Assembly (NCBI GenBank): GCA_028753945.1
Contig: JAPNXP010000013.1
Coordinates: 3,782,001-3,846,000 of the forward strand
Reading direction: 5' to 3'
Origin: Hexactinellida sp. DTS-2022
Lineage: Eukaryota > Porifera > Hexactinellida
DNA: 64,000 nucleotides
Shown here: one piece after another, positions 1-64,000 of the stretch
How positions within the stretch are numbered: the first letter of the stretch is position 1
Layout: every line of letters begins with the position of its first letter
The notes under the pieces: model-generated
The model's input: only the letters and a program-made list of their open reading frames with translations
Databases searched by the model: none
Told to the model about the DNA's origin: nothing
Position numbers and translations under genes: made by a program

Positions 1-558
1 TCTCAGATAAAAAGATAGAACTATCCGTGGGCGCCGTGAGTACATCATCCATATCAGCTAATGCACTTTGCAATTGTATTGCGTTCTCTGTAGCCTCTCT
101 GTTTAGCGATTCCATCTGTTGCTGTCTACCATGGCAATAATTGTGGAAATCTGAAAGCTTCTCAAATACTTCGGAACTATTGATGAAAGTGATGTCATCT
201 TCATTTGTACCTGTCCAAGTTAAGAGTCCGCTAAATTCTTGAGTATCTCCCCAATTCATCACTGCCACCTTTAAACTTTGAGTAATCAGTTTTACTTTGT
301 ATGCAACTTTCAAATTAGGTTTTCCCAGAGTAACAAACGTATCATCTAGTCCTAGTGACATCTGTCTGAAAGTATCCTCGGGATTTCGAAATGGAAAACA
401 ATGGCTATCAACACTTCTATTGGTATATCTATGAGCTCTGATACCACGTTAAAACTGTTATTAAGAGATTTCGCGAGTGCAATTCCATGAAGAGGAATCC
501 ATTTGTTCTCCAAAAATAAGTTCCATGATATAGACAAATAATCCATTATTGACAACAA
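1..558 (-). pseudogene. Fragment of an unidentified coding sequence, cut by the window edge
   Basis: Two minus-strand reading frames overlap here. One runs from 558 down to 352 and begins with a methionine. The other is open from about 430 down to base 1 (over 130 codons) and continues off the window. They overlap around 355-430, so a single frameshift or a small intron could make them one coding segment. The readable protein is hydrophilic in its distal part, with an acidic Asp/Glu-rich end, and has no motif I recognise. It could be the 3' part of a host gene or a transposon ORF. Function is not assigned. Confidence 0.35.
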
Positions 559-639
559 ACGATGCGAAAGAATTTACTTATGACAGATTATTTATGTACT
601 ACTACTATTCTTAATTAAAGCTAATTTATGAATATTATT

Positions 640-720
640 TGTACACAAACGTCGCATTAGTTGTACACAAACGTCGCATTAGTTGTACACGAACGTCGCA
701 CTAGCTATGTACACAAATGT
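640..720. repeat. 22-bp tandem repeat, about 3.5 copies
   Basis: The unit TGTACACAAACGTCGCATTA plus two bases repeats at 640, 662 and 684, with a degenerate partial copy from about 707. Copies differ by one or two bases. There are no spacers, so it is a plain minisatellite. Confidence 0.85.
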
Positions 721-1056
721 CTCCCTCCGAGTAATGATCTATCCCCAATTGGTAACTTCCTATTCACTGATAATACATTTTCTAGGCCTAACTTCAATAA
801 TTTTTGAGATAATGAGTGTATTACCATATAAAGAATTAAGTGCTAATAATAATAATAAAAAACCAAGGCAGTAAGAGGGGGGGGGCTTCAGCTCCCCCTG
901 TGATCATAAAATCCTCATAGGGGTTCCCCCTGAAATCCCTCTGACCCCCCAGTGCCCCAATGCCGAAAAATCCTGGCGCCGCCTCTGGTTTGGACAATTT
1001 AAGCTTAAGATGGTGTTTGTTATAATATTTTGTTATTAAACTAATTGTTGGGTAAA

Positions 1057-1260
1057 TCTATATTATTAAAACTCGATTGTTGTGTGTGTGTGTGTGTTTG
1101 TTTGTTTGTTTGTTTGTTTGCTTGTTTGTTTGTCCGGATTGTATTAAAGTGATGGGGGAATAGAAACCGCATTTATAATTGAGATATAAACTAACTTCCA
1201 AATGTTATATTGGTGAACAAGTATGCTGAATTCGAATTTCGTATCTACAACCTTCTAATA
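1057..1260. repeat. Microsatellite plus a diverged copy of the 45-61 kb array body
   Basis: A TG run followed by TTTG repeats (about 1080-1134) precedes a block with GTATTAAAGTGATGGGGGAA, a run ending ATATAAACTA and AAGTATGCTGA. The same ordered words occur in the array units near 53.93-54.01 kb and 55.41-55.50 kb. It begins TCTATATTATTAAAAC, similar to 6260-6277. This suggests a dispersed relative of the array element; Helitron origin is possible but unproven. Confidence 0.45.
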
Positions 1261-1355
1261 TGAATACGTATATGTTGTTGTTGTTTACACAAATAGGTAA
1301 ACAAATTAATGAAAATTCAAAATCAGCCTAGAACTTATCTTTCAATGTTATTATA

Positions 1356-2906
1356 CAGGGTTGCCTTGGTATGGTAATCAGATTTCCTCTGTGGGGACCC
1401 CATATCGGAATTCCCATATAGATCCCCATAGGACACCCTTATGGATATAAATACAAGTGATACAAGGCCGTTACACCAGTTACGACATTTTCAATACTAT
1501 TTTTTTCTGAATTGTTATAGCAGCCTATTTGTATATGTGGAAAGTTGCAAATGGCGTACCAATGCAATGTTGCGACTGAAATAGCCATCAAATCTTGCAT
1601 ATTGATTTACCAGTTTAATTTTGATCCCTCCGACCCTCCGGACCTGTCATATTGAGGATAGGATCCGAGATTATAAAATTTGAATTATCACAATATAAAT
1701 TGGTCTCTAAAATTTCCATTCAGTTTTTGATATGGTTTGCTCAGAATTTAAGTATCTGCTATGCATTCTAACCCAACAGTCAACCTTCTAGCTTTAATGG
1801 GCGTAAGTTATAGCCAAAATGTGACAATTGAGTAGTAATAATTTGGTGTGGAATTTAATCTATTCCCATGAATACCATCTTATTCCTAGAGCTGTACCGG
1901 ATTAGAGATTTTCTACTCCGGCCCGATCCGGATATCCGGTGCTCAATTATCCGGTTATCCGGTCGGATATCCGGCTAAATATTTATTTAACAAATGATAC
2001 CATAATATCACATCTAGAACAAGTTTTGAATATTCTAAATTAATTTGTACATATTCATGGACTAAGCTTCTGTGTATTTAGTGAGGATTCTATAAAAGAA
2101 TTTATGTGATTCCACAATGGATACAGTATACGTATGAATATGCATTCATTTGCATTCACCTTTGATTTATAATATCTTTTCAATAACAAATTTAGTTTTC
2201 AATTCCTATTTATCTTTTGTTATCGCTTTTCCTATCAGCTTAAGGCAATGTTTTTTTTAAATCAATCCCAGCATGAGTTAAATTTGGGCATTTTTCTCAA
2301 CATCTAAGAACGATTTCTCGAGAGCACTCTGTAATGAATGTGATGCCAATATATCACGTGGTTAAAATCCGAAAACATATAGCACGTCAGTGACGTCACC
2401 ACTGTGGAATCACATAAAACAGTCACATCCAGAAATTTACAAAAAAACAATATAGGAAAATCATCTTGTAGAAATTCACAACAAGAATATCATAATATCA
2501 AAACTCCCAATATTTTTCAATCAACTAGTTCTGCTTTTACACATTCTCTAATTTCTCCTCCAAGAATAACTATGCAAGAAAACCTGTACCAGACATTAGA
2601 ACATAGAAGAAATGGACAATTAATGATCCTAGAGCAATGGCAATTCACTATAAAATAGAGATAGTTATTCTTTAATTAATACACAAATACAATTGAGACC
2701 GTTATCCGGCCGGATAGTTGTTCATATCCGGTTCCGGCCGGATATCCGGTACTTGGCGGATACAGCCGGATACCGGATTAGAACCGAATATCCGGTACAG
2801 CCCTACTTATTTCCACAGGATTTATTTGCTGATTCATATGGGAATTCCCACAGAAATCCTGTGGGAATGGGATGGGAATGGAAATTCTACTCCCACGGCA
2901 ACCCTG
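1356..2906. mobile_element. hAT-type element, outer member of a nest
   Basis: The ends are inverted: CAGGGTTGCC at 1356-1365 and its complement GGCAACCCTG at 2897-2906. Both subterminal regions repeat GGGAATTCC-type words. Flanking octamers TTATTATA (1348-1355) and GTATCATA (2907-2914) match at 6 of 8 positions, as expected of an old hAT 8-bp target duplication. Without the inner insertion it is about 630 bp and has no transposase, so it is non-autonomous. Confidence 0.6.
1887..2805. mobile_element. hAT-type MITE, inner member of the nest
   Basis: The termini are TAGAGCTGTACCGGAT and the complement of TAGGGCTGTACCGGAT. The subterminal regions are packed with the word ATCCGG/CCGGAT in both orientations (about 1915-1975 and 2700-2795), likely transposase-binding repeats. 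Flanks are CTTATTCC (1879-1886) and CTTATTTC (2806-2813), 7 of 8 identical. An 84-codon frame at 2404-2658 has no recognisable domain and is probably chance. Confidence 0.75.
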
Positions 2907-3291
2907 GTATCATAGGCAAACAAGTTAAAAGTATGGAAATGGTAGAAAGGGATGTTTACTAACTTTATCATCAATTGTTTCGTGAGGAGTAAGGCCCCAT
3001 TGCGGCCGTTAACTTGAGGTGGGTAGCACCGAATCGTCGCAAAGCGACCGAGATCGCGAGACCGAAGGGCTCTTAGATATATAATAACCCGGATCTCGAG
3101 GTTTGTGTGTATATCGTTAATAAAATATCTTGCAAAAAGTTAAATTACTTGTTTTACTCCTTAGGTGCAGAGAGCACTTACTTATATAATTAAATTACAT
3201 TGAAATAAGGGAAACTCCTATTACGACAGTTGGCAGCCAATATACGTTTAGAATTACTAATAACGTTAAACAAAGAATTAATTATATACTT
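2907..3291. other. Noncoding spacer with a CpG-rich patch
   Basis: About 2985-3085 is locally rich in CG dinucleotides (CGTCGCAAAGCGACCG, ATCGCGAGACCG), in contrast to the AT-rich surroundings. It lies downstream of the minus-strand ROCO gene, so it is more likely repeat-derived or 3' flanking than a promoter. No rRNA or tRNA match was recognised. Confidence 0.35.
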
Positions 3292-6231
3292 CTAAAACCA
3301 AATCTTTACATTATCAGGCACTTTGTCCAGGATTCTCCTTCCTCTGCCCAGCTTCACGAATTCCCGATAAGAATCACTCCCGGGACCTTCATTAATATAG
3401 CACAGCCAGTATCTCAGACTGGGAAACCATATCTTGAGAATCTGTTTGAGTTGGTTTTCAAGAGCATTTCTAACAAACCGGCACTTTTCATTGAGGTCTG
3501 TTATAACCAGAGGAATGGACAGGGAGCACCCAATGTCGTAAAGCAGATTGTTGAGCTCTGAGAAGCCTGTGTCTTCCACTCCAGGGTTGACGGTAGGAGG
3601 GGAGTTCGACATATCTTCCTCGCTGGTGGCGAAGGAATGAATTGCTTCTGAAATTAGGGAGAATCCTATCGCCTCTCTCTCCAGGAAGATGCATAGAGTA
3701 AAGGTTTCGAAACTTATGTAAGCAACACTCGCATATAACTCAGGGTCTCTCATGCCCTCCTTGATGCATGCACACACAAGATAGGTAAACAGATTCCTGG
3801 TCAGCTGCTCGTGCTGAAAGATAAAGAAGAGAGGAGATATGCGACTCGTGCCCTCACACAGGTCAGTATAGAAGTTCGGAGGGGGCGCTCTATCGACATA
3901 TGAGGGCGCGTAGAATACTTCCATCTTCTTTTTCTTGTTCTTCCATCTCTTCGGCTGAGCGATAATATTCATTGCTTCTAGAATCTCCATAACGTACTGC
4001 TCCGACTCCTCAGTCAAGGAGATATCCAGCCAGGCGCATCTGCGGTACTTGTACATGAGCTGTCCCGTCAGGTAGAGCTGGGTTCTTGCGTCCTTCGAGG
4101 AGGAATTATTAAAGCTCTTGATAGGGTTGAATAAATTGGCGACTAGGTCTACGAGAAACTGAGGCTCTAAGATTATGTACTGCCGCAGGATAGGGTGTCT
4201 AGCGTAGAAGAGAATCATGCCGATATCGTGGAAGTAGGAGAGCATCGGAATAACGTCCATCGGTTCGCATATCTGAGCTCGAGCTGAAATGTAGATCATT
4301 ACGAATTTGAGAGAGTTAACCTCCTGCTTCTGCTCGCGCAACTCGTATATGATTCTTTCGAACTGAGACCACTGGAGAGGGATAGGCTGTCTCAGTACCG
4401 GGATCTCAAACGCCAGATTCTCAATGTCCCTCCTCAGAAAATGGAGAGGTTCCATCTCAACCTTTCCCTCGGACAGCTCGTCCACAAACAGGTCGTCCTC
4501 TGTCGTATTGAGCAAGAAGGTGTACATAGGGTCACACAAATAGAAGGAGAACTTCTTCCTGTGCTTGTACACTATATCCCGCACCAGGAGTTTCACCAGC
4601 TTCTGAGAGGGCGCGTCGAACAGTTTATCAGAGTGCGTACCTACAATTATAATGGCAGGAGTCCATGCTGCTTCTGCACGGGCCGGAGCGAGTGCGTCGA
4701 GAGAGACAGAGCTGTGTGAGAACATGCATGAGATTAAAGAGAGCCAGTATAGCAGGCTCCGCTCTGTGTCTGTCACGCCCCCAGTACCCTGCAGCTGATT
4801 GTGCTCAGCCAGGAGCTCGGCTGCATTGTAAGTGACGATGTAACCAGAACGGCCACTGAAAAAAAAAGGGACGAAAATACGAAATCTTGGGTCTCCACTG
4901 AAGTCCCAGAAGTTCAGGGACAGATAGTCTGTCTCGTCAGGATAGGGAGTTTTCTGGAAGACTTCATTTGCCCATCTGAAGTGCAGCCTGTTCAGGATCT
5001 GCTCGTCCGTGATGCTATATCGGAGGCTGGGAGAGAATGTCACCTGCTCCTTGACTACTGTCTTGGAGGCGTTGGATGTGTCAGGCAATTCAGAGGGAGT
5101 GGGGGAGGAGGACTGAGGCGGCAAGGCAGTCGGCTCCTCCTCAGACTGTACGTTGAAAGTGTTAGAGAATTCAGGGTCTAGAAACTTGACTCCTTTGGCA
5201 GGAGCGGGATGAAGAGGGTTGTGAGTAGGGGAGGGAGGATCCTGGACCTGTTGGCTAGCTGTGTAAGACTTGACAAACTTTTTCTTCTGAATTAAGTTTC
5301 GCTTGGATTTGAGCTCGTTCAGCATCTGTCGTATCACCAAGTCTGTGTACTCCAGCTTTACTCGCTGCACAGCGAGATTCTTGTTGGCATTCGGACTAGG
5401 CTCGCATATCCAGTCCTTGTACTGCTTGGTCTTAATGCGACAGACAGAAGGGTCGGCGTGTATCCCTTGTGTAGGAGGTGTGTTGCTCTCCTTCTGCAGA
5501 TGGAACTCCCCAGTCAGTGCATACTTGAGGTTAGTCTTACCACATCCGAGGGCACCCACTATCCTAATGAGGAAGCGGTGCTCCGGCTTCAGAGAATATT
5601 TGATTGCTTTCTGGTACGATTCTACCACGTCTTTCTCTAGCGAGTTAATTTCAGACACGCCCGTGTCGTCCCTTCGCTCCTGCTCCTTGTGGATGAGGAA
5701 GTACACGTCGAGGTGCTTGTACCTCTCCGCCACTGCAAGAGGGGTCTCCCCAATATTGTTCTCCTTGTCGAGAGACGCGCCGTACCGGATCAGGTGCTTA
5801 GCGATAGGATGATATCCGTACTTGGCCGCGTAGTGCAGGGCCGTAGCGCCAGCGTCGCTGGGCACGTCGATAGCGTCCGGGCATTTGGAAGCCAGGAAGC
5901 TAACCACGGCAGTCTGCTTCGCGAATGTTGCCCTATGCAGACAGGTCTCCCCCTGATTGTTGAGAATGGTCGCAGAGGCACGCGCGCATACAAGGATCTT
6001 AACCACACTCAGATGCCCGCCTTCTGCCGCGTGGTGGAGAGCTGTGGAGCCCCAGTCATTCCGTGAGTCTAGAATCTGCTTCTGAAAGTTGGAGCACCGC
6101 CTAATGATAGAGGTAACCTGTCGCTCGTCACCCGACTGGGCCGCATCAATTAGGTTCCTCACAATAAAGTAGTGCCTGTCCTCTGGGAGCTTCGTAGCGG
6201 TGTTACGGTCAGATGATGTATTCGAGGCCAT
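3292..6231 (-). CDS. Ankyrin-repeat ROCO GTPase (ANK-ROC-COR)
   Basis: Intact single-exon frame of 979 codons. Residues about 58-190 form four ankyrin repeats (GSTALHHAAEGGH, GETCLHRA, GATALHYAAKYGY, GETPLAVAERY). A ROC GTPase follows: P-loop GALGCGKTNL at about 226-235, switch motif FWDFSGDPRF at about 441-450, and GTHSD in the NKxD position at about 531-535. Between P-loop and switch lies a ~200-residue Pro/Ser-rich insert (about 250-440), unusually long. Residues about 610-850 look like a COR domain. There is no LRR and no kinase domain. ROCO proteins are large GTPases that dimerise through COR; ankyrin-bearing forms are characteristic of sponges and other invertebrates. Its base composition is visibly more GC-rich than the neighbours. 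The ATG at 6231 gives a hydrophilic N-terminus before the repeats. Function of this paralogue is unknown. Confidence 0.9.
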   Translation of the reverse strand: MASNTSSDRNTATKLPEDRHYFIVRNLIDAAQSGDERQVTSIIRRCSNFQKQILDSRNDWGSTALHHAAEGGHLSVVKILVCARASATILNNQGETCLHRATFAKQTAVVSFLASKCPDAIDVPSDAGATALHYAAKYGYHPIAKHLIRYGASLDKENNIGETPLAVAERYKHLDVYFLIHKEQERRDDTGVSEINSLEKDVVESYQKAIKYSLKPEHRFLIRIVGALGCGKTNLKYALTGEFHLQKESNTPPTQGIHADPSVCRIKTKQYKDWICEPSPNANKNLAVQRVKLEYTDLVIRQMLNELKSKRNLIQKKKFVKSYTASQQVQDPPSPTHNPLHPAPAKGVKFLDPEFSNTFNVQSEEEPTALPPQSSSPTPSELPDTSNASKTVVKEQVTFSPSLRYSITDEQILNRLHFRWANEVFQKTPYPDETDYLSLNFWDFSGDPRFRIFVPFFFSGRSGYIVTYNAAELLAEHNQLQGTGGVTDTERSLLYWLSLISCMFSHSSVSLDALAPARAEAAWTPAIIIVGTHSDKLFDAPSQKLVKLLVRDIVYKHRKKFSFYLCDPMYTFLLNTTEDDLFVDELSEGKVEMEPLHFLRRDIENLAFEIPVLRQPIPLQWSQFERIIYELREQKQEVNSLKFVMIYISARAQICEPMDVIPMLSYFHDIGMILFYARHPILRQYIILEPQFLVDLVANLFNPIKSFNNSSSKDARTQLYLTGQLMYKYRRCAWLDISLTEESEQYVMEILEAMNIIAQPKRWKNKKKKMEVFYAPSYVDRAPPPNFYTDLCEGTSRISPLFFIFQHEQLTRNLFTYLVCACIKEGMRDPELYASVAYISFETFTLCIFLEREAIGFSLISEAIHSFATSEEDMSNSPPTVNPGVEDTGFSELNNLLYDIGCSLSIPLVITDLNEKCRFVRNALENQLKQILKIWFPSLRYWLCYINEGPGSDSYREFVKLGRGRRILDKVPDNVKIWF

Positions 6232-6519
6232 AGGCTAGCTACTGGTTCTTACACCCTGCATATCTATACTATTAAAACAGAAGGCTGGGTATGTGAGGTA
6301 TTTTAAAAAACCCTCACAGACGGGATGGGAGTGTGCTCCTTCTGATTGCACTTCCCGATTTAACTAGAATTTCAATATTCAAATTACATTTCATTTTAGT
6401 GTAATATAATTTAATTAATGTTTGAATTGTGAAGACTTCAAATGTTTAAATTAATTAAAGATTAATTATTACAAATAGAATTAGGAATACGTGTAGTATT
6501 TACGTTACTATTTGAATAA
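6232..6519. other. Upstream flank of the ROCO gene
   Basis: AT-rich, no frame. The word TCTATACTATTAAAAC (about 6262-6277) is close to the block at 1057, and the following 70 bp may be a dispersed-repeat end. The ROCO promoter should lie here, but no core element is clear. Confidence 0.3.
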
Positions 6520-6948
6520 TAATCTGGTCGTTGAAATCCCAAATTGGGCATACCTAGAAAAAATTCATACAAAGCGTATTTTAGTTTCATTAGAAGCGGA
6601 ATTTTTCGTAGAATAACATATCCAAAATCCGCTAAAATCCGCTTTGGGGAAAATATTTTACACGGGTGGCAGTGTCGGCCATTTCATAGTAAATCGCCGA
6701 CATTTTCGTAGCTAACTTTCTCAAATCAAATCTAATCAACTTATAATCACCATATTTGTACTCAGCGTAAAGTTTCCAGCAATTTGATATATTACATGAC
6801 AACATTTGGAGGATTTTCTCCATAGCAACGCTGGAATGTATCAAAAATATGTCAGGAATGTGCGAACAATTCATTCTCAAAATGTGGGCCGATCCAATCT
6901 AGTGACCCCTCGTTCAACTCCACTAGTATAATTAAGCACATATCGACC

Positions 6949-7370
6949 TGTCACGATATATTTGGTCCGTGCTAATTTTGGTCCGGCCGGACCAAATATA
7001 TCAGGCAAATTTGGTCCGGCCGGACCAAATATTTCAGAGGACCAAATATTTCAGCTATTTTTGGTCCGGGATTATCTTTTGGTCCGGCCGGACCAAATAT
7101 TTTTATCGTTTTTGGTCCGGGGTTATCTTTTGGTCCGGTCGGACCAAATATATCAAACAAATTTGTTCCGCCCGGACCGATTATTCCAGAGGACCAAATA
7201 TTTCAGCCATTTTTGGTCCGGGATTATCTTTCGGTCCGCCCGGACCAAATATTTCAATCGTTTTTGGTCCGGGGTTTTCTTTTGGTTCGGCCGGACCAAA
7301 TATATCAGACAAATTTGGTCCGGGGTTAACTTTTGATCCGGCTGGATCAAATATTTCAGAATATAAGAAT
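6949..7370. repeat. Element B left terminal region, GGTCC motif array
   Basis: About 16 occurrences of GGTCCGGCCGGACCAAATAT or half-forms (GGACCAAATAT, TTTGGTCCGGGG) at roughly 15-40 bp spacing, in alternating orientation. The left region is about 420 bp against 240 bp on the right because part of the motif block is duplicated. Such arrays usually serve as transposase-binding sites. The open frames that run through it are produced by the repeat and are not genes. Confidence 0.8.
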
Positions 7371-7404
7371 CCTTGCAAGAGTCACTGGGTTTGTAACTTT
7401 GTAT

Positions 7405-7562
7405 TGTTCTGGTCCAAATGGTCCCCCCTGCATAATTGGTCCGGGGGGACCATTTGGACCAAATATCGAATCTTTTGGGCCAAATGGTCCCCCTTCTAAT
7501 TATGCAACGTTTTCAGTTCCATTACTGTATGGTTTCATATTTCGTAAAGTCAATAGGGCTTC
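7405..7562. repeat. Element A left terminal inverted repeat
   Basis: About 158 bp, containing three GGTCCAAATGG/CCATTTGGACC words. Pairs with 11962-12111. Confidence 0.85.
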
Positions 7563-8386
7563 TTTTGACTTCTCATGGTCATACTACTTGATTCGTGTTT
7601 TATTATGCTGATTGTGAAATAATTTGTAAATACGTATGTATACTACTGTATTATGAAAATTGTTGACCCTGTGGTTCTCCTGAATTTCCCAGTCACTAAT
7701 CGGATGCCTTTGGAACACTATATTCGGTTGTTTTTATTAAATACCTACTAGTAACTCCTCTTCAAATCTAGCTAGTCTATCAAACTAGTTTATTGCAATT
7801 TTAGGACTTTCGATTCTGATAAACAGCTGTCAAGTTATTCGAACATAAATTAGTAATACTGTCACGCCGTAGATGGTCCGCCGCCATAAGTGGGCCGTCC
7901 GGACCATCTGTAGGGAAACTATATTAGGCTTGACTGTACCACTAGTCAGGACTGAATTCGGTTTGCCGGCTAACAGTTTAATCGCTGCTAATATTGTTTA
8001 AAGGTTACATATTTTATTGGCCAGTTAACCAGTCTGTTAAATATTAGTAGTGTAATTGGATAATTCTTGTATAAAAGATTAAAATTATGTTAATTTTATT
8101 AGAATGGAATATATCCTATATAACAAGTAATTATGGGTAACATTGTTTCTAAATTATCCAAATTACGAAGTGTGTCCGCCAATGTACTTATGGGCTGACA
8201 TTTAAAATAGCTGAGTCTTAAAAAGTATGAAAAGCAAAATGTTCTATAAACTTTGTGATAAGTAGCATGGGAGGTTAGCCGGTTAATTGTATTACTCTTG
8301 CTCTAGTAAAGTTAAATCTAAAGTGTACTAATTACTAATAACGTCTACAAAATAGCTTTGTCATATAGTAAATATCTAATATATTA
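7563..8386. other. 3' noncoding part of element A
   Basis: No frame. A short imperfect inverted repeat lies at about 7869-7913 (TAGATGGTCCG and CGGACCATCTG), reusing the GGTCC word of the element ends. Otherwise AT-rich with nothing recognised. Confidence 0.45.
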
Positions 8387-11300
8387 CTATTTCGCTATGT
8401 AGACAATAGAACTAATAATTTCATAAGATTCTAGGGGAGTATATTCGAGTTTGGAAACTTTGGGCCTTCTAATTCCATCGTAGTAGTACCATTCGTTGTT
8501 TTCAATGAATCTTAGGTAAAAGTGGTTTGAACTATATACTGTATAGCCCAGTAAAGAAAATGTGATGGGTATATCTTTATGGCGAATGAAAAGTGACGCG
8601 TTTATGCCTCTAGCATCATCTAGAGATAAGTGACTAACTTCCATGAAAAAGAGCAATGGATTTTCCAGAAATTGGCAATCTATGTTCTCTAGAATAGCTG
8701 TACTATCGCGACACTTTAGGCATTTGGGTGTTTTTATTTGACTGTCAATAGATATTTGACAATTCTCAACAAACTTATACACCGATGATAAGTTTAGGAT
8801 CCTCTCAGATATTGCAAAACAGTTCCAACACTGGAATGAAACTTGATATTTATCTGAACCTGTAGCAGCCTCAAGAAATCCTAGAAGGGGCCCTTCAGAA
8901 CCGAAAAAATCATAAGTATCATCATTTTGTTTGGTGACTTTGAGTTTGTAAGCTAGCCAGAGTTTAGTTGCATTGAAATCACCGGATTTTAATAATTGTA
9001 AGAATTCGGAGTATTCTTCTGTTATAATTTTAACATTTCTATCAATGAGATTTTGAATATCCACCATATTTATGCTAATTAATGCCATCAAGTTATCAAT
9101 TGAGCAGGTATTAGTAAAATGAAATGATTTACAGTGTCCTCCCCAATTTGGACACATCTTCTCTAATTCAGCTAGATAAGAGGTTTTCGCTTGTGACTCG
9201 GTTGTATGGATGGAGGTACCAGATTTTGTTTCCAACATAGGAACAATAATATCACTTATAACTGGATAAAGGATTTTGGTAGCATAGTCCATCGCTTTGT
9301 TATCCCAATAGGTTGCATGTGCCCTATCTTCATCAGTTGTAAGCCAATATTTCACATTTGCATTCATTGCCTCTTTATACCACTGGATAAGTGTTTCAAT
9401 TATGTCATAAGAATCGCAAGAAAGACTTCGGGCTAATGGGAAGAAGTTCTGTCTCCATTCCAGGAGTTGTTTAGGTTTAAGATCCAATCTCTTAGCAAGT
9501 TCTGAATGTAGATCTGAGAGATAGGCACCTGAGGAAATGCTATTGAGAATCGAAGGTTTCATTAAATTTAGTGTTGTTAAGACAAAGTCCCTATCTGCAA
9601 CTTCATCTTCGTTGTTTCTATATGGTATCACTTCTTCTTGGATAAAGTTTGAAGTTGAGAATAATTGATCATCCATTGTGTTATTAGTCTGATCCACTAT
9701 TACGTTATCACCTGAATATAAGTCTTTTCCAACTGAAATTATTCTATCACTTAGCTTTACCTAAAAATTAGCATATAAACAAAATGTATTAAGTATGCAA
9801 GTTTAAATGTATGGTCCCAAAAAGTAAGAATGAACATGTACTTAATTAGTCTTTATTCATTAATTAATTAACTGGGTATGCACTAAAGTAAGGTTATACA
9901 AATCGAGTCAAAATTGTATATGTCATTATATAATAAGAAAAGTATTTGTACAATAGGAACATTAATGCAGACACAATATTCATCTAGTAACATATTAACA
10001 GATGCTTAAATTACTCTGAAATGACTATAAATATCTTACTCTAATTTAATTATATTATGATTTCATGTCATTTTAACCAATATACATGAAGTGGCATGTG
10101 TCTCTGGCACGTGGCACTTGTGGCACAAATGGGAATTGGCTGTATCTCAGTAGAAACTACTTGTAATAATTTGAAAGTAAACCTTGAGTAGTTTAAACAC
10201 TTGGAAATCAAATCTGAAATCTGAATTTGTATATTCTAAACGCCTCAATGAATAGGAATTATATATTTAATTATCTCATTATATAGTTAATGAGTTAAAC
10301 GCCTTCAGAAAACTCAAATTCCACTCAAATTCCAAATTTTTGCTATTTTATTACAAGTAACATATCTTTTCAAGTAATCATCCATATTGAAGCATCTACA
10401 AATATTATTATGCTGCTATAAGCTTGAATATATTAATACAAATTAGTGTTGTCCAAATACTTTGGCCGGGTAGTGCATAGAAATAATTCTTAAATTGCCT
10501 TGAAGTATTGTGGCAGTTTTTTCGATTCGTTTACATTTTAGTGGGGTGTGCAGGATTTAATATACAAATACGTATTTAGTAATGGATGTCAAGTTAAGAT
10601 ACCTGAGCAAATCTGAAACGTTGTATAGTCTTTCCTTTGTCAACAATAAGAGTTCCGCGATTGATCTTTTTTACAAGATAGGGCCCATCCCATAGATCTT
10701 GTAGTTCACCTTTCTTTCTCTTCCTGTTTGGTATGAGCACTTTGTCACCTACTGTAAATGTAAACTTGGATCTAGGATTGATTCTCTTATCGTATTTTTC
10801 TTTCATTTTTTGTTTTGAATCGAGTAGTTTTGCAGAAGCTTTCTCATAGATAATATCTCTTAAGATGTCAATTTCATGACGATATTCAAGTAGCGCATCA
10901 TTCCCACAAAATTCTACTTCATTTAGATCTCTCGTTTGTAAATCATCCTCTAAATTATTTGGAAGACGAGGTTTTCGGAATCCATGCATGAGTTCAAATG
11001 ATGAAAAGCCGATGGAATCTGAACGGGGTCGAATGTTTAGAGAAAATGTTATTTGTTCCAGGTAGTCAGACCATTGTTCTTTCTTTACCATTAAAGTTTT
11101 GCTGAGATATCTTTTAATCCCTTTGTGGTAAGATTCTGTGAGGCCGTTAGTTTGCGGATGATAAGGTGCAGAAAAAATTAACCTGCATTTGTAAGTCTCG
11201 TGTAGTTCAGCCATTAACTTGCTCGTAAATTCTTTTCCATTGTCAGTTATGATCTGAACTGGTGCTCCTTTACTACAATATACTGAAAAAACAGCTCTTG

Positions 11301-11823
11301 CTACCTCAACTGTTTCTTTATTTCTTAATGCTCTGGTTTCGACCCACCTCGTAAAATGGTCTACCATAGTAAAAATATATTGGTAGCTATTCGATAAGAC
11401 CAAAGGTCCTGTCAAGTCCATTCCAACTCGATACCATGGTCTTGCAATCACTGGCAGAGGCTTAAGAGGTTCAATTGGTCTGGTAAGTGAAAATGCATTA
11501 CGCTTACAACGATCACAATTGTTTACATACTCACGGATTGTATCTCGACATTTAGGCCAAAAGAAACGTTCTTTTGTAATATCGTAAGTATAGTTTGCAC
11601 ACTGATGACCTAAGTTGTCATGCATGTCCTTCATGATATCGAGTAATTCATGTTCCTGAACAACCATTGGCTTAGGACCTTTCTCCAAATACAGTTTCTC
11701 TTTTATGATAATGTATTTCTTTGAAGTTTTACGCAAGACACGCTTGGAATTTTTATCAGTTAGTCCAGAATAGGAACCGTTTAAAAGGTATTGATAAATA
11801 CGTTGATATTGCGAAGTTTCCAT
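8387..11823 (-). CDS. Ginger transposase: integrase spliced to a USP/USPL1-like cysteine protease
   Basis: Exon 1 (11823-10603) encodes a gypsy-like integrase: zinc-binding HHCC (His residues in MHDNLGHQC, cysteines in NNCDRC), then catalytic D in VGMDLTGP, D in IITDNGKEF and E in TNGLTESYHKG, with 35 residues between the last two (DD35E). A GDKVLIPNRKRK segment resembles the usual C-terminal DNA-binding fold. The donor CAG|GTATCT at 10603 and acceptor TTTTTAG at 9761 remove about 840 bp and join in phase to exon 2 (9760-8387). Exon 2 has a possible nucleophile in FTNTCSIDNLM, a CxxC pair (CWNC, CLKC) and a His in SNHFYLRF followed by WYYYDG, the layout of USP/USPL1-type (C19/C98) peptidases. 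I chose the Met at 11823 because upstream codons to 11943 are hydrophobic and atypical. No stop or frameshift is seen. The protease family is inferred from motifs. Confidence 0.75.
9761..10602 (-). other. Intron of the element A gene
   Basis: About 842 bp between GTATCT (donor) and TTTTTAG (acceptor) on the minus strand. Strongly AT-rich, no frame. Splicing joins residues FRFAQ directly to VKLSD. Confidence 0.65.
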
Positions 11824-11961
11824 AAACTTACCTTTCAAGATTGATTTTAAAGAGAAAATGGCAAAAAGTAGTATCAGAAAAATATATAATTTAGGAATAT
11901 TGTTTACAACCAAAGAGTGTTGTGATTTAGATATATACCCCAAGTAATCAACAAATTAAAC

Positions 11962-12111
11962 GAAGCCCTATCGAAATATGAAACCATACAGTAATGGAAC
12001 TGAAAACGTGGCATTATTAGAAGGGGGACCATTTGGCCCAAAAATATAGAAATTTGGGCGAAATGGTCCCCCCGGACCAAATATCCAGGGGGGACCATTT
12101 GGACCAGAACA
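11962..12111. repeat. Element A right terminal inverted repeat
   Basis: About 150 bp, inverted copy of 7405-7562, with a few substitutions and small indels. Confidence 0.85.
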
Positions 12112-12229
12112 ATATTATTTATTGAATTAATTATTCTGCATCCGAATTTGTTAAAGTCGGTTTATTATCTTCTAACGTTTAGCTAATTAGCAATATTATA
12201 TTAAACATATTATATATATATTATATTCA

Positions 12230-14540
12230 ATGTCTTTTCCTGTATTGGAAGAGTGTGATCGCTCAGAGAAATTGTCGGAAGAAGAATCAATTTCTGATGA
12301 CAACAACAATTGCTCTTTGTTGGACTTTGCTATTGATTATCTCATAAAAAAGGTATACCCCCCGAATATTGAAGTCAAACTAAAGAGATCAATAAGGCGT
12401 CGTGCTTCCAAACTGATCTTTGAGGAGGGCCAAGTATATGTGCAAAGGAAAGATAGACGTGTAAAAGTAATAACGACTCCCGAAGATCAGATGAAAATAT
12501 TAGATGCTTGTCATAATGATCCTATTTCTGGCCACTTTGGAGTGACAAAGACAAGAAAAAAAGTATCTGAACGATTCTACTGGAAAGGTATGATGCAGCA
12601 AATTAAAGAGAAGGTATGTACATACTTATGTAAGTTGTCATAATATTTAATTTATCATATGTATAATAAACTTAGGTAGACTTCTGCGATCTGTGCCAAC
12701 ATATGAACCCCAAGCTCACTCTAGATAGACCTCAGCTATATCCCATTCCTGTAAAATCGCCGATGTTTCATGTTGGCGTAGATTTTGTTGGGCCAATTTC
12801 TCCAACTACAGAAAATGGCAACCGTTTCATACTAACGATGACAGACTATTTCACAAAATATGGATGGGCCAAGGCATTACCACAAAAGAAGCAATCAATG
12901 TGGTTTCATCCTTAAGAGAAGTAATATTCATCATATTTATTCTTAATTTAGTTGTATTTTTTCACATTTCAATTTCTAGATATTCTTAATACTGGGTTTA
13001 CCTGTGGTGATAACTACAGACCAAGGAAGAGAATTCAATAACAATGTGAATAAAGAATTTGAGAAACAGATGAGGATTGAGCATAGGCTAACTACAGCTT
13101 ACCACCCACAGGCTAATGGTTTAGATGAGAGATTTAATCAAACACTAAAAAATTCTATTGCCAAATTTTCCCAAGATAATAAAGCTTCCTGGGATATTAA
13201 TATCTCAGAAATCGTATACGCTTATAATACTTCTGTCCAGGATTCCACTAAATACACACCATTTCAGGCTATGTATGGTAGAGTAGCCAGACTCCCTATT
13301 GATGCAAATACAGATAAAAGTGATCCGGTAAACAAACTAAATGACAATGTTCTTCCAGAGAGCTCAGATTTTGATATATTAGCAATTCAGCGTGAACATA
13401 TGCACACAAATATCATGAAGAATATCGCAAAAGCACAAGATAAACAATCGAAAGATTATGATTCAAAGCATGGAGCGGGATCTTCATTGAAAGTAGGATC
13501 TAATGTTCTTAAGAAAAATTTTCTTAGGAAACGAAAGCGTGGAGGAAGCCTGCTATTTGTTTGGGAAGGTCCTTTTGTAATAACCAAATCGCTTGGAAAG
13601 GGGCTATATAAATTACAAGAGCATAACGGCTCAAAGGTCAGTATTGCTTCGTAATTATTTGCTACAATGATATTGATTCTATATTATAAGACATTAATCT
13701 CTAGATTATCGAAAGAATAAATGGTGCACATCTAAAGACCTGGCATTCACAGGACAAAATAGATTTTAACTGTACCAATAAAGACAATGAAGAAGTTTCC
13801 AATGAGGTAATAATCTAGGTCTTTGCGTATTTATAATATTGTATTAACTATTCTTATTCATATATCCTGTATTATTTAGAGGGAGTTTAATGAAACTGAA
13901 CTTAAAGTGAGGATACCATTGGAATGCATTTCTTACGAAAAATATCTGCCAATAAATTTCCAAGACCAAAAGAGAATCTGTAACCAACTCAAGCTTGTAT
14001 ATGTCGGTATTAGCAGGCAACATATTGAAATGACTGATTCAATATTACGTTATTACATTCCAGCAAAAACAAAATCTATCGTTCCTGATGGAAATTGCTT
14101 ATTCAGAACCTTTTCATATTCAATAACTGGATCGCAGAAATGCCACAAACAAGTTCGAGAGTTAATCTGCAATTTTATGCTGGGGGCTGGACGTGCGAAA
14201 TGTTGGGAATATATTAGGAATAAATTTCCACAAAGGGATATTAGCTGAATCATCAACCATGGCCATCCAGAATACTTGGGGTACAGATTGTGAAATTATG
14301 GCTGCGGCATATTTGTTTGACATCAATATTCTAGTTTCCATCGACAGTAATATTAGAGAAACCTCAAGTGTAATTTGGCATAAATACACTACAAGTATTT
14401 ATCGTGACAGTTCAACCACTGACTTTGCAATTTATCTTGTCAATCAAAAGAATCACTTTGAACCAGTTACACAACTCGAGTTTACTAAAAAGCCATCATT
14501 TGACATTGGTAGCGTAGGGACATGTATTGTCGAAGAGTAG
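12230..14540 (+). pseudogene. Ginger transposase: integrase + OTU protease, five exons, two frameshifts
   Basis: Predicted exons are 12230-12613, 12676-12920, 12980-13636, 13705-13806 and 13880-14540. All have GT-AG introns of 59-73 bp joined in phase. Exons 1-2 carry the zinc-binding motif (HFG then CDLC) and the first catalytic D (VGVDFVGP). Exon 3 carries D in ITTDQGREF and E in NGLDERFNQ. Exon 5 encodes an OTU cysteine protease: Cys in VPDGNCLFRTF and His in NHFEPV. Two single-base lesions are visible. One is near 12880 in exon 2, where the frame ends early but the +1 frame continues the family pattern to the donor. The other is near 14240 in exon 5, where two overlapping frames each hold half of the OTU domain. 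The copy is recently decayed. Confidence 0.78.
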
Positions 14541-14816
14541 AATTTATTGTTAGTTAGTCTATTATCAGAACATTCTATTTTATAGTCACAAACATTAGTA
14601 CTTTTGTGTGCGACTTAATTAAATAAATATAAATGCATATACGCATGTTCGGTTAGTTGGGCCAGACCACTTCTTAGAACTTTGCAACGTCATTTGAATT
14701 AGAAGACTGAAATCATTAAAATATGTACTATTAGAACAGTGAGCAAATATCTAATTTGCAAACCAAAATTAAACCCAAAATGATCAGTCAGCCACTGTAG
14801 AATTAGCAAACGAAAA
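14541..14816. other. 3' noncoding part of element B
   Basis: AT-rich sequence between the OTU exon and the right motif array. No frame or repeat recognised. Confidence 0.4.
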
Positions 14817-15058
14817 TTAGCCCAAAAAGCTAACCCCGGACCAAATTTGTCTGATATATTTGGTCCGGCCGGACCAAAAGAAAACCCCGGACCAAAAACG
14901 ATTGAAATATTTGGTCCGGGCGGACCGAAAGATAATCCCGGACCAAAAATGGCTGAAATATTTGGTCCTCTGGAATAATCGGTCCGAGCGGACCAAATTT
15001 GTTTGATATATTTGGTCCGGCCGGACCAAAATTAGCACGGACCAAATATATCGTGACA
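14817..15058. repeat. Element B right terminal region, GGTCC motif array
   Basis: Inverted counterpart of 6949-7370, with about eight GGTCCGG/CCGGACC motif clusters in the same order as the left side minus its internal duplication. It ends with TATATCGTGACA, then the GACC duplication. Confidence 0.85.
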
Positions 15059-15587
15059 GACCCTCTAAAATGGGATTTGACGAGATTTATCTGAAAATCT
15101 TAAATTTTAGGTATATCTCGAGTAATCTCGTTTTTTTGATACATTCCAGCGTTGCTATGGAAAAAATCCTCCAAATGTTGTCATGTGATATATCAAATTG
15201 CTGGAAATTTGACGCTGGGTACAAATATGGTGATTATAAGTTGATTAGATTTGATTTGAGAAAGTTAGCTACAAAAATGTCGGCGATTTACTATGAAATG
15301 GCCGACACTGTCACCCGTGTAAAATATTTTCCCCAAAGCGGATTTTAGCGGATTTTGGATATGTTATTCTACGAAAAATTCCGCTTCTAGTGATACTAAA
15401 ATACGCTTTGTATGAATTTTTTCTAAGTTCAACCTTCCAACGACCAGACTATAATAGAATTCATTATTTGACATCATCAAAACTTGTAAAATGTTCCAAA
15501 TTCCAAGTGTTTTCATTGCACTTGTATGAAACACATATTCACTTACAAACCAATTAATAACAGTCATTATCTAGCAGATAGAACATA

Positions 15588-15752
15588 TGTTGCAGTGTGT
15601 TAGAGATTTTCGGGTGTTCGCGTACACACGGATTAATTAACGGGTGTACGCGTACACACTAAAGTTTATAGTGTGTACGCGTACACACGAGATAAATTTA
15701 GTGTATTAGAATTAACAATATCATATGGGTCACCAATAATATCACATTTGAG
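15588..15752. repeat. Element D left terminal inverted repeat
   Basis: 165 bp ending AATATCACATTTGAG. Pairs with 20232-20396 with only a few mismatches. Includes three GTGTWCGCGTACAC palindromes about 30 bp apart. Confidence 0.9.
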
Positions 15753-16170
15753 TTAGCAGCTTGTAGTAAGTTTCTAGGTCCATTTTGATATCCATTAATT
15801 TCTTTACCTATATTTGTAAACAGCAATACTCAATATTCATATTACGTATAAATTAGAACTTAGTCTCAAATATAAAATTTAAAAAAACACAAGAATTGTG
15901 TTATGGATATTAGAATCTTGGATAATGGTCGTTTGAACATAGCGGTAATCTATACATAACCGTCGTTATGATCATTTTTATCCAGTACCTTGGGTGCCCT
16001 TTATGAGCAAGTTTCACTCTAATTTGTAATTAGTAGCAACTAGTAATATACCATTGGTGCCATTACGGATGGGCAGATTGGAGCAAACAAATCTGCGACG
16101 TTTACTCAATGTAAAATCCAAAACGGCTTCAAAGATTTGGAAATGTATTCTTCAAACTCCTCAATTAGAG

Positions 16171-16342
16171 CGGTGGTTCTCAACATTTTCAATATTACGG
16201 ACCCCTGGTAGTAGTAAAATCTTCTGCGAACCAAAACATGTACTAATTATATGATACTATTATCGTGATAGGTTACGCGGCGGAACCCTTAAAATCATTC
16301 GTTGACCCCTTTGGCTTGCGGTCGCCAGGTTGAGAACCACTG
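16171..16342. mobile_element. hAT MITE, 172 bp
   Basis: Termini CGGTGGTTCTCAACA and the complement of CAGTGGTTCTCAACC, the classic hAT (Charlie/MER5-like) end. Flanked by AATTAGAG (16163-16170) and AATTATAG (16343-16350), 7 of 8 identical. Confidence 0.85.
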
Positions 16343-16467
16343 AATTATAGCATATTCAAACAAATTTAAGTGTACTGTAAATACTACCTGAATATTAATG
16401 TTGCAGGTCACTGCGTATCACCACAAAACACGTTTGACACATTGTACTAAATGCAAAATATATAGTA

Positions 16468-16583
16468 CAGTCAACTCCCGTTATAACGAATGCTCGGGAC
16501 CGTAGTTTCATTTCATTATAAGCGGAGTTTGTTATAAGCAGGTACTTCGTTATATCCGACATGATTATAAAGGGAGTATACTG
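16468..16583. mobile_element. pogo/Tc1-like MITE, 116 bp
   Basis: Starts CAGTCAACTCCCGTTATAA and ends with the complement of CAGTATACTCCCTTTATAA, flanked by TA on both sides (16466-16467 and 16584-16585). Confidence 0.75.
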
Positions 16584-16920
16584 TATGTATCACTATGTAT
16601 AATACTTATCGCACTAATTTGGCTTTGGGAGATTAGTTGCTTAGGGCCAAAACTTGTGACACCTGAACTAATATTTTGTGACAGCACCAACCATTTACTA
16701 ATTAACTGGGTTGAAGAAAATAATACAGGTTGTGGCAGAAAGATCTGGACAAGGTTTACTACTGCTAGACACATTATTCCACTAATACGAATTTCACTTT
16801 TCCAACATTTTACCTAATTTAACGACATAATACTGAAACGTTATAATAGCAACAATTATTTAATTTATCCTATCGGCCGATCTTTGACGGGAAACAGATA
16901 ACGGTGGTGTAGGTGGACTC

Positions 16921-17701
16921 ATGGCCTACTATAATACGGCTATACATGCTGCCGAATCATAGAGAAAATAAGAGTCCAGTTTTGTAATTTAATTCTAAGC
17001 TAAACTATGCTTCCTATTGGCATAATTTACATTGTGTATGGGGTAATCAACCATTGCGAGTCCAATGGAACCACTTTTGAGATTCTGAGAATTGTGGTTA
17101 AGCTGTTTAGGCGCCATTTAACGATGACGGTAACAATTTATGTTAAAATGAAAAAAAATTCAAATATCATAAATTTCATTTTCTTCTTACTTTCTAATAA
17201 TTTTATAACACGAATACTAAATGGGAATTTGTTTCATACCCAAAGGCTACTAAATCACAAAATGGCGACATTCTAAAAAATTTTAAAATTCTAGAACAAC
17301 CACATGCTAAAATACAAGTATTATCCGAATTACAACTTACTATTTTCGTCCATAAAATGTATATAATTGCTGGTTTATTTATATTCATTCTCATTATATA
17401 TTCGGAAAATGTGTACTAAGTATATTAGCAAATTATTTTCATTTTCTCACAGTTCTTTAGACTCGAATTTTATATTTTTGTATATTTGTGATGTCATCGT
17501 TAATTGGCGCCTAAACGGCTTAACCACAAATCTCAGAATCTCAAAAGTGGTTCCATTGGACTCGCAATGGTTGATTACCCCATACACAATGTAAATTATG
17601 CCAATAGGAAGCATAGTTTAGCTTAGAAATAAATTACAAAACTGGACTCTTATTTTCTACTACGATTCGGCAGCATGTATAGCCGTATTATAGTAGGTCA
17701 T
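16921..17701. mobile_element. Long-arm palindromic MITE with 9-bp target duplication (MULE-like)
   Basis: Arms of about 210 bp (16921 to about 17130 and about 17490-17701) are inverted copies beginning ATGGCCTACTATAATACGGC and ATGACCTACTATAATACGGC. Perfect 9-bp duplications GGTGGACTC lie at 16912-16920 and 17702-17710. Nine bases fits Mutator-like elements, and long TIRs without a transposase suggest a TIR-MULE derivative. A second copy of one arm flanks P copy 1 (36310-36445 and 39665-39745). Confidence 0.85.
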
Positions 17702-17867
17702 GGTGGACTCTATTAATTTAGTACATTACTTAAGTGTAAGATTTGATATTTTTTCTGTTTGTTTAATGAATACTTTCTAATTCATCTTGTTGAACTGAAT
17801 ATAAAATTGTGACATGTATTTCTCAAATTATTAGATTATAATCGATTGAATGTAATTGGCAACAATT

Positions 17868-17926
17868 CGATACTGGTTACTACACGATACTGGTTACTAC
17901 ACGATACTGGTTACTACACGATACTG
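17868..17926. repeat. 17-bp tandem repeat, about 3.4 copies
   Basis: Unit CGATACTGGTTACTACA repeated without spacers. Confidence 0.85.
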
Positions 17927-17993
17927 TCAATAGATAGTTGAAATTTCATCCTACTAAAATTAATGGCAAGTTATCCAACGACTAATCGAATAT

Positions 17994-19869
17994 TTACTTG
18001 TTGAAGCATATTATACCTTTGTGGCATTTAGTGCCACAGGTTCTGGATGACTTCTTGCATGGACATCGTGTTGTCTTACAATGCTTACATCTGCAAAAAG
18101 AATTATTCTCAATTCCTAATGAAGCCTTTCGCATTGCAGAAGTTTGAGAAATTATGGCTTCTGGGACATTCGAAGTTTGAATAAACGTATTAGAGGAGCA
18201 GACTTCGAACTGATTTCTTGTGTAATTGGTATTTAGTGTACCATATCTCGTGCCAATGGTGTAGATGTCTTCCGAAATATCTGTAACTACAGCTAGCATA
18301 TTTCGTGGGCTAAGGGAATGCATTTTATCAGGCCTTTCAATAGGGACGACTACATTATCGCCGACAGCAGCTGGTTGAAACTTTTTAGCTGCAGATGAAA
18401 CCATACGATCGTGTAGTTTCTCCTGTTTTCTCTTGATCCCAGCTCTCACATTATTTGAATGTTTGGTTGCATTTTCAAGGTCACATTTGGCACATCAAAC
18501 AGGGGATCCGAAACCTTCTTCCCCTTCGGTCCTACCACAATAGACATGGACGAATCTATTACAACCTGGACAAGAATGGACACCGCTTGTTTCGTAATTA
18601 CAAACTACGCAGTTCAATGTGCCAGGAGAGGAATTAGTTACGAAGATACGAGTTCCATCAGGAATGGGTTGTGAAATATCATGTATATATGAATCTAGCA
18701 CTGGTGACTGAATAGAATCAACCTCGACTTCGCTGTTATTTGTTGAAAACTTAGAACCTGTAATGGGTGATATATCACTATGAGTCGGGATTGCACTGGG
18801 AAGTAGGTTGTTTATAGGAGCATTAATTTCTTCAATGAGAGCTTCTAAGTCTTCTTCTGTACGAATGTGGGAAGCACATTCTTCAGGAAGTCCGATATCA
18901 GAAAGGCCAAAGGATGGTTTATGGTGATATAGAGCCTCGTATGGCGTCATTCCAATAGTGTTGCATTTTTTTCGAACTGTACACGCTTCAAGTATTTGAC
19001 CCAGCACAAATCATTAGGACTATTCCTCACTTTACCCTAGAGCATTTTTAATCTCTCTATTCGCACGCTCTACGGATCCTTGGCTTTCTGGATGGCGAGG
19101 CTTCCCGTGGATGATCTTTGTAGAAGGCCATTTTTCATCAATTAATGAAAATAAAGTATAATTACAGAATTCACCCCCATTATCTGACTGGAGAATATGA
19201 GGTGGGCCGATGTCGCAGAAGATTTCTTCAAGGATGTTTGCTACTTCTGCAGCAGACTTGTGTTTCAGAGGCCGAAGGAGAAGGTATTTGGTGAAATGGT
19301 CCTGGTAAACCAACAGCCACTTATAAGGGATACCAGAATCTGACATGTTGTGTTGCTCTGACATATCTCGAAATCAATCAAATCGACTTGGCACCTGGAG
19401 AGAAATCTTGTCGATGAAATTGGCTTGACGACTAAAGATTTTACCGATTTATTGGCTTTTCGAAGGTGACATTCTTCACTACTGGCTAAGAATAAAACAC
19501 AAGCTTTCTCTGTATGCCGTGATACTCCTGTACCAATCGTTTATGCAAACCATCTCTCCTAACGTGGTTATGTTCCAAATGTACACGTTTTATAACATCA
19601 TATAGCTCTTCAATCGAGAGTACGCGCTTATCTTGGCTATGCTCACCTTCACTCCTCCTTAGATATAGAAGCCTGGCCCCTTGACATGGCACTATCTTGA
19701 ATCGCAAATGCAGTCTCTGCATGCGAATTCTTCCCGCTCTATCTGAAGGCACGGGTCCCGAAATTAATTCAATCTTTTGAGTTATTTCTTCCTTCGTATA
19801 CAACTCGGAGCGATTTGTAGAGGGTAGATTCGATAGAGAGTTTATAAAATTATGTTTTGCCAAGTCCAT
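17994..19869 (-). pseudogene. KRBA2-like integrase transposase with zinc-finger tail, frameshifted
   Basis: Read on the minus strand in pieces. 19869-19486 holds the histidine half of an HHCC zinc-binding motif (VHLEHNH); the cysteines appear just downstream in another frame. 19364-19032 is the integrase core: D in VYQDHFTKY, D in QSDNGGEF, E in QGSVERANRE. 19007-18495 contains GMTPYEALYHHKPSFG, typical after the core, then a C4HC-type finger (CVVC, CPGC, HVYC). 18449-17994, same frame as the previous piece after one in-frame TGA at about 18495, ends in a cysteine-rich tail (CKHCKTTRCPCKK, then CGTKC). Domain order matches the KRBA2/SCAND3-like family found in many invertebrate genomes. Frameshifts near 19488, 19375 and 19010-18990 plus the stop mark it as non-functional. 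Confidence 0.75.
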
Positions 19870-19933
19870 TCTTTGAGAGTAGAATGTCGAAAATATGAAG
19901 AATGCTTTACAACTTCAACATTTAAATATTTGA

Positions 19934-20080
19934 CAGGGCCGTAGCCACTGGTCAGGTTGGTCAGGTTTCAACCTGACCACTTTTGGTTGGTTGGACAGGT
20001 TAACCTGAACCCTTGGTCCTGTTGGTACTGTATCCAGCCCGGTCTAACCTGACCACTTTTAATTGGTGGCTACGGCACTG
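19934..20080. mobile_element. Short MITE, 147 bp
   Basis: Ends CAGGGCCGTAGCCACTGGTC and the complement of CAGTGCCGTAGCCACCAATT. Internal TCAGGTT/AACCTGA words in both orientations. TTTGA occurs immediately on both sides (19929-19933 and 20081-20085). The end sequence looks hAT-like but the duplication is only 5 bp. Confidence 0.65.
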
Positions 20081-20231
20081 TTTGAGGAGGATCAGAAGAA
20101 TCTACCGTCATCCCAACAGACGTACATGGAAACGTTTCGCGAACTTTGAAAGATCAAAAACACCAACAGCTGACATGATGATGATGATTACGTATTTATC
20201 GTATTAGGAATGAATATTAATGAATTAATTA

Positions 20232-20396
20232 CTCAAATGTGATATTATTGGTGACCCATATGATATTGTTAATTCTAATACACTAAATTTATCTCGTGTG
20301 TACGCGTACACACTATAAACTTTAGTGTGTACGCGTACACCCGTTAATTAATCAGTGTGTACGCGAACACCCGAAAATATCTAACACACTGCAACA
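20232..20396. repeat. Element D right terminal inverted repeat
   Basis: 165 bp, inverted copy of 15588-15752, with the same three palindromic words. Confidence 0.9.
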
Positions 20397-20936
20397 TGTA
20401 TACTATGTTCTATAATCTATAGTATTCAGTATACTATAGAGTAATTACAATATGGAGAAGATGGCTGATTTATGTAAATAATCGTTAATAAAACCTAGAG
20501 TTGGTTAGCGACCTATTCATTTTAATTGATAAATAGAAAGAACATCCTTAGGAGAATACAACCGCTATAATTTCAATTGATAATTCGAATTATTAAAGAG
20601 TCACTGGACCAGAACACAAATTTCGATCTAACTGATGAACAAAAGCGAAATTGTGAATTCGGGCTTCGAGGTGATCAGCTTCAGGAAATTCTATATCTCC
20701 TGTCCAAATTTTAAATCTCTATCACCAATGGTTTAGTCAGGCCATCGCGTACGGCCAGCCAGCCGGAAGTCCGACTGAGGTAAATTCAATAGTGTGCACT
20801 TGTAGTATAAAACTATAGTAGGACCCTACTATGACGTTTTTTACTAGAAGAAGCACACGAAACAGTACTCAGCGCATATCCTAGCGCATAGAGTACATAG
20901 ATTATGCGCTAGCGCATAGGTACATAGAATATGCGC
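20397..20936. other. Noncoding spacer with a tenfold GCGCTAGCGC-type palindrome region
   Basis: No frame. Near the end, words of the type AGCGCATA and ATGCGC recur, including a perfect 14-bp palindrome ATGCGCTAGCGCAT at 20904-20917. The same block resumes at 21474 after the inserted MITE with the 16-bp palindrome TATGCGCTAGCGCATA (21475-21490). Confidence 0.55.
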
Positions 20937-21473
20937 AGTGCTGCCAACCTAAAATATCCCAAAAGTGGGACCTGTGGCGGGAGATTCATCTAAAATCGGG
21001 AGGTTGATACTCTAAAAGCGAGAGAAAAAGCGGAAGGTCAGTATTTTAGTTAAATTAGCAAGAATACCTGAATAAAAGGCATTATAAAACATTTCTCTAC
21101 CTATCAATTAGTTTCTACCCTCTCATATTGAAATATACGGTAGCAGTGAGCATTTTATTAAATTATTATAAAATATATAAATAAATAAAAATTTCCTAAA
21201 TGATGTGTTATAAAAATTTCCTAAATGATGTGTCAGAATGGAAAATTGGAAATACAAGATAATATACAGAATTATGGTATTTTAAAAGAGAAAAATGTTC
21301 CTGGGGCTAATTAGAGTAAATTAATTAAGAGAAGACTTCTAAAATATATTGCTTGTAATTATAAAATTCAGATTCTAATATTTACATTTACAATCATCCA
21401 AAAATCGGGAGGTTTGAGAGGGGAGGCGGGAGAGCGGGAGGAAACATCAAAAAGCGGGAGGGTTGGCAGCACT
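20937..21473. mobile_element. hAT MITE, 537 bp
   Basis: Ends AGTGCTGCCAACC and GGTTGGCAGCACT. Subterminal GGGAG/CGGGAG words near both ends. Flanks ATATGCGC (20929-20936) and GTATGCGC (21474-21481) agree at 7 of 8. Interior AT-rich, no transposase. Confidence 0.82.
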
Positions 21474-21901
21474 GTATGCGCTAGCGCATACATAGACTTT
21501 GCGCAATTATACACTGGGGATACTCAATTAGATTTTCGTACACGATTTAGTTCATCTCTCTCAAAATTAATTATTTGTTATTTCTAACGTCTAATAGCTT
21601 TTGTTTTTGTTTTATTGTTCATCCCAATAATGAAACGAAATCACGTTAGCAACCTATCTTCACAAAAGGAATTTATGAGACAATTTTAAAGACTAAGAAA
21701 TAAAACCACAGAATACGAATTTCAATCATGCAATCAGTTTCCAGCTAATACAGTGGCACACTAAATTGACACGTGGTTAAATTCTTAGCATCCTAACCGT
21801 TTCTATGACCAGTTGATATGTCAGCGGAAAGATCTAACGTGGAATAATCGCTGTCGAAATGTCTCATATAAATAAAAGAATGCGAAGACCAATTTATCAG
21901 A
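21474..21901. other. Upstream flank of the C48/PHD gene
   Basis: AT-rich with the TATGCGCTAGCGCATA palindrome at its start. No frame recognised. The promoter of the downstream gene may lie here, with no clear core element. Confidence 0.3.
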
Positions 21902-23753
21902 ATGCCAAGAATCACTAAAGGAAACGCCAAAGAGCATCTCTTTGCTGCAGTACAATCGTTTACTCAACTAACTGGTGAACAAATTGGGATCGTACTAACA
22001 TGGAAAGGGAATTTGACTGTAATCGGGAAAGAACCATTCAAAGAGTATGTAAACGAACACCGGAGGGATATCCAAAAATCTCTGTTAACCACTACTCAGA
22101 TAACAATACCGTCACCTCTACCACAATTATAGTCACCTCTACTACCAGTATCGTCACCTCTACTACCAGTACCACCTCCACACGATCCTAAAGAGAAGGA
22201 AGTACTAGACTTGATCCATCCAGCATTTCAATGGAGAGACTACGAAACTTTCTCTCTACTGCAATCAGAAATTCTACTGGTAAGTATTCATTTTCTTTAA
22301 GTAATTAATACTTAACTAATACAGTAGAACCTGCATAATCCGACACGTTGGGATGAGATATATCTACCGGATTAAGGCGAATTCCGGATTATAGTGGGTC
22401 GGATCACGCAGCTTCTACTATATAGAGTTTAATTTAATATTAATTTTTGTATATTCTAGATGGTAGGTATTGGTCAAAGAGATCATGTCCCAAATGGTGG
22501 GATCCAACTATCGAGTTTCGCAACCTTAAATCTGGCTATAGTAAAGATATGCTGATAAAACTTACTTTAGCGTACAGAGCATTTCATTCTCTTACTTCTC
22601 CGATACGGGATAGATCACCTTATTCATCCCCTACACATACCTTAGAATCTTATCCGAGTTCTCCATTATTGTCACCTCCATCTGGTTTTTCAGATGTCAA
22701 CAATTCTCCGCAACGTATAACACCGGATTCCACACATTCTACTGTATCGGACTCCAGCTTATTTCAGGCTGCTGATTCTGACAGTTCAAATTTAGGCCAA
22801 GAGGTCGAGATATACGCAGATAGTTTGGATGGTAGTGACAGTAAGTGTAGCAGCGAACAACCCGAACCTTATTTTCCCGCCCGAAAGAGTATTTTTGAAC
22901 CTCAAACAATAATAAGTGTAAACCGTTACGACGACCTTGCAACTGCTTTGAGTGAACTATCGGATAAAGATACTCTACTTACGGATACTACAATTCACGC
23001 GTTCATGGTATGTTAAATTTATTCTATTTCATCGGAATTCTTACGCTAGCGTCTTATAAATTGCTAAAATAGTTTGGTAATTCATTAATCTTTTTTTCAT
23101 AGACTATTCTCCGTAATCAATTCCGTCGTGTTCGTGGCCTCCAAAACATTATTGAGAGTTATGCTGCTTATAAACCTCATCCACGAAATAGTATCCAAAT
23201 TCATCATGACAACTCTAGGACACATTGGCTGGTTTCCTGTGCCGATCGTAATGGTGTGGTTAATGTATTTGATTCAATGTTTGATAAAACTACAGAGGAA
23301 GTTGATATCCAATTATCACAGATTTACCCTCCGAAACATTGGTTCAAGTATGTTAGACAGGAATTGCAACAACAAGTAGGCCCATCAGATTGTGGGTTAT
23401 TCGCTACAGCTGTGTGCACGGCTCTTGTTCTTGAAGTAAACCCTTCACAATGTGTATGGGATCAAAGCCAAATGCGCTCCCATCTGTCGAAATGTTTAAT
23501 TCAACAAGATTTATCTCTGTTTCCAACACTTAAGAAGGCAATTCTTGTTCAAGTTATAAATAGGAAGTCTATGTCTTTCCGTTTGTATTGTTTGTGTGAC
23601 ATGCCTGAATTTTTTAGTCAATACATGACCCAATGCATTGACTGCAAGAATTGGTTTCACAATCCCTGTGTCAATCTCCCTGATGCAAACCTGAAATGTA
23701 GTAACTTTACAGAAGTGTTTAAATGTCCTAATTGTAGCCATATAGTTTGTTAA
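21902..23753 (+). pseudogene. Ulp1-like (C48) protease with C-terminal PHD finger
   Basis: The clear part is 22460-23016 spliced to 23102-23753: donor ATG|GTATGTT, acceptor CATAG, joining HAFM to TILRNQF in phase. The second exon has a C48 triad: His in RTHWLVSC, Asp in VVNVFDSM, and Cys in QVGPSDCGLFA. It ends in a PHD-like finger (CLCDMPE, CIDCKNWFHNPC, CPNC). The exon from 22460 is Ser/Pro-rich and disordered after its N-terminal YWSKRSCPKWW motif. A 5' exon from 21902 to about 22278 reads in one frame except for a TAG near 22130, with a Pro/Ser/Leu repeat around it. Its donor (CTACTG|GTAAGT) does not join the next exon in phase, so another lesion or an alternative site is likely. Such proteases are common passengers of KDZ/Zisupton transposons, and the convergent neighbour is a KDZ transposase. 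Confidence 0.72.
22322..22420. mobile_element. pogo-like MITE, 99 bp, inside an intron
   Basis: Starts CAGTAGAACCTGCATAATCC, with an inverted, slightly diverged right end (GCTTCTACTA), flanked by TA. It lies within the intron upstream of the exon at 22460. Confidence 0.65.
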
Positions 23754-23792
23754 TTGTAGTTCTTTTATTTGGATAATGTATTACATTGTATA

Positions 23793-26190
23793 TTATAATT
23801 TATCACAATTGAACAAATTATTTAATGTTTCTCTGTTGGTTTGACTTAGGAAATAACGAGTTGTATAGAATATATTTTCCACTTTCATATAAGACAACTG
23901 TGGAGAAATACGCCGTAATCTAGAGTATAGCTGTTCACAGACTTGGGAGTTGATAGTTTTAATTTCTCTTGTTTGAATACTTCGCATTGAGTAGGCTGGA
24001 TTGCACTTGTGGTTGATGGAGTGAAATCGGTCAATCAAAAAAGTTGTCTTCGAAATTGTCTTGGATCTCTAAAAGCCCAAATAGTTTAGTTTACAAGCAA
24101 ATACGTATACAAGTACATAATGGATATAATGATAACTTGTACTGTACATATATACAATTAATAATTAAAGTACTTAGGTAGTTACCTTATTAGACATGTG
24201 TTGTGTAGATTACACGCATTATCGTGTATAACATATTTAGGGGGTATCATAAAGTACTGCATCAAAATGTTGAAGATTGTAACAGTCGATTCCCTTGAAG
24301 TCAGTATTTTAAAACCATAACATATACCATGACGGCAAGACATGGTTACCATTCCGGGGGATAGGATCTTATGTTTCGGGTAAGTTTTCTTACATCCTTG
24401 TTTATCTTTTCGATCGTCAAGATCATAATTTGGCAATCTAAATAAATTAAACAATGGTTATACAAAACTATTAGATTAACCTAATACATTACTCACCTGT
24501 ATTGTTGTTCAAAAGCTGGAAAATAGTTAAAGTAGTCCTGCTCAACGTAGACGCGAACAGGCTTTCTGGTTCTGCTAGTGTATAAATTTTCTACCTTATC
24601 AATTATTTTAATAACAAACCGGAAACTAAAGGATGGAGACTGATTAATTCTGACGGCATTACTTGCACTTCGTAAGATAGAAAAGAGGTTTGAAGTTGAC
24701 CATTTTCTTGTACAGCAGATCAATCTCGCAAACTTTTCTCGGTATACCAACTGATAAATCGACAACTAATGCTAATTCTTCCTCATCCAAAATTGAAAAC
24801 TGAAAAACTCCGGAAATAGGTTGAGTTGTAGACAGATAGCTAAGAATCAATGAAACATGCTTATTAATAGGTTTATAGGTCATGTTTACTCCGCTGTTAA
24901 TAACAGTGTAACTGTTGGCTACATATTCATTAAAACATCCAGGGTCAAGATCCACCATTAAAATCCCGAATGCTTGTGGCGATAACCCATCTGTTGAGTA
25001 GTGTTGTAACGCTCTTCGCAGCTTGCTATTTGTGATCCATACGCGATTTTCCATTGGTATGTGCGCTATTGGGATATCTTCTTTCGGAACAGATTCAGTG
25101 GGAATTTCTTTATTAGTACCTAAAGTGACCCCATCAAAAATTACAGTCTCTGGCGCAGTTACACAAATTGGACAGGAAAAACACCGAGAATAATCAATAG
25201 CACTGAGTCTAAGGTAAGCATTCCAAGCTAAATGCATCGTGTGATACTTGAGAAAGTTGGTACTTCCCATTCTCTTCAATTTATTGTTTTTGGCACTATT
25301 AAGGATTAAGAAAGTGATTATAGTAAAAAGTTAATCAACTTATAATTGCAAAATATTGAACTAAATTACTATCTCTTTAAAATAAATACCTGACAAATGC
25401 ATAAAGTGGATTTCTTGCAGTCCTCATTAGTTCGCTATACTCATACAGCAGCCCGTAATGGATCAAGTAGTGGTCATTTAGGTTTAAGAGAAGATGTTCA
25501 TGGCCTTGATAGCCTTGCTCACATTTACAAGGGCCATCACAGATTGATGTATAAACTAAATATATAATGTTAGTAACTATACTATTAAGCAGCACATAGA
25601 ATGATAAATACATACCTCGGTGTTTGGGTAATAGTATTACGTCGCTTTCTGTATAAAGAATAATTCCTTTATGATGGGGTTTGCATGAACTTGAAGGGAT
25701 ATATTTGTGCCCATTGTTGCAATATGCGTTTTCAGAGTTTAAGTGTTCAGGAAGATTCAAGCCATCTGATAATTGGTTGATATATATTTGCTTCATTTCT
25801 GGTGTCAGTGAATGCGGAATGGGTGTGTTCGTCACCGTTTTGAAAATCATCGGATGATATTCTTTAACAGACATATTTGAGTCGGGCGGAATACTATGCT
25901 GGTACTCGCTTATGGTTTTCTTTTCTGGACAAGGACCTTTACAATCAATGCAATAGAAACAATTATCAGTTAATTTAAATGTGTGTAGATCAGTTTCGTT
26001 TAGAATACAAATGAATTTCTTCGAAAATATATGAAAGGGATGAGATCTTATGGTAATAGGTCAGGAAGATGGGATACATTGGTCTTCTAACGGAATTTTA
26101 TATGTTTTTATGTGTAAACAATCAACCTCTAGGCACTGATTAAAAGAACCATTTTTGATAATCACAATACGACCTTGAACGAGATGAACG
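23793..26190 (-). pseudogene. KDZ/Zisupton-type transposase, multi-exon
   Basis: Minus-strand pieces in order. About 26190-25377 holds a SWIM-like/zinc segment (CFYCIDCKGPCP, then CKCEQGYQGH) with a probable 61-bp intron at about 25561-25621 and one in-frame stop near 26070. 25279-24659 has FSCPICV...FDGVTLG, the KDZ core entry. 24765-24493 and 24454-24182 follow, the latter with CRHGICYGFKI and VIHDNACNLHNTCL, matching the family's CxHG and YDxACxL-like catalytic region. 24038-23793 has DRFHSINHKC, NSQVCEQLYSRLRRI and LSYMK, the most diagnostic Zisupton block. Gaps of about 40-145 bp between pieces look like introns. The 3' end converges on the C48/PHD gene about 40 bp away. No terminal inverted repeats were found by eye. 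Confidence 0.75.
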
Positions 26191-26212
26191 ATATCTAGAA
26201 ATGAACAATAAT

Positions 26213-26560
26213 ATTAGTCGGGTCAATATGTTGTATGACCTCAAAAAATTGCAAGAAATTGTTTTATTGCATTTTTCCGTAGTACCATGTATGGGGATTA
26301 ACATACTAAAAGTCTAGCGAAATCGGACAACCAAAAGTGAAAAAAAATGGGGTCCAAAAGTTGGTGTCCGGTCGAAAATCGCCGGTTTTGTGTATCCACG
26401 TTAGCCATTTCAAATGCATTTAAAACAACTCCTCCATAGCAACCTCCATAGCAACGGCCAGGAATGTGAATTTCCTGATCTCCAAATTTGGTAGAAACCA
26501 TATTGAGTGACCCCTTGTTTTCCTCGGCTATGTTTACCGAGTACGAATTAGCTAATATAA
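26213..26560. mobile_element. Solo arm of the foldback family of element C
   Basis: Starts TAGTCGGGTCAATATG and contains the ordered words ATCGCCGG, CATTTAAAACAACT, CCATAGCAACGG, AATGTGA and GAGTGACCCCTTGTTTT, shared with the left arm of the element at 30494. No inverted partner was found nearby. Confidence 0.55.
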
Positions 26561-26625
26561 ATACTCTAACGGTTTAATTTAGAAATAGTATAGTTTACGG
26601 CTGGAGACTTAGCAGAAAGATACCG

Positions 26626-29600
26626 TCACATTTCTTCATTATCATCATCTGATGCTACCCACTCGCCCATATTGTCACAGTTGTGTTCTTGGCATCGTCC
26701 ACATACATGAGAACAGTTAAGTCCTTGTTTCCTGCAGCTACACTTGTGTGTACTACAGCCGGTAGAACAGTTACAGTGTATCATTTTCAAAATTGCTTCG
26801 GGTGCAGGATTAGTGTCCATCATGACTGGGATTAGGCTGTTACCTTGGCGGTCCCATCCCCATTCGGTGACCTCCATACCGTCAGCCATGTCCATCCACA
26901 ACATTACCTGGAGATAACTCCTCAGAGAGTGAAATTTCGTTGCAGAAACAGTAGGTGACAGCCTTTCTGGTGTCACGAAGCTTTTGGCTGCGCAAACTTT
27001 CTTGCAGAGGATATTATATCTCAAGTCACGAAGACTGTCACCGGGCTTTGCATTGAACAATGCAATCATGGATTTGCAACCAGTGCTTACTATCACAGCT
27101 GGGTCTTGCTTTGGTGTAGAAAATACCCTAGCGTAGCTTTGTAAGACGGAATCTTCTTTCATCATTTTGTGTAATGCAGACTTTTCCCGAGCCCAAAAAT
27201 GCTGGAAGTTGTGTCACACCCGGTGAATGCGTGAAGAAACAGCAGACTTTGGCAGATGTTGACTCCAAGCATCTGCTTTATGACCATTATGTCATACACT
27301 ACTGTTGGTATCCCTTTATCAGAGCGGAAATAAATCTTCTTTGCATTGTTGTTAAATGTGCAGTGCAACAACAGAACGAACAGATCAGTATCCTCCCCTA
27401 GGAGAGTTGTTGTTTTGAAGGATGTCATTGATACTGCTGCCTTCACAATGGTAACATCGGCATCTCCCTCAGCTTGTATGACGTGGCAACCTCTTTTCCT
27501 CATACGTTCGGAAATGAGACAGATGAGGGCCTGTTTGTTGACTTGATTGGAAAGGAAATCCTCCTTACTCCCAATGAAGACGGTTGCTTCGGTGATATTT
27601 ACTTTGCTGCCAACCCGATTCTTTCTTCGTCGTCGCTGATGGGTATTGTCCTTTGTTGTTGGACCTCCGCTGTAGCCATCAAAGACAACGGTGGCATTGC
27701 CATAATGTTCTACAGTGAATGATGTATAGTCATCAGCGATTGAACTGTAGGTTCTTCCTTCAGCCCATTTCAAGCGATGCAGAAGGGAACCCCCATCTAG
27801 AACGTAATGTTCCACTTCGGGAACATACTCTAGCAGGCCTGCGCCATCTGAATGGATTTTGAGATGTTCTTTCAGAGCGTCACGAAACTGTGGCTTATCT
27901 GGCTGCCTTAACTGATTCTTAGCCTGAAATAGTGATGGAGGGTATGGCGAAAGTTCATGGTCCATTACTTCATTTAGCGACAGGTCTCCTGATTGCGAAA
28001 CTACAAGAAACCTCTGGAACAACAAAGCTGGATCTATTGTTCTGTCCTCGGTCACTTCGATTGCCCTCGCTGATGCCATTGTCTTCACCTTCATCTTTCT
28101 TTTGTATGAAAAGGAAAATACCTCTTGTCCTTCCATTTTCCCTACTGTGCCCTTGCCGATGGTGAACAGGTTATGAACATTAACATCCTTGTTTGCATTA
28201 ACACCAGTAATTATGTTACGTAAAGATGCTTCATCAGAGAAAGAAGAAAATGGCTGGAGTTTCTCTACTAACTTCTTCATGTCTGCATGATCTCTGTTCA
28301 TCCTGGACGCTGTTGCCTCCTTGTGTTGTTCACTGGTAGTGAATATCTGGTGGGTAAAACCCTGCATTGCCTCATTGTAGTTTGCTAACACATGTGAAGA
28401 CATAGTCCAGAGAGCTTGCTGATGTTCGGTCATTCCGCTTCCTCGAGTGAGCCCCCCTATACTTTTAATCGACCGCATAAGAGATTGCTCGATGACCAGA
28501 TCGCAACCGAGGCCTGCCCAATACTGGTCACTACGTCTGATTACGTGGAAGCCATTCGAGAACTTATGGAATACAGACGGGTTTTCGTTTTCTAGTTCAT
28601 TCATAGTCTGGAGGTAGAGGTAGGCAGTTTTCAGATAATTTGCATGTCCAGCTGCTGCAAATATGGGTAAACAGGCCGACAATGCATGAAGGTGCATTTT
28701 CCAAGAGCCTGTACGATCTGCTTCAATCAGCTCCCGGCAACTCCTACCATTTGCTTATATCTTAGCCACAGCTTGCTTGTTTCAGATCGAGCGGATAGTT
28801 CATGTGTTTTGGTGGACAACACGCGGATCGTTTCCTTTAAGCACTCGGATTGGATGAGTGAATTGAAGTCAGACTCACCCATCAATGTTTTAGTATATAA
28901 CTTCTATAGTTCCTGCAATAGGTTTTTAAATGCAGGCTGGTCAGTGATTACTTCGTCTGCAACTTGTTGTGTAAGACACTGATCAATAAGGAGATGTCCA
29001 CAGAATGCCCGTTGAACTGCCTTTCCGCTCATGATGTGTAATACGGCGTTCTCACCGTAAATGGCCCCAAGAATCTCTTTGATTCCACTACCATCCATTA
29101 GTGTTCCTATGGCCCCAAGAAGGTTCATGAAAGTGTGAAAGCTTCCCAGTAGCAACACAACGCCTCGAACTGGACTGTCATCTGGTACCTCTTGTTTTAT
29201 TTGTGAAGCTTTCCAGTAAAGCGGTTGGTCGAATGTGACAATTGCTGGGCTTTTGTGCTCGAAAGCAAGCTTGCACAGATACTCAAGTGTTGAGAAGATA
29301 CATGTCTTGTCCCCGGGGTACATATCAATCATTGGTAAGAATATCACAGAAGATTGTCCTGGGTGCTTACAGTCCTTGTGCAAAATGTGCATCATTCCCT
29401 GCCAATTCGGTACTGATTGTTTGAATCGGAAGGACATTTCCCACAGTATATCTATCCTGTGATCAGCAGCTTCAAGGAATGACAATGGCTGGAATTTAAT
29501 GCTGTGACGCAAGTGTGCCGAGAACCGGTATTGTTTAACATCAACTTTGGTCAGGTCAGCTATATGTAAATCCGAAAGCTTTCGTCTGAATATAGACTGA

Positions 29601-30460
29601 CAGACTTGCTTTCCTGGTGTTATGGCTGCCATCATCCCCATGCCGTGGAATGTTTCCTTTCCATCCAAGGTAACAATGTTATGATCTACGTTGTCGGCCA
29701 CAAACAACAGCGTCATATCTAGTCTGTTACTATCACCACCTAGTACATCTGGTGCAACGGAAGCCGCAGCATTTTCCTCGAATCTCTGAACCTCAGAATA
29801 TGAGGAGCAAAAGCCCATGGCTGAGAGGCTATCTACCAAAAAACGTGACCTGAAATGATGGTGCATCTGGACAGCTAAGCCAAGCTGTAATGGGGCAATC
29901 AAAACTCTGGGACGTGCTGCTTGGACAATTGAATGTCCAATGCTTGCTACTTTCCGGCGAGTGTCCTTTCCAACAAGGATACGTTGGAGAAAATAACGCA
30001 AGCTCGTTGGAACATACTCTAAGGCTGACTGTATCTCAAGTTCAGAAGTTTTTGGATACTCATCAGTAATAGGGGAGTTCTTCGACTTGAGGTCACTCTT
30101 GACAAGTCTGGCTGCAGTCTCTATGATGAGTCTCTTCTGGGATTCCTCATCATCCACTATTGGCATGCTGAAGTATTCTCTCAGGATTTGATTAGTCTTC
30201 TCGCGGAATGTTACAATATCATGCAACCCTTCACCCTCGGCAATGAATATAGACTCCCCATAATGTTCCAACAGTCTCGACTTCAGATACTGATGACCAT
30301 AGGCAACACAATCTCGTTCTTTCAGATACTCTTTCATCTTACTCGAAAGACAGGTGATTGTCAATTGTTCTTCATCATTTTGCTCAAAGTCCCCCTGTCC
30401 CAGGCTGGCCAGGTCCTGCGACCCTAGTATTAGTAAATATATAAATATACAAGTTGTCAT
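26626..30460 (-). pseudogene. Large PIN-like nuclease with cysteine-rich (CXC) tail, three lesions
   Basis: Nearly continuous minus-strand coding of about 1,250 codons in three frames: 30460-28904, about 28900-27162 and 27165-26626. The first segment has FVADNVDHN, LDGKETFHGMGMM and ITPG, hallmarks of a repeated uncharacterised animal protein family. The second ends with EGDADVTIV, GEDTDLFVLLLH and FTGCDTTS, acidic clusters like those of PIN/FEN-type nucleases. The third ends in a CXC-like tail (CNCSTGCSTHKCSCRKQG). Lesions: a TAG after LLQEL at about 28902; a frameshift near 28735, where the frame resumes as ELIEADRTGSW; and a frameshift at about 27163 after FGLGKS. The apparent start (MTTCIFIYLLIL) is probably intron read-through, since an acceptor AATACTAG precedes GSQDLASLGQ at about 30424; 5' exons are missing. 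Markedly GC-richer than its surroundings. Whether it is a host or transposon gene is unresolved. Confidence 0.7.
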
Positions 30461-30493
30461 TTGTTAGAATTTGTTAATTTACAATTTAACTTA

Positions 30494-31776
30494 TAGTCCA
30501 GCAATATGGTGAAAGATTGTCGAGATAAAAGTACCAAATTTTGCACAATTGTAGTACATATTATAGGTTCTGATCAACTTCAGCTATGACACATAGCAGA
30601 ATTTTTGGAAGAACAAATTTTTCAGGGGGGTCAAAAATTGGTGGTCAATCGAATCGCCGGAAGTATAAATAGCTCATTCAAATACATTCTAAACAACTTT
30701 ATATTGTCAGATTTGTGCTCAGCACTTAATTTCCAGCATTTTGATAGGTATATTGACTATATTTGGTGATAATATTTTTTGGTTTTCCATAGCAACGGTA
30801 AGAATGTGATAAACATTCCGATCTCCCAATTTGGAGTAACTATATAGAGTGACCCCTTGTTTTTCTCGGGTATGCGTACTGAGTGCGAATATACTATTAG
30901 AAACACTCTAAATATTAATTGTCAAGCCAAAAGTATGCATTTATCATATTCCAGCTCAAAGCCAAGATTTTATACCAAGATCAAAAGTAGTAGTTGCTGG
31001 AAATTAAGTGCTGAGCACAAATATGACAATATAAAGTCGTTAAGAACATATCTTTGTACTTGTAATACTTCTAGACAGGCTTGGACCGGCCATAGTTCCA
31101 TAGTGCAATGCACATGCTTCCCCATTTACTCGTCCTTGTGTCAGGCCAGTAGCTAGGGGGAGGCTCGCCGGCTAGGTTAACTTTTGTGATATATCTGACA
31201 TTTGGATTTGTTGTTGAATTGTATATTATTGGAGTCCAATTTCCTCATGCTCACATTTTGTATTAATACCCTCGAATATTCTAGTATCGCACTTGTAAGT
31301 AGGTATTGAAATTTGGGTGAAATAGTGTCTAATAGTATATTCTAAATTTCTAATAGTAAATTCGCACTCAGTACGCATACCCGAGAATAACAATGGGTCA
31401 CTCGATATGGTTACTCCAAATTGGGAGATCAGAATGTTTAACACATTCTTACCGTTGCTATGGAAAACTAAAAAATATTATCACCAAATATAGTCAATAT
31501 ACCTATCAAAATGCTGGAAATTAAGTGCTGAGCACGAATCTGACAATATAAAAGTCGTTAAGAATGCATTTGAATGAGCTATCCTGTATTTATACTTCCG
31601 GGGATTCGATTGGGCACCAATTTTTGAATCCCCTGAAAAAAAATTCTTCCAAAAATTCTGCGATGTGCCATGGATAAATTTGATCAGAACCTATAATACT
31701 ACAATTGTGCAAAATTTGGTACTTTTATCTTGAAAATGCACAATTCGACCATTTCCTGAACCATATTGCTGGACTA
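30494..31776. mobile_element. Foldback element, 1,283 bp, TTA duplication
   Basis: Inverted arms of about 400-450 bp (30494 to about 30895 and about 31330-31776) share TAGTCCAGCAATATGG at the tips and many internal words (AAAGTACCAAATTTTG, CTCAGCACTTAATTTCC, TTGACTATATTTGGTGATAA, TTTCCATAGCAACGGT). Perfect TTA at 30491-30493 and 31777-31779. A third, partial copy of the CTGGAAATTAAGTGCTGAGC segment lies in the centre at about 30995-31060. No transposase. Same family as element C. Confidence 0.82.
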
Positions 31777-31948
31777 TTATAATTGGCGTGTTTATGTAGA
31801 GATGTTAGATAAGGAACATGGTTTTCATTAGTGGTTAATAGTAAGTATAAATCTGATAGGAGAGAAATAGAGATGAAAATTAGGACAGAAAGACAATTTT
31901 TTAAAATAATTTTTTTAGAGAATTACAGGTAAATTAATTTGTGAATAC

Positions 31949-32358
31949 AGTAGAACTCGGTTAAGACGTACCACCCTGGGAAACAAGAAAGGTCGTACTA
32001 ACGGTGGTACGTCTTATCTGTATGCATAATCCACAAGTCGAAATACTGACTTGTTCAATGCTATTAATATTCATGTCTTTAACATACTTAACAATAATAT
32101 TAAATTATTTTTGTTGTCACCTACTCAATTAAACCAAATACTAACTGAGTTCTGTTGATAGTTTTCTATAGTACGTACTAACCGAATTAAAACAATAGAT
32201 TTATCCATTAGGGAATAGAAATGGGTACGTATATCCGAGTACGTAATAACTGAATCATATATAATGAATCAGATATGAAGAAAATCGGTTATTAGAGAAC
32301 AGTACGTAGTATCCGGGAGTACGTCTTAAGCCGAGTACGTATTAAGCGAGTTCCACTG
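31949..32358. mobile_element. pogo-like MITE, 410 bp (GTACGT family)
   Basis: Ends CAGTAGAACTCGGTTAAGAC and the complement of CAGTGGAACTCGCTTAATAC, TA on both sides. Interior full of TACGTAC/TACGTC words. The element at 59618-59951 is a second copy in inverted orientation. Confidence 0.85.
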
Positions 32359-34304
32359 TATCTGAAAATCATTTTCGATCGAAAGACAGACAGGGCATGT
32401 TTGAGTCGTACTTGGTAAAAATTCCTTTGCTATAATTTCAGCAACAATTTGTATTTTTGATGGCATAAATACCCATGTAGCCTTGCGTGAATTTAAACAA
32501 CCACGCACATGTTTGTAGTCGTGATATTATGTGCCAATCTACTTACAGAGGAATTATAGTGTCATCTGAAGCGGAGTCACTTTCATTTGTTTCTGTAAAA
32601 GAACCCACCGTATGGTTGATTGCCTTAGCATATTCCAATCCAGCATATTCACCTTTAACAATATATTCATTATATATTTTGTCGCCGCTGGTCGTTTTGC
32701 ACATTATTATTCTTCCTTCCAATTGTAATCTGTAATTAAAGGTTTACGAACGGACTAAATAAACCCAATTCAGTTCATCTCAAATTGACGCACGTTGATT
32801 TCGTTCAACGGGCTGACCCACGTTCTGTTTGTTCAATTCGTTTAAATTAGTTCAGTTCGCTCGTTTGTTCAGTTCAAATGAGTCACTGGTGGGAATTATT
32901 AGGTATGACAATCAGATATGAGTAGTGATAAATTTATATTCTACGTGTGAATTAATGATTCAGTATTTCAAATTTATAGATATTCAGTTTAGTTAGTTCA
33001 ATTCATTCGTTTATTCAAAAACTCTATTTTTCCAACCACCAATTGTGAATAAGTTTAGAAATATGACGTATCTTCCAGAAAATATTGGCGAATAGCTGTG
33101 ATGGTGGTTGGATGGAAAATGATAGTGTAGGGGGACAGACTATTTGTTGTTTCGTGGATGAAAATTGATAGGAAATCTTAGGGGCCTTTCTCACATGACA
33201 TTCAATTGTTAAATCTTTCTCGTGAACATGATGAAAAATGACCAATAGATAGGCCCTGGTGAAATATTAATGGAGACATTCACAAGGGTTGTTTCCAAGG
33301 CTGGTAATTGGAAAAATTTAGTGTATAAGAGGTTTTTCCGAATGTTTTTAACAAGATGACAGTATCAAAAAGTAGGTAGATTTACATCTCTGGGTTGGCT
33401 ATTGCATTATGGCGCGTTGAGCAAGGGTGTATAACTTTGAGGTGGTGGTATGCGCTCACATTCGTGGAATGATTGTCACTAACTACAGCTCTGAGCCTCT
33501 GACATTGAAAATTTGAAATCTCTTCTGCTGAAATGTTTACACAGTTAATTATACCCTCTTGAACAACCTGATGGTTAATTTTATATAATGAACTATCCTC
33601 GATAATATATAAAATTGACTGTTTTAAAGAGACGACCATAAAGCACACTCCACTTTTATAAATCTGCAGGCTAGAATGACACCATCGTGTTGTACTTCTT
33701 GTTGTTGGTACATTTCGTCAAGCAATAAGACAGCATCGTTACTAAAAAAAGAATTTCCTTCAGTGATTGTAAGCCTTTACAAGTATCGATTAGTTGTGAA
33801 TTTAGCTTATACAATAGCGAATTGCATGGTAGGGGGAGAAATCTTTGTAAATATTGATATCCTGAATTAGAGGTGTATCTCATGATAAGAGCAAATCTTA
33901 CTCCAGTAGTGGAGTATTGGGGCCTCCCTTTAGGGTTGTAATATTCTAACAACTAGTAATTATATTTGTTTCACAGGTTACTTCAACATTCCTACAGTAG
34001 CCAGGAAGATTGCTTTCAACAAGAATGCACTCCTTTACTGTAGCAATCCCTAAACTTATAACAACACGGAATGCTGTAATACAGTCGTCACTTATTTATA
34101 GCTGAAAGTCGCTATACATCTGCAAATTACCATATTTGATGATATTTCGAATGTCGATTTGAAGGACCAGGGTTCTATCTACTGGGGGGGGGTGGGGGGG
34201 AAGCTTCCCCCCCAAAAATCTCATAAAATGTACTATTAATCGCAATATATTATTCACTGGTACTAAAGATTTCAAAAGCTTCCCCCCCAAATTTAACATC
34301 CTAG

Positions 34305-35160
34305 CAGAGTTGTGGATTTGATAGATATTTCATTCAAATCCAAATCAAATCCATCCAAATCAAATCCAAATCCAATTCAATCCAAATCAAATCCATCCAA
34401 ATCAAATCAAATACAAATCAAATCCATCCAAATCAAATCCAAATCAAATCCAAAATTCCAAATACTACAGAGATAATTAATTGAGATGCGTACTTAGTTA
34501 GATATAATATAATATAATACAGTGGAGCCTCCCATAACGGACACTCCAAATAGCGGACAACCTCTAAATAACGGACAACCCTCGTGGCACGGATTTATTT
34601 ATTTAGCATATGTCTAATAGAAAAGCAACCTCTAAATAACGGACTACGGTTCCGGTCCCAAGGTGTCCGTTGTTCAGAGGCTCTACTGTATATACTACTG
34701 CAGGGGCGTCGCACGGCTCTGAAAAGGCTCCGGCCCAACAGTTAAAGTGGTCCGGCCAAAGCCGGACCCTCCTATATAATATAGTACAAGAAAAGAAAAG
34801 TGGTCCGGCCAAAGCCGGACCGCGTGCTACGCCTGTGTACTGTATTATACAGATATTTATTCACGGTAATACGAACGCCAGCCAACAAAATCTGTTCGAA
34901 TTACCCAAAATTCGGATTTACGAGTCTACTGTTAGTGTAATATCATCAATATCATATGTATTACATATTGTATAGTAGGTAAATAAAATTTTATAAAGGA
35001 TTTGACTCAAACATTAAATCAAATCCAAATCAAATCAAATAATAGTCAATCAAATCCAAATCAAATCAAATCATTTTCCTTTCAAAATGCACCAAATCCA
35101 TCCAAATCAAATCCAAATCAAATCCAAATCAAATCAAATCAAATCAAATCCACAACTCTG
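34305..35160. mobile_element. hAT MITE with perfect 8-bp duplication, AAATCC-satellite interior
   Basis: Ends CAGAGTTGTGGATTTGA and TCAAATCCACAACTCTG, flanked by CATCCTAG at 34297-34304 and 35161-35168, identical at all 8. The subterminal regions are long tandem runs of AAATC/CAAATC (about 34335-34455 and 34995-35150). A pogo-like MITE sits inside, followed by a block with two GTGGTCCGGCCAAAGCCGGACC repeats (about 34748-34821). Confidence 0.9.
34520..34688. mobile_element. pogo-like MITE, 169 bp
   Basis: Ends CAGTGGAGCCTCCCATAACG and the complement of CAGTAGAGCCTCTGAAC, TA duplication. Internal repeated AACGGACA words. Confidence 0.85.
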
Positions 35161-35480
35161 CATCCTAGATAGAACCCTGAGGACTGTAACTCATCTGGCT
35201 GAAAGATTCGAACTGCTGGGAGTTTTCAAGGTTCACTTGGGACTGTTGGCAGGCTAAAAGGATTGAGATGTGGATTAATGGTAAGAATCGGTTTCATTGA
35301 ATAATTGAGGAATATTTTTTGGGATGATGAATGATGTACCTCTCTTCAAATAATCAATGAAAATCACAGGATATTTGCTGATATGATTGACAACTCAGGC
35401 TCATCTGGAAATTTGAACAAAGGTCTGCTTGGATCATCCAGGTAGTTAATGAAACAACTTATTACACAATACTTGTTGGG

Positions 35481-35652
35481 CATGTAAAGTGCAGATTTCT
35501 AAACTGAAAAATATATTAATATTGTATACTCATCGTGTTTGATTACTCAAATGATTCAACATAATAAAAGGAATAATGGAATACGATAAGTTTAAAACGT
35601 TGATTTTACATTCCATGAACTCATTAAAATACTTTGTGGTTCATTATAATAA
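35481..35652. other. Short spacer
   Basis: AT-rich, nothing recognised. Confidence 0.3.
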
Positions 35653-35654
35653 TA

Positions 35655-36139
35655 CAGTGCAACCTCTATAAGTGGGGAACCTCCATAAGTGGGGAATTTT
35701 TTTACCATATTCGTATATATCCATACAAATGAACCTCTATAAGCGGGGAAGTGGGGAATGGGGGACCATAAATTTCAAGGAGTTTTTATCTGCATACAAA
35801 ACAACCTCCATAAATGGGGGGAATGGACAAATCCTAACATGATTCTTATAAAATAATACAATATTTCCAATAAATCGACTCTAAAGTTCTACAGAAAAAA
35901 TATTTTCGATTGATCTACTCTGATGTTTTTAGAAGAAATCACCTAGTGTAGATCAGCAGTTAACTAAATTGTCATAATATACAAATAATAACTATAACGT
36001 GCATTAATGTGTGTGTTATATGAATACTTTGTATAATATAGCATATATAATGTTTTTCCAATTGAATTTTATAACCGGGGAATGGGGGGCAATTGAAATT
36101 TTCCCCGTCCCATGCTCCCCACTTATAGAGGTTCCACAG
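35655..36139. mobile_element. pogo-like MITE, 485 bp
   Basis: Ends CAGTGCAACCTCTATAAGTG and the complement of CTGTGGAACCTCTATAAGTG, TA on both sides. Subterminal GTGGGGAA words repeated inward on both sides. Confidence 0.85.
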
Positions 36140-36176
36140 TATATACAATGACTATTTCCGGAACATTCACATTATT

Positions 36177-36229
36177 ACTGTGCCGACTATACTATAGTAT
36201 AGTGGCCCAGTTCTAATCTTACTGCCTTG
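36177..36229. repeat. 54-bp palindrome-bearing element, isolated copy
   Basis: ACTGTGCCGAC, then the self-complementary core ACTATACTATAGTATAGT, then GGCCCAGT and a short tail ending CTGCCTTG. Preceded by ATTATT. Same unit as the cluster at 44970-45417. Confidence 0.85.
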
Positions 36230-36309
36230 TTAATATTAGAATTAAGTATTTCATAAGGCTGCTCAACCTATATATGTAATAAGATAATACAGTATAGTAT
36301 TAGATACTG

Positions 36310-36445
36310 TGCAATTTGCTAACGTCATCGCCAAACGGTTAATTTACTACAAATGTGAGAATTTCAAAAGTGTTTCCAATTGACTCGCAATGGTTGATTA
36401 CCCCATATACAATCCCATTTCTAACAATAGTAGGCTTAGTTTAGC
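36310..36445. repeat. Relic arm of the 16921-17701 MITE family, inner part
   Basis: Shares in order GTCATCG, AATTTCAAAAGTG, ACTCGCAATGGTTGATTACC, CCATATACAAT and TTAGTTTAGC with the right arm of the MITE at 16921-17701. P copy 1 interrupts it; the outer part continues at 39665. Confidence 0.65.
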
Positions 36446-36805
36446 CATATCCTACTCAAATCAGGCCTCACAATGGAATGGGGATTTTGGACCAGGGATG
36501 CGGTCGAAGCCGGAATACCAAAATTTTGAAACCTATATTTTGGAATAAATTTGTTGACCTGGTATTTGAAAACAACAAGGTTTTTACAAATTGGGTCATA
36601 TTTTTTTACAAACTAGTTCATGACCGGAAACATTATTTTTAATTTTTGATATTTTAATTCACCCATAATATATAGCATTATATCCTGTTATAAAATCAAA
36701 TTTTATTTTTTAATTAATATTCGTATATTATATCTATCTTTTTTGCCCCAGTCGATATTTTCCCCGATTTATACCAGATACTATTTAATTATTAAACACC
36801 AGCAG

Positions 36806-38937
36806 ATGCCAACTAGTTGTTCGGCACCTGGTTGCAAAAGCAACTATAAATCTGAAGAAAGGATTACTCTTTTCAAGATGCCCCAGAAACCAGACCAAAT
36901 CAGACACGCTTGGGCTCGGGCACTCCGCAGAGATGATATAGATCAACTAAAGGCTGTATACGTTTGCGTGAAGCATTTTCGGGATGAAGATATCGAGTAC
37001 ACACACAGGGTTCCCAATGGAGACGGTACTTTTAGGGAAATTCCAAGAGTTAATCCCAAGCTGAAAGATGGTGCTGACCAGTTTTTCTACCAGGATGTCC
37101 CTCTTACTATTCTCAATCTGCAACAAAGCGGAGTCGCCTGTCTCTCGAAACTAAAGAAGATGAATTACTCAATCAAGCTTTGATACTTAGCTTGAAAACT
37201 GATACAGAAGAGAATGACAAGTTCAAGATTACAAGTTTTCAGGATCTCTAAGATAAGTTATCATTTATTTCTATACCTAAAACTTGGTCATTATGGTACC
37301 CAGATGAACATAGCTTAATTTTTATGCGTCCTAATTTGGAGAATTCTCGTATCCTCGTTGATGTTTATCTGTTAGTAAAATTCGATCTTTCCATAAAGGC
37401 ATTTTTGAAAATGAGACATTTCCACTTTCGTTAAGTTGCCTCATGCTCAGTGATATTTGACATCTTAAGTCTGTTCTGAATGAACTGTCTTTTTCGCCTC
37501 ATCTAAGAAATCTGACTCAACTACTGCTTCCCATGTATCTTCAGCGAAAGCTCACATCCAACAAGCCATCGATATTATGCATACCAATTCGGATTTAGAA
37601 ACATCCGAGTCTCCAGAACTTAATCGACTTCAATTCATTCAATGCCAGCTAGAAAATAGTCTTGTTCCCAAAAATCGACGTAGATACAACATTCTCACTC
37701 AAATTATCTCTCTCAAAACTCATCTTATATCTCCTGCTTGTTATAAGTATCTCCAGCATATGTCTTGTCTATCCCTTCCTCTCTTCAATACTTTGGAAAA
37801 ACGGTATTCTTCCTTTGGCTCGAAAACGAATTCTTTTCATTCCTTAGGCAAGCAACGCATCATCTTTCCTAATTTCGAAGATATTCGATCTGATTATTGT
37901 TCTTTCCCTCTAAGATTGTGTTCAGCTTCTTTCAAGATATCCGTACTCTCTATAATTCTGAGAAGGAAAGCTTGGCCAAACTAGCTCCACGCTTGACATT
38001 GAAATCATGTTATCCATCTAATTTGGAACGTCAGAATGTGAAGTTAGTTTTAAAGGTTATTCATGAATCTACTATTGCTGCGTTAACTATTCAAAACGAG
38101 TAACGTTGTGCGTCATATAGAAATAACACTTCAGAATTCGTTGAAATCCTATTCTCATTATGGAATTTTTTTAATATAAATGTCCCTTTTAAACATGTTC
38201 GTTTAAATGACCCACTATCTCGACCATTTTCTTTCAATGACGAGCGCTTTTCGGTATTGACTAAGATAATCTTTTGGTTAGAAGCTTGGCAATCGCTACC
38301 TGAGGAAGATGGGAAGTTAAGCAAACAAACTTTCAACAGCTTTAGACATGCCTGTCTTGTGCTACCTCAAATAAAAAATCATCTAACAGGCAACAGTGGC
38401 TATTCTTACCTCTTAACGTCTTTCTTGCAGACAGATCCATTAGAGCACCATTTTGGACTATACCGTATGATGTCAGGTGCCAATTACCATTTTTCTTATC
38501 TTCAGATAATAGAAAGCGAAAGTCGTCTGAAGGTTTCTAGCATCTTAAAACTATTTTAAAGCCAGTCTGATTCTAGTAATTATTCAGTACAAGAATTTAT
38601 TCAGTCCTTTTCCTCTAAGGATAGCGCCTCATCGGGCAGTGAGATCAACCTTGACATTGTCTTAAATGAAATATCAGATCTATCGATTATTGATTGCGAT
38701 ATACCAACACTCCAATCTTTAGCTTTTATTGCAGGATACTCCACACACCAATATTTGAAAAAAATTGTACCATGTTCCTTATGTCTGGATATGTTAACCA
38801 TCGATAAAGATTTACTAGTTGATGAAGCATTCATATCTCAGTATAAGCTCTTGGAAATATCTGATCGAGGACGCCTAAAATATCTAACAGAAATGGTATT
38901 GGAATCAGTTGTACGCTCTGGAAGATATTTTCTATAA
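36806..38937 (+). pseudogene. THAP/P-type transposase, copy 1, core deleted
   Basis: Starts at the Met at 36806: a THAP C2CH zinc finger (CSAPGCKSNY, then CVKHF about 40 residues on, preceded by FKMP). Frame breaks follow near 37180 and 37250-37570. 37577-37860 covers the helical region (NRRRYNILTQIISLKTHLISPACYKYLQ). Compared with copy 3, about 500 bp carrying both catalytic Asp motifs is missing around 37850. Coding resumes with DIRTLYNSEKESLAKLAPRL at about 37925 and continues through TDPLEHHFGLYRMMSGANYH (38430-38490) to a C-terminal FIAGYSTHQYL block near 38730-38756. The loss of the RNase-H-like core makes it inactive on its own. Confidence 0.72.
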
Positions 38938-39590
38938 TCCAAAATAATAGCGAGTTGATGGGTGCATTAGTAAAAGGGCCAGCGAGCAAAATTCTCGTGG
39001 AGCTTGCTTTGAATTCTATAGTGGATAACCATGATTGTGATGTTTGGAGAAATACTTGTCCTTCTTGTGATGTTGTTTGATTTTCAATACTGCACAGGCT
39101 GCTATTCGTTTCAGGAAATTGCATGATAGCAAATAAAGTCAAAAATTACAATTATATGGTTGCATGCAGAGGAATTGAAAAACTTAAATTGAAAAAATTT
39201 AGCTCTTAATACCCTGGTCAAATTTATTATTGTATATTTATTTATTTAATTTCCTGTTTACTTAATAAGTAAAGATGAACAATAACTCCACACATGTATG
39301 ATCACACTCAAGCCTATAGGAAGTTGCCGGGAGACTACAAAAGCACTCTATGACGGAATAAAGTTTATGTGTATTGAGGAAACAATCTTAGTAATTAAAT
39401 TTATGTTTGCTAGTAGACATAGTTAATGTTGTATTTAACTTTGATTAAAATCTACATATATTACCGTAAATAGTCAAAATGGAAGGAGTTAAGTTTAATT
39501 TCAGGGTTAGATATAATGTAAATGTTTAGGTTCATATATAATACAGTTTGTTGAACTAAATTACCACAAATTAGTCAGGAATGCGTATTC
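38938..39590. other. 3' region of P copy 1
   Basis: Mostly noncoding. The first ~130 bp shows decayed coding-like sequence, then AT-rich DNA to the right inverted repeat. Nothing else recognised. Confidence 0.4.
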
Positions 39591-39664
39591 AATTATTCGG
39601 CTTCGACCGCATCCCTTGTCCAAAATCCCCATTCTATTGTTCGGCCTGATTTGAGAAGGCTATG

Positions 39665-39745
39665 GTTTAGCTTATAATTAAATAGAAAAACTGGCCTTCT
39701 TGTTTGTGGCCTTCTCGGGGACATGTATAGCACTATTTTTAGTAT
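39665..39745. repeat. Relic arm of the 16921-17701 MITE family, outer part
   Basis: TTTAGCTTATAATTAAATAG, AAAACTGG and GACATGTATAGC parallel the outer right arm of the MITE at about 17612-17683, continuing 36310-36445 across the P insertion. Confidence 0.6.
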
Positions 39746-40880
39746 GCAATGAATGGAACCAACAACCTTGCAATTTGATCCCATCGAACAGCGTTCTATA
39801 AGCATTGCTGGCTGTTCCCAGGCTGACATTGCTATTTGAGGTTGAAATTGCGGAAGAATGTAGAATAATTTTGAGAAAACTGTTTGATAAAATTCTTCAG
39901 ATTTTCCATTCAGAAGACAGTATATAGCAGGGAGTTCCACTGCAGTTTACCAGCTTTGGACGTTTATATCGTCATTCATCAACATGTACAGTAAAATATA
40001 CCGTTGAAACAAATTTCGGATTTTAAAGCATTATGGAGGTAATTTCATAAGAAGAAATATGAATCCACTGTCTTCGCCTCTAAAAAACAGAAGCTTTGAA
40101 TGCATTCCGAATATTCTTCCTGGCTCCTTCGGAAAGAGTTTGTGGAATTTTGGGTTGAAATTCCATTCTACAGCGATACATTGTTGACTCGCAACTAGGA
40201 AATGAATTTTTCTGCCTGCTGGAACTCTTCTTGTTATATCATTTAAAATCTTCCTTTTTCGCAGCATATTTCATGATTATATTCACTCTAGGTAATTATA
40301 CTTATCAAATTTGAATCATGAATCAGTTTAGCCAGGCTTTCATCCAGACAAAAATTTATGCGCGCCTAGATTTAGTTTGAGCTCGTTCATTTTTCATTTT
40401 CTACGCCTTGTTTGCACATTTTGTATTAAGTCTATGGGAGCATTTCACGATATTGTACGCCTAGACACGATTTTTGTACGCCTAGATTAAAATCCATCCA
40501 AATTACGCTCCTTTAGGACCGTCCAATACGCCTGGATAACACCCTGACTGTTTAGCAGTAGATTTACAACCGTTATGAAACAAAACACATCTTAAAGCGA
40601 CCATTCTTTTGGACCAAATATACTTATGACCATTAAGTACCGACCATAATATTTTTTCCATAATATTATTTAGAAGAAGATACTCAATTGAGATCTATTA
40701 CGCATAACTGACTTGCATCGACTAATATTATTTTATTAATTGTAATTTTTGTTTGTTTGTTTGCTGAAAAGAGACCAATTTGATAAATACTCAGTTATTG
40801 CATTATTTTATTATATCTTATGGTATGAATAGTATTTTCTCCATTTACTAAATATTATTTTAAAAATTACGGATTAGCTC
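39746..40880. other. Noncoding spacer between P copies 1 and 2, with a possible hAT-like MITE
   Basis: No credible gene. At 40333-40546 the ends CAGGCTTTCATCCAG and CTGGATAACACCCTG are inverted, with TACGCCTAGA words inside, suggesting a small hAT-like MITE. GTTTAGC appears on both sides, but 3 bp out of register on the right, so a duplication is not certain. Confidence 0.4.
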
Positions 40881-43800
40881 TCCGATGCCGAATAATGCTC
40901 TGCACTAATTGCAAAAGCAACTATTATCCGGATGATCCAAGTATACAGGTATTCGAACTACCTAACCAACCCAAATAATTACGACAGTAGTTGCTCAACG
41001 CTCTTCATCGCGAAAGGAGCAGAAATATCGTATAACTTCACTAGTTACCTTAAAAGAGTTTCTATTCCCTATCACTCTACCTGAAAATGGCTCTCTTGGT
41101 TGTCAGATGACCTTGTTCTACTAATCAAACTTTTACAATCTGATGATCTCACAATTTCTATTCTTTCATTCATATCCAATGATTCCTCTCTAAATGTCCG
41201 GGGCTTTCAGAATGACCAGGAACTCCGCTTACTATAAACACCTTAAATGATACTAGGCAAATCACGTCCTTAATTAATAAACTAGAAAGTAAATCTTTTC
41301 ATACATCTTTAAAAAAATTGCTTCTGATATTCAAACGAGACAATTCAAATACGAAAAGTTATCCAAAATTGGAACCAGAAATATTTGAGTCATCTGAATT
41401 TCCAAATAATGATCATGCTGAAAACACTACGGCAGTATCTCGCCTACAATTTATTCTCTGCCAATTAGAAAATGTATTCGCCCCTAAGAATAGAAGAAGG
41501 TACAATATTATTACTCAAGTAATTGCTCTTAAATCTCATCTCATATCGCCAGCCTGCTATAACTATCGTCAATCATTAGACTGATTAGTCCTACCTCATT
41601 ATCATACTCTTCAAAAGCTTTACTCGTCTCTGGGCCTTGACTCAGAGTTCATGACATATTTGAAGCAATCAACTTCTCTCTTTTTTCCACAAGAAAAGAA
41701 GGTTATTTTGCAGATGGACGAAATACATGTGAAGTCTGACTCATCCTACAAAGATGGACGAATAATTGATCCTCCTCTTATCACAGACACTCCAACAAAA
41801 TTTGTATTCGCGATAATGACATTAAGTTTATATAAGAAATGGTCAACGATTGTTCGTTTACTTCCTCTTTCTAAAACTACTTTTCAGGAACTATTTCCCA
41901 TTAATAGTAAGGTAATATATGACGTCGAGTTAAATGGGCACTCCGTTCAAATCCTATGTACAGAAAACAATCCTTCAAATCAGTGGTTCTCAAACTTTTA
42001 AAAAGAAATGGGGTTTTGGCCCCCTATGTGATTTAGAAACTTTTGCGGTCCCCAAGAATTTCTGCACAAAAATATCTAATCCAGTATCGTTACTTTGAAA
42101 AAACTATAAAGGATAACAGCAAAAGAGCAAAAGCTACCTTTATGTTACATACAAAATCTAAAATTACAACTGTGCAGACATGTAGAATTTGAATTGGAGG
42201 CACTGTAGATAGGGTTTTGTGGGAATAGTGCTCCATTAGATATTCAATGTATCAGAACAGCTAAAATTTTAGATTTTTTTCTTCCCTTGGGCTGAATCCG
42301 AATTAGAGGGTCTATAATCCTTGCTGAATTCATTGCAATTAATTCTAATAAAGTATTTATTTGTGCTAGATATCCGGGCATTGCGAATATTTTTAATAAC
42401 TGTATATTTATTACGGAATGTAATACCCTATTTTAAAAAAATTTAAAGAATCCAAGGAGGATGCAGGATTTGTTACAAGAGGGTCGTGAATTTATAAAAC
42501 AATGGCAACCCTAGCTGGGGTCCTGAGGGGCGAGGTAATCCCCCAGGACGGTCTTGGGGCGGAGCTCTGGAATGCTGATAAAATATAATGCCACTATCCC
42601 AATTTCCAATACATTACCAAAGTGATTCTTAGAGGTTATTCTTGACATTTCGAAATTCAAGGGACCATATGACACACTGTACCACAAGGAGTGGCATCTA
42701 ACAAACCAAGGCAATGAAATCAGTCCTGGCCCACTACATAGTAGTCGGCAGAGTAAACTATGTTACTAACTTTTTCTAGTCACATTAAATGATTACTAAT
42801 TCCAAAATGTATACTAATTATTTTTGGGTTTTAACTACATCTCGCGGTCCAACAAACGGACCCCAGTTTGAGAATCACTGCTTTAAATGTACATTTGTTC
42901 AAACTTTTCTCTCCAGACAACAATACTCTATAACTCCGTATATCACATCCTGCGGATGTAACTAGATCCTTGGTTCTAATTTTGATTTCGTCCAATATTT
43001 TGAAGAGCGTTCGAAACAACTGGATAAATCGTAAAAACATTAATAAAACCTTCCTCTATCCCGGTTTTAAAATATTTATTCAACTCGTACCATTATCCTC
43101 CCCATATTCACGCCGACTCTTTTAATGACATTCGCGATCTCTACCGTTCAGGTAAACACAAGGTGTGGAAACATGATCCACATTTGACTGCGAAATCATG
43201 TTGGCCAACTACATTGGAACGCCAAAATGTTAAATTAGCACTCAAAATCTTCGACAAGCCTACTATGGCTGCCATTTCAATTACACTCACTCACAACTAC
43301 CAAACGCACGACTTTATCGATATCATAGTGAAATTGTGGAAAAATTTTAATATAAATCGAACTAATAAAGATCATCTTAGGATAATTTCTCAAGAGTGCT
43401 CAACTGCTCATTCACAATGATAGCCGACTTTCTTTTATCACCACGGATAGTTAACTGGATTGATGCTTGAAAAGTTTTAACTGGAAAGGAAGGTAAACTA
43501 AGTCCAGAAACATTTAGGAGTCTTAAACATTCTACCTGGCAAAACCTTTCTCGTAAATCACTTAACTTGCGAATTCGGATTTAAATATCTCCTATCATAC
43601 TTCTTGCAGAAAGATGCAATCGAACACCACTTTGGATTATATAGAATGTTGTCTGGTGCAAATTATTACATTTTATTGTGTCAAATTCTCGAATCAGAGT
43701 ATCGCTTAAAAGTATCAAACATGCTCAAGTTATTTTTATCAAAAACAATCTCTTAAACAAACTTCTTTGCAATTTTTGATACAATCCTTTTTTTCTCCTG

Positions 43801-43990
43801 ACGACTAAAATCATTCACATAATGTAGATTTAATTCCTTTTATTTCAGATCTACCTGACTAATCCACAATTGTGCTTGGTACTACCACCTTACAGACTCT
43901 AGCATTTATTACTGGATATTCGGTACACCAATATATAAAATGGGTTTATAGCGAATTTGCAGAGTGTTATTAACTATCGACCAATGTAAT
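40881..43990 (+). pseudogene. THAP/P-type transposase, copy 2, split by a hAT element
   Basis: Begins with a broken THAP domain (MPNNA, then NCKSNYYPDDPSIQVFELPNQP in a shifted frame). 41318-41584 encodes the helical region (NRRRYNIITQVIALKSHLIS). 41651-41980 carries the first catalytic acid (LQMDEIHVKS). The hAT insertion follows. From 42884 the frame resumes with NVHLFKLFSPDNN, then 43160-43420 (KSCWPTTLERQNVKLAL) and a decayed LEHHFGLYR-like EHHFGLYRML block near 43620. It ends near AFITGYSVHQYI at about 43900-43940. Multiple stops. No terminal inverted repeats like those of copy 1 were identified. Confidence 0.72.
41981..42880. mobile_element. hAT element, 900 bp, inside P copy 2
   Basis: Ends CAGTGGTTCTCAAACTTTT and the complement of CAGTGATTCTCAAACTGGG. 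CTTCAAAT (41973-41980) and CTTTAAAT (42881-42888) flank it, 7 of 8. No transposase. Same end type as the MITE at 16171 but a different interior. Confidence 0.87.
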
Positions 43991-44098
43991 ATATTTTATA
44001 CTACCACTGTCAAGCTAATACAGTCAGGTTCTTTTATTATGAACATTCAAGGGACCAAAAATTGTGTTCATAATAGAGAGACTTCATAATAAGCGAAC
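43991..44098. other. Short spacer with a pogo-like end
   Basis: TACAGTCAGGTTCTTTTATT near 44020 resembles a pogo-type terminus, followed by paired TTCATAATA words. No clear right end. Confidence 0.35.
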
Positions 44099-44500
44099 TC
44101 AACTTAATACAAATCCTATGTAAGTTGTTAAATTGGGACTCGTTGCTACGAATAGCTGCAGTAACTGCCCTATTTCTTTCGAGACGCAGGTGTCTCTGTT
44201 CCTCGCATTCGTTGCTACGAATAGCTGTAGTACTGTTCTATTTCTTTCGAGGCGCAGTTCTCTCTGCTCCTCGCATTCGTTGCTACGAATAGCTGCAGTA
44301 GCTGTTCTATCTCTTTCGAGGCGCAGTTCTCTCTGCTCCTCGCATTCGTTGCTACGAATAGCTGTAGTAGCTGTTCTATCTCTTTCGAGGCGCAGTTCTC
44401 TCTGCTCTTCGCATTCGTTGTCTCGTTTTAGTCGCTTTCCTGCTGTATTGCATCTTGTTTTTGAATCGTTGGACACACGCGAACGTTTCTTGAGTGGCAT
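44099..44500 (-). CDS. Protein fragment built of a 23-residue charged repeat
   Basis: Minus-strand frame of 133 codons: a basic N-terminus (MPLKKRSRVSN, GKRLKRDN) followed by three tandem copies of a 23-residue repeat, NECEEQRELRLERDRT plus about seven residues. A fourth copy is out of frame. The DNA repeat is 69 bp. Glu/Arg repeats of this kind often precede Helitron/PIF1-helicase or similar transposon proteins in invertebrates, but no helicase sequence is present here. The Met at 44500 precedes a nuclear-localisation-like stretch. Probably a 5' exon or fragment of a transposon ORF. Confidence 0.5.
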   Translation of the reverse strand: MPLKKRSRVSNDSKTRCNTAGKRLKRDNECEEQRELRLERDRTATTAIRSNECEEQRELRLERDRTATAAIRSNECEEQRELRLERNRTVLQLFVATNARNRDTCVSKEIGQLLQLFVATSPNLTTYIGFVLS

Positions 44501-44969
44501 TTTTTTATGATTTGAAATATGACCAGGGTGTCCAGATCTACTATGTCAAAAAGAAGGACTTTTTTCATACTCAAACATTTTTTGTTTAATAATATTGTTA
44601 TTGTACGTACTTGTATTATGAGATACAATTATGTAATATGATATATTTTGTCCATATTTATAGGTTTAGCCGTGACCTACGTTATAATAAGGCCTGTTCA
44701 CTAGTGTGAAATTTTGGACCATGGATGTCGTTTAAGTCCATTGATTATTTTTACAGTAAACGTTCAAGTTAAAGATTATTAACCAAATCGTGACCCTTGT
44801 TATATTATGTGATGCTCATTTACTCAAAATTTTGAACTATTTGCGTTGTTTAAGCTAAATAATTTACATTTTCTTAGAAACCCATAATATTTATTTTTTC
44901 TGTGTATCAAGCTTTCGACATCCAATATAATTACAGAGGACTTCTGTATTTATCATCCTTTGCCTTTTT
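44501..44969. other. Noncoding spacer
   Basis: AT-rich, nothing recognised. Confidence 0.35.
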
Positions 44970-45417
44970 ACTGTGCCGACTATACTATAGTATAGTGGCC
45001 CAGTATTGGAATCACTGCCTTTATTTTTATTATTATTTTTACTGTGCCGACTATACTATAGTATAGTGGCCCAGTATTAGAATCACTGCCTTTATTATTT
45101 TTATTTTTACTGTGCCGACTATACTATAGTATAGTGGCCCAGTTCTAATCTTACTGCCTTTAATAATATTATTTTATTTATTACTGTGCCGACTATACTA
45201 TAGTATAGTGGCCCAGTATTAGAATCACTGCCTTTATTACTGTGCCGACTATACTATAGTATAGTGGCCCAGTATTAGAATAACTGCCTTTATTATTACT
45301 GTGCCGACTATACTATAGTATAGTGGCCCAGTATTGGTCTTAGTGCTTTGGTATATTATTATTACTGTGCCGACTATACTATAGTATAGTGGCCCAGTTC
45401 TAATCTTACTGCCTTGG
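44970..45417. repeat. Cluster of seven 54-bp palindrome-bearing elements in TTA/T microsatellite
   Basis: Units begin at 44970, 45041, 45109, 45183, 45239, 45298 and 45364. Each is ACTGTGCCGAC + palindrome ACTATACTATAGTATAGT + GGCCCAGT + a tail of two kinds (TTAGAATCACTGCC or TCTAATCTTACTGCC, with one TTGGTCTTAGTGC). Spacers are TTA/TTTA runs of variable length. All are in the same orientation. No coding capacity. Confidence 0.9.
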
Positions 45418-45429
45418 TTATTATTATTA

Positions 45430-46625
45430 TTTTCCTTCCGTATCCTCTCCACAGAACAGAGTTTAATTAACTAAGGGCCCAAAATCTCAGGATATGTGTC
45501 TCATGGGTTACAGATGTGCACCTGGGGTTACGATTTTTGATTAAACTTTTTTGGACACATTTTTGCACCTGTTTAATATTGAAACAGGAACAATAAATAG
45601 TGCGCGAATATTTAATTTATATGCATTCGATAGAGAATTAAATTCTACACCTTTTCACAGTGCACGAATTTTTAAATTGGGTTTCGTTTGTGCCACAATT
45701 GAGTTGCAAGTTTCCTTTGTTTACTAACACTTCAGTTCAATTGAAAGTGTTAAATCAGATTCTATTGTTTCAACTTGTGAAAATTATATTGATTCTACTT
45801 GTGAGATCGAGTAGGCTTCTATTTTCCAATTGAAAACTAAGATAATATATTTCATAACAACGACAGATTATGTGATTATATTTATTTCTGCTAGGAATAT
45901 TCTTGAACAATGGATAGATGACATATTTAATTCTAATTAATTCGCTCTGTGTTTAACGTATAAAGATGGTTCCAAATAGATTTTGGGATTATCGAGTGCG
46001 CTGAATTCAAATATGATAGTGAAATTCAATTTAAATTAATAATTATTGCAAATAATTGAACTTAATTTATTTTGATGTACATAATTTTGGTGTTAAATTA
46101 TTAATAGATTAATTAAATATTTATACTAATTATCTAAATTTCATTAATCTCAGAAATGATACAAGATAGAGAAAAACTTCCAATTTATCAATTGATCCTT
46201 ATGCCACGTAACACCTCTACAAATGGGTCTTGACACCTTGAGGTGATGATGACATCGTCAAAAAAATGTGTTTTTACAATTTTGTGAATTATATATTTCG
46301 AATGGGTTGGTTGGATTTGGGTGATCACCCAACACGCACATAAAAAATGCTGACTCATCACTTAATATATTCTACTGAAACTTGAATATCTCTCAAATGA
46401 AGTGAGCTAAATAGAAACTTCCACCACTCTAAGGGTCGTTGCCTTCCGAAACACCTTTCTGAAATAATTTAACACCTTTAGAGTGATGATGACTTGGCGA
46501 AAAAAAATCCAAAATTGCAGCTGTGCCACAAGCATGTTCCTTTGGAGGCACTATCAATAAACAACCAACAAAATATAGTGCTACCAATGGACATGCGTCC
46601 GCACAGGCTGCAATTTTGGATTTTT
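45430..46625. repeat. Array unit 1
   Basis: Head TTCCGTATCCTCTCCAC, then the GGGTTACAGATGTGCACCTG block; terminal hairpin 46502-46625. Confidence 0.8.
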
Positions 46626-46646
46626 ATTATTATTATTATTATTATT

Positions 46647-48070
46647 TTTTCTCCGTAGACGGTGCCCTGGCCTGAGCTTTATAGTTGATGGGCTGAAACT
46701 TGGCATGTAGGTGCGTATGGACCGTCTAATTTGCACCTGGGGTTACGATTTTTGATTAACGAATTTTTGACACATCTTTAACACCTTTCAAAATTTGTCT
46801 GGTCCATAACTCAAAATATGTTTTACTAAACCCCCAAATTTTATTTCACATTTGGATTCACCATAAAATTCTGCGTCTGATGGGAGAGGAATATTTTCAA
46901 AAATATGTTTAATTTCTGCCATAAATGGGATTGAAATTTCTTTGTTTACTCACACTTCAATTTCAGTAAAAGTGTTAAATCTAATTCTATTGTTTCAACT
47001 TGTAATAATTATATTGATTTAACTTGTTAAATCTTACTCTATTGTTTCAACTTGAGATAAATATATTGATTCAACTTATAAATTCCAGCTGGCTTCTATT
47101 TAATTGTAGTATTACTATACAATGGATTAAATAAAATATAATGATATAAGGAATTTGTTGACTAAACTCAAATCACCGTGGATAACATTGCTAAAATAAA
47201 TAACTAATAATTTAATTTATTATCAATAAGTAATGAATGAATGGCATTAAACTAAAGATGGTTTATGATAGAACCATTAAGATTTTACATACCACAACAA
47301 CGACAGATTATGTGATTATATTTACTTCTGCGTTAATATTATTGCACTGTTAATATACTGACGTAATTAATTATAATTAATTCAGTCAGTATATGACTTA
47401 TATAGATGCTTCCAATTTGTTTATTAGGGGTTATCGAGTGTGCGGAATTGAAATTTGATGGACAAATTAATTTATTTATTATTTATGACAAAATAATTAA
47501 ACTTAATAAATATAAGTTGACATTGAAATTGGTGTTAAATTATTAATTTATTAATTAAATATTTATACTAATTAGGTAAATTTCATTAATCTCAGAGATG
47601 ATACAAGATAGAAACAAACTTTCAATTTATCAATTGGTCCTTATGGCACGTGCCACCTATACAAGTGGGTCTTGACACCTTGAGGTGATGATGACATCGT
47701 TAAAAAAATGTGTTTTTACAATTTTGTTAATTCGATATTAAAAATGGGTTAGTTCATGTTGGGTGATGACCCAACACTCACATAAAAAATGCTGAGTCAT
47801 CAGTTGTTATATTCTACTCAAACTTGAATATCGCTAAAAGGAAGTGAACTAAAACGAAACTTCCACCACTCTAAGGGTCGATGCCTTCTGTAACACCTTT
47901 TTGAAATGATTTAACACCTTTATAGTGATGATGACTTGGCGGAAAAAAAATCCAAAATTGCATCCTGTGCCGACAGCATGTTCCATTGGAGGCACTATCA
48001 ATAAACCACCAACAAAATATAGTGCCACCCAAGGAACATGCGTCGGCACAGGATGCAATTTTGGATTTTA
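46647..48070. repeat. Array unit 2
   Basis: Head TTCTCCGTAGACGGTGCCC, then GGGCTGAAACTTGGCATG; hairpin 47943-48070. Confidence 0.8.
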
Positions 48071-48078
48071 TTATTATT

Positions 48079-48132
48079 ACTGTGCCGACTATACTATAGT
48101 ATAGTGGCCCAGTATTGGTCTTAGTGCTTTGG
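48079..48132. repeat. 54-bp palindrome-bearing element
   Basis: Sits between the hairpin of unit 2 and the head of unit 3, flanked by TTATTATT runs. Confidence 0.88.
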
Positions 48133-48151
48133 TTATTATTATTATTATTAT

Positions 48152-49352
48152 TAGTCCGTATCCTCTACACACAACAGAGTTTAGTTAACTAGAAGCCCAA
48201 ATTTTTAGGATGGGTGTCTCATGGGTTACAGATGTGCACCTGGGGTTAAGATTTTTTATTAACAAATTTTTTACAAATTTTTAACACCTTTCAAAATTTG
48301 TCTGGTTCTTAACTCAAAAAATGTTATATTAAAGCCACAATTTTTTTGACCATTGGATTCACGATAAAATTCTGCGTCTGATGGGAAAAAATGCAAATTT
48401 TAGAATTGGTAATTCATGCCATAAATGGGGGTTGAAATTTCTTTGTTTACTAACACTTCAGATCAATTGAAAGTGTTAAATCTAATTATATTGTTTCAAC
48501 TTGTGATTATAATATTGATTCAACTTGTGAGATCGAGTAGGCTTCTATTTCCAATTGTAAACTAGGATTCTACATTCCATAACAAAGACAGATTATTTGA
48601 TTATATTTATTTCTGCTTAGAATATTCTTGAACAATGGATACATGAAATATTTAATTCTAATTAATTCGCTCTGTGTTTAACGTATAGAGATGGTTCCAA
48701 ATAGATTATTGGGGTTATAGAGTGCGTTGAATTCAAATATAATAGTGAAATTCAATTTAGATTAATAATTATTGCAAATAATTGAACTTAATTTATTTTG
48801 ATGTACATAATATTGGTGTTAAATTATAAATAGATTAATTAAATATTTATACTAATTATCTAAATTTCATTAATCTCAGAAATGATATAAGATAGAAACA
48901 AACTTTAAATTTATCAATTGGTCCTTATGGCACGTACCACCTATACAAGTAAATCTTGACACCTTGAGTTGATGATGACATCGTCAAAAAAATGTATTTT
49001 TACAATTTTGTGAATTAAATAATTCGCATGGGTTGGTTGGAGTTGGGTGATCACCCAACATGCACATAAAAAATGTTGACTCATCACTTATTATATTCTA
49101 CTGAAACTTGAATATCTCTCAAATGAAGTGAGCTAAAACGAAACTTCAAACTCACTAAGGGTCGTTGCCTTTTGAATCACTTTTCTGAAATAGTTTAACA
49201 CCTTCATAGTGATGATGACATGGCGAAAAAAATCCAAAATTGCAGCCTGTGCCGACAGCATGTTCCATTGGAGGCACTATCAATAAACCACCACCAAAAT
49301 ATAGTGCCACCAAAGGAACATGCGTCGGCACAGCTGCAATTTTGGATTTTTT
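48152..49352. repeat. Array unit 3
   Basis: Head GTCCGTATCCTCTACAC, same subtype as unit 1; hairpin 49225-49352. Confidence 0.8.
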
Positions 49353-49376
49353 TTATTATTTTTATTTCTCCGTAGC

Positions 49377-50785
49377 AAGTGCCCTGGCCACACCTGTATA
49401 CATACATAGAGGGCTGAAACTTGGCATGTAGGTTCGGAGTCGAAGTCTAATTTGCACCTGGGGTTACGATTTTTGATTAACAAATTTTGGACACATCTTT
49501 AACACCTTTCAAAATTTGTCTGGTCCATAACTAAAAAGATGTTTTACTAAACCCCCAAATTTTATTTCATATTTGGATTCACCATAAAATTCTGCGTCTG
49601 ATGGGAGAAGAAACTTTTCAATAAAGGGGTCAATTTCTGCCATAAATGGGGGTTGAAATTTCTTTGTTTACTCACACTTCAATTTCAGTAAAAGTGTTAA
49701 ATCTAATTCCATTGTTTCAACTTGTAATAATTATATTGATTTAACTTGTTAAATCCTACTCTAGTGATTCAACTTGCGATAATTATATTGATTCAACTTA
49801 TAAATTCCAGCTGGCTTCTATTTAATTGTAGCATTACTATACAATGGATTAAATTAAATTAATTTATATAAGGAATTTGTTGACTCAACTCAACCAACCA
49901 TGGATAACATTGCTAAAATAAATTACTAATAATATAATTTATTATCAATACATAATGAATGAATGGCATTAAACTAAAGATGGTTTATGATAGAACCGTT
50001 AAGATTTTACATTCCACAACAACGACAGATTAAGTGATTATATTTATTTCAGCGAGAATATTCTTGCACAATTAATGACTGACTTAATTAATTATAATTT
50101 ATTCATTTTGTATTTAACTTATAGACGGTTCCAAATAGATTATTGGGGTTATCGAGTGCGTGGAATTCAAATATTATAGTGAAATTCAATTTAAATTAAT
50201 AATAATTGCAAATAATTGAACTTAATTTATTTTGCTGTATATAATAATGGTGTTAAATAATAAATAAATAAATTAAATATTTATACTAATTAGATAAATT
50301 TCATTAATCTCAGAGATGATACAAGATAGAAACAAACTTTCAATTTATCAATTGGTCCTTATGCCAGGTACCACCTATACAAGTGGGTCTTGACACCTTG
50401 AGGTGATTATGACATCGTCAAAAAAATGTATTTTTACAATTTTGTTAATTCGATATTTAAAATGGGTTAGTTGATGTTGGGTGATGACCCAACACTCACA
50501 TACAAAATGCTGAGTCATCAGCTATTATATTCTACTCAAACTTGAATATCTCTAAAATTATATGAACTAAATGGAAACTTCCACTACTCTAAGGGTCGAT
50601 GCCTTCTGTAACACCTTTTTGAAATAATTTAACACCTTCATAGTGATGAAGACATGGCGAAAAAAAAACCAAATTGCAGCCTGCGCCGACAGCATGTTCT
50701 TTTGGAGGCACTATCAATAACCCACCAACAAAATATAGTGCCACCAAAGGAACATGCGTCGGCACAGCTGCAATTTTGGATTTTT
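49377..50785. repeat. Array unit 4
   Basis: Head TCTCCGTAGCAAGTGCCC, subtype of unit 2; hairpin 50659-50785. Confidence 0.8.
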
Positions 50786-51607
50786 TTTGCCCTGGCCTGA
50801 GCTTTATAGTTGATGGGCTGAAACTTGGCATGTAGGTGCGATGGGACCGTCTAATTTGCACCTGGGGTTACGATTTTTGATTAACAAATTTTTGACACAT
50901 CTTTAACACCTTTCAAAATTTGTCTGGTCCATAACACAAAATATGTTTTACTAAACCCCAAAATTTTATTTCACATTTGGATTCACCATAAAATTCTGCG
51001 TCTGATGGGAGAAGAAAACTTTCAATAAAGAGTTTTATTTCTGCCATAAATGGGGGTTGAAATTTCTTTGTTTACTCACACTTCAGTTTCAGTATAACTG
51101 TTAAATCTAATTCCATTGTTTCAACTTGTAATAATTATATTGATTTAACTTGTTAAATCTTACTCTATTGATTCAACTTGCGATAATTTAATTGATTTAA
51201 CTTATAAATTGCAGCTGGCTTCTATTTAATTTACCATACAATGGATTAAATAAAATAATATAATATAAGGAATTTGTTGACTTAATTCAACTCAACCGTG
51301 GATAACAATGCTAATATACATAACTAATAATATAATTTATTATCAATACATAATGAATGAATGGCATCAAACTCAAGATGGTTTAAGATAGAAACAAACT
51401 TCAAGTTTATCTACCGTTCCTTGTGACCCGGACCAATTGACAAATGCTTCTTCACACCTTGGGCGTTGATGACTTGGCGAAAAAAAATCCAAAATTGCAG
51501 CCTGTGCCGACAGCATGTTCCTTTGGAGGCACTATCAATAAACAACCAACAAAATATAGTGCCACCAAAGGAACACGCGTCGGCACAGGGTGCAATTTTG
51601 GATTTTT
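50786..51607. repeat. Array unit 5, head-truncated and short
   Basis: Starts directly at GCCCTGGCCTGAGC after the T run, lacking TCTCCGT. The body is shortened to about 820 bp; hairpin 51480-51607. Confidence 0.75.
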
Positions 51608-51610
51608 ATT

Positions 51611-52447
51611 TCTCCGCAGCAGGTGCCCTGGCCACACCTGTATACATTGAGGGCTGAAACTTGGCATGTAGTTGCGGAGGGACCGTCTAATTTGCACCTG
51701 GGGTTACGAATTTTTATTAAGAAAATTTTGACACCTCTTTAACACCTTTCAAAATTTGTCTGGTCCATAACTCAAAATATGTTTTAATAAACCCCAAAAT
51801 TTTATTTCATATTTAGATTCATCTTAAAATTCTGCTTCTGATGGGAGAAGAAAATTTGTTAAAATTGGTTTATTTTCTGCCATAAATGGAGGTTGAAATT
51901 CCTTTGTTTACTCAACACTTCAATTTCAATAAAACTGTGAAATCTAATTCCATTGTTTCAACTTGTAATAATTGTATTGATTAACTTGTTAAATCTTTCA
52001 CTATTGTTTCAACTTGCGATAATTAAATTGATTCAACTTATAAATTCCAGCTGGCTTCTATTTAATTGTAGTATTACTATACAATGGATTAAATAAAATA
52101 TAATAATATAAGGAATTTGTTGACTCAACTCAAATCACCGTGGATAACATTGATAAAATAAATAACTAATAATATAATTTATTATCAATTCATAATGAAT
52201 GAATGGCATTAAACTCAAGATGGTTTATGATAGAAACAAACTTCAAATATATCTACCGTTCCTTGTGACTCGGACCAAATAACAAATGGTTCTTCACACC
52301 TTGGGCGTTGTTGACTTGGCGAAAAAAATCCAAAATTGCAGCCTGTGCGACAGCATGTTCCTTTGGAGGCACTATCAATAAACCACCATCAAAATATAGT
52401 GCCACCAAAGGAACATGCGTCGGCACAGGCTGCAATTTTGGATTTTT
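51611..52447. repeat. Array unit 6, short
   Basis: Head TCTCCGCAGCAGGTGCCC; body shortened as in unit 5; hairpin 52322-52447. Confidence 0.75.
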
Positions 52448-52501
52448 ACTGTGCCGACTATACTATAGTATAGTGGCCCAGTATTGGTCTTAGTGCTTTG
52501 G
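52448..52501. repeat. 54-bp palindrome-bearing element
   Basis: Directly follows the unit 6 hairpin. Tail TTGGTCTTAGTGCTTTGG. Confidence 0.88.
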
Positions 52502-52513
52502 TTGTTTTTTTTT

Positions 52514-52841
52514 TCTCCGTGTCGCCTCCCCAGGCTAAACCATTAGTGCTAGAGCTCTGAGATTTTCAGGATAGGTGTCTGGTTGTTGATTAATGTGCAC
52601 TTTGTGGCCTGATTTTTCAATTTCGACTTGGGAAAATTTTTACCGGACTTTTAGCTTTTTTTGTCCCATAAGAAAATAAAAGCAATAACAAGAAAAAATT
52701 TCGAATCATTAGTATCAGAAAAGTATTTTGCAACTGATAGCTCTTCACGATTTTTTAATCCGTCCTCATTTTCCTGAGAATTAGGCTCAAAGTTGCCACA
52801 ATTCACCCTTAACTTTCTAAAATCGTAAATTCATTAATATT
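52514..52841. repeat. Array unit 7, 3'-truncated
   Basis: Head TCTCCGTGTCGCCTCCCC, third head subtype. Breaks off after TAAATTCATTAATATT, where the next 54-bp element begins. No hairpin. Confidence 0.75.
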
Positions 52842-52957
52842 ACTGTGCCGACTATACTATAGTATAGTGGCCCAGTATTGGTCTTAGTGCTTTGGTTTTT
52901 TTTACTGTGCCGACTATACTATAGTATAGTGGCCCAGTATTGGTCTTAGTGCCTTGG
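52842..52957. repeat. Two 54-bp palindrome-bearing elements
   Basis: Copies at 52842-52895 and 52904-52957, separated by a T run, sitting inside the body sequence of unit 7. Confidence 0.88.
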
Positions 52958-52978
52958 ATGTTTTTTTGTTTTTTTTTT

Positions 52979-54391
52979 TCTCCGTGTCGCCTCCCCAGGC
53001 TAAACCATAAGTGCTAGAGCTCTGAGATTTTCAGAATAGGTGTCTGGTTGTTGATTAATGTGCACTTCGTGGCCTGATTTTTCAATTTCGACTTGTGAAA
53101 TTTTTTAACGGGACTTTTAGCTTTTTTTGTCCCAAAGAGAAATAAATGCAATAACAAGAAAATTTTTAGAATCATTAGTATCAGAAAAGTATTTTGCAAC
53201 TGATAGCTCTTCACGATTTTTTTAATCCGTCCTCATTTTCCTGAGAATTAGGCTCAAAGTTGCCACAATTGACCCTTAACTTTCTAAAATCGTAAATTCA
53301 TTAATATTCAATTATGCAATTATTTCGTGGTTTCGATGAATAACTACTATTTAATATTTATGAATAATTCAATTAGATTCAGTGTTATTTCGATTCAAGT
53401 TATTGTTGATATTATAATCACAATAAAGAATTCTAGTATATATGAATAACTAATTTACATTCAATAGCTATTACTATACAAATCTATTTCTGATATCATA
53501 GTTACAATAATTTATTCTATTTATATGAATAATTCAATTTGATTCATTAGTATATAAATCGATTTCTAATACAATAGTTGTATTAAAGTTTTCTCCTATA
53601 TGAAAATTCAATTTCACTCAACAGTTATTCAATTTCAGAACGATTTCTGATATTCAAACAATGGATTAATGAGATGGGATATCTATTTGTATAAATATTT
53701 GTCTATTTGTGTGCTTGGTGCCCGATATGTATTAGAGTGTAAGGGGGGGGGGTTTATAAAGCATTTACGTATAATGGAAATATAAACTTAATCCCATATG
53801 TCATTCAAAGTAAGCGAGTATGCTGATTTCAATTTTAAAACGATGACTGATATACAAACAATGGATTAATGAAATGGAATATCTATTAAATGACTATTCG
53901 TCTGTGTGCGTGTTTGGTGGTCGAATTGTATTAGAGTGATAGGGGGTTATAATAGGAATATAAACTAGATCCCTTTTGTCATTCGAAGTAAACAAGTATG
54001 CTGATTTCCAATTTTAAACAGTATATTAATATTCAATGGATTAAAGCAAATTAAATTAAATTGGAAATTTGTTTACTTAACTCAACTCAACTCACATTGC
54101 TAAAATAATTAACTATTTATATCATTTATTATCTATACATAATGAATGAATGGCATTAAACCCAAGATGGTTCAAGATAGAAATAATTTAAAATCAACAA
54201 TGGTTCCTTTGTCCCGTACAACTTGTTAAATGAGACTAAACACTATGAGGTGTTCATGACATGGCGAAAAAAATCCAAAATTGCAGCTGTGCCACAAGCG
54301 TGTTCCTTTGGAGGCACTATCAATAAACCACCACCAAAATATAGTGCCACAAAAGGAACATGCGTCGGCACAGCTGCAATTTTGGATTTTT
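52979..54391. repeat. Array unit 8
   Basis: Head TCTCCGTGTCGCC; body with a G-run near 53742; hairpin 54266-54391. Nearly identical to unit 9. Confidence 0.85.
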
Positions 54392-54445
54392 ACTGTGCCG
54401 ACTATACTATGGTATAGTGGCCCAGTATTGGTCTTAGTGCCTTGG
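54392..54445. repeat. 54-bp palindrome-bearing element
   Basis: Between units 8 and 9. One base of the palindrome is changed (ACTATACTATGGTATAGT). Confidence 0.88.
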
Positions 54446-54462
54446 ATTTTTTTTTATTTATT

Positions 54463-55877
54463 TCTCCGTGTCGCCTCCCCAGGCTAAACCATAAGTGCTA
54501 GAGCTCTGAGATTTTCAGGATAGGTGTCTGGTTGTTGATTAATGTGCACTTCGTGGCCTGATTTTTCAATTTCGACTTGGGAAAATTTTTAACGGGACTT
54601 TTAGCTTTTTTTGTCCCACAAGAAAATAAATGCAATAACAAGAAAATTTTTAGCATCATTAGTATCAGAAAAGTATTTTGCAACTGATACCTCTTCACGA
54701 TCTTTTTAATCCGTCCTCATTTTCCTGAGAATTAGGCTCAAAGTTGCCACAATTGACCCTTAACTTTCTAAAATCGTAAATTCATTAATATTCAATTATG
54801 CAATTATTTCGTGGTTTCGATGAATAACTACTATTTAATATTTATGAATAATTCAATTAGATTCAGTGTTATTTCGATTCAAGTTATTGTTGATATTATA
54901 ATCACAATAAAGAATTCTAGTATATATGAATAACTAATTTACATTCAATAGCTATTACTATACAAATCTATTTCTGATATCATAGTTACAATAATTTATT
55001 CTATTTATATGAATAATTCAATTTGATTCATTAGTATATAAATCGATTTCTAATACAATAGTTGTATTAAAGTTTTCTCCTATATGAAAATTCAATTTCA
55101 CTCAACAGTTATTCAATTTCAGAACGATTTCTGATATTCAAACAATGGATTAATGAGATGGGATATCTATTTGTATAAATATTTGTCTATTTGTGTGCTT
55201 GGTGCCCGATATGTATTAGAGTGTAAGGGGGGGGGGTTTATAAAGCATTTACGTATAATGGAAATATAAACTTAATCCCATATGTCATTCAAAGTAAGCG
55301 AGTATGCTGATTTCAATTTTAAAACGATGACTGATATACAAACAATGGATTAATGAAATGGAATATCTATTAAATGACTATTCGTCTGTGTGCGTGTTTG
55401 GTGGTCGAATTGTATTAGAGTGATAGGGGGTTATAATAGGAATATAAACTAGATCCCTTTTGTCATTCGAAGTAAACAAGTATGCTGATTTCCAATTTTA
55501 AACAGTATATTAATATTCAATGGATTAAAGCAAATTAAATTAAATTGGAAATTTGTTTACTTAACTCAACTCAACTCACATTGCTAAAATAATTAACTAT
55601 TTATATCATTTATTATCTATACATAATGAATGAATGGCATTAAACCCAAGATGGTTCAAGATAGAAATAATTTAAAATCAACAATGGTTCCTTTGTCCCG
55701 TACAACTTGTTAAATGAGACTAAACACTATGAGGTGTTCATGACATGGCGAAAAAAATCCAAAATTGCAGCTGTGCCACAAGCGTGTTCCTTTGGAGGCA
55801 CTATCAATAAACCACCACCAAAATATAGTGCCACAAAAGGAACATGCGTCGGCACAGCTGCAATTTTGGATTTTTTT
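54463..55877. repeat. Array unit 9
   Basis: Head TCTCCGTGTCGCC; hairpin 55751-55877. From about 54723 to 55875 I see almost no difference from unit 8. Confidence 0.85.
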
Positions 55878-55884
55878 TTTGTTT

Positions 55885-57322
55885 TCTCCGTGTCGCCTCC
55901 CCAGGCTAAACCATAAGTGCTAGAGCTCTGAGATTTTCAGAATAGGTGTCTGGTTGTTGATTAATGTGCACTTCGTGGCCTGATTTTTCAATTTCGACTT
56001 GAGAAATTTTTTAACGGGACTTTTAGCTTTTTTGTCCCACAAGAAAATAAATGCAATAACAAGAAAATTTTTAGAATCATTAGTATCAGAAAAGTATTTT
56101 GCAACTGATAGCTCTTCACGATCTTTTTAATCCGTCCTCATTTTCCTGAGAATTAGGCTCAAAGTTGCCACAATTCACCCTTAACTTTCTAAAATCGTAA
56201 ATTCATTAATATTCAATTATGCAATTATTTCGTGGTTTCGATGAATAACTACTATTTAATATTTATGAATAATTCAATTAGATTCAGTGTTATTTCGATT
56301 CAAGTTATTGTTGATATTATAATCACAATAAAGAATTCTAGTATATATGAATAACTAATTTACATTCAATAGCTATTACTATACAAATCTATTTCTGATA
56401 TCAAAGTTACAATAAGTTATTATATTGTAAATGAATAATTCAATTTGATTCAATAGCTGCTACTATATAAAGCAATTTCTAATACTAGTTGTATTGAAGT
56501 TTTTTCCTATATGAAAATTCATTTTCACTCAACAATTATTCAATTTGAGAACGATTTCTGATATTCAAACAATGGATTAATGAGATGGAATATCAATTTG
56601 TATAAATATTTTTCTATGTGTGTGCTTGGTGCCCGAAATATATCAGAGTGTAAGGGGGGGGTTTATATCGCATTTATAATGGAAATATAAACTTAATCCC
56701 ATATGTCATTCAAAGTAAGCGAGTATGCTGATTTCAATTTTAAAAAGATGACTGATATACAAACAATGGATTAATGAAATTGAATATCTATTAAATGAGT
56801 ATTCGACTGTGTACGTGTTTGGTGCCCGAATTGTATTAGAGTGATAGGGGGTTATAATGGGAATATAAACTTAATCCCTTTTGTATTCGAAGTAAACAAG
56901 TATGCTGATTTCCAATTTTTAACAGTGTATTAATATTCAATGGATTAAAGCAAATTAAATTAAATTGGGAATTTATTTACTTAACTCAACTCACAGTGGA
57001 TAACATTGCTAAAATAATTAACTAAATAATATAATTTATTATCAATACATAATGAATGAATAGCATTAAACTCAAGATGGTTCTAGATAGAAATACACTT
57101 CAAATTCAACAATCGTTCCTTTGTCCCGTAACAACTTGTTAAATGAGTCTCAACACCATGAGGCTCAACACCATGAGGCGTTCATGACATGGTGAAAAAA
57201 AAAATCCAAAATTGCAGCTGTGCGACAGAATGTTCCATTGGAGGCACTATCAATAGACCACCACCAAAATATAGTGCCACCAAAGGAACATGCGTCGGCA
57301 CAGGCTGCAATTTTGGATTTTT
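55885..57322. repeat. Array unit 10
   Basis: Same head subtype; several percent diverged from units 8 and 9. Hairpin 57195-57322. Small local duplication CAACACCATGAGG at about 57149-57178. Confidence 0.82.
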
Positions 57323-57327
57323 TTTTT

Positions 57328-58958
57328 TCTCCGTGTCGCCTCCTCAGGCTAAACCATAAGTGCTAGAGCTCTGAGATTTTCAGGATAGGTGTCTGGTTGT
57401 TGATTAATGTGCACTTTGTGGCCTGATTTTTCAATTTCGACTTGGGAAAATTTTTAACGGACTTTTAGCTTTTTTTGTCCCATAAGAAAATAAAAGCAAT
57501 AACAAGAAAAAATTTCGAATCATTAGTATTAGAAAAGTATTTTGCAACTGATAGCTCTTCACGATTTTTTTTAATCCGTCCTTATTTTCCTGAGAATTAG
57601 GCTCAAAGTTGCCACAATTCACCCTTAACTTTCTAAAATCGTAAATTCATTAATATTCAATTATGCAATTATTTCGTGGTTTCGATGAATAACTACTATT
57701 TAATATTTATGAATAATTCAATTAGATTCAGTGTTATTTCGATTCAAGTTATTGTTGATATCATAATTACAATAAAGAATTCTTGTATATATGAATAGTT
57801 AATTTACATTCAATAGCTATTACTATACAAATCAATTTCTGATATCATACTTACAATAAAGTATTATATTGTAAATGAATAATTCAATTTGATTCAATAG
57901 CTGCTACTATATAAATCGATTTCTAATACATAGTTGTGTTAAAGTTTTCTCCTATATGAAAATTCAATTTCACTCAACAGTTATTCAATTTAAGAACGAT
58001 TTCTGATATTCAAACAATGGATTAATGAGATGGAATATCTATTTGTATAAATATTTGTCTATGTGTGTGCATGGTGCCCGAAATGTATTAGAATGTACGG
58101 GGGGTTTATAACTCATTTATTTCAAGTTGTAATAATTATATCGATTCAACTTGTGAGATCGAGTAGGCTTCGATTTTCTAATTGAAAATTATTATTATAT
58201 ATTCCATAACAACGACAAATTATGTGAATTATTTCCTTCTTCAAGAATACTCTTAAACAATATTAATATACTGACGTAATTAATTATAATTAACTCAGTC
58301 TATAATTGACATAATATTATATAGATGCTTCAAATTTGTTTATTAGGGATTATCGAGTGTGCGGAATTGAAATTTGGTTCCAAATTAATTTACTTAGTAA
58401 ATTCAAGTTTACATTGCAATTGGTGTTAAATTATTAACAATATTTATAAATATTTATACTAATTTGCTAAATGGCATTAATCTCAGAGATGATGCAAGAT
58501 AGAAACAAACTTACAATTTATCAATTGATCCTTATGCCACATAAAACCTCTACAAATGTGACTTGACACCTTGAGGTGATGATGACATCGTTAAAAAAAT
58601 GTGTTTTTACAATTTTGGTAATTATATATTCGAATGGGTTGGTTGGTGGTGGGTGATCACCCAACACGCACATAAAAAATGCTGAGTCATCGCCTCTTTT
58701 TTTCTACTGAAAATTGGGTATCTTTTAAATGAAGTGAGCTAAAATGAAACTTCCAACTCACTAAGGGTCGTTACATCCCGAAACACCTTTCTGAATTAAT
58801 TTAACACCTTCATAGTGATGATGACATGTCGAAAAAAAATCCAAAATTGCAGCTGTGCAGACAGCATGTTCCATTGGAGGCACTATTAATAAACCACCAC
58901 CAAAATATAGTGCCACGCAAGGAACATGCGTCGGCACAGGCTGCAATTTTGGATTTTT
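57328..58958. repeat. Array unit 11, chimeric
   Basis: Head and first half like unit 10. After about 58120 it switches to the body type of units 1-4 (GTGAGATCGAGTAGGCTTC). Hairpin 58832-58958. Confidence 0.78.
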
Positions 58959-60199
58959 TTCAATTATGCAATTATTTCGTGGTTTCGATGAATAACTATA
59001 TTTATGAATAATTCAATTAGATTCAGTGTTATTTCGATTCAAGGTATTGTTGATATTATAATCACAATAAAGAATTCTAGTATATATGAATAATTAATTT
59101 ACATTCAATAGCTATTACTATACAAATCTATTTTTGATATCATAGTTACAATAAGTTATTATATTGTAAATGAATAATTCAATTTGATTCAATAGCTGCT
59201 ACTATATAAATCGATTTCTAATACATAGTTGTATTAAAGTTTTCTCCTATATGAAAATTCAATTTCACTCAACAGTTATTCAATTTCAGAACGATTTCTG
59301 ATATTCAAACAATGGATTAATGAGATGGAATATCTATTTGTATAAATATTTGTCTATGTGTGTGCTTGGTGCCCGAAATGTATTAGAGTATAAGGGGGGT
59401 TTTTTATAACGCATTAATAATGGAAATATAAACTTAATCCCATATGTCATTCTAAGTAATAAGTATGCTGATTTCAATTTCAAAACGATAACTGATATAT
59501 AAACAATGGATAAAGAGATGGAATTTCTAGTTTATGACTATTCGTTTGTGTGCTTGTTTGGTGCCCGAATTGTATTAGAGTGATAGGGGGTTCTAAAACG
59601 CATTTATAATGGAAATACAGTGGAACTCGCTTAGTACGTACTCGCTTAGTACGTACTCGGCTTAAGACGTACTCTCGGGAATTACGTACTGTTCTCTAAT
59701 AACCGATTTTTCCTCCTATCTGATCCATTATAAATGATTCGGTTAATACGTACTCGGATAAGACGTACCTCGGATAAGACGCACCAATTTTTATTCCCAA
59801 TTAAATAAAATGTATGTATTTTAATTCTGTTAGTACGTACACTAGAAGTAATTATTTCGACTTATGGATTATGCATACGGATAAGACGTACTCGGTTAGT
59901 ACGTACTTTTTCTTGTCTCCCAAGGTGGTACGTCTTAACCGAGTTCTACTGTATAAACTTAAACTCAAGATGGTTTAAGATAAAAATAAACTTCAAATTC
60001 AACAATAATTCCTTTGTCCCGTACAAATTATTGAATGAGTCTAAACACCATGTGATGTTCATGACATGGCGAAAAAAATCCAAAATTGCAGCCTGTGTCG
60101 ACAGCATGTTCCATTTGAGGCACTATCAATAGACCAAGACCAAAATATAGTGCCACCAAAGGAACATGCGTCGGCACAGGCTGCAATTTTGGATTTTTA
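58959..60199. repeat. Array unit 12, head-truncated, with MITE
   Basis: Begins in mid-body (CAATTATGCAATTATTTCGT) straight after the unit 11 hairpin; contains the MITE at 59618-59951; hairpin 60072-60199. Confidence 0.78.
59618..59951. mobile_element. pogo-like MITE, 334 bp (GTACGT family)
   Basis: CAGTGGAACTCGCTTAGTAC to the complement of CAGTAGAACTCGGTTAAGAC, TA on both sides. Inverted relative to the copy at 31949-32358; it has a small duplication of CTCGCTTAGTACGTA at its left end. Confidence 0.87.
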
Positions 60200-60206
60200 T
60201 TTTATT

Positions 60207-61572
60207 TCTCTGTGTCGCCTCCCCAGGCTAAACCATAAGTGCTAGAGCTCTGAGATTTTCAGGGTAGGTGTCTGGTTATTGATTAATGTGCACTTCGTGG
60301 CCTGATTTTTCAATTTCGACTTGGGAAAATTTTTAACGGGACTTTTAAGCTTTTTTTGTCCCATAAGAAAATAAAAGCAATAACAAGAAAAAAATTCAAA
60401 TCATTAGCTTCAGAAAAGTATTTTGGAACTGATAGCTCTTCACGATTTGTTAAATTCGTCCTCACTTTCCCGATAATTAGGCTCAAAGTTGCCACAATTC
60501 ACCCTTAACTTTCTAAAATCGTAAATTCATTAATATTCAATTATGCAATTATTTCGTGGTTTCGATGAAGATCTACTATTTATGAATAATTCAATTGATT
60601 CAGTGTTATTTCGATTCAAGTTATTGTTGATATAATAATCACAATAAAGAATTCTTGTATATATGAATAATTAATTTACATTCAATAGCTATTTCTATAC
60701 AAATCAATTTCTGATATCATAGTTACAATAATTTATTCTATTTATATGAATAATTCAATTTGATTCAATAGCTGTTGCTATATAAATCGAATTCTAAATA
60801 CAATAGTTGTATTGATGTTTTCTCCTATATGAAAATTCAATTTCACTCAACAGTTATTCAATTTCAGAACGATTTCTGATATTCAAACAATGGATTAAAT
60901 ATCTATTTGTATAAATATTTTTCTATGTGTGTGCTTGGTGCCCGAAATGTATTAGGGTGTAAGGGGGGGTTTATAACGCTTTTATTTCAAGTTGTAATCA
61001 TTATATTGATTCAACTTGTCAGATCGAGTAGGCTTCGATTTTCTAATTGAAAATTATGGTTATATATTCCAAAACAACGACAAATTTTGTGAATATATAT
61101 CCTTCTTCAAGAATACTCTTAAACAATATTAATATACTGACGTAATTAAATATAATTAACTGTCTATAATTGACATAATATTATATAGATGCTTCCAATT
61201 TGTTTATTAAGGATCATCGAGTGTGCGGAATATATAATTCAAATGGGTTGGTGGTGGTGGGTGATCACCCAACAAGGCATATTAATATGCTGAGTCATCA
61301 CATATTATTTTCTACTGAAACTTGAATATCTTTGAAATGAAGTGAGCTAAAATGAAACTTCCAACTCTCTTAAGTTAAGGGTCTTAACATTCCGAAACAC
61401 CTATCTGAATTAATTTAACACCTTCATAGTGATGATGACATCTTGAAAAAAAATCCAAAATTGCACCTGTGCTGACAGCATATTCCATTGGAGGCACTAT
61501 CAATAGACCACCACCAAAATATAGTGCCACCAAAGGAACATGCGTCGGCACAGCTGCAATTTTGGATTTTTG
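60207..61572. repeat. Array unit 13, chimeric, last of the array
   Basis: Head TCTCTGTGTCGCC; switches body type after about 60985, as in unit 11; hairpin 61446-61572. The P copy 3 flank follows directly. Confidence 0.78.
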
Positions 61573-61694
61573 AACTTGGTATTCTCGAATTTAACGTTCT
61601 TCCTTTATGATCATGTTATTTTATATTATTTACATCTCCCTTTCGATTTGCTCCTTGTGTATTTCTAACATTTTCTTATATATATTAGCTTGTC
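61573..61694. promoter_or_regulatory. 5' flank of P copy 3
   Basis: About 120 bp of AT-rich sequence between the last hairpin and the THAP start codon. A TATATATTAG stretch at 61679-61688 is the only TATA-like feature. No P-type inverted repeat is visible, so the array may have replaced the element's left end. Confidence 0.3.
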
Positions 61695-64000
61695 ATGCCC
61701 AACAAGTGTTCGGCCCCCGGATGTCGGAGTAATTACGCAGGAGAACCGCATACTCCAGTATTTAAGTTGCCAAGTGGTCCACCTGAGTTCGTTAATCGTT
61801 GGCTCCGATCGCTCTGTAGAGAAGATATCGTTGACTTAAAAATGTGTTTGTATGTTCGAAACATTTTCTCGACGAAGAAATTCAGACCAGCTTTTCAATC
61901 CTTCAACCTGATGGATCACACTTAGAAGTACCTGCTAAGCCGAAATTGCACAAAGAAGCGGTGCCAAGATTCCTACCCGGCTGTCCACCTCATCTTTCTT
62001 CGTCATCTGACACCAAACTTTTGAGATTTGATCGATCTTTGAGAGAACAGCAATTGATTGATACTGCTATAGATGAGAGTCTAATACACTATAACCGAGA
62101 CAAAGAGCTTTTTCAAATCACCACACTGCAAGACTTAGTATCCAAAACAAAGCACTTGGATTTGCCTAATCATTGGATAGTTTGGATTTCTGAGGATAAT
62201 TCCTTTAATTTGATCAAACCTTCTATAACAAGTAACAGTTTGATTTCGATTCTATGCTCCTTAACCATTACCGAAACATTACATACTATTGGTTTCTATG
62301 AAGGTGTACGCATTACTCTTTCTCTCACTAGGATAAATGATATTCATCAACTTAACATTTTGCTTAAAGAAGTTGAACACCATTCTATCCCAGTTAATTC
62401 CCCTGAGACACTCCAACACCATGTCAGAGAAGCACCAAAAGCATTCATCAAGCAATCGACTTACTCCCGCCTTCAATTAGCGAAGATTCTGGGAACCAAC
62501 AGCTTGTATTATTACGTCTTCAGTCCATTCTTTGCTAACTGGACAACGTTTTGATCGCGAAAACTATGAGGCGATACAACATCGAAACTCTTGTCTTATA
62601 TCTCAAATGCCAGCTTATCTCGCCAGTTTGCTATAGATATCTTCAATCCTTGGACTGTCTATCATTGCCACATCTTTCCACACTTAAACGCTTGTATTCA
62701 AATTTTGGTTTGGATGCTGAGTTTACCAACTATCTCAAACAATCTGCCACTCAGTTCAACAAATGGGAGCGAAATGTTGTAATTCAGATGGATGAAATTC
62801 ACGTAAAATCAACTTTTACATACAAGGGAGGTAAGGTAATAGGATCTTCTTTGAATCCTACTGATTCAGCAAAAACCGTTTTTGCCTTCATGGTATCAAG
62901 TTTGTCGAAAAGATGGTCCAGTATTGTTCGTTTACTGCCCTGTGCCAACTCATCTGCTGGTGTACTCTTTCCAATTATCAAAGAGGTTATTCAAGACGTA
63001 GAAGCATGTGGACTCTCTGTTCAAGTTTTGTTACCGATAATTACCCTATGAACGTGAACATTTTCAAGTTGTTTTCTCCTAACCGAATCCTAGAGCCTAT
63101 CGTTCCTCACCCTATGGACTTAAATCGACCATTATTTTTGCTTTTCGACTTCGTTCACATACTCAAATCGAGCCGTAATAACTGGCTAAATCAAACAGAT
63201 TACAATAAAACGTTTACTTAGTATCCAGATTATGAGAAGATCCAAGTTACGAACACTGCAGTTTTTGAAGAGATTCGACGATTGTACAAAAGTGACCAAC
63301 ACTCTGTTGCTAAATTAGCTCCAAGGTTAACCTCTAAAGCTTGTTGGCCTTCCACATTTGAAAGACAAAATGTTTCTTTAGCCTTAAGGATATTTGATGA
63401 ATCAACAACCGCTGCATTGAATGTTAGCTACCAATCGCGCAGGGTTGTATCAACTCATTTTGAGTTGGCAAAACAACTCATTTTTGTCTGCCAACTCATT
63501 CAAATTTCCTTCACCAACTCATTCAACTCATTCATTTTGCTATTACCAACTCATTCAACTCATTCAAGAAAATGAGTTGATTCTCCCAACTCATTTTTTA
63601 TTAAACTAATTGTAACTAACGTATATCTTAAATCTTTAGTTTATTAATACATTTACAGCTGCATAGGTCGGCTCTCAAAAGTGATCCGGCCAAATTTGGA
63701 TCTCCCTGGGCATTAATGTTACGACAAAGTGAAAGTTGTCTGGCCATGGTCAGAAGTAGGTTTGTATCAACTCATTTTGAGTTGGCAAAACAACTCATTT
63801 TTTGTCTACCAATTCAACTCATTCATTTTGCTGTCACCAACTCATTCAACTCATTCATTTTGCTGTTACCAACTCATTCAACTCATTCAAGAAAATGAGT
63901 TGATTCTGCCAACTCAAAATGAGTTGATACAACCCTGCAATCGCGATACCACCTTTCTACAAATTCACAAACTGCAGACTTTATTACCATTATATGTAAT
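61695..64000 (+). pseudogene. THAP/P-type transposase, copy 3, cut by the window edge
   Basis: Best-preserved copy. A THAP finger from the Met at 61695 (CSAPGCRSNY, VFKLP) continues after a one-base shift near 61845 (CSKHFLDEEI). The linker runs to about 62554. After another shift, 62551-63030 has RRYNIETLVLYLKCQLISPVCYRYL and the first catalytic acid in IQMDEIHVKS. A shift near 63030 leads to VTDNYPMNVNIFKLF (second acid region) and HILKSSRNNWL. A stop at about 63219 and the hAT MITE at 63440 interrupt it. Coding resumes in the same frame at 63946 (YHLSTNSQTADFI) and leaves the window. P transposases bind DNA through THAP and cut through an RNase-H-like core. Confidence 0.8.
63440..63937. 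mobile_element. hAT MITE, 498 bp, with perfect 8-bp duplication
   Basis: Ends CAGGGTTGTATCAACTCATT and its exact complement. CAATCGCG flanks both sides (63432-63439 and 63938-63945). The interior is dominated by AACTCATTCA and AAAATGAGTTG repeats, present as two similar halves (63446-63600 and 63760-63930) around a short unique centre. Confidence 0.95.

Follow-up and report, generated by a model that had tools for sequence, protein, structure and literature searches.

Putative non-autonomous Helentrons in a glass sponge genome form head-to-tail arrays, probably by insertion behind one another's 3' hairpins

The window analyzed here, a stretch of 64,000 nucleotides from Hexactinellida sp. DTS-2022 (contig JAPNXP010000013.1), contains a head-to-tail array of hairpin-ended units, whose identification as non-autonomous Helentron derivatives (HINEs) is supported by sequence comparison. 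The array probably grew by sequential, strand-specific insertion of Helentron family members behind existing hairpins, and it is apparently the landing of new copies just behind older hairpins that stacks the units head to tail. To our knowledge, the mode of target choice and the cause of tandem pile-up in Helitrons and Helentrons are unsettled. The rule proposed here, landing of each new copy behind a hairpin that carries a 10-bp core, is simple and testable, and the array shows a direct path from a transposon to satellite-like arrays.

Twelve hairpins of 121 to 123 bp, with arms of ~52 nt, close 12 units (46504 to 61570), confirming the tandem array described in a first-pass annotation of this DNA; one unit is interrupted by another insertion. 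Unit lengths range from 823 to 1629 bp by the boundaries drawn here, and the 1.4 kb given previously is therefore only a typical figure. Head subtypes differ as described, with three (A, B, and C) mixed within the single array, and the reported lack of coding capacity and of a terminal inverted repeat was borne out: the array has no stop-to-stop frame of ≥150 aa, and comparison of heads with tails gave no such repeat. Units end in GGATTTT within T-runs. Folded as single-stranded DNA, one hairpin reached -54.4 kcal/mol (shuffled mean, -12.6; z, -16), and the genome holds several thousand of these hairpins. Two features had been overlooked: a 55-bp palindromic module (PAL), which begins the array, and the nesting of U8 to U11 and three PALs inside another unit. 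The features are as follows.

36177 to 36229, +, solitary PAL module, compared with paralogous places
44970 to 45430, +, seven tandem PAL modules, the left terminus of the entire insertion (boundary from empty sites)
45437 to 46628, +, U1, head type A, hairpin 46504 to 46624
46650 to 48072, +, U2, head type B, hairpin 47947 to 48069; matching the autonomous element at 92% over its first 460 bp
48079 to 48150, +, PAL module between U2 and U3
48155 to 49354, +, U3, head type A, hairpin 49229 to 49350; 97 to 99% copies on other contigs
49367 to 50788, +, U4, head type B, hairpin 50663 to 50784
50789 to 51611, +, U5, type B, head without its first ~14 nt, hairpin 51484 to 51606
51612 to 52448, +, U6, type B, the joined two ends of the autonomous element
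52449 to 52505, +, PAL module between U6 and U7
52512 to 52839, +, U7 5' part, head type C, broken at AATAT^TCAATT
52840 to 58959, +, nested insertion in U7, PAL at left and hairpin at right; in order, PAL, PAL, U8 (52981 to 54391), PAL, U9 (54463 to 55877), U10 (55886 to 57327), U11 (57329 to 58957)
58960 to 60198, +, U7 3' part, hairpin 60075 to 60197
60207 to 61571, +, U12, head type C, hairpin 61450 to 61570, the right end of the array (boundary from empty sites)

The U7 3' part also carries a MITE-like insert (59618 to 59951). A T or TTA run and then a TCCGT head had been reported after each hairpin. The head lies straight after the T/TTA run at six of the 12 (with a TCCGT base changed in two), and one PAL module precedes the head at three. 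The others are followed by a head shortened by ~14 nt, the second half of the interrupted unit (58960), and DNA outside the array. The description thus holds for nine of 12 junctions if a PAL is permitted in between, and fails at three.

PAL consists of a CTGTGCCGAC palindrome, ~16 to 20 nt, and a T/TTA run. Besides the seven copies at the left end of the array, copies are located at 48084, 52453, 52847, 52909, and 54397, with the solitary one at 36182. Six paralogous places (75 to 83%) span the site of the solitary copy, and all three examined lack a PAL. Elsewhere, a PAL alone is inserted in an A unit without target duplication, and a sub-array of 40 copies precedes the element on contig C2; longer repeated blocks are found inside PAL sub-arrays. 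PAL and the 3' hairpin have an exact 10-bp inverted core in common (P = 0.007 by simple letter shuffles). Of the 78 extracted hairpins, 72 carry an exact GTCGGCACAG on the 3' side and 26 an exact copy of its partner in the 5' arm. Covariation was determined for 58 of the 78 and is modest: both partners vary in eight of 49 pairs, a number reached by none of 500 shuffles (mean, 2.6), but slid controls gave up to 10. A search for catalytic or other known RNA yielded only three sub-threshold microRNA matches.

The whole 16.6-kb array is inserted in a T-run of another repeat. Besides the window's own two halves, the joined array flanks match nine places in the genome nearly end to end at 89 to 99% and a tenth at 84%. 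All seven places examined run through the T-run without the array (TTTTT in six and TTTT in one), and comparison with these empty sites confirmed the reported absence of a target duplication. The nested insertion (52839/58960) likewise lacks a duplication, and growth by insertion, which the first-pass annotation had weighed against a satellite, is upheld by both. A satellite had been expected to occur only in uniform arrays with no dispersed copies; this is not the case, because matches to one unit alone are found on 15 of the 18 contigs listed and the array has empty counterparts. The empty sites refute a satellite origin of the window array. Units and full elements lie in T-rich sites, with a single orientation within most arrays. 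An apparent orientation bias on contig C1 in the hairpin and PAL lists was dropped, as the head list covers both strands with even totals; the bias is probably an effect of how the list is cut.

An element combining Rep and helicase and sharing the head or hairpin was found in the genome. Helitron Rep sequences fall into two groups, and all 10 loci examined from one group (~104 bits) lie among units of the window type. A window-type head is located upstream of a frame of 1,695 to 1,701 aa in nine of these, and the tenth (C1b) has the hairpin downstream of the Rep/helicase frame. The full-length autonomous element is 9.3 kb. Its frame contains DUF6570 (56.9 bits), Helitron_like_N (PF14214, HUH Rep; 101.6 bits), and, in the same frame, a PIF1 helicase (PF05970; 88.1 bits), all above the cut-off. 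On the C-terminal side, an AP-endonuclease is indicated by Exo_endo_phos_2 (PF14529; 29.4 bits, cut-off 27.4) and PF03372 (27.8 bits, cut-off 24.5). A match to OTU (PF02338), a protease type that accompanies Helentrons as an accessory, is weak (15.0 bits, below the cut-off of 23.3), and PDB chain 6dx2 matches the same stretch (E value, 8e-5). The family holds long transposase frames, 20 reaching at least 1,650 aa among the frames listed for the ~104-bit group, as well as near-identical copies on different contigs. The autonomous copies on C1 and C18 share 99.78% identity across 9,346 bp and have differing neighbors on both sides, which points to recent movement. This pair differs exactly by PAL versus hairpin, and both outer junctions are sharp and in T-runs. 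Another autonomous element, running from PAL to hairpin, is nested in a B unit on C7 without duplication.

The autonomous copies bear the same head and hairpin as the array units, in agreement with the earlier leading guess of a non-autonomous Helentron or Helitron. U6 corresponds to positions 3 to 460 and 8959 to 9316 of the 9.3-kb copy, with 20 bp at the join. In alignments to one full copy (C1a), type B units match both ends, type A units give a weak match for the 5' part and a good one for the 3' end, and type C units match essentially at the 3' end only. Ends shared with an autonomous Helentron (both ends, for type B) and the lack of a long frame are HINE traits. Helentron traits present are a Rep domain fused to a PIF1-type helicase, a C-terminally fused AP-endonuclease, T-rich insertion without target duplication (at empty sites and nested insertions), and a palindrome near the 3' end, here far longer than described. 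A CTRR end is absent, as stated previously, and its absence is expected of Helentrons. The GGATTTT 3' end in T-runs does not fit a canonical Helitron (5'-TC...CTRR-3', inserted between A and T). No subterminal inverted repeat between head and tail was matched beyond chance in 13 elements. At 10 bp, the inverted core of PAL and hairpin is shorter than the subterminal inverted repeats described for Helentrons (11 to 15 bp, with identity over at least 11 bp). In the literature collection searched, no paper combines Helentron and sponge.

In two scripted samples, a PAL or hairpin lies directly upstream of 98 of 100 heads. All 40 B heads, from a sample of one contig that favors the first heads of clusters, follow a hairpin (23) or PAL (17). 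At long loci, 58 of 60 heads follow a PAL (27) or hairpin (31), with one at an edge and one other. Among the best 40 A-type matches, inspected by eye, 38 adjoin a PAL or hairpin, one is separated from it by several hundred bp of inserted DNA, and one head is cut off. Blocks with delimited outer ends have a PAL at the left and the big hairpin at the right; the head at position 11798 of the C13 locus, which lacks both a PAL and a hairpin within 170 bp upstream, is a possible exception.

The HUH Rep may recognize the CTGTGCCGAC/GTCGGCACAG core of PAL and the 3' hairpins and nick the T-run 3' of it. Nicking at the element's own 3' hairpin would end rolling-circle transfer, and the same nick at a resident genomic hairpin would provide a landing site for the incoming strand. 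Incoming strands would join there, so that head-to-tail stacks of elements would build up on the T-rich strand. PAL would act as a detachable 5' end signal permitting entry into T-runs of other DNA, and PAL-less copies would survive because the hairpin of the upstream neighbor substitutes for it. Some of the growth probably also comes from read-through and unequal exchange. A stricter, two-part form of self-targeting is a tentative possibility: the 55-bp PAL would enter any T-run and serve as a landing pad, and bodies, running from head to hairpin, could integrate only on the 3' side of a CTGTGCCGAC hairpin, either a PAL or an older copy's 3' end. Each element's terminator would then be the one target open to its successor.

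Rolling-circle read-through, in which concatemers from a missed terminator or a recopied circle are inserted as one block, is the explanation of Helitron tandem arrays in the available portion of PMC4067079. It accommodates the single PAL end and single hairpin end of both the array in the window and the insertion nested in U7. U8 and U9 are 99.4% alike (99.0% over 1494 bp with their PALs), and loci L002 and L003 on contigs C1 and C4 match at 99.8% across a PAL, one unit, and no less than 1.1 kb of the unit after it; read-through or local duplication therefore also occurs. However, read-through predicts siblings, whereas the closest relative of 60 units was adjacent in five cases, in the same locus in seven, and in another locus in 48. 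Neighbors of the same type are barely closer than strangers (identity of 0.898 for adjacent units, n = 29, versus 0.883 between loci, n = 687). Read-through is insufficient alone for arrays mixing subtypes A, B, and C, and spacers and the presence of PAL change from junction to junction. As the explanation of the arrays, it is unlikely. Far less probable still is a satellite produced by unequal exchange and replication slippage with incidental Helentron copies. Head-to-tail order and the near-regular spacing of ~1.4 kb in some C-type arrays speak for it, the longer repeated blocks in PAL sub-arrays are of the kind expected from such processes, and a satellite mode may apply to PAL sub-arrays and some C-type arrays. 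Dispersed arrays, empty sites, nested insertions, irregular unit lengths, and near-identical autonomous copies on separate contigs all argue against it.

It is also somewhat unlikely that PAL, head, body, and hairpin always form one element, with PAL-less junctions arising by later recombination between T/TTA runs. Inserted blocks with a readable left end do begin with PAL (the C13 head possibly excepted), L002/L003 and C1a/C5 have a PAL variant and spacer in common, a recombinant hairpin-PAL sequence is present on the C12 minus strand, and Helitrons with repeated 5' termini are described in Fusarium (PMC5148889, in part). Nevertheless, a hairpin directly precedes roughly half of the heads (23 of 40 and 31 of 60), and the PAL-versus-hairpin difference of the C1/C18 pair, with its sharp T-run junctions, is explained more simply by transposition of a PAL-less unit. 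Sequential insertion behind resident hairpins is the preferred reading.

The family resembles Helentrons and HINE/DINE-1 elements as far as these are described in the accessible part of Thomas et al. 2014 (PMC4067079): a Rep-helicase with a C-terminal AP-endonuclease and, as a weak candidate here, an OTU-like stretch; a T-rich target without duplication, a variable number of terminal Ts, and a 3' palindrome; and deletion derivatives retaining both ends, with a microsatellite in some copies. Unlike the Helentrons described there, the sponge family has 3' palindrome arms of ~52 nt rather than 5 to 10 bp, an inverted core of just 10 bp, and a detachable 5' palindrome (PAL) that can build up into arrays (40 copies in one case), and nearly every sampled head follows a hairpin. 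Helitrons of Fusarium oxysporum are similar in having 5' termini of 31 to 85 nt doubled or combined, and one copy inserted beside another, but differ in target (TNAT^A), 3' ends, and a constant number of 3' Ts; long terminus arrays or dependence on an upstream hairpin were not found in the portion of PMC5148889 available.

Tandem or adjoining Helitron copies are described in bat, silkworm, maize, and rice, in the available parts of PMC4067079, PMC5876387, and PMC5148889, and head-to-tail rolling-circle arrays are common to these and the sponge family. Distantly related Helitrons directly adjoin in bat and maize, and non-sibling neighbors therefore need no special rule there (PMC4067079, in part). 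Tandem Helitrons elsewhere are ascribed to bypassed termination in the same parts of these three papers, whereas most units here are non-siblings with junctions behind a hairpin. Helraiser, a canonical Helitron (PDB 7lcc), has a related PIF1-type helicase and matches the helicase part with an E value of 2e-19, with several PIF1 helicases matching better. The sponge element differs from Helraiser in its lack of CTRR, a T-run instead of an AT target, and the extra endonuclease (canonical features partly after PMC5148889).

A genome search with a Helitron Rep model returned two groups of Rep genes. Units of the window type are present at all 10 loci fetched from the lower-scoring group (frames of ~1,700 aa), and the Rep/helicase element sharing the window head or hairpin, for which the first-pass annotation had proposed a search, was thereby found. 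This group includes at least 20 frames of ≥1,650 aa, with 150 of 292 candidates scored. A window-type head lies upstream of the Rep frame at nine of the 10 loci, and at the tenth (C1b, on contig C1) a hairpin lies downstream of the frame. Type A heads precede one of the 10 frames (on contig C5) and type C heads none. The best-delimited copies, C1a (likewise on C1) and that on contig C18, read head, leader, three frames, and hairpin over 9.3 kb; they share 99.78% identity over 9,346 bp and have different neighbors on both sides. A domain search of the C1a frames, with the last frame entered minus its final nine residues, identified DUF6570, Rep, PIF1 helicase, AP-endonuclease, and a sub-threshold OTU match, and the helicase part resembles both PIF1 helicases and Helraiser. 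By the Helentron features described in the portion of Thomas et al. (PMC4067079) covered here, the family is a Helentron. Two stretches of the autonomous element, positions 3-460 and 8959-9316, make up the type B unit U6 and are joined there by 20 bp. The second Rep group scores about 220 bits, with frames of up to 1,930 aa.

Within the window, 12 hairpins (121-123 bp; arms reaching up to about 52 nt) lie between 46504 and 61570. They close 12 units, which range in length from 823 to 1629 bp and fall into three head types; one hairpin folds as single-stranded DNA at -54.4 kcal/mol, versus -12.6 for shuffles. No stop-to-stop frame of ≥150 aa occurs within the array. The head-to-tail, noncoding organization with variable heads and lengths described in the first-pass annotation is borne out, and that annotation overlooked a 55-bp palindromic module, PAL (ACTGTGCCGAC TATACTATAGTATA GTGGCCCAG, followed by 16-20 nt and a T/TTA run). 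Seven copies of PAL open the array on its left side, and others lie between some units. Genome-wide, there are 6,459 PAL sites (≤1 mismatch), 7,977 hairpin 3' arm sites (≤3 mismatches), and 3,090 B heads and 242 C heads (≤2 mismatches), while the backward-read control patterns gave 0 sites in all four cases. Since both arms of one hairpin may match, the arm sites represent perhaps 4,000-8,000 hairpins.

When joined, the flanks of the array have matches at 10 further genomic places, not counting both halves of the window site, and all seven of those fetched read through the join, with five Ts in six and four Ts in one. The filled site reads TTTGCCTTTTT-[ACTGTGCC ... GGATTTTT]-GAACTTGG. Therefore, a single T-run accommodates the entire 16.6-kb array, which is bounded by PAL on the left and a hairpin on the right, and there is no duplication. 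A second insertion is nested in the array, where four units and three PAL modules separate the two parts of U7:

52512-52839, U7 5' part, first 328 bp of the split unit
58960-60198, U7 3' part, remainder of the split unit

Intact type C units read uninterrupted ATTAATATTCAATTATG across this break, and the block was therefore inserted at AATAT^TCAATT without duplication. The earlier suspicion that there is no target duplication thus holds at both sites, and the empty counterparts proposed for single copies were found for the array as a whole. For a solitary PAL at 36177, six places of lower identity (75-83%) span the join, and the three that were read all lack PAL. Another lone PAL lies within a T-run of an A unit (L058), for which U1 supplies the undisturbed counterpart sequence. 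The 3' part of U7 also contains a MITE-like insert (59618-59951; ends CAGTGGAACTCG / CGAGTTCTACTG).

In the samples, nearly all heads stand behind hairpins or PALs. Of 100 B heads listed from the total of 3,090, the 40 sampled, all on C1 and mostly first of their cluster, lie directly behind a hairpin (23) or a PAL (17), with none elsewhere. Similarly, 60 heads in long loci comprise 31 behind a hairpin, 27 behind a PAL, one at a locus edge, and one behind other DNA. The best 40 A-type matches, which come from many contigs and overlap the long-locus set, adjoin a hairpin or PAL in 38 cases, judged from coordinates and four small loci; in one of the remaining two, an insert of some hundreds of base pairs separates the head from a hairpin, and the other lacks the start of the head. 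Left of the first PAL in the 17 PAL-headed B cases, seven have family-unrelated DNA ending T-rich (by eye) and one has an antisense unit. In the other direction, a head follows PAL at 10 of 14 loci mostly picked for isolated PALs (exceptions, L053, L054, L058, and L061) and follows 12 of 13 PAL clusters.

The sequence GTCGGCACAG on the 3' side of the hairpin is exact in 72 of 78 extracted hairpins, and the matching 5'-arm stretch in 26 of 78. This conservation is more telling than covariation, a check proposed in the first-pass annotation. Among 58 of the 78 hairpins, both members are altered in 8 of 49 pairs; shuffles average 2.6, and 0 of 500 attain this value. Slid versions, however, reached up to 10, and the support from covariation is therefore moderate. 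The ten bases of inverted GTCGGCACAG lie just inside the left end of PAL (P = 0.007, simple shuffles), and the heads contain no match to this inverted core. This pattern fits putative 5' and 3' recognition cores carried by PAL and hairpin, respectively. The hairpin at 42153-42277 (AAAATCTAAAATTACAACTGTGCAGAC...; z, -3.3) shares this layout but is diverged. It retains a CTGTGCNGAC-like core and probably represents the 3' terminus of another Helentron family.

If the arrays were concatemers, neighboring units should be siblings, but the closest relative of 48 of 60 units is at another locus (neighbor, 5; elsewhere at the locus, 7), and same-type identity over the first 380 bp averages 0.898 between neighbors (n = 29) versus 0.883 between loci (n = 687). 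In the C1/C18 pair, the same element follows PAL on one contig and a hairpin on the other, and its ends within the T-runs are sharp. Nevertheless, U8 and U9 are 99.4% alike, a shared block comprising PAL, a unit, and ≥1.1 kb of the following unit is 99.8% identical, some C heads are spaced near-regularly, and PAL forms sub-arrays, with 40 tandem modules and longer repeated blocks immediately before the autonomous copy on contig C2 (895600-898100). These features point to read-through and local duplication to some extent. Tandem Helitron arrays ascribed to bypassed termination, and immediately adjacent, distantly related Helitrons in bat and maize, are on record in the same portion of PMC4067079.

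We suggest that Rep may nick the T-run located 3' of a hairpin that carries the core. Nicking at the element's own hairpin would end transfer, and nicking at a pre-existing hairpin would open a landing site. If true, this would account for the common orientation, stacking, PAL-less units, and solitary PALs. PAL itself could either form the 5' terminus of the full element or be a separate mini-element used as a landing pad. In the part of the literature covered, no Helentron was met whose hairpin arms measure 52 nt, whose 5' palindromes are detachable and form long arrays, or which inserts solely at the rear of hairpins. The nearest precedent there for the PAL arrays is in Fusarium Helitrons, whose 5' termini of 31-85 nt occur repeatedly (PMC5148889, as covered).

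Three THAP/P-element-like gene stretches were recognized by eye in the window (36650-38559, about 40886-41950 [broken], and 61695-63051); the array lies a short way upstream of the third, in a repeat with 10 other matching places. Two adjacent integrase-core-like frames on opposite strands are also discernible by eye at 10594-13654.
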